Notes under the pieces: generated by a model
Database searches by the model: none
What the model saw: the letters and a program-made list of their open reading frames with translations, nothing else
What the model was told of the DNA's origin: nothing
Shown here: positions 1 to 34,097 of the stretch, one piece after another
Position numbering within the stretch: position 1 is the stretch's first letter
Layout: every line of letters begins with the position of its first letter
Program-made: the position numbers and the translations under genes
Origin: a virus
Direction: 5' to 3' (one strand)
Virus record (IMG/VR): IMGVR_UViG_3300042887_002502
Location: 1 to 34,097 of that record
DNA: 34,097 nucleotides

Positions 1-34
1 ATTATAGTGTTCTGGGGACCGTTAGTTTCTGTTT

Positions 35-1372
35 TTAGAACATGCTAGACATATCATCTGGAAGATTCTTATCGCTTCTGATTTCGATGAAGCGGGGTAA
101 GAATAAACTGCGTCCCCCAAACTTATCAGTGATGGTCTCGTTATACTGGACTGCTGTTATTCTGCCGATGAGATCGTCTGCGTTCTGACTCAGAGACTTT
201 AGATCTGCATCAGTAAATCCAGATCCAATTCTAACTTCCAGAGTTCTGCTTGCGTCTGTGCAGATTAACCCTCCAATGTAGCCTTCTCTCTTGCCCTCTC
301 CAGGGTACCATCCAACTACCTCAAGATCACAGTCCTGGATCTGCTTTAACTTCACCCAATTTCTGCTTCTCTTGCACTCGTAGACGTGGTCTGCACACTT
401 GAGGATAACACCTTCTCCGCCCAGAGAAATTATCTGATCGTAGATTCCATGAACTTCTTCCATCGTGTCTGCCACCCACTGACGGGCGAGCTTAATCGAG
501 CTGCTCGGGGGGAGAAATTCAAGAAGGGATTCTAAGTCCTGTCTTCTCTTGAGATAGGGGGTACTCCCCTTTCCAGACTCCAGAACCTCCGACTTTTCAA
601 CATCAAAGACGTTGAAGATAAATCCCTTGTCTATATCGTCAGGAGCAGTTCCCTTTAAAATCTGGGTGACCTTTCCAGAAACAGACTTTCGGTTTAGATC
701 GGTGAGCTCCCCGTCGAAGAAGACGTCTTGGGAAGTCTCAGAATCACTAAGAACTTTAATTAGATCGGACTCGATCCCGGACAGTTTAGACTTGTCCAAC
801 TCGTTGAAAGCCCTCGTATAAAATTGGAATCCGCTCTTGTTTCCTTTGGCTATCACTCGAACCCCGTCGTACTTCTCTTCGCAGTAGATCTTATCCCACC
901 CTACTATCTCCTTCTGATCGTCTGAAGCCAGCATTAAAGAAGGATCAGGAATTAGTTCTCTTCCCACCGTCTTGTTGATTAACTTGGCTCCAATTCCAAT
1001 GTTCATCCTCTTGGTGAGAATCTTCATCAAAATAACCCTAAGGTTGATGTCTTCTGCAAGGTCTTCCTCCTTGATTGTGCAGTTGATGAGGTGATTTGCT
1101 CTGGCTCTAAGTGCGTCGTTTGCTGCAGGGGCTTTTTTTAGATCTTCTATTAAAGACTTGAAGGTCTCAAATCCAGGAAATTCCTCCTCAATAATCTCAT
1201 TAGACATCTCCAATTTATGAAGCTTAGTCGTAATGAAAGGGTTAAAGCAGACGTCTAGAATGTAGAGCATCTCTTCCGATAGATTATCGGAAATTAATTT
1301 TTGTTTTTCTTTCTGTGATCCGTTCCCAGTTAGGGATTCAACGGCTAATAGGACTCTGAGTTCTTTTTTCAT
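35..1372 (-). CDS. ATP-dependent DNA ligase (T4 gp30-like)
   Basis: Seals nicks in duplex DNA using ATP, joining Okazaki fragments and repair or recombination intermediates of the phage genome. The nucleotidyltransferase signature KYDG is at residues 167-170, with K167 the expected AMP-accepting lysine; FFDGEL (about 218-223), GEGVILK (about 319-325) and WVKLK (about 339-343) follow in the usual order, then an OB-fold region up to residue 445. At 445 aa it is slightly shorter than T4 gp30 (487 aa). The ATG start gives a helical N-terminal DNA-binding region typical of this family. It is the last complete gene of the window, 34 bases after the second portal gene, so a replication enzyme follows directly on head genes. 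Assignment as an ATP-dependent ligase is firm; orthology to gp30 is inferred from context. Confidence 0.95.
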   Translation of the reverse strand: MKKELRVLLAVESLTGNGSQKEKQKLISDNLSEEMLYILDVCFNPFITTKLHKLEMSNEIIEEEFPGFETFKSLIEDLKKAPAANDALRARANHLINCTIKEEDLAEDINLRVILMKILTKRMNIGIGAKLINKTVGRELIPDPSLMLASDDQKEIVGWDKIYCEEKYDGVRVIAKGNKSGFQFYTRAFNELDKSKLSGIESDLIKVLSDSETSQDVFFDGELTDLNRKSVSGKVTQILKGTAPDDIDKGFIFNVFDVEKSEVLESGKGSTPYLKRRQDLESLLEFLPPSSSIKLARQWVADTMEEVHGIYDQIISLGGEGVILKCADHVYECKRSRNWVKLKQIQDCDLEVVGWYPGEGKREGYIGGLICTDASRTLEVRIGSGFTDADLKSLSQNADDLIGRITAVQYNETITDKFGGRSLFLPRFIEIRSDKNLPDDMSSMF

Positions 1373-1406
1373 GTAGAGGATATCTTACATGAATATACGG
1401 TCTCAA

Positions 1407-2999
1407 TTAGAGGGTGAATGCTTCACCTGCTGCTTCTCCTCCACCTTCTTTCTTGGCCTTCTCTGCTTCATCAGCTTCTTTCTCCTTGAACACCTTGTTC
1501 TTATCAAACTCGTCTTTAGTGAGGGGAAGGAATCTTCTGATCAAGAAATCTTTATCGAAATAGGGTTTTTCTTCCTCCCCGACTTTCATCTTGATTTCAC
1601 CAACAGAAGTGATAAAGTCGGTTGCTTTAGTTAAATGTGCAAGATCTAACAGCTTCTGGAACTGATTTTCACTGTAGTATTCTAGACCTAAATCTGCTTT
1701 AAATTTACGGTCTTTAGAAAGTTCAGGGAAATCCAGACACATCTGAATGTACAGAGGCTTAACTACAATCTCCTGGAAGATCGATCTAAGTCTAATTAAG
1801 AACTTTTCGAATCTGATTTCGTCTCTTTCCAACTGATCTATCGAGATCTGATAGTTGGCAGGGGCTGCCCCTCTGCCTGCAAATCTTGCATAAGGAATCT
1901 TAGAATCTAGCTTCAGCTTATTGTAGAAGTAAATGACATTTTCCATGACGTTAAAGTCTGGACCATTGGCATTAAGAACATCGATCTGAGGGGAAACCCC
2001 ATCCTTTTCAGGGAATAGATAGTTCTTGTAGAACTGGATTTTAGGTGTTCCGTTCACTAAAAGTTCTCCTGATGTGTCGTTGATAGAAACCTCTTCTTTA
2101 TAGGAGGACATTAGCTGTCCCAAGGTCTGCATTGCTTTCTGCTGGGACTGGGACCCAACCGGGATGACAAACTTAAGTCTATATGAAGCGTTCATCACGT
2201 TCCAGATGACTCTGGTGTTCTCCATTACCCTCAGGATATTGTAGGATCTAATTAGTCTCTCCACGTAGCTGACTCTGGAAATAGCATTTCCCTTAGCGTA
2301 TGAGATATAGATGATCTGCTCAGACTTTAGTCTTCTAGTAAGCTGATTGTCTTTAGGATACTGTATCCAGATCTGTTCAAAAGATCCATCCGGAGCTTTC
2401 TCTGTTGATGGCTGGAGTGAAGTTGGATCAAGTTCTTTGAACCCGACTATCTTCTTTCCGTCTGTAGAATAAACAATTTCAAATGCAAGAAATCCATCAA
2501 TCAAGAACTGCTTAAATAGCTGCCAGGCAAGGTTGTTCTGCTGGAAGCCATACAGCATATAGATCGTCTTAAAATTCTCTTGGACCTTGTCCAGAATTGT
2601 ATCCTTTAGATCTATATTGTTTAGAGCTGGATAGGCAAAGAAATTCTTATCGTCGTAGTTGATTGCTTCATCTGTGATTGTCTCTAGAATAAAATCAATC
2701 TCCCCGTTCAAAGAAAACTTTCTAAGAAAGTCCCTCTTACCAAGGTAGTCCTTGTCGAAGTAGGCGATATACTTTCTAATCTTGGTGTCCTGATACCCAA
2801 GGGTCCAGTAGAAAGCGCTGTCGTTGGTGAATCCTGTTCCCTCTTCGGTAAACATCTGGGATTCAGTCTCCCCAATAGCCTGTGAATTACGAATGACCAT
2901 GTCTTCGTACTGCATCCCAAACTTGCCGATTCTACTTAAATTCTTGTAGACCTGGGTTAGGAACCTATTCTGTGGATTTGCGTCTAAAAAACCTGCCAT
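1407..2999 (-). CDS. Portal vertex protein, second copy (T4 gp20-like)
   Basis: Portal proteins form the dodecameric ring at one head vertex through which DNA is packaged and ejected. This 530-aa protein is close to T4 gp20 in length (524 aa) and carries the gp20-type core: KRDFLRKFSLNGEIDFIL, DEAINYD, the IGFKELD-like segment (VGFKELD), ISYAKGN, NTRVIWNVMNASYR and SGELLVNG. It is a full-length paralogue of the gene immediately upstream (3014-4630); the central 250 residues agree at more than half of positions by eye. The C-terminus is a short Glu/Lys/Ala/Gly tail. The start ATGGCAGG follows an AAAGAGAAG leader and lies 14 bases after the stop of the first copy, so the two are co-transcribed. 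Both copies look intact, with no stop or frameshift. Confidence 0.92.
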   Translation of the reverse strand: MAGFLDANPQNRFLTQVYKNLSRIGKFGMQYEDMVIRNSQAIGETESQMFTEEGTGFTNDSAFYWTLGYQDTKIRKYIAYFDKDYLGKRDFLRKFSLNGEIDFILETITDEAINYDDKNFFAYPALNNIDLKDTILDKVQENFKTIYMLYGFQQNNLAWQLFKQFLIDGFLAFEIVYSTDGKKIVGFKELDPTSLQPSTEKAPDGSFEQIWIQYPKDNQLTRRLKSEQIIYISYAKGNAISRVSYVERLIRSYNILRVMENTRVIWNVMNASYRLKFVIPVGSQSQQKAMQTLGQLMSSYKEEVSINDTSGELLVNGTPKIQFYKNYLFPEKDGVSPQIDVLNANGPDFNVMENVIYFYNKLKLDSKIPYARFAGRGAAPANYQISIDQLERDEIRFEKFLIRLRSIFQEIVVKPLYIQMCLDFPELSKDRKFKADLGLEYYSENQFQKLLDLAHLTKATDFITSVGEIKMKVGEEEKPYFDKDFLIRRFLPLTKDEFDKNKVFKEKEADEAEKAKKEGGGEAAGEAFTL

Positions 3000-3013
3000 T
3001 TCTTCTCTTTATC

Positions 3014-4630
3014 TTAGGTTGCTGGTGGTGCTGGGGCTGGAGCTGCTGCCGGTGCTGCTGGTGCTGCCCCTTCCGCTGGAGGTGCTCCCTCTTTTCCCTC
3101 TTTTTTCTTCTTCTCTTCGGCTTTTTTAACCGCTTCTGCGTTTGCCTTGATGTCGTCTGCACTTAGACCAAGATAGTTCTCCACCAAATAAGGAACCGAG
3201 AAGAATCCTCCTCCGGTGTCGTCAGTTAATGAAATTAACTTATCAACTGCTTCTTTCTTCTTCAGAATGATCTCCATCTCTTGGTTTCTCTTGAACGGGT
3301 TATCCGAAATAAAGTCCAAACCAAGCTGGGACTTAAACATGTAGTCTTTCTCAAGTTCAGGAAAATCCTTACACATCTGGATCCAGAGAGGCTTAACTAG
3401 AATGTCCTGGAAGGCTGTTCTCAGTCTATTGATGAACTTGGCAAATCTAATTTCTTGCTTATCGAGTCCTTCGGCTGCATTTGCATATTTTCCCATTGTT
3501 CCCCCGTCTGGGCCGGTAAATCTAGAATTTGGAACCTTGGATTCGTTGATCAGCTTATCGAAGAAGTATGCAAGAGGAGCGGGGTCGTTTAGATTAGGAC
3601 CCACATTGTTTAGAGGTTCGATGGTCGGTGTTCCATTTACTCCGGAAGGCATCAGATAGTTTTTAAAGAACTGCACCTTAGGTGATCCGTTCACGAAGAG
3701 TTCTCCACTCTGGTCGTTCAGGGAAACATCTTCTTTATAGATGCTCATTAGTTCCCCTAGAGTCTGCATCCCCTTCTGTTGAGATCTAGTTCCGATTGGA
3801 ACCGTCATCTTCATTCTGAATGAAGCATTCATCACAGACCAGATAACCCTCGTGTATTCGATAATTCTAAGGATATTATAGGGTCTAATCAGTCTTTCTG
3901 TATAGCTGACTCTAGAAACTGTATTTCCTTTTGCGTAGGAAATATAGATGATCTGCGAGTCGTAGAGCATTCTTTTCTTTCTAGGATCCTTAAAATACTG
4001 CCACCAGACGTTTAAGTAGGTTCCGTCCATCTGCTTTTCCACAGAAGGCATTAGGGTCATAGCATCTAGCTCTTTAAAGCCAATGACGTTCTTTCCCTTA
4101 TCGTCGTAGATAATCTCAAAAGCAACATATCCATCCACCAGGAATTGACGGAAATACTGCCAGGCAGTAATATCGTCCGTGAACCCAAACATGTCGTAGA
4201 TTTTCTTGTAGTTGTCGTTTAGTTTATCAACAACATTATCTTTTAAACCAGTAAGGTTTAGAAAAGCTGGATAGGCAAAGAAATTGTGGGTGTCGTAAGA
4301 AATTGCTTCGTCGTTGACTGTATCTAGAATAAATTCAATCTCAGGATTAAGAGAAAACTTTCTTAGATAATCCCTCTTTCCCTTGTAGTCTTTGTCAAAA
4401 TAAGACACATACTGCTTAGAGGTTGTATCCTGTCTGGCCAAGGCATAGAGCATGGTCTCGTCCTCGATCATTCCCCTCTTTAAGAAAGCAGCCTCGGTCT
4501 GGCCTACCGCTTGGGAATTCTTAACCACCATGTCCCCGTAGTTCAAACCAAAGTTGCTCAGATTCTTAACAGAATCTCGAATTCTCTGGAAGATGGGACT
4601 GCCCTGTGGATTATCTGTAAAACCTGCCAT
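3014..4630 (-). CDS. Portal vertex protein, first copy (T4 gp20-like)
   Basis: Portal protein of 538 aa with the gp20 family core: KRDYLRKFSLNPEIEFIL, NDEAISYD, a VIGFKELD segment, IIYISYAKGN, YTRVIWSVMNASFRMKM, then QSGELFVNG and the loop before the tunnel helix. It begins ATGGCAGG, as does the second copy. It differs from its neighbour in a C-terminal extension rich in Ala and Pro (roughly the last 30 residues), encoded by a GC-rich low-complexity stretch at 3017-3090. Two intact gp20-type genes side by side are unusual, since T4 needs only one. Either the ring is mixed or one copy has a special role; the sequence does not decide. Upstream neighbours are an unknown structural-looking protein and a gp4-like head-completion nuclease, so this is a head-assembly cluster. 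Confidence 0.93.
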   Translation of the reverse strand: MAGFTDNPQGSPIFQRIRDSVKNLSNFGLNYGDMVVKNSQAVGQTEAAFLKRGMIEDETMLYALARQDTTSKQYVSYFDKDYKGKRDYLRKFSLNPEIEFILDTVNDEAISYDTHNFFAYPAFLNLTGLKDNVVDKLNDNYKKIYDMFGFTDDITAWQYFRQFLVDGYVAFEIIYDDKGKNVIGFKELDAMTLMPSVEKQMDGTYLNVWWQYFKDPRKKRMLYDSQIIYISYAKGNTVSRVSYTERLIRPYNILRIIEYTRVIWSVMNASFRMKMTVPIGTRSQQKGMQTLGELMSIYKEDVSLNDQSGELFVNGSPKVQFFKNYLMPSGVNGTPTIEPLNNVGPNLNDPAPLAYFFDKLINESKVPNSRFTGPDGGTMGKYANAAEGLDKQEIRFAKFINRLRTAFQDILVKPLWIQMCKDFPELEKDYMFKSQLGLDFISDNPFKRNQEMEIILKKKEAVDKLISLTDDTGGGFFSVPYLVENYLGLSADDIKANAEAVKKAEEKKKKEGKEGAPPAEGAAPAAPAAAPAPAPPAT

Positions 4631-4662
4631 TTATGATTATCGTCTTTAAGTTATAGACCCAA

Positions 4663-5271
4663 CTACTGTTTTAATTTCGACCTATAGTTAGTATATATCT
4701 CATTGACCGGAAGCCCCTGTACAGATGTATATTTAAGAAAGGGAAGTTTGCACCAGTCGGTGTAGTCTATCCACTTGACATTCTTCATAAACTGGAACTT
4801 GAATCCAGTAAAAGAAGCAGAATACCCGGTGTCTTTAAATAAAAAAGGAAGGTCTTTAGAGGTCAGTCTGACCTCTTCTGGGGTTTCCCCTTTAGCAACT
4901 CTCTTCTGATTGGCCTCCACTGTGGGTTGAAATTTATCCCAGAAGTTCTGTAGGATCTCCAGTCTTTGCTCAGGAGGGGTCAACGTTAAGTCGATGGACT
5001 TAATGATTACATCTTTCCCTATTCTCTCGGAAGAGATATAAAGGATCAGGGGGTTCCTGTTGATGTATTGAACCTTCTGGCTGAGCTCAGTGTCTGTATC
5101 ATAGTTGAAGAAGTAGACGTTGCCAGGAATCATCGTTCCAGTAAACTTTAGGGATCCACCCGGACCACCAGATCCATATTTATCCAGAAAATAGAGGTCG
5201 GTCTTGGTTGCTAGAGAAGCAACTGAAGGTGCTTCTTTTCTGTATTGAATAATTTGTTCTCTAAATTCCAT
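4663..5271 (-). CDS. Unidentified protein in the head-completion cluster
   Basis: A 202-aa soluble protein without membrane segments or signal peptide. Visible features are a Gly-rich stretch (YGSGGPGGSLKFTG, about residues 32-45), a NVYFFNYD segment, a NRNPLILYIS segment and an IDLTLTPPEQRLEILQNFW helix. The pattern of an aromatic Y(D/K) strand followed by 'NPL' and 'L..PP..R' recalls small T4-like virion proteins often annotated only as structural, but I cannot name the family with confidence. It lies 5 bases after the gp4-like nuclease and 32 bases before the first portal gene, so a head or neck role is likely by context. It ends with a TAG stop, showing that TAG is not reassigned here. 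Confidence 0.7.
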   Translation of the reverse strand: MEFREQIIQYRKEAPSVASLATKTDLYFLDKYGSGGPGGSLKFTGTMIPGNVYFFNYDTDTELSQKVQYINRNPLILYISSERIGKDVIIKSIDLTLTPPEQRLEILQNFWDKFQPTVEANQKRVAKGETPEEVRLTSKDLPFLFKDTGYSASFTGFKFQFMKNVKWIDYTDWCKLPFLKYTSVQGLPVNEIYTNYRSKLKQ

Positions 5272-5276
5272 GCGAA

Positions 5277-5759
5277 TTAAGGACTTTTAAATAGGAAATT
5301 CTCGTCGATAATCCCGAACGTGTAGTCTCTCTTGGAAGCCCATTCTCTGGCAGCTTTAAATTTAGCCTGGTTGGTGATCCAGAGCTGCATGTGTTGATTA
5401 TAGGCCTTAAGCTTAGATAGGGTCTCGGGTTGAGTTAAAACTGGCTTTCTGTGTTGGGATTCGGGTTTAATCTCGATGATCCAATCCCCCTCCGTCCCAT
5501 CATCTCTGAGAACTCTAATGTAGAAGTCGACGTTGTAGATGTGTTCTTTTTTGTCTAGTGGATTGTAGTAAGGGATCTGAAGAGGTTCAGAAGACCACTT
5601 TAGAATGTTTGGATTAGAGTCGCAGTATTTGCAGAATCTAAATTCCCAAGAAGATCGATAAACTATTTTGTGGATATCTCCGATGTATTTGTCTGGATTA
5701 ACGGGGGAGTAAAGTCCAGACCTATAATTTCCACTAGGCTTTACTTTCTTAATCGACAT
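5277..5759 (-). CDS. Head-completion nuclease (T4 gp4-like, TnsA-type fold)
   Basis: 160 aa, about the length of T4 gp4 (gp50/gp4 head completion, about 150 aa). The family signature is clear: GNYRSGLYSPVNPDKYIGD near the N-terminus, then YRSSWEFRF, NPNILKWSSEPLQIPYYNP, YNVDFYIRV and WIIEIKP. These give a TnsA-like PD-(D/E)XK site, with E39, D78 and E96-x-K98 as the expected catalytic residues. In T4, gp4 acts on packaged heads before tail joining, presumably trimming or finishing DNA ends; that role is taken from the family. It starts 5 bases after the end of the gp55-like gene's downstream gap and is followed closely by an unknown protein and two portal genes, which agrees with head assembly. 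Confidence 0.9.
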   Translation of the reverse strand: MSIKKVKPSGNYRSGLYSPVNPDKYIGDIHKIVYRSSWEFRFCKYCDSNPNILKWSSEPLQIPYYNPLDKKEHIYNVDFYIRVLRDDGTEGDWIIEIKPESQHRKPVLTQPETLSKLKAYNQHMQLWITNQAKFKAAREWASKRDYTFGIIDENFLFKSP

Positions 5760-5764
5760 AAATG

Positions 5765-6121
5765 TTAAACGTTGTAAGAATTTTCCTCTCCTGTGATATG
5801 GGAGAAAGGAATAGTCTTAGGAGCCTTTGGTGGATGGATCTTTTTCCATCCTTTAGCAAATCCGTTTTTAGCAATCTGTGTGTAGTAGGCAAAAGGATTG
5901 TTAGATTTTGCCGGGTCGAATCTGTTCCAGTATTTACAGAGATCCTCCATAGCAAAGGCCATACAATCAGCCTTATCTTCTGGGTCTTTGTATGCCATTT
6001 TCTTGGATATTCCATTGATCATCAGATAGAACATAGAGATGGTCTCAGGGGTTAGAACCCCTTTTTCTTTGGATTCCATGATTGCCCTCATCAGGTCTGC
6101 ATTTTTTACGTAGTCTGCCAT
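5765..6121 (-). CDS. Late-transcription sigma factor (T4 gp55-like), short form
   Basis: Probable late-promoter specificity factor. The 118-aa sequence follows T4 gp55 in order: DYVKNADLMRAIMESKEK at the N-terminus, PETISMFYLMINGISKK, a charged segment, then MEDLCKYWNRFDPAKSNN and PFAYYTQIAKNGFAKGWKK, the region 2-type core that reads the -10-like element TATAAATA in T4. It is much shorter than T4 gp55 (185 aa) and I see no obvious C-terminal hydrophobic clamp-binding tail like that of gp55, so coupling to a sliding clamp is unproven. The gene stands alone behind a long hairpin (6144-6183), separating it from the upstream gene. It is the best candidate to recognise the recurrent GATATATAA motif in this window. 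Confidence 0.82.
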   Translation of the reverse strand: MADYVKNADLMRAIMESKEKGVLTPETISMFYLMINGISKKMAYKDPEDKADCMAFAMEDLCKYWNRFDPAKSNNPFAYYTQIAKNGFAKGWKKIHPPKAPKTIPFSHITGEENSYNV

Positions 6122-6143
6122 TTATAAGTTTAGTGTAAATAAT

Positions 6144-6183
6144 AAATCCGCACTTAATGTATTATATCATTTAGTGCGGATTT
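6144..6183 (-). terminator. Hairpin between the CTS-type gene and gp55-like gene, likely terminator
   Basis: A perfect 11-bp stem, AAATCCGCACT (6144-6154) paired with AGTGCGGATTT (6173-6183), with an 18-base AT-rich loop. On the minus strand it is followed by ATTATTT, a modest T-rich tail. It lies 24 bases after the stop at 6208, as expected for a terminator. The loop on the minus strand contains GATATAATAC, which could itself be a -10-like element for the gp55-like gene. Confidence 0.6.
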
Positions 6184-6207
6184 GGTTTCGGGAAATTTCC
6201 CTAGTAA

Positions 6208-6858
6208 TTAATCTTCTATCGTAGGGATCTCATCATACCAGCTCTTTTCTCCCTTTTCAGGGGCTTTTACTGCTGGTCTGTAGACTCTATCCGTAGTTCC
6301 AGTTAGGATTTTATTGATTGTCTTGTCTATGGCATCATAGTCTACCTGGGAAGAACCAGAAGGCTCTTGGGTGACTTTTCTCATGATTTGATTGTTTGCT
6401 CCAAGAAGTCTAGTCTTAATAAGTGTTCTAAGGTTTCCGTAGATCTGTCCGTCAGTAAGACCTGGCTTATCAACGCTTCTATTCCAGTCCTGGAGAACGT
6501 CTTTAAGTGTGATAGCAATCACCTCGTCGAACTGTTCGTCGCTTAAGTTTGCCCATCTTCTTCTGAATTCACCATATGCAACAGAGTTGATCAGGTCGAC
6601 AAACATCTTTGCTAGTTTGTGGGTAACTGTTCTAACCGGTCTGCGGGGGTTTCCCAGCATCTTGATATAAACTGTTTCTCCTTCTGCTAGAGATTTCTTA
6701 ACCTCGTCGGCAAGTTCTTTCTGATCGATGAATTTTTTAGCCTCTGAGATAGCTCCTTCAAAGTAGTTATCTGGCTGAACATCAATAAAAAGGGTTTCCC
6801 CTAGGAAAAGTTGTTTACCTTCTAGTAAAAAATCTTCAAATGATCTAACGTTCTTCAT
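6208..6858 (-). CDS. Unknown protein with capsid-targeting-like N-terminus
   Basis: 216 aa, no recognised domain. The N-terminus MKNVRSFEDFLLEGK resembles the T4 capsid-targeting sequence MKTYQEFIAEA, which is cleaved by the gp21 prohead protease after (L/I)-x-E; here L11-L12-E13 followed by G14 would be the cut. If so, the mature protein is packaged inside the head and may be ejected with the DNA. The rest is charged and largely helical, with a basic central segment (GNPRRPVRTVTHKLAK and YGEFRRRW) that could bind nucleic acid, and an acidic end (YDEIPTIED). It starts 2 bases after the stop of the preceding small gene, which has a similar N-terminus. Function beyond possible head localisation is unknown. 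Confidence 0.75.
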   Translation of the reverse strand: MKNVRSFEDFLLEGKQLFLGETLFIDVQPDNYFEGAISEAKKFIDQKELADEVKKSLAEGETVYIKMLGNPRRPVRTVTHKLAKMFVDLINSVAYGEFRRRWANLSDEQFDEVIAITLKDVLQDWNRSVDKPGLTDGQIYGNLRTLIKTRLLGANNQIMRKVTQEPSGSSQVDYDAIDKTINKILTGTTDRVYRPAVKAPEKGEKSWYDEIPTIED

Positions 6859-6860
6859 GA

Positions 6861-7148
6861 TTATTTCTTAGTTTTTCTAGCTTTTTCGTCAGCCTTTAAT
6901 AAAAACTTAACGTAGTCCATTGCTTTAGTTTTGGTTAGTGGATAATCACCGGTTAGATCACATTTGATTCCGTTATCTTTTACCTCGATTGTGCACTTTA
7001 CCCCATCGACGTCTTTCGTCAATTTATCTCCTCTCATGGTGTAACCAAATGCGTTGGTAGCCATGTCGATGAAATTTTTCTTGAATAAAGGGTTTACTGC
7101 ATTAGCAGGACCTTTACCAAATGCTTCGTATAGTTGTAAATTTTCCAT
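6861..7148 (-). CDS. Small unknown protein with capsid-targeting-like N-terminus
   Basis: 95 aa from the ATG at 7148. A longer reading from TTG at 7178 is possible but would place the late-promoter-like motif (7168-7176) inside the gene, so the ATG is preferred. The N-terminus MENLQLYEAF contains L6-Y7-E8 followed by A9, a fit to the T4 gp21 protease rule (L/I)-x-E. The body is a small alpha/beta protein with the pattern DKLTKDVDGVKCTIEVKDNG, then a Lys-rich end (KADEKARKTKK). Two cysteines in the middle (VKCTIE, IKCDL) are not in a metal-binding pattern. It is followed within 2 bases by another gene with the same kind of N-terminus. Function is unknown; a packaged internal head protein is an inference. 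Confidence 0.75.
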   Translation of the reverse strand: MENLQLYEAFGKGPANAVNPLFKKNFIDMATNAFGYTMRGDKLTKDVDGVKCTIEVKDNGIKCDLTGDYPLTKTKAMDYVKFLLKADEKARKTKK

Positions 7149-7167
7149 AGTATGAATTTGTTTATTT

Positions 7168-7176
7168 TTATATATC
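7168..7176 (-). promoter_or_regulatory. Late-promoter-like motif GATATATAA
   Basis: GATATATAA on the minus strand, ending 20 bases before the ATG at 7148. It matches the motif seen before other late genes in this window and resembles the T4 late element TATAAATA. Assignment is by recurrence and spacing only. Confidence 0.55.
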
Positions 7177-7181
7177 AAAAA

Positions 7182-7367
7182 TTATTCTTTTTCGTCTCCT
7201 TCTTCGTCTTCACGAGAAATGAGTGCATCTTCAGACTTTTCTTTTCCGTCTGGAGCTACACTCATCTTTCCTTCTGAGCTTTCTACGTCTGGCTTTGATT
7301 TTTTAGCTTCCTTTTCTTCGTTCTCAGGAGCAAAAGACCAAACCTTACTTAGAGCCGATTTTAATTT
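7182..7367 (-). other. Out-of-frame C-terminal extension reached by -1 slippage
   Basis: The reading frame one base back from the end of the ~980-aa gene stays open from the slippery A-run (7367-7373) to a TAA at 7182-7184. It encodes about 61 residues beginning KLKSALSKVWSFAPENEEKE and ending REDEEGDEKE, acidic and Lys/Glu-rich like the repeat tail of the main gene; it even contains the VAPDGKEK variant of the APE-G-K repeat. There is no start codon and leader suited to independent translation except an internal ATG (GKMSVAPDG). It fills the otherwise empty gap before the next late promoter motif. A true single-base change in the homopolymer would give the same picture. Confidence 0.65.
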
Positions 7368-10300
7368 TTTTTTAGTTCAGGGGAAGGTCTTTCGAAACCT
7401 TCGTTTAGATCGCTAAGCATCTTTTGAACTTCTTCAGAATCTTTATTCTTCATGATGTAGTCTCTGATGTTCGCTAGAGTCTCGTCAAGATTATATCCCA
7501 TTTCTGAGTTAAGCTCATAATCAACTTCTCCGTCTGCACCTTTTGAAGGGGTTTCTGCTAGTTCTGCAGTATCTAAGTTGTCAATGTCTGCCTTATTAGA
7601 AGCTTTAGGATCTAAATATTCAACTTCGTATCCAGCATCTCCTTCTACTTTACCTGGTGAGATAGCGAAGTTAGGATCTGTCGTGTCTTTGGTAGGAACT
7701 TTAGCACCTTTTTCTGGAGCTGTTACTAGTTCAGCTGTAGCTAAATTATCAATCTCCGGGCTGCTAGCTTTAGGAAGGTCAATCTTAATAGCATAGTCTG
7801 CATCGTGCTTTCCGCCTGGGGCTTCAGCTAATCCTGGGCTTAATTTTGAAAGATCAGAAGCTTCGTCCATTTTAGTCTTTCCTGACTCTGGAGCTTCAGC
7901 TAATTCTGCAGTGTTCAAATCATCGATATCTGCATTTTTAGCGGCCTTAGGCTCTGGAGCTTCAACTTTATAGTCTGCTTTTCCTTCTTCTTTTCCAGGA
8001 GCAGATGCTAGATTCATAGCCTTTAGCCCTGATTTTTCCCATTCTGTAGCCATGTTAGTTCCCTTTGGTTTTCCCTCTGGTGCAGCTACTAAAGAATCTT
8101 GAGACTCTTCTAGGTTGTATCCAATCTCGTCGTTAACTTCGTAGTTGGTTGGTTTGTTTTTGCTTTCTGGAGCTTCCTCTAGATTTGCATCTTTAAGATT
8201 CTCAACGTCTTTTTTACCGTCTTGGTCTTGGGTCTTAGCTGAAGGTGCTTCTGCAGTGCTAGCCTTTAGAACCTGAGCTGGAGTTTTACCATGAACTGGC
8301 TTTCCTGATGAAGGTGCTTTAGCTAGTGGTGCATTAGATTCTTTTACTTCTTCTCCTGCTTCTGCATTTTCTTCTGAATCTTTATTGAAGGCATCTTCAA
8401 GATCGATAATATCTTCAACACCAAAATCTCCGGTCTTTCCGCTATCCAATAGAACAGTATAAGAACCTGAAGTTGTATCTACTGAAATAATTTTTCCAGT
8501 GTTTCCGTTTTCTTTTACTTTTACATAGTCACCTACGGTAAATTTAGAATCTTCTAACAAATCATCGTTAATCGAGATGGAGTTGTTTTCGATAGAATCT
8601 AATTCTGCATTGATGGTAGACCACTTAGACTTAAGAACCTGAAGTTCTTTTTCAAGTAGAGAATAAGCATCAGAAAGCTGCTTAGATCCTTTGTAAAGAG
8701 GATTAGTAGCAACTAGAGATTCGATCTTCTGCATTTCAGACTCAACAATTGAAATATTCTCGATCACTTTCTTTCTATCGTTGATCATGATAGATTTGAT
8801 TCTCTTCTCTCCGTCTAAGAATTCGGTTAGACCTTCTGAAATGTCGTATTTCAAAAATTCTTTCACCATATTAACTGCTTGAGATCCGTTAACTGCAAAT
8901 AGAGAATTTTCTCTCATTGCTTCATTAACTCTCTGCAAGAAGATTTTGCCGTTCCATTTAATCAAGCTAACAGAAGCCCCTTCATAAACTTTAGAGATTA
9001 CTGACTTAGCAAAGTCTAGCTCTACCATTTTGTCGAAGTTCTCGTAAAGTCTGATAACGTCAGAGATAACTTTGCTTTCGTTTGTTCCAAGTCCTCTAGA
9101 GATTCTGAAAGAAATCAATTTAGCAAGCTGATTATAGTCTGCAAAATTAGCAAGGTCGTTGTTTAGATAGATCTTAGTCTCGTCATTTTCGTTAACGATA
9201 GAGATCCTAGTGTCTCCAGCATAAACGTGGATTCCCTTTTCGTCAGTCTTAACTGCTTCTGAGTAGAAGGCTTCAAGAAGGCCCAAGAAATCTTTGTCCA
9301 TGTTAGCAATATCTCTATTGGATAGTTTTCTAACCCCTTCCGAGCTTCCTTCGAATAGGGTTTTTCCGATTCCGAAGATGGTCTTATTTCCTTCAACTAA
9401 AACAGGAGAATAGATTTTCTTAACTTCCGAGTTTCCGTTGATGGTTGGAATATTCATCTTAGAGCTGTTAGACTCTAGGACAGTCAATGTGTTGATTAGA
9501 TTTTTAACGATTGGGTTGAAAGACCAAACTCTAAGGTCTCTAGAAAGAGCAGCAACTGATTTACCCTCAGAAACTAACCACTTAGAAATTGATTCCTTAA
9601 CAGGAGAATAGAAATCAGAACTTCCAGCATTAGCAATCTGATATAGGGCTTTAGAAGCCTCAATCTCAGGTCTAAGTGTATTGCAAGACTCAGTAACTCT
9701 ATTTACTGCAGCCTTAACGCTTGCATCCCAAGAATAGTTAGAAAAATCGGAAATGAAAGCTTCAGCAACCCAATATTCAGGAAGGGCCTTATTCTTAATT
9801 AGATTAACGTAGTTCTCGCAAAGGATTTTAAAGCTTCCGTGCTCGTAGATTCCCTTCTTAGAAAGATCCAGAATAGACTCTAGGATTCCTAGCTTCTCAA
9901 CCTGGTTAGAGATCACAAAAGACTCTGCAGATTTATCAAACTGAGCCATCTGACCGATAGCTTCGTTCAAACGATTTTCAATCTCGGTAGTGGATCTTTC
10001 CTCGTCTTTTACCCCGTCGACATAAGATCCAGAGGTCTTAGAGAATCCTTTTCCGATACCTCCCCAAGATTCAGCAAGCATCTTAGCTCTAGATTTAGAT
10101 CTGTCTAGTTCTTCGTTTCTTAAGGCTTCTAGCGGAGAAATTGTGTTCTCTACTTTTGCCTCTATAGCTTCAACTACTTGAGACTCATTGATAGATGTGT
10201 TGCCGTTCTTCAATTCTGAAATGTAGGCTTCACACAGATCTTTAACTTCTCTGGATTGAGTAGTTTCTTTTAGATTTTGTAATTTGTTTATTAAATCCAT
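7361..10300 (-). CDS. Large virion-type protein with KOW-like domain and acidic repeat tail
   Basis: 979 aa, function not recognised. The first ~540 residues are helical and soluble. A segment at about 575-630 (FTVGDYVKVKENGNTGKI, then SGSYTVLLDSG) looks like a KOW/SH3-like barrel. The rest is a disordered, acidic region of degenerate repeats: IDNL.TAEL.EAPE.G occurs three times, GYNLEES/GYNLDET twice, PGK.EG.A.Y.VE twice. The N-terminus MDLINKLQNLKET could carry a weak (L)-x-E cleavage site. An AGGA box lies 4 bases before the ATG, and two late-promoter-like motifs precede it. The gene ends at TAA in an A9 run (7365-7373); a -1 slip on A-AAA-AAA would extend it by about 61 residues to about 1039. 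A hairpin (GAAGGT/ACCTTC, 7383-7402) lies just before the slip site. A major head or internal protein is plausible. Confidence 0.85.
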   Translation of the reverse strand: MDLINKLQNLKETTQSREVKDLCEAYISELKNGNTSINESQVVEAIEAKVENTISPLEALRNEELDRSKSRAKMLAESWGGIGKGFSKTSGSYVDGVKDEERSTTEIENRLNEAIGQMAQFDKSAESFVISNQVEKLGILESILDLSKKGIYEHGSFKILCENYVNLIKNKALPEYWVAEAFISDFSNYSWDASVKAAVNRVTESCNTLRPEIEASKALYQIANAGSSDFYSPVKESISKWLVSEGKSVAALSRDLRVWSFNPIVKNLINTLTVLESNSSKMNIPTINGNSEVKKIYSPVLVEGNKTIFGIGKTLFEGSSEGVRKLSNRDIANMDKDFLGLLEAFYSEAVKTDEKGIHVYAGDTRISIVNENDETKIYLNNDLANFADYNQLAKLISFRISRGLGTNESKVISDVIRLYENFDKMVELDFAKSVISKVYEGASVSLIKWNGKIFLQRVNEAMRENSLFAVNGSQAVNMVKEFLKYDISEGLTEFLDGEKRIKSIMINDRKKVIENISIVESEMQKIESLVATNPLYKGSKQLSDAYSLLEKELQVLKSKWSTINAELDSIENNSISINDDLLEDSKFTVGDYVKVKENGNTGKIISVDTTSGSYTVLLDSGKTGDFGVEDIIDLEDAFNKDSEENAEAGEEVKESNAPLAKAPSSGKPVHGKTPAQVLKASTAEAPSAKTQDQDGKKDVENLKDANLEEAPESKNKPTNYEVNDEIGYNLEESQDSLVAAPEGKPKGTNMATEWEKSGLKAMNLASAPGKEEGKADYKVEAPEPKAAKNADIDDLNTAELAEAPESGKTKMDEASDLSKLSPGLAEAPGGKHDADYAIKIDLPKASSPEIDNLATAELVTAPEKGAKVPTKDTTDPNFAISPGKVEGDAGYEVEYLDPKASNKADIDNLDTAELAETPSKGADGEVDYELNSEMGYNLDETLANIRDYIMKNKDSEEVQKMLSDLNEGFERPSPELKKN
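7500..8350 (-). repeat. Degenerate coding repeats (APE-G-K / IDNL-TAEL units)
   Basis: Within the ~980-aa gene, the protein repeats short units: DIDDLNTAELAEAPESGK, EIDNLATAELVTAPEKGA and DIDNLDTAELAETPSKGA, alternating with PGKEEGKADYKVE / PGKVEGDAGYEVE and YEVNDEIGYNLEE / YELNSEMGYNLDE. At the DNA level the copies have diverged, so this is a protein repeat rather than an exact DNA repeat. Confidence 0.75.
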
Positions 10301-10324
10301 TTTTCCTGTTTGTTTTTTTACAGA

Positions 10325-10333
10325 TTATATATC
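10325..10333 (-). promoter_or_regulatory. Late-promoter-like motif GATATATAA, proximal
   Basis: GATATATAA on the minus strand ends 25 bases before the ATG of the ~980-aa gene at 10300, and an AGGA box follows at 10304-10307. It is one of the clearest copies of the recurrent motif. Confidence 0.6.
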
Positions 10334-10359
10334 TTCCCTCAGTTGAGGAAATTTTTCTC

Positions 10360-10369
10360 TTATATATTC
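10360..10369 (-). promoter_or_regulatory. Late-promoter-like motif GAATATATAA, distal
   Basis: A second, slightly different copy (GAATATATAA) about 35 bases upstream of the first, in the same intergenic gap. Tandem copies are also seen before the sheath gene. Confidence 0.4.
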
Positions 10370-10398
10370 AATCTTTTTTTAGAAATAGATTGATTTTT

Positions 10399-10950
10399 TT
10401 ATCTGGCTACCATTATTTCTAGCTTCACATCCATTGCAGCATGCGGGTTGGTGATTGTGATTCCACCTCCGGGATAAGCAAGAACCTGACTAGATAAGTT
10501 CCATCCAATTTCTTCGGAGTCGATAGACCCACCTGGGTTACCGGAAAGAATCATTAATTCACCAATAGGATAAGTCTTTCCCTCATAAGTCCAAGTCAAA
10601 TACTTCTGATTTTGTGGGGTTCCGTTAGTTGGTCTGGGAACTCCAGGAACTACGGGTAGTTCTGCATTATAAAGAATAGGGCTCACCGGTGAAGGGTACT
10701 TAACTTTAATTGCTATCCATCTAACAAATCCCTTGTTGTCGGTCAGATCTGTCTGGCTCAACATCACAGAGGTGTTAGACTTTAGACTTATTCTCATTCT
10801 AGAATATGCCTTTACGGAGAGGAGGATATCAGCAAGATTGAAAAAAGTAACCTTAGCAGTGGTGTTTCCCTCTTCCAGGACGAACTTGTCCTTAAAAAAT
10901 ACAAATCCTGGGATGTTATCGGGTGGGCATATAATCGGTCTAGAAGCCAT
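10399..10950 (-). CDS. Structural-looking protein, paralogue B
   Basis: 183 aa, beta-rich, no membrane segment or signal peptide. Its C-terminal third (YPIGELMILSG, GWNL, ITITNPHAAMDVKLEIMVAR) aligns with the C-terminal third of the upstream gene (YTMGQFMVLSG, GWQV, FVFTNPTNYTVRITILTAN), so the two are diverged paralogues. The start overlaps the previous stop as TAATG, which suggests translational coupling and a fixed ratio of the two products. I do not recognise the family. Its position among head and tail genes and the beta-sandwich-like pattern suggest a decoration, neck or fibre-attachment role, but this is inference. The gene is followed by the late promoters of the ~980-aa protein. Confidence 0.75.
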   Translation of the reverse strand: MASRPIICPPDNIPGFVFFKDKFVLEEGNTTAKVTFFNLADILLSVKAYSRMRISLKSNTSVMLSQTDLTDNKGFVRWIAIKVKYPSPVSPILYNAELPVVPGVPRPTNGTPQNQKYLTWTYEGKTYPIGELMILSGNPGGSIDSEEIGWNLSSQVLAYPGGGITITNPHAAMDVKLEIMVAR

Positions 10951-11651
10951 TAGTTAGCTGTTAATATTGTGATTCTCACGGTGTAGTTCGTGGGGTTTGT
11001 AAAAACAAAACCTGGTTCAATTCCGGTGTATCCAGGTTCAAGACTTGGATCAACCTGCCAGCCATACCAGTTAGAGGTGGTTTTAACCGCTCCACTTAAA
11101 ACCATAAATTGCCCCATCGTGTATCTAGGGGAATTTTTATAGTTCCAGTAAATAACATTATCCTCAGCAGCGGTAAGGTGAGGAAGATATTCAGCTTGAG
11201 CCATCAGAAGGCTGACCTCCCCGTAGGTTGTATCAAAGTTTCCGATGTCGAAATTAATAGAAGACAAGGCAGCTATGTTGAAAGTCTGCTTCTGGTAGTT
11301 GGAGAAAGACTGAAGGGGATGAAAAAAATCCACCAAATTAAGAGTTTCCTCTGTCTCCTTCTGCCAGGCTACGTTTACCGCAGTATTATAGAATCTGACA
11401 TTGTGCGGATCGTTGAAATCTGCAAAGGTAAGATTAACTCTTCTTAGAGCCGTTTCGTTTACTGCTATAATAGCATAATCAACGAGGAAATCTGCAGATC
11501 CGCCGGGGGGAAGGATAGGGGAAGCATCCCCGTCTGCAACAACAAGAATGGTCTGGTCGTTCGATGCATTACCGCCGTCATAGTTGTCGGGTCCACCACT
11601 TCCGGTTATTCCAGCAATAAACTGCTGTGCCTGTGCCTCGTTTTCATTCAT
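10950..11651 (-). CDS. Structural-looking protein, paralogue A
   Basis: 233 aa, beta-rich and soluble. The N-terminus is Gln/Gly/Asn-rich (QQFIAGITGSGGPDNYDGGN), then a segment PILPPGGSADFLVDYAIIAVNETALRRVNLTF typical of virion beta-domains, and a C-terminal third shared with paralogue B (YTMGQFMVLSG...GW...FVFTNP...ITILTAN). Paralogue A has about 50 more residues, mainly N-terminal. An AGAAG box lies shortly before the ATG. It sits 10 bases after a membrane-protein gene and overlaps paralogue B by one base (TAATG). Family not recognised; a virion surface or adaptor role is suggested only by context and composition. Confidence 0.75.
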   Translation of the reverse strand: MNENEAQAQQFIAGITGSGGPDNYDGGNASNDQTILVVADGDASPILPPGGSADFLVDYAIIAVNETALRRVNLTFADFNDPHNVRFYNTAVNVAWQKETEETLNLVDFFHPLQSFSNYQKQTFNIAALSSINFDIGNFDTTYGEVSLLMAQAEYLPHLTAAEDNVIYWNYKNSPRYTMGQFMVLSGAVKTTSNWYGWQVDPSLEPGYTGIEPGFVFTNPTNYTVRITILTAN

Positions 11652-11661
11652 TTTAGTCTTC

Positions 11662-12513
11662 TTATAGTCTAGTTGGATTAAGATGAACGCTACCAGCGTT
11701 GTCTATAATTCCGGTATTTTTTCTAGGTGCATTGGAGTTTACTGGAAGAATGTCAGACTCAACAGATTGAATTCCGTTTCCGTCTATTACTACGTCTCCG
11801 TAGTAACCAGGAACAACCTGAGGGGTTTCCCCGTTAATTGGTTCTTCTGTCTGTGGTAATTCCTCTTCCTGCAGATCCTCAGCCATTTCATTAAGGACTA
11901 GGTCTAACTCGTGATCTTCGTCCCTTTCTTCGGTCTCTGGTTCTTCTTCTAAACCATCCATTAAAGTTACCTCCCATTCTTTCATCTCTTCTAAATCCCC
12001 CGGGGTATAAATTTCCTCTTTGGTCTCAATCTTTTTTTCTTCAACCTTAGCTACTTCTTCTACTACAGCCTCAACCTGGGGTTCAGGTTTAATGTAGTCC
12101 ACCAGAGACTTGACGAATCCAAGTGCTACTAGAGGAAGGATCGCTCCAGAAACTGCGGAAAGAACTCTCTTTTGATAAACAATATCTTCCTCGATCAGTC
12201 CAAATAATTCTGACCACCCTTGAAAGTTCTCCATATGGACGAACGCATAGTACATATTACCCTGCATCTGCATGAGGGTAATGGTTCCAAATAGCATCCA
12301 CACAAGAGTTTTGTTCATCTTGTCCAGAATAACTAGGGAGGCCAAAGATGCAGCAGCACCCAATTCGAAAGCAATTGCAAGGGAGATAGCAAGCCACTGA
12401 GGGTTAGAGAGTTTAAAAAACTCAATTACGTGGATAGTAGAAATAATACTAACCAATAAGTACAAGGACACAAAGGTTGCAATAATAGACCTATGTACAA
12501 GTTTGTTCTTCAT
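11662..12513 (-). CDS. Multi-pass membrane protein with long acidic tail
   Basis: 283 aa. The first ~140 residues hold about four hydrophobic segments (around residues 8-30, 40-63, 70-92 and 118-137), so the protein should sit in the inner membrane. The remaining half is a strongly acidic, Glu/Pro-rich cytoplasmic-type tail (VEEVAKVEEKKIETKEE, EEEPETEERDEDHELD, EEELPQTEEP). The organisation resembles holin-like or membrane-sensor phage proteins but the tail is far longer than in a holin, and no family is recognised. It starts 7 bases after a small single-pass coiled-coil protein and the two are likely a pair. A lysis or host-membrane role is possible; no lysozyme or peptidase gene is visible nearby to support lysis. 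Confidence 0.75.
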   Translation of the reverse strand: MKNKLVHRSIIATFVSLYLLVSIISTIHVIEFFKLSNPQWLAISLAIAFELGAAASLASLVILDKMNKTLVWMLFGTITLMQMQGNMYYAFVHMENFQGWSELFGLIEEDIVYQKRVLSAVSGAILPLVALGFVKSLVDYIKPEPQVEAVVEEVAKVEEKKIETKEEIYTPGDLEEMKEWEVTLMDGLEEEPETEERDEDHELDLVLNEMAEDLQEEELPQTEEPINGETPQVVPGYYGDVVIDGNGIQSVESDILPVNSNAPRKNTGIIDNAGSVHLNPTRL

Positions 12514-12520
12514 CTGAAAT

Positions 12521-12808
12521 TTACTTGACTTGAAGCTTCTTTATTTCCTGATCGATTACAGACTGTCTATTGACGTCTAGGATTTTTCTGTCTACGGACT
12601 GAATCATTCTCTTCTCGGCTTTTAGTCCTTCAATTTCTAGATCCCTCTTGTTTGGAACAGTTTCTAGTGTTGCTTGAACTTTCTTAAGCTCTTTTTTAAC
12701 TTTGTTCAACTCAGAACCTGCTCCGCAGGACTTTAGAAAAGTTAAAAGCAGAAGAACTAAAATAATTTTAGTCCCATGCTTGGATAAAAAATTGTCTAAT
12801 TTATTCAT
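12521..12808 (-). CDS. Small membrane-anchored coiled-coil protein
   Basis: 95 aa. Residues about 13-28 (GTKIILVLLLLTFLKSC) form one hydrophobic segment ending in Cys; LKSC is a poor lipobox because of Lys at -2, so a simple membrane anchor is more likely than a lipoprotein. The rest is a charged coiled coil (ELNKVKKELKKVQATLE, KRDLEIEGLKAEKRM, DQEIKKLQVK). The shape, a membrane anchor followed by a periplasmic coiled coil, is that of an inner-membrane spanin (Rz type), but the gene is short for that and no outer partner is seen. A GATATATAC late motif lies 25 bases before the ATG, behind an intrinsic terminator. Confidence 0.7.
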   Translation of the reverse strand: MNKLDNFLSKHGTKIILVLLLLTFLKSCGAGSELNKVKKELKKVQATLETVPNKRDLEIEGLKAEKRMIQSVDRKILDVNRQSVIDQEIKKLQVK

Positions 12809-12832
12809 GATTTTAAAATTTTAAATTATCTT

Positions 12833-12841
12833 GTATATATC
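12833..12841 (-). promoter_or_regulatory. Late-promoter-like motif GATATATAC
   Basis: GATATATAC on the minus strand, 25 bases before the ATG at 12808 and immediately after the terminator of the previous gene, as expected for the start of a new late transcript. Confidence 0.55.
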
Positions 12842-12867
12842 CCAGATAAAAAATAATCCACTGGGAG

Positions 12868-12900
12868 CAAAAAAAAGAGCACCGATTAGGATGCTCTTTT
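12868..12900 (-). terminator. Intrinsic terminator after the 179-aa gene
   Basis: On the minus strand AAAAGAGCA, a 10-base loop, TGCTCTTTT and then a run of eight T (plus-strand A-run 12869-12876). The stem is 9 bp and the T-tract is uninterrupted. It lies 17 bases after the stop at 12918, and a late-promoter motif follows. Confidence 0.85.
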
Positions 12901-12917
12901 CTGTTGATTTTATCTTT

Positions 12918-13457
12918 TTATACAGTACCGATCCCTTGTTGAGCAGCAACTAGGTCTTTTTCTAAAGACTGGATAGCTTCTGCATCTTTTTTAACTTCTT
13001 CCAAAGCAATGGAAATAGGCTTGAATAAGTCGATGAAGCTCTGTGCTTCTTTTAAACCTTTTCCTTTGGTCTTGGAAAGAAAATAGTGGGTAGCTTCCAG
13101 AGGAAGAGATCCCAAGAAAATGGTATTGTCTTTTACCCCTTCTTTCTTAAGCCCGCTAAGGATCTTATGAACCTCAATTACTCCCAAAGACTCGGTTTGA
13201 GACCACTCTGCATGATTTTCTACGAAGTCAATTAAGGAACTTAAAAGAGATGAACTAAGCTTAACCGCATAGACTTTCTTCCCGGTTTTTTCCTTCAAAT
13301 CTTTAACTTGATCTTCCAAGGACTTGATCTTGGTGTGGTCCAACTTGTCCAAAAATCCTTCAGAAAAATCAGCAGTTGATACCCCTGTATAAGGAGCAGA
13401 GATTTCAGTTGAAGACATTGGGGTTGGAATTGGGTTTTTTTCTTTCTTAGTAGTCAT
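12918..13457 (-). CDS. Unknown 179-aa protein
   Basis: Soluble protein with no recognised domain. The N-terminal ~30 residues are low-complexity (KKEKNPIPTPMSSTEISAP) and probably flexible; then a helical region with a short coiled coil (TKIKSLEDQVKDLKEK), a compact alpha/beta middle (KVYAVKLSSSLLSSLIDFVENH, EVHKILSGLKKEGV) and a C-terminal helix (SIALEEVKKDAEAIQSLEKDLVAA). The ATG is preceded by an A-rich leader without Shine-Dalgarno. It ends at a strong intrinsic terminator, so it closes a transcription unit that includes the nuclease and sigma-factor genes upstream. Function is unknown. Confidence 0.72.
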   Translation of the reverse strand: MTTKKEKNPIPTPMSSTEISAPYTGVSTADFSEGFLDKLDHTKIKSLEDQVKDLKEKTGKKVYAVKLSSSLLSSLIDFVENHAEWSQTESLGVIEVHKILSGLKKEGVKDNTIFLGSLPLEATHYFLSKTKGKGLKEAQSFIDLFKPISIALEEVKKDAEAIQSLEKDLVAAQQGIGTV

Positions 13458-13504
13458 TTTTTCTAATTTTTATATTTTATGTTGTTTTGATTAAAAAGTT
13501 TCAT

Positions 13505-14308
13505 TTAGACATTAAAAATGTCAAATTCTTCTCTGTTATTTTGAAGATAAATCCTTAGGTGATCTCTGAGGTCTTTAATCGGGTGGATTTTAGCTGGTCC
13601 TTCTGGACCAATATGACAGAGAAACCCACCGTTTGTTTCTAGACCAATCTCGTCTTCTAGAATCAGCCGATAAAGACTAACCTGGATAGAATATTCGTTG
13701 AGGTGATTCTCAAACAGGTGGGAAAATGGATGGAGAAGTTTTTTATATCTTCCTTTTGGGTGGTCGTCGGATCTAAATTCCTTGTTGGTCTTCCAGTCTC
13801 CTATCAGGAAAAGAACCTTCTGCTGCTTCTCGTCCCACATAATGAAGGGCTGATCTATCGTTCCAGCAAGTCTCCATTTTTTAGAAAAGACCTTCAGCTC
13901 CGAAGTTAACGGAACTAGATTCTTAAACTTGGATTCGTAGAGAGATAAGAATTTATTGATTCTCTCTATGAAGGCTTCGTCCTCGTTGGGATCAAGATCT
14001 CTAGATCCTCCACTCCAGAAGTCTTCTATCCATTTGTGGACTCTCGTTCCTAGGTCATTCGCAACATCTGCCTTTCCTTGCCATTCGTCTAGAACGACAG
14101 AAACATCAACACCTCTTTCGGCTGCCTTCTTCTTAGACCAATACTCCCGATCGAAGGGAACTTTAAATCTCTTGATGTAGGAAGTTACCGAATCATACTT
14201 AGTCTTCTGGTAGTGATAGGTATGGGCTTCCTCCTCGAAGACGAAGTTCGGATCTTTAAAAACGGATATCTTCTGGACTAGATCTCTTTTAATTGGTTCT
14301 AAATCCAT
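13505..14308 (-). CDS. PD-(D/E)XK exonuclease, RecB/Cas4-type
   Basis: 267 aa with the ordered motifs of RecB-family nucleases: GTRVH (residues 87-91), an acidic E137 in SELKVFS, AGTIDQ with D152, GDWKTNK (D171, K173), and QVSLY (Q209-Y213, the QxxxY motif). These residues form the metal-dependent site that degrades DNA ends. There are no cysteines arranged for the iron-sulfur cluster of Cas4 or AddB, so it is a plain nuclease. Phage enzymes of this type act in recombination, host DNA degradation or genome processing; which applies here is not shown. It lies 4 bases after a membrane-protein gene and starts at an ATG with no clear Shine-Dalgarno. The assignment to the superfamily is confident, the substrate is not. 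Confidence 0.85.
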   Translation of the reverse strand: MDLEPIKRDLVQKISVFKDPNFVFEEEAHTYHYQKTKYDSVTSYIKRFKVPFDREYWSKKKAAERGVDVSVVLDEWQGKADVANDLGTRVHKWIEDFWSGGSRDLDPNEDEAFIERINKFLSLYESKFKNLVPLTSELKVFSKKWRLAGTIDQPFIMWDEKQQKVLFLIGDWKTNKEFRSDDHPKGRYKKLLHPFSHLFENHLNEYSIQVSLYRLILEDEIGLETNGGFLCHIGPEGPAKIHPIKDLRDHLRIYLQNNREEFDIFNV

Positions 14309-14312
14309 GGTC

Positions 14313-14762
14313 TTATTTAAAATAGTGACCTATCCAGATTAAAATTTCCTGCCTGTAGGCAATTAGATAGCAGAGACCAACTACCTCGGCCAGAAATCTA
14401 AGAATCCAAAGAATAGTAATGTGTCTGAACAGGAAGGAATAAACAACAAGATAAGACTCCTCGTCTGTTCCTTCGACCGGATTGATTACCGGGGTAAGAA
14501 GTTCTTGAAGACTTAATCTGGTTAGGTATTCGTTGATTGGTTTTGTCTTATCGAAGACAAAGGAAGGCCTAGCATATTTAGGGAAGTCAGGGGACTGAGT
14601 TACCTCAGGCGGAAGATTGACAACAGTGTAAATTCTGCCAAACCAGTCTCTTCTAAGTCGGAGTTTCCCCCATTCGGAAGAATCTAGAGACTGCTTCTTT
14701 ATTTCGGAAAGATATTCTCGGTAGAGACTCAATTCTTTCAGTACTTTAAAAATTCTAAGCAT
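14313..14762 (-). CDS. Membrane-associated protein, unknown
   Basis: 149 aa. The N-terminal 90 residues are soluble and basic, with LRLRRDWFGRIYTVVNLPPEV as the most distinctive patch; the C-terminal part holds two hydrophobic stretches (about residues 105-123 and 126-145, VVYSFLFRHITILWILRFLAEVVGL region and LIAYRQEILIWIGHYF), suggesting a hairpin in the inner membrane. I do not recognise the family. It lies 25 bases after the ECF-type sigma gene and 4 bases before the nuclease gene, so all three are probably co-transcribed. The function is not deducible from the sequence. Confidence 0.7.
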   Translation of the reverse strand: MLRIFKVLKELSLYREYLSEIKKQSLDSSEWGKLRLRRDWFGRIYTVVNLPPEVTQSPDFPKYARPSFVFDKTKPINEYLTRLSLQELLTPVINPVEGTDEESYLVVYSFLFRHITILWILRFLAEVVGLCYLIAYRQEILIWIGHYFK

Positions 14763-14787
14763 AGGTTTTTTCTTATTATAGATGAAA

Positions 14788-15399
14788 CTATTTAGTTTCC
14801 TCCATTCTCAAACGAATTTTATTTCTGGCTCTCCTAATTCTAGTAGCAATAGATCTCTTTTTGATCCCGTATTTCTCTGCTATGTCTTTATATTTCATTC
14901 CGTTAATCTCACGATCGATCATAATGTCTCGATAAAGAGCAGGAAGGGACCTAATTTCTTCAATAGCAATCTCGTACATATCATCTATCGTGTTTCCCTC
15001 GTTAGCAAACTTCCAAAGGGGATCATCATCTATATTATATGATGGGTTCTTCTCCTCGTTCTGGGAGGAAGAATATTCTAGATCCTCTATTGAAAGATGA
15101 ACATACTTCTTTCTGGTCTTTAGTAAAAGTAGAGACTCGTTTCTGGCAATGTTGTAGCACCAGGTGGAAAAATTACCTCTCGATTTGTCGTACTGTTCAA
15201 TCTTCTGCCAGACTTTGGCCATTGCATTTAAGAATGCATCTTCCGCTAACTCTGCCTCTTTTAATATGGAGTAGCAGTGATTTAGCACTCCGGGTTTAAC
15301 TCTTTCGTAGAGTAGTTTAAAACTTCTTTCGTCTCTAAATTCGATAAAATTGTTTGCAAGTGTCTGGATGTTCTTTTCCTTTTTAATTTCTTTTTGCAT
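14788..15399 (-). CDS. ECF-type RNA polymerase sigma factor
   Basis: 203 aa with the two ECF domains. Region 2 covers about residues 22-95 (LLYERVKPGVLNHCYSIL, ELAEDAFLNAMAKVWQKI, RGNFSTWCYNIARNESLLLL); region 4 covers about 140-200 (IRSLPALYRDIMIDREI, MKYKDIAEKYGIKKRSIATRIRRARNKIRLRM), an HTH with the usual RRARNKLR-type end. The linker (about 97-137) is acidic. It should direct RNA polymerase to a specific promoter class. Because a separate gp55-like factor is present at 5765-6121, this phage seems to carry two sigma factors. No anti-sigma gene is seen, although the next gene is a small membrane protein, the usual form of an anti-sigma partner; it lacks a recognised anti-sigma domain. A GAGAA box precedes the ATG. 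Confidence 0.9.
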   Translation of the reverse strand: MQKEIKKEKNIQTLANNFIEFRDERSFKLLYERVKPGVLNHCYSILKEAELAEDAFLNAMAKVWQKIEQYDKSRGNFSTWCYNIARNESLLLLKTRKKYVHLSIEDLEYSSSQNEEKNPSYNIDDDPLWKFANEGNTIDDMYEIAIEEIRSLPALYRDIMIDREINGMKYKDIAEKYGIKKRSIATRIRRARNKIRLRMEETK

Positions 15400-15431
15400 G
15401 ATTTCTCTTTATATTTTTCTTTATTTTTGAT

Positions 15432-15986
15432 TTATAATTCTCCAATTCTAACAACTTCGATCCCGGCTTCATATAGGAAGTGCAGGGACTCCGTTTTTCT
15501 ATAAATTTCTTTAAATACAACTCTCTTGATCCCGGATTGAATAATAAGCTTTGAACATTCAAAGCAAGGGGATGCTGTGATATAGACTGTTGATCCGTCT
15601 GAACTGTTTGTGCTCTTGGCAAGTTTAGTGATTGCATTTGCTTCTGCATGAAGAACATACGGTAAAGTTGTATTGCTATCGTCTTCACACTGATTTGGGA
15701 ACCCCGAAGGACTCCCATTATATCCATCGGAAATGATGGACTTGTTCTTAACCATTAGACATCCAACCTGCATTCTCTTGCAGTGGGAATTGGTTCCCCA
15801 GATTTCTGCCATCTTAAGATAGACCAGGTCTGTCTTAAGGGTCTTCTCATCTAGATCGAGATCTTCTACTGAATTTCCGTATTTAAAGGTCCATTCTCCT
15901 GGGGAAGCTTTCCAAAAAGGGAGAGCTAGTTTATTTGGGTCTCCAAAAGTCAGCTGGAGGAATTCTTTTTTTTGGTAGTCTGTCAT
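15432..15986 (-). CDS. dCMP deaminase
   Basis: 184 aa. Zinc-dependent deaminase converting dCMP to dUMP, the precursor for dTMP. The zinc site is HAEAN (H113, catalytic E115) with PCFEC (C141, C144). The N-terminal half contains WGTNSHCKRMQVGCLMV and ISDGYNGSPSGFPNQC, the usual dCMP/ComEB-type lead-in with the MYNG-like GYNG loop. Length equals T4 Cd (193 aa). The start ATG has an A-rich leader without Shine-Dalgarno. It sits between the tape-measure-like gene and the ECF sigma gene, a nucleotide-metabolism gene inside a late block. Assignment is firm. Confidence 0.93.
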   Translation of the reverse strand: MTDYQKKEFLQLTFGDPNKLALPFWKASPGEWTFKYGNSVEDLDLDEKTLKTDLVYLKMAEIWGTNSHCKRMQVGCLMVKNKSIISDGYNGSPSGFPNQCEDDSNTTLPYVLHAEANAITKLAKSTNSSDGSTVYITASPCFECSKLIIQSGIKRVVFKEIYRKTESLHFLYEAGIEVVRIGEL

Positions 15987-16055
15987 TTAGTAGTTTTTTA
16001 GATCGCTTACATCAAATATACGGACCTAAATTCTATCAACCAGGAAAATATAAAA

Positions 16056-17417
16056 TTATTCCAACATGTTTGACGTCGGACGGAACGGCTTGTTGTTTTT
16101 GATGGCTAGCGGTCCGCTCAAGGTGGTGTTGATAGCAGCAAGAAGGCCTTTAATGTCCTGGATGTCCTGGGAAGAAATTGGAGCTTCCTTTCCCTTGTCA
16201 GAGGAACTACTTCCGGCTGAGACTGGTGCGGAAGATTTGTTCTCTTCTTTTTTAGACCCTGGAGATTGAACTGCAGCAGGAAGGGTTTCTTTCTTGCCTT
16301 CAGACTCTCTTTTAACTTCTGCCTGTGGTTTTGGTGCCTCTGGCTTAGCTTTAGATTGATCTTTAAGGATAGTAGTCTCATTCTTCATTCCCGATTCAGC
16401 GACAGATGCATCCTGCTTCTTTTTAGCCAGTGTAGAAATATAGTTGATGGTAGACCCGAGCCGGGTTTTTCCAAACTCTTCTTTTGCCGCATCTTTAAAG
16501 CTTTTCTTCGGAGAATTCTCCCCAATAGAAGCCGAAGATCCAACCTTTATTTTTTCTCCAAAATCCATTAAGGATTTCTGAAGATTAGATTTTTTATTCG
16601 AGGACTTATCCCTCTTTGATTTTTGAAGTTCTCCTCCGGTGTTCTCAATCCCTTTATCTTCTTTAGGTTTAACAGGGACAGAGAGCTTCTGAACGTCAGA
16701 AACAGATACAGTTTCTCGGTATCCCTCTATGAAAGACTTTACTTCTTCCCCTAAAAAATCAGGATCTTGAGCTATCTCATCAGCATAGTCTCTGGAAGTT
16801 TTGCTCTTGAAGCTGGCTATCTCGTCTGCTGGAACTTTTACCCCAAAAGAATTTGTTACAAACTCACCTAATTTAGGAGAGCCTGAAACAATCTCGGCAG
16901 ACCTTTTGCCCGACTGTGTTTTTTTAGATTTAGAATCTTCATCCTCCATTTTCATAAGTTGAGACATCTTATCCAGTGGATTTACACTATCCCCTTTTTG
17001 TAACTCAACTACTTCTGGTCCATTTTCTCCTACTAATGCTACTCCAGGGCGGCTAACTTTTCCACCGGATGCCATTTTAGGAATATTTGGGAACTTTCCA
17101 ACAACTGCACTTACTAAATCCCTCGTAATTTTCCCTTTTCCGGATTCCTCCCTCTTCCCAGCAATTTTACCAATGTCAGGAAGGCTATCCTTTATGGTTT
17201 TTCCCAGATTTTCAAGAAAATTCTTATTTTGATTAGCTTCTGCACTGGACTTGTCTGAGGTTTCTGATTTTTTCTTAGCAGAGATTTCTAAGTTCTTAGA
17301 TAAAGTCTTCTGAGACTCTGAATTTATTTTGTTGGAATCCCTAATTTCTTTTGCAAGAACATCTAGATTTCTAGTAAGATCAGACAGTTCTTGAATTAAT
17401 TTTTTGGGTGTTTCCAT
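16056..17417 (-). CDS. Tape-measure-like tail protein
   Basis: 453 aa from the ATG at 17417 (a TTG one codon earlier is also possible). The N-terminus is a coiled coil (KKLIQELSDLTRNLDVLAKEI, INSESQKTLSKNLE). At about residues 105-145 it carries MASGGKVSRPGVALVGENG followed by PEVVELQKG, the ASGG-x-V-x-RP-x-x-ALVGE-x-GPE(V/A)V element that is typical of tail tape-measure proteins. The rest is Lys/Ser-rich, low in hydrophobics and probably extended. At this length a tape measure would set a tail shorter than T4's (gp29 is 590 aa). It follows the gp26-like gene and its overlapping short frame, which is where a tape measure is expected. A late motif is 16 bases before the ATG. It could instead be another baseplate-hub component. 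Confidence 0.75.
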   Translation of the reverse strand: METPKKLIQELSDLTRNLDVLAKEIRDSNKINSESQKTLSKNLEISAKKKSETSDKSSAEANQNKNFLENLGKTIKDSLPDIGKIAGKREESGKGKITRDLVSAVVGKFPNIPKMASGGKVSRPGVALVGENGPEVVELQKGDSVNPLDKMSQLMKMEDEDSKSKKTQSGKRSAEIVSGSPKLGEFVTNSFGVKVPADEIASFKSKTSRDYADEIAQDPDFLGEEVKSFIEGYRETVSVSDVQKLSVPVKPKEDKGIENTGGELQKSKRDKSSNKKSNLQKSLMDFGEKIKVGSSASIGENSPKKSFKDAAKEEFGKTRLGSTINYISTLAKKKQDASVAESGMKNETTILKDQSKAKPEAPKPQAEVKRESEGKKETLPAAVQSPGSKKEENKSSAPVSAGSSSSDKGKEAPISSQDIQDIKGLLAAINTTLSGPLAIKNNKPFRPTSNMLE

Positions 17418-17432
17418 CAATTTATTTTTTCT

Positions 17433-17441
17433 TTATATATC
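17433..17441 (-). promoter_or_regulatory. Late-promoter-like motif GATATATAA
   Basis: GATATATAA ends 16 bases before the ATG of the tape-measure-like gene and begins 10 bases after the TAG stop of the short frame upstream (stop at 17452). If used like a T4 late promoter, the leader would be only about 10 bases. Confidence 0.55.
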
Positions 17442-17451
17442 AGGAAAAGAT

Positions 17452-17640
17452 CTATTTTGAAAAATTGAAGAGCTCTTTCTTTCCTGATTCTTCTAGAGCT
17501 TCCCTGTTTTCTCTCTCCACTGCTTGGTTGAGTTTCTCGATCCACATCTGATACTCATAGTAGGGAATGGACTCAATCCAGTTTGGATCCAGACCATGTT
17601 CCTTCCACATTCTGAACTTCAGATCAAAGAAGTTCTCCAA
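17452..17640 (-). CDS. Short frame overlapping the gp26-like gene; likely +1 frameshift extension
   Basis: 57 residues from the shift site, or 62 from TTG at 17640, or 52 from ATG at 17610. The sequence DLKFRMWKEHGLDPNWIESI followed by PYYEYQMWIEKLNQAVEREN is helical and aromatic-rich. It overlaps the end of the gp26-like gene by 17 bases in the +1 frame. None of the possible starts has a good Shine-Dalgarno, while the upstream gene ends in CTT TGA T, the layout of the bacterial RF2 (prfB) +1 shift site. A fusion of 377 + 57 = 434 residues would then be made. In siphophages and P2-like phages, paired tail-assembly chaperones before the tape measure are produced by frameshifting; the position here is the same. 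Ends with TAG. Confidence 0.7.
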   Translation of the reverse strand: MENFFDLKFRMWKEHGLDPNWIESIPYYEYQMWIEKLNQAVERENREALEESGKKELFNFSK

Positions 17641-18757
17641 AGATATCTGAAATAACGAAAAGAGATTTGAATCCTCCGGGAAAGGTTATAGGGGCGGTGA
17701 CCTCGGCACCGCAGGTGGGACACGTGACGTTAACGTCCAGTTGAGTCCCGATTTTTATAGTTTCACAAAGTTCAAAATAGAGGGAAAATTCCTCTTTGGA
17801 CCACTCGTTAGATTCAATCATCCTCTGATTAATCTTATTGGAATCCAATCCTCTCCACTCTTCAAAGATAAATGGAGCAATCTTAGCAAAGCTCTCTTCC
17901 ACTTCGATTCCCTTTCTTTCCGATTCAACTACGAAGGAAGAAACTGCTTCCATCACTCCAATAGAAGGAACAGACATTCGAATTTCCTTTCCGATTTTTC
18001 TAACAGGGAAAACAAAGTTTCTAGAGACGGGGGAATAATACTTCATCACTCTTGAATCAATTTCATAGTCGGAGAGAATTCCAGTTCTCAGTTCTATCCC
18101 ATTAGAGATTGGACAGGCTTCTTTCTTGCCACAGGTAGTCGTAGGGGTAATGATGATCCTATTCTCCCCTTGGATAAAGGTCAAATCTCGAATCGCCATA
18201 ATCAAGAAAAATCTATCTTCCTGCTTTAGATCCTTATAGGAAACAACACCTTCGCTGGGAAAGTGCATCGTGCTGCACTTACTGAGGATGAAGTTTAACC
18301 TCTCGTTTAGGTCGATTAAATCTTCCTCGTCTATACTCGAAAAGTGTCTAATTTCTTTTACCTCTGCAGCTCTGATTGCAATCTTAGTTCCCTCCGGGTA
18401 AAAAAGTCCCTTGGAAGGTAGAACTGATAGGGGAAGATTCTTCCAGCCAAATTCCAGTCCAGGAGAAAATTCAGGCTGAGGAACCCTTTGCGGTTCAATT
18501 CTTCCTAAATCAGGAGGTCTAGAATCTAAAGGTGCTGCTGATCTAGATCTAATTTCTTCTAGGGAAGGATTTAAAACATGAGGAGGCGTATATAGAGGAG
18601 TTTGTCTTGCCTCTAAATCCTCGCGAGTTGGGGTTTGGATAACGGATGATTCCGGAATGAAGGGATCGTCGTACTGAACTCCTCCTTCCATTTCTTTTCT
18701 TGCTAGGATTTCCTCAGGGGATAATCCTGCTAAAATTCCTTGATTGTCTAGTCCCAT
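17624..18757 (-). CDS. Baseplate/tail-assembly protein (T4 gp26-like)
   Basis: 377 aa. Residues 1-95 are proline-rich and probably disordered; from about 105 the T4 baseplate-type domain begins (NLPLSVLPSKGLFYPEGTKI, IAIRAAEVKEIRHFSSID, LNFILSKCSTM, DRFFLIMAIRDLTF), the pattern of gp26 family proteins. Four cysteines, C209, C215, C346 and C349 (TTCGKKEAC and VTCPTC), could form a split zinc ribbon. T4 gp26 is only about 208 aa, so there is a long extra N-terminus. The stop TGA is part of a CTT TGA T site that may allow +1 reading into the next frame. A late motif GGTATATAA is 20 bases before the ATG, and a strong terminator separates the gene from its upstream neighbour. gp26 assignment is from pattern and context. 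Confidence 0.78.
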   Translation of the reverse strand: MGLDNQGILAGLSPEEILARKEMEGGVQYDDPFIPESSVIQTPTREDLEARQTPLYTPPHVLNPSLEEIRSRSAAPLDSRPPDLGRIEPQRVPQPEFSPGLEFGWKNLPLSVLPSKGLFYPEGTKIAIRAAEVKEIRHFSSIDEEDLIDLNERLNFILSKCSTMHFPSEGVVSYKDLKQEDRFFLIMAIRDLTFIQGENRIIITPTTTCGKKEACPISNGIELRTGILSDYEIDSRVMKYYSPVSRNFVFPVRKIGKEIRMSVPSIGVMEAVSSFVVESERKGIEVEESFAKIAPFIFEEWRGLDSNKINQRMIESNEWSKEEFSLYFELCETIKIGTQLDVNVTCPTCGAEVTAPITFPGGFKSLFVISDIFGELL

Positions 18758-18776
18758 ATTAATTTAAATTGTTATT

Positions 18777-18785
18777 TTATATACC
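18777..18785 (-). promoter_or_regulatory. Late-promoter-like motif GGTATATAA
   Basis: GGTATATAA on the minus strand, 20 bases before the ATG at 18757, directly after the terminator hairpin. One base differs from the commonest form GATATATAA. Confidence 0.5.
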
Positions 18786-18794
18786 CAACACAAC

Positions 18795-18830
18795 AAAAAG
18801 ACTGATATTCTTATTTTAGAATATCAGTCT
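18795..18830 (-). terminator. Intrinsic terminator after the 159-aa gene
   Basis: On the minus strand AGACTGATATTC, an 8-base loop, GAATATCAGTCT and then TTTTT. The stem is 12 bp without mismatch (18799/18800 to 18830). It lies about 25 bases after the stop at 18856 and is followed by a late-promoter motif. Confidence 0.88.
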
Positions 18831-18855
18831 CGTAGAAGTTTCTCTTTTTGGTAAA

Positions 18856-19335
18856 TTAACCAGGAATTTTATCTATAGCTACTTTAGCTTGTTTTACCAA
18901 AGGTTTTTCTAAAGCGGTCTTCTCGGTGTACTCTCCAATTTTATGGTCATCAGAATTCCAGTCATTAACGATGGGCTTAACTGCTCTTAGAAGTGCCTCG
19001 GAAATTTTATCCATCTTAAAATTTTCATCCTTTTTACCGCTATAAACAGTTACGTAGAATTTATCATCATCGGACGGATTACCGAATAGGTACCTCGGGA
19101 AAATACTCTTTCCAGCTAGCAAAAGGGCCTGAGCAATTTTAAATCTAGTTTGATAATCAGTTTTTCCGTAGACTTTTTGGATGTTAGAAAAGCTGAGACC
19201 CGTAGGTTCAGCATCTTTATTCTCCTTATGTCTCTTCATTATCTCGTCAATAGCGGTCTGGGCTTTCTTAGGGTCCCAAGGTGCTGCTTCGTTGATGCTC
19301 TGAACAAAAGAGTTAAAATCTGATAAATTTTTCAT
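18856..19335 (-). CDS. Unknown protein with capsid-targeting-like N-terminus
   Basis: 159 aa. The N-terminus MKNLSDFNSFVQSINEAAP has the form of a T4 internal-protein targeting peptide, with I14-N15-E16 followed by A17 as a gp21-type cleavage site. The mature part is helical and basic (AIDEIMKRHKENKD, QTRFKIAQALLLAGKSIFPR, TALEKPLVKQAKVAIDKIPG) with one beta hairpin (KFYVTVYSGKK). No family is recognised. It has an AT-only leader with no Shine-Dalgarno, follows the second tail-tube gene by 20 bases, and is closed by a strong terminator. If packaged, it would be ejected with DNA and act early in the host; that is inference from the N-terminus alone. Confidence 0.75.
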   Translation of the reverse strand: MKNLSDFNSFVQSINEAAPWDPKKAQTAIDEIMKRHKENKDAEPTGLSFSNIQKVYGKTDYQTRFKIAQALLLAGKSIFPRYLFGNPSDDDKFYVTVYSGKKDENFKMDKISEALLRAVKPIVNDWNSDDHKIGEYTEKTALEKPLVKQAKVAIDKIPG

Positions 19336-19355
19336 TTTATTTTTAATTTTTAAGT

Positions 19356-19934
19356 TTATAGGAACTGATCCTGCCAGTAGTCTGCCTTCCAGCTAGTTTC
19401 TAGGGTGTAGAGGTTTTCCCCTGCATTATAATCTAGATTCATTGGGTTGATGTTTGCTGTCAAGAAGCAGTTGTTTAGACTAATTCTTCTGAAGACATCT
19501 CCTTGCTTATTAAAGATGGAAACCACGATAGATCCAACGTAGTCTTTCTTTATGCCCATTGCACCTGTCAATGGATTGTAGATCAGATCTGCCCATTGTC
19601 TCATGATTTTATAGACGATCATCGAGTTCTGTTCGTTTAAGTTTACTTCAAATTGTATGTTGAATGCAACTGAAGTATCTGCCGGAGCACCTCCCGCATA
19701 TCTTCTCTCTGCAAACTTATAGAACTGGCTAGAAACTCCGCCCGGCTGAATGTCAACTGCAAGTCCAGAGATTGATTTCACCTGTTGGGTTAAAATTCCC
19801 TCCCCTCTGAATCTGGTGTTAGCTAAAGTAACACTTGCTGGTGGGGTAACTAAAACCTCAAACTGGTTGAGATAAACTGGTTCGTATAGTTTTACGCCTG
19901 CCGTTGAGTTTGTAAAATGTGGTAATCCTGCCAT
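19356..19934 (-). CDS. Tail tube protein, second copy (T4 gp19-like)
   Basis: 192 aa, forming the inner tube through which DNA passes inside the contractile sheath. The sequence repeats the layout of the copy upstream: MAGLPHFTNS, YEPVYLNQFEVLVTPP, the ring-forming region, QWADLIYNPLTGAMGIKKDYVGSIVVSIFNKQGDVFRRI, then a W-rich end (TSWKADYWQDQFL). T4 gp19 is 163 aa. The extra ~10 residues over the first copy lie at about 35-65 (SVTLANTRFRGEGIL). It begins 14 bases after the stop of the first copy, with AAAGAGAA before ATGGCAGG. Both copies look functional. One may be the tube and the other a tube-end or completion protein. Confidence 0.92.
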   Translation of the reverse strand: MAGLPHFTNSTAGVKLYEPVYLNQFEVLVTPPASVTLANTRFRGEGILTQQVKSISGLAVDIQPGGVSSQFYKFAERRYAGGAPADTSVAFNIQFEVNLNEQNSMIVYKIMRQWADLIYNPLTGAMGIKKDYVGSIVVSIFNKQGDVFRRISLNNCFLTANINPMNLDYNAGENLYTLETSWKADYWQDQFL

Positions 19935-19948
19935 TTCTCTTTGTTATT

Positions 19949-20500
19949 TTATAGGAATTGATCGTCCCAGTAGTCTACTGCCCAGGTCATAGTAACGTTA
20001 TAAATATCAGTAGCCTGATAATCTAGCTCCATTACTGTTAGTGGAGAAGTAGGGAAACAGTCTTTACAGGTAATCCTTCTGAACACGTCCCCTTGTTTAT
20101 TGAAGACCGAAATAACGATGGATCCAATATAGTCCCTCTTTACTCCCATTGCACCAGTTAGAGGATTGTAAATCAAATCCGTCCACTGTCTTAGTGTTTT
20201 AAACACATACATCGAGTTAGCATCATTTAAGTTGACGGTAAAACTAAGAGACAAATCAAATACTGTCCGATCCGGCTTTGCACCAGCATAGTTTCTAACT
20301 GCAAACTTATATCTCTGCTCGATTGGTGCAGGGGTCTTATCAACTTCTAAACCGCTGAGGTTCGTTACCTGCTGAACAAGAATTTGGCCGCCCAAAACCG
20401 GTCCTGGAGGGGTAACTAGAACCTCGAACTGGTTGAGGTAAACAGGTTCGTAATTGTTTATCCCAAACAGTGAATTTTGATAATGTGGTAATCCAGCCAT
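19949..20500 (-). CDS. Tail tube protein, first copy (T4 gp19-like)
   Basis: 183 aa. Tube monomer with MAGLPHYQNS, NNYEPVYLNQFEVLVTPPGP, NANSMYVFK-type helix (NDANSMYVFKTLRQWTDL) and the conserved IYNPLTGAMGVKRDYIGSIV, followed by FNKQGDVFRRITCKDCFP and an aromatic C-terminus (YWDDQFL). It directly follows the sheath gene as gp19 follows gp18 in T4. The leader includes GATAAATAT, a closer match to T4 TATAAATA than the other motifs here, 23 bases before the ATG. Sequence identity with the second copy is high in the N-terminal 30 residues and in the loop from IYNP to FRRI, and lower elsewhere. Confidence 0.93.
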   Translation of the reverse strand: MAGLPHYQNSLFGINNYEPVYLNQFEVLVTPPGPVLGGQILVQQVTNLSGLEVDKTPAPIEQRYKFAVRNYAGAKPDRTVFDLSLSFTVNLNDANSMYVFKTLRQWTDLIYNPLTGAMGVKRDYIGSIVISVFNKQGDVFRRITCKDCFPTSPLTVMELDYQATDIYNVTMTWAVDYWDDQFL

Positions 20501-20522
20501 TTAGTTCGTTTTCTTATTTTCT

Positions 20523-20531
20523 ATATTTATC
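20523..20531 (-). promoter_or_regulatory. Late-promoter-like motif GATAAATAT
   Basis: GATAAATAT on the minus strand, 23 bases before the tail-tube ATG at 20500, contains ATAAATA, seven of eight bases of the T4 late element. It would allow tube transcripts independent of the long sheath message. Confidence 0.5.
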
Positions 20532-20560
20532 CGATTCTTCCCGATGCTAAAAATTATCGA

Positions 20561-23500
20561 TTACGCAAACTGGATAAATCCTCCTGCTGCGATACCTCCG
20601 GTTCTAGTAACAGTAATTCTGTTGATGAACTTCTGGATTCCTCTAGCAGGTTCAAGAATTACGTCGATGATACCGATGTTTTGATCGATTACTGAAGGAG
20701 GGTTGTTTGAAGCATCCATGATTACTTGGTAAGCATAAATTCCTCCACCAGATCTAACCCCGTCAAGGTAGTTGTCCACCAGAGTCTTAATTTCAAGTCT
20801 GATAGAATCCTCGTTGAAGTCGAACAAGTAGTTAGAAAGAATCTGTTCTACATCGTTCTCTACGCTGATCAGTAGGTCTCTCACGTGAACTAGACTGAAT
20901 GCAGAATTAACTGTCTGGTAAGCAGTCTGGTTACCGAAGATAACAACTCCAAGTCCTCTCTTTTTGATGATTGGGTTGATACCGAAAGGCTCTAACCATC
21001 CTCTGTCTTCTAGTGTAAAGTCGTATTCAACTCCAACTAGGTTGGTTCCTGCGATTGTTCCTCTCTTCTGACCTGCCACGATAGCGTAAGGTTCTCCGTT
21101 TGCAAACTTAGCAACGAAGTTGTTAGATACAAATGCTGCTGGCGGAACGTTTACGTTTCTGTTGTTCTCCCTTAGTGTAATATAAGGGGAGTAGTATGCT
21201 GCGTAAGAAGCACCTAGAGCCTGAGGGGGAAGTGAGAAAGTATACGTTGGGTTTAGAGAAAGATTACCTCCGTCTGCAATATACTGGGTTTGTAGAGATG
21301 GATACGGATCAACTGCAGTAGGTGCTGCGGTAAATCTGGGATCTACAGAAGCCTGGAATTGAGCCATCGAAGGAGCATTGATTAGGGCAAGAGCTTGTCC
21401 TCTCATCATAGCCAATTTACTCAACTGGTATTTAGAGTTAGGAAGAATTACTCCGCTGAATGTATCAACGATGTATCTGAACGAGATAACGTCCTTAGTT
21501 GCAAGAGTTGCTGCAATGTTCGTGTTGTACATCACATCTAGAATTGCCTCTACTCTAGCATCAGTTCCATTTGGTCTGTGGAAGTCGTTGAGCTGGAATC
21601 CGTCCAGGTAAGTAAAGTCGAACGATGTAGTAAACTGAGGGATAGATTGGAACTTTTGAACTTGAAGTCCGGTATTTCCCCCCGAGTAGAAGTAGATAGG
21701 TCTTGCAGTTGTTACTGTTACAATGTTACCCAAAGATGTGGTAGCCACCGAAGTAACCTTAGTCAGCCTCTGCTGTCTGTTGGTGTTCTCGATTTGGCAT
21801 AGATCTTGGTCGGTAGAAACTAGAAGATCCCCTACAGAAACAGTAAATAACGAGCTGTCCATCTTAAATGATGTAACGCTAGTCTTTCCTGCGATTCCCC
21901 CGTTAACGTCGATGTATTCATTAATACTTCCGATCGAAGAAATGATATTTAGCTTATTTGTTGCAGGGAAACCAGCGGTTGCACCTGTGTTGATAGAAGG
22001 GAAAGAAGCACCAAAATTAGTGATAGCTTCTAAAGTATTACCAGATCTAGAAATGTTAGTGTATCCAAATGCATAGTAGATTGAATATTGGTCCCTATCA
22101 ACGTCTTGGTTATACGAAAGGTATTGAAGATTAGTTCCTAAGTCATTCTGATAAATCGTATCTCCGTCCTGCAGTTCCGCATAAAGAACATTCTGATAGA
22201 AAGGGGTTGTAAGTTGTCCAACTAGTGCATTAGCATATCCTGTCGGTGCAGAAGATGAGGTTGCCCCAGTTCCTCCTGGTCCTAGTGTGAATTGAATTCC
22301 TAGAGAATCGGAAGCACCGAACTGGTAAGTTGCAGTTGCTCCAATGTCACCGGTAATACCGTAAGGTGCATAAACTGTAGTTCCGTAATCTGAAGCGTAA
22401 GGGGTTACTACAACTCCGAGATTTCTATATTGGGTAGTGTCCAGAGGGTGAGTAAATGCAATCTGAAGATTTCCATTAACCTCATTAACATTGGCAACTT
22501 TAAGTTTTACTAGATCACCTTGGGAGAATTGATTTATAACGGAACCTGTTAGTCCTCCAGGGAGAGTCGTGATTTGCCCAACCACATAAGGATTGTAGGT
22601 AGACGTAGGGGTTAGGAAGTCCTTAAGGTCTAAAAGATCTGCTGCAGACATTCCAGAGAATGGTCCAGATGCTCCGGTAACCCCAATCAAGAAGTGAAGT
22701 CCTGCAACGTATAGGTTGGGATTATAAGGTTGGAATCCATACTCAGAAATACCAGCAGTTCCACCAAAAGTAGCGGATGGCTTGAAGCCAGGAAGACAGT
22801 ATAGACTACCGACCGGTCCAGTTTCTCCTGTCGAATCGGTTAGAATTGAATAGTTCTGGGTGTAAAGATAATCCTGTAGTAAGTTCTGGTCATAAGACAA
22901 GAAATTAAGCTTAGCATCTTGAATATCTCTATCTCCTGAAAGCTCGTCAATCAAGTGGTTTCCAACTAAATCCACTTTATATGGGTTAGTACAGAGATTT
23001 TCTAGGGCTTGCTCATCAACTGCACAGAATAGGCCGTTACCTGGTGTGTTGTTGTTGATCAGGGTCTGAATGTATTCGTTATTACCATTCAGGTTGACAA
23101 AGTCAATAATTAAACATCCGGTTGTAATGGAAATGATCTGAACGTCCTGTTGATTCAAGAAGTTAGTCATCTGACTCTTGATGAATCCATTAGGCGTAAA
23201 GAAGCTGCTCCACTGAGGATCTTGGGAAAGAGCAACATAGTCGGTCCAGTCCCCTGCAACTGCAATTACATCAATAAACCAATCTGAAATATAGTCATAA
23301 GGGTTAACATAGGACGGAACGTTTCCTGCTCCATACCAGTCGATTGCAAAAATATCATATCCCTGTAGGGGAGGATTAGCATCTGTTGATTTTCTAACTA
23401 TAACAGACATAGCAGTAGAACCAAGGTTTACCAGGTTGAAGATTCTTCCCTGATCCACGATAGATCTAGTTGCCAAGAAATACTGTGTATCTGCATACCA

Positions 23501-23920
23501 GAATCTCTCTTTATTATAGTATGATGCCAAAAGCTTATCTCTAAGGATTCCGTTTGGCTGCTCAGTGTCTACAGAATACCCAAAATAAGGGGTTTTATCT
23601 GCAGTCGGACTGCTCTCGTCGCTGTTGAGTCTAAGTAGATTCAGAGCGAAGACTGGACCTGCGTTTAGACAGGTGAAGATAGATCTTTGGAAGAAAGAAC
23701 CCTTCGCTTCTAGTGTTCTGTCGATGTCCCCGAAGATAGCCAGAGCTGTCGTTACATCAGGGATGTACACAGGAGCATTGAAAGGACCTTTATTAGAGAA
23801 TCCCACGATCAGACGAATCGTCTGAGTTGTTAAGATGACGTTCGCTGACGCATCGAACTCCAAGGTATAAACTCCAGAAGCTTTAAATTGGGATAAATCA
23901 AGTTTGACTTTTTGTGCCAT
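20561..23920 (-). CDS. Contractile tail sheath protein (T4 gp18-like), oversized
   Basis: 1119 aa against 659 aa in T4 gp18. The N-terminus (KLDLSQFKASGVYTLEFD, then IVGFSNKGPFNAPVYI and FFQRSIFTCLNAGPVFALNLLRL) and the C-terminal ~300 residues (IAGTNLVGVEYDFTLEDRGW, RLEIKTLVDNYLDGVRSGGG, IGIIDVILEPARGIQKFINR) are typical of sheath. The extra mass is in the middle, roughly residues 350-700, with Gly/Thr-rich patches such as TGETGPVG, GVTGASGPF and GPGGTGATSSSAP; it probably forms surface domains on the outside of the tail. Preceded by two late motifs (23944-23952, 23992-24000). Position between gp17 and gp19 is the T4 order. Confidence 0.93.
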   Translation of the reverse strand: MAQKVKLDLSQFKASGVYTLEFDASANVILTTQTIRLIVGFSNKGPFNAPVYIPDVTTALAIFGDIDRTLEAKGSFFQRSIFTCLNAGPVFALNLLRLNSDESSPTADKTPYFGYSVDTEQPNGILRDKLLASYYNKERFWYADTQYFLATRSIVDQGRIFNLVNLGSTAMSVIVRKSTDANPPLQGYDIFAIDWYGAGNVPSYVNPYDYISDWFIDVIAVAGDWTDYVALSQDPQWSSFFTPNGFIKSQMTNFLNQQDVQIISITTGCLIIDFVNLNGNNEYIQTLINNNTPGNGLFCAVDEQALENLCTNPYKVDLVGNHLIDELSGDRDIQDAKLNFLSYDQNLLQDYLYTQNYSILTDSTGETGPVGSLYCLPGFKPSATFGGTAGISEYGFQPYNPNLYVAGLHFLIGVTGASGPFSGMSAADLLDLKDFLTPTSTYNPYVVGQITTLPGGLTGSVINQFSQGDLVKLKVANVNEVNGNLQIAFTHPLDTTQYRNLGVVVTPYASDYGTTVYAPYGITGDIGATATYQFGASDSLGIQFTLGPGGTGATSSSAPTGYANALVGQLTTPFYQNVLYAELQDGDTIYQNDLGTNLQYLSYNQDVDRDQYSIYYAFGYTNISRSGNTLEAITNFGASFPSINTGATAGFPATNKLNIISSIGSINEYIDVNGGIAGKTSVTSFKMDSSLFTVSVGDLLVSTDQDLCQIENTNRQQRLTKVTSVATTSLGNIVTVTTARPIYFYSGGNTGLQVQKFQSIPQFTTSFDFTYLDGFQLNDFHRPNGTDARVEAILDVMYNTNIAATLATKDVISFRYIVDTFSGVILPNSKYQLSKLAMMRGQALALINAPSMAQFQASVDPRFTAAPTAVDPYPSLQTQYIADGGNLSLNPTYTFSLPPQALGASYAAYYSPYITLRENNRNVNVPPAAFVSNNFVAKFANGEPYAIVAGQKRGTIAGTNLVGVEYDFTLEDRGWLEPFGINPIIKKRGLGVVIFGNQTAYQTVNSAFSLVHVRDLLISVENDVEQILSNYLFDFNEDSIRLEIKTLVDNYLDGVRSGGGIYAYQVIMDASNNPPSVIDQNIGIIDVILEPARGIQKFINRITVTRTGGIAAGGFIQFA

Positions 23921-23943
23921 TATTTAGTGATATTTTTTGCTTT

Positions 23944-23952
23944 GTATATATC
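23944..23952 (-). promoter_or_regulatory. Late-promoter-like motif GATATATAC, sheath proximal
   Basis: GATATATAC on the minus strand, 24 bases before the sheath ATG at 23920. Confidence 0.55.
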
Positions 23953-23991
23953 TAACCGCATTCCCATAAAAAGTGGGCTTACCAGTTCGAT

Positions 23992-24000
23992 TTATATATC
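23992..24000 (-). promoter_or_regulatory. Late-promoter-like motif GATATATAA, sheath distal
   Basis: GATATATAA on the minus strand, 17 bases after the terminase stop at 24018 and 72 bases before the sheath ATG. Together with the proximal copy it gives tandem promoters for one of the most abundant virion proteins. Confidence 0.5.
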
Positions 24001-24017
24001 TGAAGGGGAAACGATTT

Positions 24018-25823
24018 TTAGAGGAGAGAATTGAAGGAGTCGTAGAACCCTCCATCTTTAGTCTTCATCTTGCTGCCCGACTGAACCCCGTTTTCCCCGT
24101 CGACTTTAATCTCAATCATTCTTCTGTATGAAGGATCAATTTCGTCGTAGAGATCCTCAATTAGATCGTTAAAATCACTGGATTCAAAGAGGGCAGAGAG
24201 GTTGACTAGTGTCATTGCAACGTCGTCGTGTCCGGACTGGGAAGAGTATGTTCCCCTGCCGTTCATCCCGAAAGAGAATAGTTCTGCAATCGTCCACTTC
24301 TTTTCATTGACGATGACTCGATTAGTTCTAATAATCTGTCTCAGCGACTCACAGTATTTTAATTTATTATTTCCGCTGTATTTAATTCCCGGCTTTTTAA
24401 TCCTTGCTGTCTCGCTGTGCTTAGTGTAGACGAAAATCTCCTCTGTGATGGAGTCGTTGTTCAGGAGCTTATCCATCAGGAGTTCTCCCTTATAGTTTAG
24501 CTCCAGTAGAATCTTAACCCTATCCGGCTCAAAAATATCGACTATTGTGCTTTCAACTAACTTCTTAAAGTCTTCAATCTGGACCTCGTTGTCCCGATAA
24601 ACCCCAACTTGAAGCAGACCGAAGAAATCAGACTCGTCTTCAAAATCGTCTAGGTCCTCTATCACCTTCTTGGGGAGAGGAACAATCTTGAAAACGTTCA
24701 TAACGGTGAAGTCTCCTCCACCTCCTCCTGCAAGATCGATAGAAAGAACGAATTTTCTTCCCGATTGCTCAAGAGAATTTGGATCAAATTTTGGGTGCCA
24801 TTTAAAGTTTGCATACCTTATTCCAAGGTCTTCGAAGGCTTCAACCTCTTTCCACTCATACTCGGTCTCGTTTGCCTTAATTCTCTGAAGCTCTTTAGAT
24901 CCAAGCAGAAGGGTGGATGAACTTAAAAACTGGTTTCCGTATTCCTGATTGAATAGTTCTTCGCTCCCTAAGTTGGCAATCTCATTCTTCTTCCACTGAT
25001 CGTCTCTTCCTGGAACTTGCCACCAGTCGACTCTGACTGGATTGAACGTGTTCTCCCCTGTCAGTGCTCCCTGGTAAATCTCCCAGAATTTGTTCTGCCC
25101 ATTCGGAGTAGAGGTAATAATAATTCTAGAAACCTTCGAAGAAGAAACTGTTGGATAGGTTGATCTAAAGAAAGACTCGATAAAGTTTGGATGAATGTGT
25201 GCAAACTCGTCCATGTATAAAAAGTGAATGGTAAAACCAATCGCTGATGTTTTAGTTGTTGTCTTAGCAATTGCTCTGCATCCATTATCAAACTTCATCG
25301 ACATGACGTTATTAACCACTATCCCAGGCTTTAGAAAGAAGGGAAGACCTTTCACGATCGCTTTGATCTTGTCCATCAATTCCTCTGCAGTCGATCCGAC
25401 GTTGGCCAGGATCATCGCATTCTTGTCGTGGTTGAACAGTAGATACCAGACTAGGATGATCGCAGATGTGATAGATTTTCCAACCTGTCTCGGGGCTAGG
25501 AAGACGTTAAACCTGTGATTCTGATATTCTTTTAGAACTGATGTTTGATAGTCCCTCAGAGTAATGTAATTTAGACCTTCGTCGGTCATTACCTGACAAT
25601 ATTTAGAGAAGTATGTTACATCCTTGGCGCACTTTTGGATCTCAAGGATCTCTTCCTTTGTGTACTCCCACAGAATATTTGCCCTTTTGAGATCAGGGTT
25701 TCCGTCGTGAAAGGGATTGTCCACAGACTTATAGTCCAGTCCAAGCTCCTCGATCTTCCAGAGCAGTTCGTCCACTTTCTCCGTCGACCAATAATTACTT
25801 TCTATTTCTTCTTCAGCACTCAT
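24018..25823 (-). CDS. Terminase large subunit (T4 gp17-like)
   Basis: 601 aa (T4 gp17: 610). Packaging motor ATPase plus nuclease. Walker A is APRQVGKS (residues 110-117), Walker B FLYMDE (201-206, catalytic E206), and the coupling motif TSTPNG is at about 238-243. The RNase H-like nuclease begins with SIDLAGGGGGDF (D363 the first metal ligand), with further acidic ligands expected around LLELNYKGELL and SGHDDVAM. It drives genome translocation through the portal and cuts concatemers. It lies 7 bases after the small subunit gene. Start ATG without Shine-Dalgarno. Assignment is certain. Confidence 0.97.
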   Translation of the reverse strand: MSAEEEIESNYWSTEKVDELLWKIEELGLDYKSVDNPFHDGNPDLKRANILWEYTKEEILEIQKCAKDVTYFSKYCQVMTDEGLNYITLRDYQTSVLKEYQNHRFNVFLAPRQVGKSITSAIILVWYLLFNHDKNAMILANVGSTAEELMDKIKAIVKGLPFFLKPGIVVNNVMSMKFDNGCRAIAKTTTKTSAIGFTIHFLYMDEFAHIHPNFIESFFRSTYPTVSSSKVSRIIITSTPNGQNKFWEIYQGALTGENTFNPVRVDWWQVPGRDDQWKKNEIANLGSEELFNQEYGNQFLSSSTLLLGSKELQRIKANETEYEWKEVEAFEDLGIRYANFKWHPKFDPNSLEQSGRKFVLSIDLAGGGGGDFTVMNVFKIVPLPKKVIEDLDDFEDESDFFGLLQVGVYRDNEVQIEDFKKLVESTIVDIFEPDRVKILLELNYKGELLMDKLLNNDSITEEIFVYTKHSETARIKKPGIKYSGNNKLKYCESLRQIIRTNRVIVNEKKWTIAELFSFGMNGRGTYSSQSGHDDVAMTLVNLSALFESSDFNDLIEDLYDEIDPSYRRMIEIKVDGENGVQSGSKMKTKDGGFYDSFNSLL

Positions 25824-25830
25824 TCAGAGT

Positions 25831-26607
25831 TTAATTAAAGAGATCGTCCTCGACCTCAAATCCATCTTCTTCTCCGGAGTCAAGTTCCTCTCTAGTGATA
25901 GAAAGTTCTGCTTTTCTCTTGGCGTTGACAATCGCATTCTCGTTGGTCTCTTCCGGATGAACGTCTTCAATCTCGGTTCCAAGAATATCTCTGAGACCCT
26001 CCATGAGACCCTTAGTTCCACGAACTTTGATTCCAGTTTCTAGTTGATTTGTAGTTCCAAACGAGGGGGTTCCGTCCTCCCCGTTGTACTCCATTCTCAT
26101 TCCACCTTCGTAGGCCTTCTTTTCACCTTCGGTTCGAAGTCTGATGTAGCTGTCCTCCATCTTGTTCATGTACTGCTGATAGTCTTTAGGCATCTGCATG
26201 ATCTGGGACTGCAGCTGGGCTAGAACTTCAAACATCCTTGGATTTGCATTTCCGAGATCAATTTCTTCTAGCAGTTTAGTAATTGCGTGCTGGGCAGTCT
26301 TGAGCTGGAGCATCATCGAAGAGATGTTCATCGCATCGATCTTCTGCTTATAGTTCACGTAGTCTGACTTTTCGATCAGATTTTCTTTCAGATAAAAGTC
26401 CACGATGGAGGACATCAGCAGTCTAGCGTCGTTTCCGACGTCAGACTTTGCAGTGGCAAAATCCATAATGTCGGTCGTCTTCATTCTAGGAAGGTCAGAA
26501 GGGGAAATCCCCATATCGTCTAGCCCTTCGTCCATGAGAATTTGATCCAGGGTAGACTTAATGTTCTCCTGGACGATTTTCTCTGGTTTTGGTTTTCTTC
26601 TTGGCAT
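25831..26607 (-). CDS. Terminase small subunit (T4 gp16-like)
   Basis: 258 aa; T4 gp16 is 164 aa. Candidate DNA-recognition subunit that stimulates the gp17 ATPase. Central helices (DARLLMSSIVDFYLKENL, NISSMMLQLKTAQHAITKL, then NPRMFEVLAQLQSQIMQMP) follow the gp16 coiled-coil core, including a counterpart of T4's PRHMEVFATLMGQM. The N-terminal ~60 residues are basic then acidic, and the C-terminal ~75 are acidic (REELDSGEEDGFEVEDDLF) and may contact gp17 or DNA. Immediate position before gp17 is the T4 arrangement and supports the call. GGA at about -8 serves as a weak ribosome site. Confidence 0.85.
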   Translation of the reverse strand: MPRRKPKPEKIVQENIKSTLDQILMDEGLDDMGISPSDLPRMKTTDIMDFATAKSDVGNDARLLMSSIVDFYLKENLIEKSDYVNYKQKIDAMNISSMMLQLKTAQHAITKLLEEIDLGNANPRMFEVLAQLQSQIMQMPKDYQQYMNKMEDSYIRLRTEGEKKAYEGGMRMEYNGEDGTPSFGTTNQLETGIKVRGTKGLMEGLRDILGTEIEDVHPEETNENAIVNAKRKAELSITREELDSGEEDGFEVEDDLFN

Positions 26608-26625
26608 ATATTTCCGATTAAGAAA

Positions 26626-29217
26626 TTACTTTCTGTTGGCAAATTTAGGAAGCTTGAGCTTCGGCTGGGCGTTGTCTATAATGTGAGCCAGCTGGGCATC
26701 TCTAACGATGTTCTGATTCAAGACTATGGACTGCTTGTCTATATCTATCATCTGCTTAAATAGTCTAATATTGCTGATGAAGAGAGGAGAGGTCATTACC
26801 TTATAAGAATTGTTGTCAGTTCCATAGTATGGGCTGTTCAGATCAGTGTTCAGATCCGGCTCTGCAGCAAAGGTATAAGGGGCAGAAAGGGATCTAACGT
26901 ACTCGTGCACATTGATCAGACTGCTGGACTGCTCCTGAGGATTGGTTGGATCGTAGGACATCTCCCACATGTTGATCGCAACCTGTTTATATTTGTTGGA
27001 AACGTTAACGACCATCGCATACCAATCACCAAATACTGGTGTAAACTGAAGAGGGGAGTTGATGATTAGATCATTTAGAACAACCTCAACACTGCCTACA
27101 CCCAGGTAGCTAGAATTAGCGGGCTCGTTGACCCCAGAATGGATTATGTCGATCCTAAATCCTTTTACGGATCCGTTTGTGCTAATATACAATCCATTCA
27201 AGAAGTTTCTGGCCTGGGCCTTCTGCATCCTCCAGGCAGATCTATTCTGAGCCATCGGCATATTTGGGTTAGCAACAGAGAATTGGAATTCGTTGATAAC
27301 AGATCTAACTCTAAATCCACCTGTGTGGTTTGCATCTGCCGAGATGGCAACATACCCTTCTGGATTTTCCGAGTAAGATCTCCACTGCTGAAGTCCGTGA
27401 CGATAAGGGTGTGTGCTATAGATAATCTTGGTGTCGTCCTGAGAAACGACCGTGATAGGCAGAGAAGGGTATGCCTTCTTAGTCATCTTAGATTGATCGA
27501 AGTAGTTTCTAATGTTAAACCAAGCAGTGTAAGCTAGCTCACCGGCCTCTGTTAGAATAGGAAGGGTTCTATACCTCACAGCTTGTCTGTATTCCGCAGG
27601 ATCGTAGATAAACTCTGCATTGTACTGGAACGAGTCGGACATATCGTAGTAGTGGTTGAACACGATCGTCCAGTTGTTGTTTAGATCATATCCAACTATC
27701 GGAAGGTCGTTGTAGAGGTAAGACCGGGTTGGATCTGGATCCCTGTTCTGGGTGCTGGTGACGTACTGCTGAGGTTTGGTCAATTTCTCCTCCTCTGCTA
27801 CAGTCTCCGCTCCGAATAAGGTCTGAGAATTTAGGGCAATTCCATCCAGCTGCTCCTTGTATGCTGGATCGTTGTAATAGGTATTGGACTTTGGCTGGTA
27901 CTTCTTCAGTTCAATCTTGAAGTAGACTGGCGAGTACATAAAGTCTCTGAAGAGGTACATCGAGTTGATCTCATAAATTCTGTTGGTCAGAGGGAAGTAG
28001 ATGATGTCTCTTTTTCTAGGTTGGGCACCCCTCCCGAAGAAGGACTCAAAGTAAATCTTATCGATGTGGATCTCGAATGGCTCTTCAAACTGGAGACCGA
28101 ACGGATCGAAGTTGATTTTATTATCTGGAAACTGGTTCTGCGGAACCATCACCTTGACGCACTTCTCATCGACGACGTCGTAGAGGGTAAACTCTTTTAG
28201 GATCACATCCTTAGATCTCGACTGGGCTTGCACAGAATAGTAGTTTACTTCCCATCCAAATAGTTTATTGACAGAAAGGCTGAGGTCCTGATATAGATTG
28301 AGTGCAGAGTTTACTGCGTATGGATTAAATGTTATCTGGGTACAATCGGTATTGAAGACGACCGGGCGGTTACTCCTCTCTTCTGAGCACGAAGGAACAG
28401 GCTGTCTAATAATTTCGTTAGTTGGATCAAATGGAAATGCATAGGTGACATCCAGATTGAAATCGACGATTATCACTGTTGGAGAGATTGGCTGATCACC
28501 TTGGTAGGCTATAGTTCCGTCGTTGTTTCTGACCGTCGAGGTGAATCTAAATTCAGGATAGAAGGGCTGATCTGGATTTAGCTCAATGATAAAAAGGTTG
28601 GACTTCTCATTAGAGGTATTGGACTGAGAAATACCGGTAAGAGCAGTTCCCACGTTGGTCCAGAGGGACCAGGTTTCCCCGTCGACAGAATATCTAAAGT
28701 CGATAGAAATGTCTTGCGTGTCTAGATCGACTGGATTGGCAGACGTGTTTAGACAATCAATGATCCACCCGTTTAAAGAGGAGACGTTGCGATAGGGCTT
28801 GTCCCAACTGAGAACCCTATAACTTCCTATGTAGGTGAAGTTCAGTGCAGAGTCGATCTGCTCCTTTCTAAGGGCGAGCCATTCTGCTCCAGTTACATTT
28901 ATTATTGGCCCGGTTGGTCCAGTCGGACCCGTAGTTAAAAATCCATTCCCGCAGGGTGCATAGTAGTAGGCGGTTCCTCCTTCGGGATAGGGAATACCCT
29001 GAATGTGATATCCGTTGCATCCAATCTGGGCTGCTCTAGCTAGAGCTCCTTCTACCGTGGTAAATAGATCGTCGGTCGAGGACAGAGGTGGCTTCGCAGT
29101 ATTTGGAAGATCATCGGCATAGGCATACCTCGGATCGGTGATATCGTACTGCTCTCCGTTTCCGTTGTAGACCGGCTGTCCTTCTTTAGGAAATCTATTG
29201 TCTGGGTAAAATGTCAT
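26626..29217 (-). CDS. Large virion protein with collagen-like patch, possible tail/neck fibre
   Basis: 863 aa, no membrane segment. N-terminal ~90 residues include a YPEGGTAYYYAPCGNGF segment, then a short collagen-like TTGPTGPTGP. The middle is beta-rich (DISIDFRYSVDGETWSLWTN, a F5/8- or fibronectin-like appearance). About residues 640-800 have the pattern of a concanavalin/LamG-like jelly roll (RNFLNGLYISTNGSVKGFRI, SYLGVGSVEVVLNDLIINSP, DWYAMVVNVSNKYKQVAINM), which often binds glycans. In T4 the genes before gp16 encode neck proteins; here a much larger protein takes that place. I cannot name it. A role as virion structural protein, neck collar or fibre, is inferred. Late motif 31 bases before the ATG. 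Confidence 0.75.
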   Translation of the reverse strand: MTFYPDNRFPKEGQPVYNGNGEQYDITDPRYAYADDLPNTAKPPLSSTDDLFTTVEGALARAAQIGCNGYHIQGIPYPEGGTAYYYAPCGNGFLTTGPTGPTGPIINVTGAEWLALRKEQIDSALNFTYIGSYRVLSWDKPYRNVSSLNGWIIDCLNTSANPVDLDTQDISIDFRYSVDGETWSLWTNVGTALTGISQSNTSNEKSNLFIIELNPDQPFYPEFRFTSTVRNNDGTIAYQGDQPISPTVIIVDFNLDVTYAFPFDPTNEIIRQPVPSCSEERSNRPVVFNTDCTQITFNPYAVNSALNLYQDLSLSVNKLFGWEVNYYSVQAQSRSKDVILKEFTLYDVVDEKCVKVMVPQNQFPDNKINFDPFGLQFEEPFEIHIDKIYFESFFGRGAQPRKRDIIYFPLTNRIYEINSMYLFRDFMYSPVYFKIELKKYQPKSNTYYNDPAYKEQLDGIALNSQTLFGAETVAEEEKLTKPQQYVTSTQNRDPDPTRSYLYNDLPIVGYDLNNNWTIVFNHYYDMSDSFQYNAEFIYDPAEYRQAVRYRTLPILTEAGELAYTAWFNIRNYFDQSKMTKKAYPSLPITVVSQDDTKIIYSTHPYRHGLQQWRSYSENPEGYVAISADANHTGGFRVRSVINEFQFSVANPNMPMAQNRSAWRMQKAQARNFLNGLYISTNGSVKGFRIDIIHSGVNEPANSSYLGVGSVEVVLNDLIINSPLQFTPVFGDWYAMVVNVSNKYKQVAINMWEMSYDPTNPQEQSSSLINVHEYVRSLSAPYTFAAEPDLNTDLNSPYYGTDNNSYKVMTSPLFISNIRLFKQMIDIDKQSIVLNQNIVRDAQLAHIIDNAQPKLKLPKFANRK

Positions 29218-29247
29218 CTAGTCGAATATATTTAGGGATTGACCCTA

Positions 29248-29256
29248 TTATATATC
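29248..29256 (-). promoter_or_regulatory. Late-promoter-like motif GATATATAA
   Basis: GATATATAA on the minus strand, 31 bases before the ATG at 29217, in the ~108-base gap that separates the sugar-modification operon from the virion genes. It marks the start of the structural block. Confidence 0.55.
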
Positions 29257-29325
29257 CTTGGCCAGATAAGGTAAATTTAAAGAGGAATTAAAGACTGGTT
29301 AGTAAAAAATACCGGATCTTTTTAA

Positions 29326-29949
29326 TTACCATACCCATCGACCTGAATAATTTGCATCTATAAATTTATTTTTAACACAAAGATACCAGCCAAATTTAAA
29401 GTAGGTCGAAATTACGGTATAGCCCATCTTTTTTAACATCTCAATTGAAGATTTTGTCATCTCTTCGGTGTACTCTGCTGGATTTAGCCAATCATGAAAA
29501 CTAATTATAATTTGATTTATTTTAGAAAAATCGGTTTCATCTAAACTATCCAGAAAAGAATATTCAGAACCCTCGATATTAATTTTTAGTATCGAGACTT
29601 TATCAATATCAAATTTTTCACAAAATGTTTTCCACGAAAGCATTTCGTATAGGTCTTTTTCATTTCCATCGATATTATAGTTTACTCTTCCCCCAATTTC
29701 ATTATTATTTGGTTTGTCCATTTTAACTTTAGCATCCGATGGACCTAAAACTCCTTTAAATAACTCGGCACCATTTGGAGTTGTTTCTTCAAATGGATCA
29801 ACACCAATTACTCTCTTCATACCAAGCCAATAATTTGACCAATCCCAATATAAACACCCCAAATCTACTATACACCCCTCGCTGTCTACCGAATTCCAGT
29901 CAAAAGTTGACCAAAATTCTCCTTTTATCGTTTCTTCTAATTTAATCAT
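29326..29949 (-). CDS. FkbM-family methyltransferase
   Basis: 207 aa. SAM-dependent O-methyltransferase, usually acting on sugar hydroxyls. Motif I is IVDLGC (residues 27-32), followed by RVIGVDPFEE (about 46-55) for the acidic ribose contact, and the FkbM signature VSILKINIEGSEYSFLDSL at about 118-136. C-terminal INQIIISFHDWLNP is also typical. It starts on the stop of the previous gene (TAATG), so it is translationally coupled to the heptosyltransferase-like gene and may methylate the sugar that enzyme adds. FkbM assignment is confident; the acceptor is unknown. Confidence 0.85.
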   Translation of the reverse strand: MIKLEETIKGEFWSTFDWNSVDSEGCIVDLGCLYWDWSNYWLGMKRVIGVDPFEETTPNGAELFKGVLGPSDAKVKMDKPNNNEIGGRVNYNIDGNEKDLYEMLSWKTFCEKFDIDKVSILKINIEGSEYSFLDSLDETDFSKINQIIISFHDWLNPAEYTEEMTKSSIEMLKKMGYTVISTYFKFGWYLCVKNKFIDANYSGRWVW

Positions 29950-31121
29950 TACAGTAAATGTTGGATTTGTTCAATTACCATTTCCGGAGTAATTGATTTA
30001 TGACACTCAAACTGTCTTTCGGTTCCTTTGTGTTCGGGACACCAATACCAGTCACCCTTGTCAAACTTAAACATTGGGTTATTCCAGCATCCGTTACAAA
30101 CTTTATCGTTTGTAATTCGGGTGCAGTTGAGGGTAAATTCATGGTCAGATTCGGTAAAATTAGAAATCATAACAACATGCTTACCTAATCCCCAACTTAA
30201 CCAGGAGAGTCCGCTAGATAGTCCAATTACAAACTCACTGTGATGAATTACGTTCATAGTGTTCTCCATAGAATCGTCCTCTAGATTAATAGCACCTTCT
30301 ACCTTGTCACCGTCTTTTGAAATATTGATCACCTTGTAGTCTAAACCATTAAGGTATTTTACTAGTTCAGTCCACCCGTTGGGATTATTCCAGAGCTTGC
30401 ACCCTGCAGTCGAGTTTGTTGCAACACAAACGTACTTCCCGTTGTAAGGTCTTTCTTTTGGGTCAAAATAAATATTGGATTGGATTTCTTTAAAATCTAA
30501 CCCAAGTATATTGGTTATTGATTTTTGAAGAGGTACCGATGAAGGATACTCGGGTTCTTTCTCCTTATCATAAAACCATCCTATATTGAACATTGCGTGA
30601 ATATTATGAACCACACCACCAGGAGGAACAAATGTTATGCTGGGATATGATTTTTCAAATAGGAAATTCTTAAAAGTGGAGACGATCAGTTCGCATTCGT
30701 TAATTTTTCTAAACTCCTCGCAGTAAGGCACCCACGAAATTGTATCTCCCAAAGACGATGAGTCGAATGCAATGTAAACCCGCTTACCCTTAAAATTAAT
30801 TGTTTCCTGTGCAATCACGGTTGAGTTATAATGGATCTCATATCTTATCCCATTGTAATATCTTCTGTTTAATCTAGAATACATCCCACCCTTTAACGTT
30901 GTTTGGTAAAGCGGGGTATTATCTCTGTCAAAAATTTTAACTACGAACTCTTTATCGCTATCAGAGCTAAGGCTCAAATAGAATCCTTCAATGTGATTCC
31001 AATTGATGGAGACCTTTGGTAACGGTTCATCTCCAAAAGAAGTTATGTATTGATCTCTAAATTCCAAGCCCGATGGTGAGGACGTGTCATACTCAATATC
31101 GTTGATTTTTAAAATGTTCAT
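29949..31121 (-). CDS. BAHT-like protein O-heptosyltransferase
   Basis: 390 aa. Resembles the bacterial autotransporter heptosyltransferase family (Aah, TibC), which attach ADP-heptose sugars to serine residues of surface beta-helix proteins. Visible: beta-rich N-terminus (about 35-110), AFDSSSLGDTISWVPYCEEF (119-137) with D120/D126 region of the catalytic centre, NSTAGCKLWNNPNGW (246-260), GLSSGLSWLSWGLGK (300-314) for nucleotide-sugar, and four cysteines C342, C345, C361 and C373 in C-x2-C-x15-C-x11-C, matching the iron finger of TibC. It is 3 bases after the epimerase gene and overlaps the FkbM gene by one base. Such enzymes are rare in phages. The donor may not be heptose here. Confidence 0.85.
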   Translation of the reverse strand: MNILKINDIEYDTSSPSGLEFRDQYITSFGDEPLPKVSINWNHIEGFYLSLSSDSDKEFVVKIFDRDNTPLYQTTLKGGMYSRLNRRYYNGIRYEIHYNSTVIAQETINFKGKRVYIAFDSSSLGDTISWVPYCEEFRKINECELIVSTFKNFLFEKSYPSITFVPPGGVVHNIHAMFNIGWFYDKEKEPEYPSSVPLQKSITNILGLDFKEIQSNIYFDPKERPYNGKYVCVATNSTAGCKLWNNPNGWTELVKYLNGLDYKVINISKDGDKVEGAINLEDDSMENTMNVIHHSEFVIGLSSGLSWLSWGLGKHVVMISNFTESDHEFTLNCTRITNDKVCNGCWNNPMFKFDKGDWYWCPEHKGTERQFECHKSITPEMVIEQIQHLL

Positions 31122-31124
31122 AAT

Positions 31125-32114
31125 TTATTGCCAATATTTGTAAATATTTTTATCGACTTCATAATTCATATTTTTAATCATTCTATTTGGTTGAGACATT
31201 GCCCAAATAAACAAATTTTCAATTAATTCATTAATATTTGTATTATCTGTAAATTTTAAATCTTGAATTGCCTTTGTGTGGTCGCAATAAGCGTGTTTAA
31301 CCTCATGTCGTTCCTCCCCATATTCTATATTTGAATGATAGCCAAATTTAATACCTATATTTTGAACCCTAGTTGCAATTTCATTTATTGAATAATATTT
31401 TTCAGCACCGATATTATATGTTTGATTGTCAAATTTTAAAATTAAATTTTCAAAAACTTCCATGTAATATTTTACATCTGAAAATGCTCTTGTTTGTTCG
31501 CCATCACCATATATCAAAATAGGTTCACCATTTAATACTCTTCTAATAAAAATACCTATTACATTTCTATACCTATCCCAAATATTTTGATAAATTCCCA
31601 ATACATTATGAGGTCTAATTATATTATATTTTAATCCAAATTGATTATTAGCGGATATTATATCTTGCTCCACTGAAAATTTTGCAATACCATATGGGTC
31701 AATTGGTGATGGTACCATGTTCTCATTAAATGGTGGTATTTGTTTCCCGTAAACTGCCATAGATGACGTAAACACTATTTTAATATCTCTTTGTATACAA
31801 TGATTTATTAAATTAACTGAGGAAATTACATTGTTGGTATAATTGAATTTACGGATAAATGGGGATAGACCTTCAGCGGCATAAGCGGCAAAATGAAATA
31901 CACAATCAATATTATGAGTATTAAAAATTTCATTTAAATCTGAAGTTTCTAGATTTAATTCGTAAAATTTAAAATTTTCATTAGTCGGTAGAAAATCTTC
32001 ATATCCACCAAAAAAATTATCAATACCAATAACTTTATATCCTTTAGATAAAAGATATCTAGAAAAATTGGAACCAAGTAATCCCGCGCACCCTGTAATT
32101 AAAATTTTTTTCAT
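31125..32114 (-). CDS. NAD-dependent nucleotide-sugar epimerase/dehydratase
   Basis: 329 aa extended SDR enzyme. Rossmann motif GCAGLLG (G8, G11, G14), D32 region (GIDNFFGG) for NAD ribose, FHFAAYAA, the catalytic S118 region in TSSMAVYG and Y141-x3-K145 (YGIAK). RPHNVLG and the substrate loop after it are as in UDP-glucose 4-epimerases and related sugar epimerases. It would prepare a nucleotide sugar for the glycosyltransferases next to it; which sugar is not readable. The ATG overlaps the previous gene's stop (ATGA, 4 bases). Codon use is strongly AT-biased compared with the phage structural genes, suggesting recent acquisition. Confidence 0.93.
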   Translation of the reverse strand: MKKILITGCAGLLGSNFSRYLLSKGYKVIGIDNFFGGYEDFLPTNENFKFYELNLETSDLNEIFNTHNIDCVFHFAAYAAEGLSPFIRKFNYTNNVISSVNLINHCIQRDIKIVFTSSMAVYGKQIPPFNENMVPSPIDPYGIAKFSVEQDIISANNQFGLKYNIIRPHNVLGIYQNIWDRYRNVIGIFIRRVLNGEPILIYGDGEQTRAFSDVKYYMEVFENLILKFDNQTYNIGAEKYYSINEIATRVQNIGIKFGYHSNIEYGEERHEVKHAYCDHTKAIQDLKFTDNTNINELIENLFIWAMSQPNRMIKNMNYEVDKNIYKYWQ

Positions 32115-32872
32115 TTATTTTTTGTTATTTTATAAAACTCTGGTGACCATCTGCATAAATCTTCGTTAAACGAAAGGTCTTTGAACGTTAAATTTAATTT
32201 ATTAAAATTATTTCTGTCGTTATCCCCACTATCTACCCTACCTTTTTCTGGTGTGGTTGAAGATAAAAAATGTATCATTGGTGAATTTAAGATATATGCA
32301 CCTTTAAAACCTGAGGAGTAAAGTTTTGAGTAAATGTAATCATCCCCAAAATAAAATATCAAATTATTAGGAATTTCGTTATAATTAGACTTTCTAAAAA
32401 ATAAATCCCAGCCTTGCCTGTACGGGGTTTCCATAATAACATATTCTAAATTTTCGTCCCAGGATGAATAATTTTTATTATTTGTAACGTGGTTAACAAA
32501 CCCAACTGATGGTTCTAAGTCCATAACAGAAATTGATGAAGATAAAAAATTTGGTGATAAACGAACATCATTATTAAGTAAACAAATAAACTCAGTATCG
32601 GATTCTTTAACAAAATCATTCCATACTTGATTTACTGGTTTATTATAACCAGTGTTATAAACACTTAAAACATTTATTTTACCATAAAATGAACCATTTA
32701 AATGATTATCAAATAACAAATTTAAATAATCCCAAGTACCTTCTTCAGTACTATTTTGGTCAATTATGGTTAGATTAAAAGGAACATCCTGTAATAACAA
32801 ATCCTCAACACATTGTTTTGTATATTCTAATGTATTTAAGTTTATAATTAAAATTGATATATTAATATTCAT
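32111..32872 (-). CDS. Family 2 glycosyltransferase
   Basis: 253 aa GT-A fold enzyme. ISILIINLNTLEYTKQCVEDLL opens the fold, TIIDQNSTEEGTWDYL holds the nucleotide-binding acidic residue, and FICLLNNDVRLSPNFL has the DxD-like NND (N100-N101-D102). Later EYVIMETPYRQGWDLFFRK and IFYFGDDYIYSKLYSSG are typical of rhamnosyl/N-acetylhexosaminyl GT2 enzymes, with a GDDD-type acid near the active site. No membrane segment, so cytoplasmic. It starts 5 bases after the methyltransferase stop and overlaps the epimerase start. Very AT-rich codons. Donor and acceptor are unknown. Confidence 0.92.
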   Translation of the reverse strand: MNINISILIINLNTLEYTKQCVEDLLLQDVPFNLTIIDQNSTEEGTWDYLNLLFDNHLNGSFYGKINVLSVYNTGYNKPVNQVWNDFVKESDTEFICLLNNDVRLSPNFLSSSISVMDLEPSVGFVNHVTNNKNYSSWDENLEYVIMETPYRQGWDLFFRKSNYNEIPNNLIFYFGDDYIYSKLYSSGFKGAYILNSPMIHFLSSTTPEKGRVDSGDNDRNNFNKLNLTFKDLSFNEDLCRWSPEFYKITKNK

Positions 32873-32877
32873 TGTCT

Positions 32878-34097
32878 TTAATTTTTAAACCAAAAAATAC
32901 CACAATTATCAATTACTTGTATGTCACTATGAATATTTTTTTCATTTCTAAAGTCTGACACTGCTTTTACACAATTTGGTAAACAATAATCATCAATAAT
33001 TATCACACCATTAGATGACAATTTATCATACAAATTAGTCAAAACATCAATTGTAGACCCATACATATCTCCATCACATCTACATATAGATAAAGATTTA
33101 ATTTCATCATTATTGTGTAAAGTGTCTGAAAACCACCCTTTAATGAATTTTACTTTGTCGTCTAATAAACCATATATTGAAAAATTAGAGATTACATCAT
33201 CTAATGAAACATTTAAATAATCATTAGTGTAATGAGTGTCTCCGATATCTTGGGGGTATTTTTCTAAATCAGGTTTTGGTAGACCTTCAAAAGAGTCACA
33301 AACAAAAACTTTTTTATCCATTTTATAAAAATCTAAATATGCTTTCATAAAAATTGTTGCACCGCCCCTCCACACACCGGTCTCAATTAAATCCCCATCA
33401 ATGTTATTAATTCTAATATAATCCATCATCTTATGTAAATTATTTAATCTTTTAAGACCAATCATCGTGTGTGCTCTGACTGGCCAATCAAGACCTTCTA
33501 GTCTATCATTTGAAATAGGTTGTAATAAAGAATTTTCCATAATATCATAATTTGGATAACTATTTTTGAAGAAATTAGTGTAGGATAAATCATCTAAACT
33601 ATCAGTAAGTATTCTTTTTAGGAAGTTTAATTTTAAAGAAATATTTTTATCCTCATAAAAAGGTTTATCTAACCAGCTATAAAAATTTTTATAATCAATT
33701 AGGTTTAATGATGATTTTCTATTTTTATCAAAAATAGAAAATTCATAATATTCATTTTTGTCATTACATAATTTTTGAGACCCCCTTTTAATCAAACCAA
33801 CACCCCAATCACAATCAATTACACACATATCTAAATTAGGGTTAGTACATCTTAATTTATAAAAGGATTTCCAAACAGTACCATTCCATATACCCATTGC
33901 TGGAGTATCATGATTTGAATAATCCTCTCTAGCATGATGTAGAGTTGGTGGATTACAGTCATGAACAACAATAATTCCATTTTCAGAAAGGTGATTCAAG
34001 GAGTTTGTAATATCCCTCTCAACTTGGTATGACAAATGAAGTCCATCAATAAAAATTATATCCCATTTATAATTAGGATCTTTATCTAAACTACCGG
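32878..34097 (-). CDS. Two-domain methyltransferase, 5' end outside the window
   Basis: The frame is open to the window edge, so the start lies beyond 34097; a TTG at 34035 is not the true start because DIIFIDGLHLSYQVERD, a conserved methyltransferase block, spans it. The first part is the C-terminal half of a class I SAM methyltransferase (Methyltransf_24-type, FIDGLH, GIIVVHDCNPP, WNGTVWKSFYKLR, DWGVGLI). The second part, about the last 200 residues, is a TylF/MycF-type sugar O-methyltransferase (DLIETGVWRGGATIFMKAYL, VFVCDSFEGLPKP, RCDGDMYGSTIDVL, GVIIIDDY). Such fusions are seen in glycan clusters. Strong AT bias, as in the next two genes. The catalytic domain functions are inferred from family. 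Confidence 0.87.
   Translation of the reverse strand, partial: GSLDKDPNYKWDIIFIDGLHLSYQVERDITNSLNHLSENGIIVVHDCNPPTLHHAREDYSNHDTPAMGIWNGTVWKSFYKLRCTNPNLDMCVIDCDWGVGLIKRGSQKLCNDKNEYYEFSIFDKNRKSSLNLIDYKNFYSWLDKPFYEDKNISLKLNFLKRILTDSLDDLSYTNFFKNSYPNYDIMENSLLQPISNDRLEGLDWPVRAHTMIGLKRLNNLHKMMDYIRINNIDGDLIETGVWRGGATIFMKAYLDFYKMDKKVFVCDSFEGLPKPDLEKYPQDIGDTHYTNDYLNVSLDDVISNFSIYGLLDDKVKFIKGWFSDTLHNNDEIKSLSICRCDGDMYGSTIDVLTNLYDKLSSNGVIIIDDYCLPNCVKAVSDFRNEKNIHSDIQVIDNCGIFWFKN

Follow-up and report, generated by a model that had tools for sequence, protein, structure and literature searches.

A phage-encoded TibC-family enzyme within a sugar-modification cassette and its genomic association with Gly-(Ser/Thr)-Ser collagen-like tail fibres

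A gene on the minus strand of the phage DNA analyzed here (a single stretch of 34,097 nucleotides, hereafter the window) encodes a member of the TibC family of protein O-glycosyltransferases, and across phage genomes such enzymes were specifically associated with Gly-(Ser/Thr)-Ser fibres. The window enzyme probably belongs to a phage branch of the family that O-glycosylates the proline-poor, collagen-like shafts of the phage's own tail fibre, which would be encoded beyond the window. Support for this reading came from family membership, a reverse test on contigs selected by array, enzyme diversity, enzyme-array proximity, the pattern within the phage lineage, the domains of the fibre proteins, the gene layout of a sibling phage (G021), and the neighbor of a Polaromonas homologue.

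The cassette and its TibC-family enzyme

All 5 cassette genes were found on the minus strand (29326-34097), tightly spaced as first described. An FkbM-family methyltransferase (29326..29949, 207 aa; PF05050, 31.0 bits, cut-off 22.7) shares a 1-base overlap with the gene for the TibC/Aah-family (TIGR04414) predicted protein O-glycosyltransferase (29949..31121, 390 aa). These are followed by an NAD-dependent nucleotide-sugar epimerase/dehydratase of the SDR type (31125..32114, 329 aa; PF01370, 148 bits; phrog_540 nucleotide-sugar epimerase, 191.6 bits), which scored under the cut-off of each specific NCBIfam equivalog compared, and, with a 4-base overlap, by a GT2 glycosyltransferase (32111..32872, 253 aa; PF00535, 33.4 bits). 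The gene inventory of the original prediction (methyltransferases, a GT2, an epimerase and a TibC-like enzyme) was recovered, except that the fifth gene (32878..34095) is an incomplete double methyltransferase. Its product has a methyltransferase-like part at the N-terminus and a TylF O-methyltransferase at the C-terminus (TylF macrocin O-methyltransferase PF05711, 273.4 bits; PF13578 in two stretches), and the 5' end is open at the contig end, so the cassette extends past the window. The island is bounded by the gene of a T4-gp14-like neck (Hc2) protein (26626..29217, minus strand, 863 aa; phrog_679, 5.8e-10). G+C content was 0.27-0.38 for the cassette genes vs. 0.42-0.45 for the neck, terminase and sheath genes beside them, as expected for an acquired island. 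The data support a phage sugar-modification island that is swappable between phages, and are best explained by a large, T4-like carrier phage of which the window shows one island end.

Assignment of the enzyme to the TibC family was confirmed by HMM, sequence, predicted structure and residues. The NCBIfam model TIGR04414 (autotransporter O-heptosyltransferase, curated cut-off 200) was matched with 281.9 bits (281.2 in a second run), and TibC (4RAP) with E = 1.4e-51 (phmmer) and 33% identity. The TibC catalytic base Asp110 and the donor-site residues Thr226, Lys230 and Trp305 are all present (catalytic Asp126, Lys242 and Trp307 in window-enzyme numbering). The resemblance to TibC/Aah with a C-x2-C-x15-C-x11-C iron finger, noted originally, was borne out exactly, with Cys342/345/361/373 aligned to TibC Cys339, 342, 358 and 370. 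Across an alignment of 60 phage-type homologues, Asp, Lys and Trp were invariant, the Thr position held Thr in 57/60 and Ser in 3/60, and all 4 finger cysteines were retained in 59/60. The structural comparison with TibC suggested earlier was performed on an AF2 model (pLDDT 89), for which the top Foldseek match was 4RAP (~370 columns, TM 0.79-0.80); the model reproduced the TibC fold including the N-terminal barrel domain and pointed to no unrelated family. In many phage relatives the TibC-like part is fused behind a GT4 domain.

Cassettes of this kind could also change lipopolysaccharide, capsule or S-layer on the host and so block superinfection, the customary reading for aquatic phage glycosyltransferases (PMC7029224), and surface polysaccharide synthesis typically involves GT2/GT4/GT9, epimerase and methyltransferase genes. 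However, TibC-family members are protein O-glycosyltransferases rather than lipopolysaccharide enzymes, no membrane flippase or ligase was detected when the window cassette was searched by family profiles, and specific pairing with Ser/Thr-rich fibres would be left unexplained. A host-surface role is thus considered unlikely; the earlier view of a sugar-modification cassette was supported, with a virion target likelier than a host target.

Co-occurrence of the enzyme and Gly-(Ser/Thr)-Ser fibres

The reverse test used 50 contigs, each 20 kb or longer, chosen solely by an eight-unit Gly-[S/T]-[S/T] DNA pattern. TIGR04414 was found in 22/50 of these, vs. 0/39 contigs chosen by (Gly-Pro-Thr)5 and 0/38 random contigs (Fisher P = 4e-7 against each control set; P = 1.6e-5 when restricted to contigs of at most 100 kb). 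GT2 rates were alike in the two array sets (12/50 and 9/39, respectively), so a general effect of fibre plus glycosyltransferase island does not explain the result. The enzyme was missing from 28/50 array contigs, and 6/30 enzyme-bearing records gave no collagen match, 3 of these 6 being fragments of <24 kb. An enzyme had been expected in an array-bearing random contig (L126/G099, 152 kb), and none was found.

Enzyme and array were at most 10 kb apart in 8 of 11 contigs measuring 60-249 kb (2.4 expected; combined P = 0.002), and >10 kb apart in G116, G119 and G114. The array proteins are fibres, with Mtd_N, Peptidase_S74 and PHROG tail fibre or collagen-like minor tail matches; in the fibre proteins of relatives, long unbroken Gly-X-Y arrays (PF01391) occur with Mtd_N or Peptidase_S74, and the Gly-Ser/Thr-Ser arrays contain nearly no proline. 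The enzyme homologues came mostly from unrelated phages sharing a Gly-S/T-S fibre, and one phage in culture, Microcystis phage Mel-JY01, carries both enzyme and fibre. The analogy with beta-helix autotransporters drawn at the outset was not supported; the feature that follows the enzyme is a collagen-like Gly-(Ser/Thr)-Ser tail fibre encoded beyond the window.

Enzyme and arrays might co-occur only because both abound in large aquatic phages of a single ecological or taxonomic group; many of the records are large contigs, and array contigs free of the enzyme exist. This explanation is rather improbable given the diversity of the enzymes in the array-picked set (18 enzymes falling into 17 clusters at 60% identity), the enzyme-array proximity inside contigs, the matching GT2 frequency of the control set, a sister pair switching both enzyme and array, and the G-[TS]-[SA] repeats of a Polaromonas lipoprotein. 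Host or lineage confounding of the association is reduced rather than eliminated.

Neck-protein lineage, sugar donor and bacterial relatives

The nearest sibling of the window having enough sequence (G021) is 93-97% identical to it in the neck, g258, terminase and sheath. In G021 the sugar island stands between the gene of a 281-aa Mtd_N-(GTS/GSS)39 fibre on one side and the genes of the TibC-like enzyme and FkbM on the other, the FkbM homologue (79% identity) of this sibling (L041/G021) likewise coming directly after the TibC-like gene. The next closest enzymes (83% and 76% identity) have GSS/GTS arrays on the same contigs. Within the neck-protein lineage, 4 sampled enzyme-positive phages carried GTS/GSS arrays, and enzyme-negative phages with any array carried the GPT type, a contrast also seen in the sister pair L050/L049. 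Two lineage relatives (G022 and G024) had the enzyme, but their 51 and 89 kb of sequence showed no clear array.

The original prediction had named the sheath and the 863-aa protein as possible targets, and modification of these neighboring major virion proteins fits with the adjacency of the genes in the window and relatives, with a 12-residue insertion holding (Gly-Pro-Thr)3 in the window neck protein, and with short GxTGxxG stretches in the sheath. This insertion apart, the window contains no Gly-X-Y array, and it does not include the predicted fibre gene. The AF2 model of the neck protein (pLDDT 45) was too poor for use. Alignment and tree showed, however, that the neck protein is conserved in same-lineage relatives with and without the enzyme, which makes a role for it as the dedicated acceptor unlikely; the terminase and sheath are also conserved in relatives lacking the enzyme. 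In addition, the insertion is missing from enzyme-bearing siblings (L041 among them), and most homologues are found in unrelated phages, whose common trait is the Gly-S/T-S fibre. Both proposed targets were therefore set aside as quite improbable.

TibC Arg286, an adenine contact for ADP-heptose reported to be highly conserved (PMC4358343), is replaced by Thr in the window enzyme. The equivalent position was Arg in 10/60 phage-type homologues and non-Arg in 50/60, and Arg was kept in 6/6 classical Burkholderiales sequences. The 'heptosyl' part of the name O-heptosyltransferase, as used previously, is thus not established for the window enzyme. Functional autotransporter heptosyltransferases use ADP-heptose and assemble as dodecamers. 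A phage-made supply of ADP-heptose in cis was unsupported, with GmhA (TIGR00441) above cut-off in no phage record except one huge phage and RfaE domain II (TIGR02199) above cut-off in 0 phage records.

A scan of genome contigs gave only one bacterial relative of this enzyme type, in Polaromonas, where the gene adjoins that of a predicted lipoprotein containing G-[TS]-[SA] repeats. Classical BAHT sequences formed a single separate clade in the tree, and 3/5 classical loci (L470-L472) adjoin AIDA-like ORFs with 23-26 [VIL]xxGG repeats; no beta-helix autotransporter neighbor was found in the window cassette. Capture by phages of a true autotransporter-type heptosyltransferase directed at host beta-helical adhesins, with which TIGR04414 membership and the retained Asp, Thr, Lys, Trp and Cys4 agree, is very improbable in view of the clade separation, the Arg286 difference and the AIDA-like repeat ORFs, which have no counterpart beside the window gene.

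Proposed mechanism and relation to known systems

If the fibre shaft is the acceptor, the TibC-like enzyme would place sugar on many Ser/Thr hydroxyls of the Gly-(Ser/Thr)-Ser shaft in the infected cell, and the fibre gene would lie at the opposite island end, outside the window, at a predicted distance of up to about 10-16 kb from the enzyme. Judging from the gene families, the donor sugar is presumably made by the SDR epimerase, the first sugar would be added by the TibC-like enzyme, the glycan would presumably be lengthened by the GT2, and O-methylation would be carried out by the FkbM and TylF-type enzymes. The Ser/Thr sugar may stabilise or shield a triple helix nearly free of proline. 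More tentatively, and with considerable doubt, phages may hold a large and diverse TibC branch that glycosylates proline-poor Gly-Ser/Thr-Ser fibres, with sugar replacing proline or hydroxyproline for triple-helix stability; bacterial autotransporter heptosyltransferases would then be one clade within this branch and may derive from it.

Fibre glycosylation would provide a concrete predicted substrate for widespread phage glycosyltransferases, usually guessed to target DNA or host polysaccharide, and would widen the reach of the TibC family from virulence autotransporters, where it is known, to virion fibres of the collagen-like type. It also suggests a route to long triple-helical fibres nearly free of proline or hydroxyproline and, if true, a means of glycosylating recombinant collagen-like materials. 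No paper linking collagen-like, phage and heptosyltransferase was found in the open literature (subscription journals were outside the scope). Glycosyltransferases and tail fibres or collagen-like proteins of aquatic phages have been placed in variable regions or core genes, with host surface, DNA or virion given as targets in general terms; the portions of these papers considered here name neither a TibC-family enzyme nor the Gly-S/T-S pairing (PMC7029224, PMC10202952, PMC12619734).

Compared with TibC/Aah (BAHT, TIGR04414; PMC4358343), the window enzyme has the same full-length predicted fold including the N-terminal barrel (TM 0.8), keeps Asp110, Thr226, Lys230, Trp305 and the Cys4 finger, and is predicted to O-glycosylate Ser/Thr of a repetitive surface protein. 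It differs in being phage-borne, in its 33% identity and Arg286 to Thr change, in the frequent GT4 fusion of its phage relatives, and in the pairing of the phage enzymes with collagen-like fibres rather than beta-helix autotransporters. The Bacillus spore filament protein BclA is a glycosylated Gly-X-Y collagen-like protein whose sugar is proposed to stabilise helix hydration (PMC8968730); sugar on a Gly-X-Y protein is likewise predicted here, although on Gly-Ser/Thr-Ser units almost without proline, in phage tail fibres, and by a TibC-family enzyme. Mimivirus L230, a lysyl hydroxylase/glucosyltransferase acting on a viral proline-poor collagen-like protein (PMC9614988), offers a parallel as a virus-encoded enzyme for such a protein, the role predicted here; unlike the window enzyme, L230 attaches glucose to hydroxylysine and is similar to animal GLT25D1.

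Sugar cassette and its TibC-like enzyme

The five-gene cassette of the original prediction (29326-34097) was confirmed as real, with all genes on the minus strand and neighbours overlapping or separated by a few bases. From the contig end inward, the order is double methyltransferase (incomplete at the contig end, with a TylF C-terminal domain), GT2, NAD-dependent sugar epimerase, TibC-like enzyme (29949-31121, 390 aa) and FkbM methyltransferase. The cassette is AT-rich, with a G+C of 0.27-0.38 vs. 0.42-0.45 in the adjoining genes, and borders a T4-like structural module (neck/Hc2 protein, terminase, sheath). The neck protein (26626-29217, minus strand) carries a 12-residue insertion with (Gly-Pro-Thr)3, absent from the 96% identical protein of a sibling contig (L041), and possibly a newborn collagen-like tract. 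The sheath (20561-23920) is unusually large (1119 aa); the sheath C-terminal match is limited to its last part, and the inserted region holds short GxTGxxG tracts. Downstream of it, 19356-19934 and 19949-20500 form an adjacent homologous pair (57% identical) that is kept in relatives, probably duplicated tail-tube genes.

The TibC-like enzyme matched the autotransporter O-heptosyltransferase family TIGR04414 at 281.9 bits (cut-off 200) and TibC (4RAP) at E = 1.4e-51. Its AlphaFold model (pLDDT 89) superposed on TibC over the full length, including the N-terminal barrel (TM 0.79-0.80). The window protein retains the catalytic Asp110 of TibC, its phosphate-binding Thr226 and Lys230, its Trp305 and all four iron-finger cysteines, and these residues were kept nearly throughout 60 phage-type homologues. 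In TibC, Arg286 contacts adenine and accounts for the preference for ADP (PMC4358343). The window protein has Thr here; the position was non-Arg in 50 of the 60 homologues, and Arg was retained in 6/6 classical (autotransporter-type) Burkholderiales enzymes. GmhA/RfaE were almost never found above cut-off in phage records. As fold and active-site residues are kept but Arg286 is mostly replaced, protein O-glycosylation by a TibC fold is well supported by sequence and model as the predicted chemistry, with the sugar nucleotide left unspecified. One TibC-like phage enzyme (contig L463, 9521-10654), encoded close to a collagen-like ORF of 1491 aa, retains the catalytic residues and has lost all four finger cysteines (P, Y, Y, K).

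Island swapping among relatives

Even where neck, terminase and sheath were 93-99% identical, phages differed widely in the genes at the island site. Two siblings (L005 and L041) had the backbone in common with the window but encoded other glycosyltransferases and methyltransferases, a TibC-like enzyme (53-57% identical) and a second, shorter paralogue. Relatives further away, at 58-59% neck identity, likewise had a TibC-like gene (36-39% identity) immediately before the neck gene, and in others the enzyme was fused behind a GT4 domain. The site is a modular hypervariable island in which the TibC-like enzyme recurs.

The short paralogues (about 295-312 aa; L003 11181-12068, L005 8175-9113, L041 7192-8088) follow the TibC-like gene either directly or at a short distance and lack the N-terminal barrel region; the L003 copy, the one aligned, keeps the catalytic Asp and finger cysteines. 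A backbone relative with 80% neck identity (L044) encodes a 1557-aa protein (5275-9948) with PKD and CHU_C (type IX secretion signal) domains between island and neck gene; this suggests a Bacteroidota host for that phage.

Collagen-like arrays as candidate substrate

Neighbours of the fused homologues were scanned, and a 3195-aa ORF matched the Pfam collagen repeat (1208 bits). Collagen-type repeats occurred in 24 of 30 enzyme-bearing records, counted over whole records. The units were not Gly-Pro-Y: arrays near the closest enzymes of the window were 61% GSS and 33% GTS, and those near fused enzymes 50% GSS and 39% GTS, both with almost no proline. Within the neck-protein lineage, enzyme-negative phages showing an array had the GPT type. 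Of one sister pair, L049 has no enzyme and a GPT-type array, and L050 has the enzyme and GTS/GSS; in two lineage members (G022 and G024) the enzyme is present but no clear array was seen.

Array proteins carried an Mtd_N domain (major tropism determinant N-terminal, PF18454) or a Peptidase_S74 chaperone domain, which is found in tail fibres and spikes, and matched PHROG tail-fibre and collagen-like minor-tail families. In the sibling G021 (backbone 93-97% identical), one strand reads Mtd_N-(GTS/GSS)39 fibre gene, two short genes, sugar island, TibC-like enzyme, FkbM, three further genes and neck gene. Because the contig ends inside the island, any fibre gene that goes with it would fall beyond position 34097. 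Polaromonas (L064) has the single bacterial relative of the phage-type enzyme, a chromosomal gene that adjoins a 102-aa ORF (9130-9438, minus strand) in which G-[TS]-[SA] repeats come after a lipoprotein-type signal; these predicted lipoprotein repeats hint independently at the same substrate class. In Microcystis phage Mel-JY01 (L036, PP395634.1, 1-3052), a plus-strand Gly-Thr/Ser-Ser fibre ORF of 1016 aa extends beyond the start of the record. Two CDSs annotated on the minus strand, WWT39286 and WWT39287, appear to be its antisense shadows, and WWT39291, which is annotated 'methyltransferase FkbM', has the TibC-like enzyme as its C-terminal part.

For a test blind to the enzyme, contigs (20 kb or longer) were then picked by DNA pattern alone. 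TIGR04414 was found in 22/50 contigs with an eight-unit Gly-[S/T]-[S/T] pattern (no enzyme was seen in the other 28), in 0/39 (Gly-Pro-Thr)5 contigs and in 0/38 random contigs (Fisher P = 4e-7 against each control set; still 1.6e-5 with contigs up to 100 kb only). Had the rate per base been equal, 11.0 and 12.1 enzyme contigs would be expected in the control sets. GT2 genes, which generally mark glycosylation islands, were as frequent in one array set as in the other (12/50 vs. 9/39). The array-picked enzymes were not one clone, as 18 sequences formed 17 clusters at 60% identity. In 8 of 11 long contigs, no more than 10 kb separated the enzyme from the nearest array (combined P 0.002; random placement would give 2.4). 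Only one of 131 random viral loci (1.24 Mb) held a Gly-Ser/Thr-Ser-type array, on a contig without the enzyme. The association is genomic and drawn mostly from fragmentary records, with host confounding lowered, but not removed, by the control sets.

Proposed mechanism and known systems

We propose that the TibC-like enzyme would act in the host cytoplasm before virions are assembled, attaching a priming sugar to Ser/Thr in the fibre shaft. GT2 may lengthen this first sugar, the epimerase could supply the donor and the methyltransferases would cap the glycan, which, if dense, may stabilise or shield the proline-poor triple helix.

In a tree of 61 sequences that leaves the root open, classical enzymes including TibC grouped in a single clade (support 99), with more diverse phage sequences around it. 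Classical loci (L470-L472) adjoined AIDA-like repeat ORFs, with no Gly-X-Y arrays at these three loci. The window protein has neither Arg286 nor an autotransporter neighbour, and was therefore assigned to the TIGR04414 sequence family and not classed as an autotransporter heptosyltransferase. Glycosylated collagen-like proteins have precedents in bacteria (BclA, PMC8968730) and in viruses (mimivirus L230, PMC9614988), but in both systems the glycosylation is done by enzymes other than a TibC-like one.
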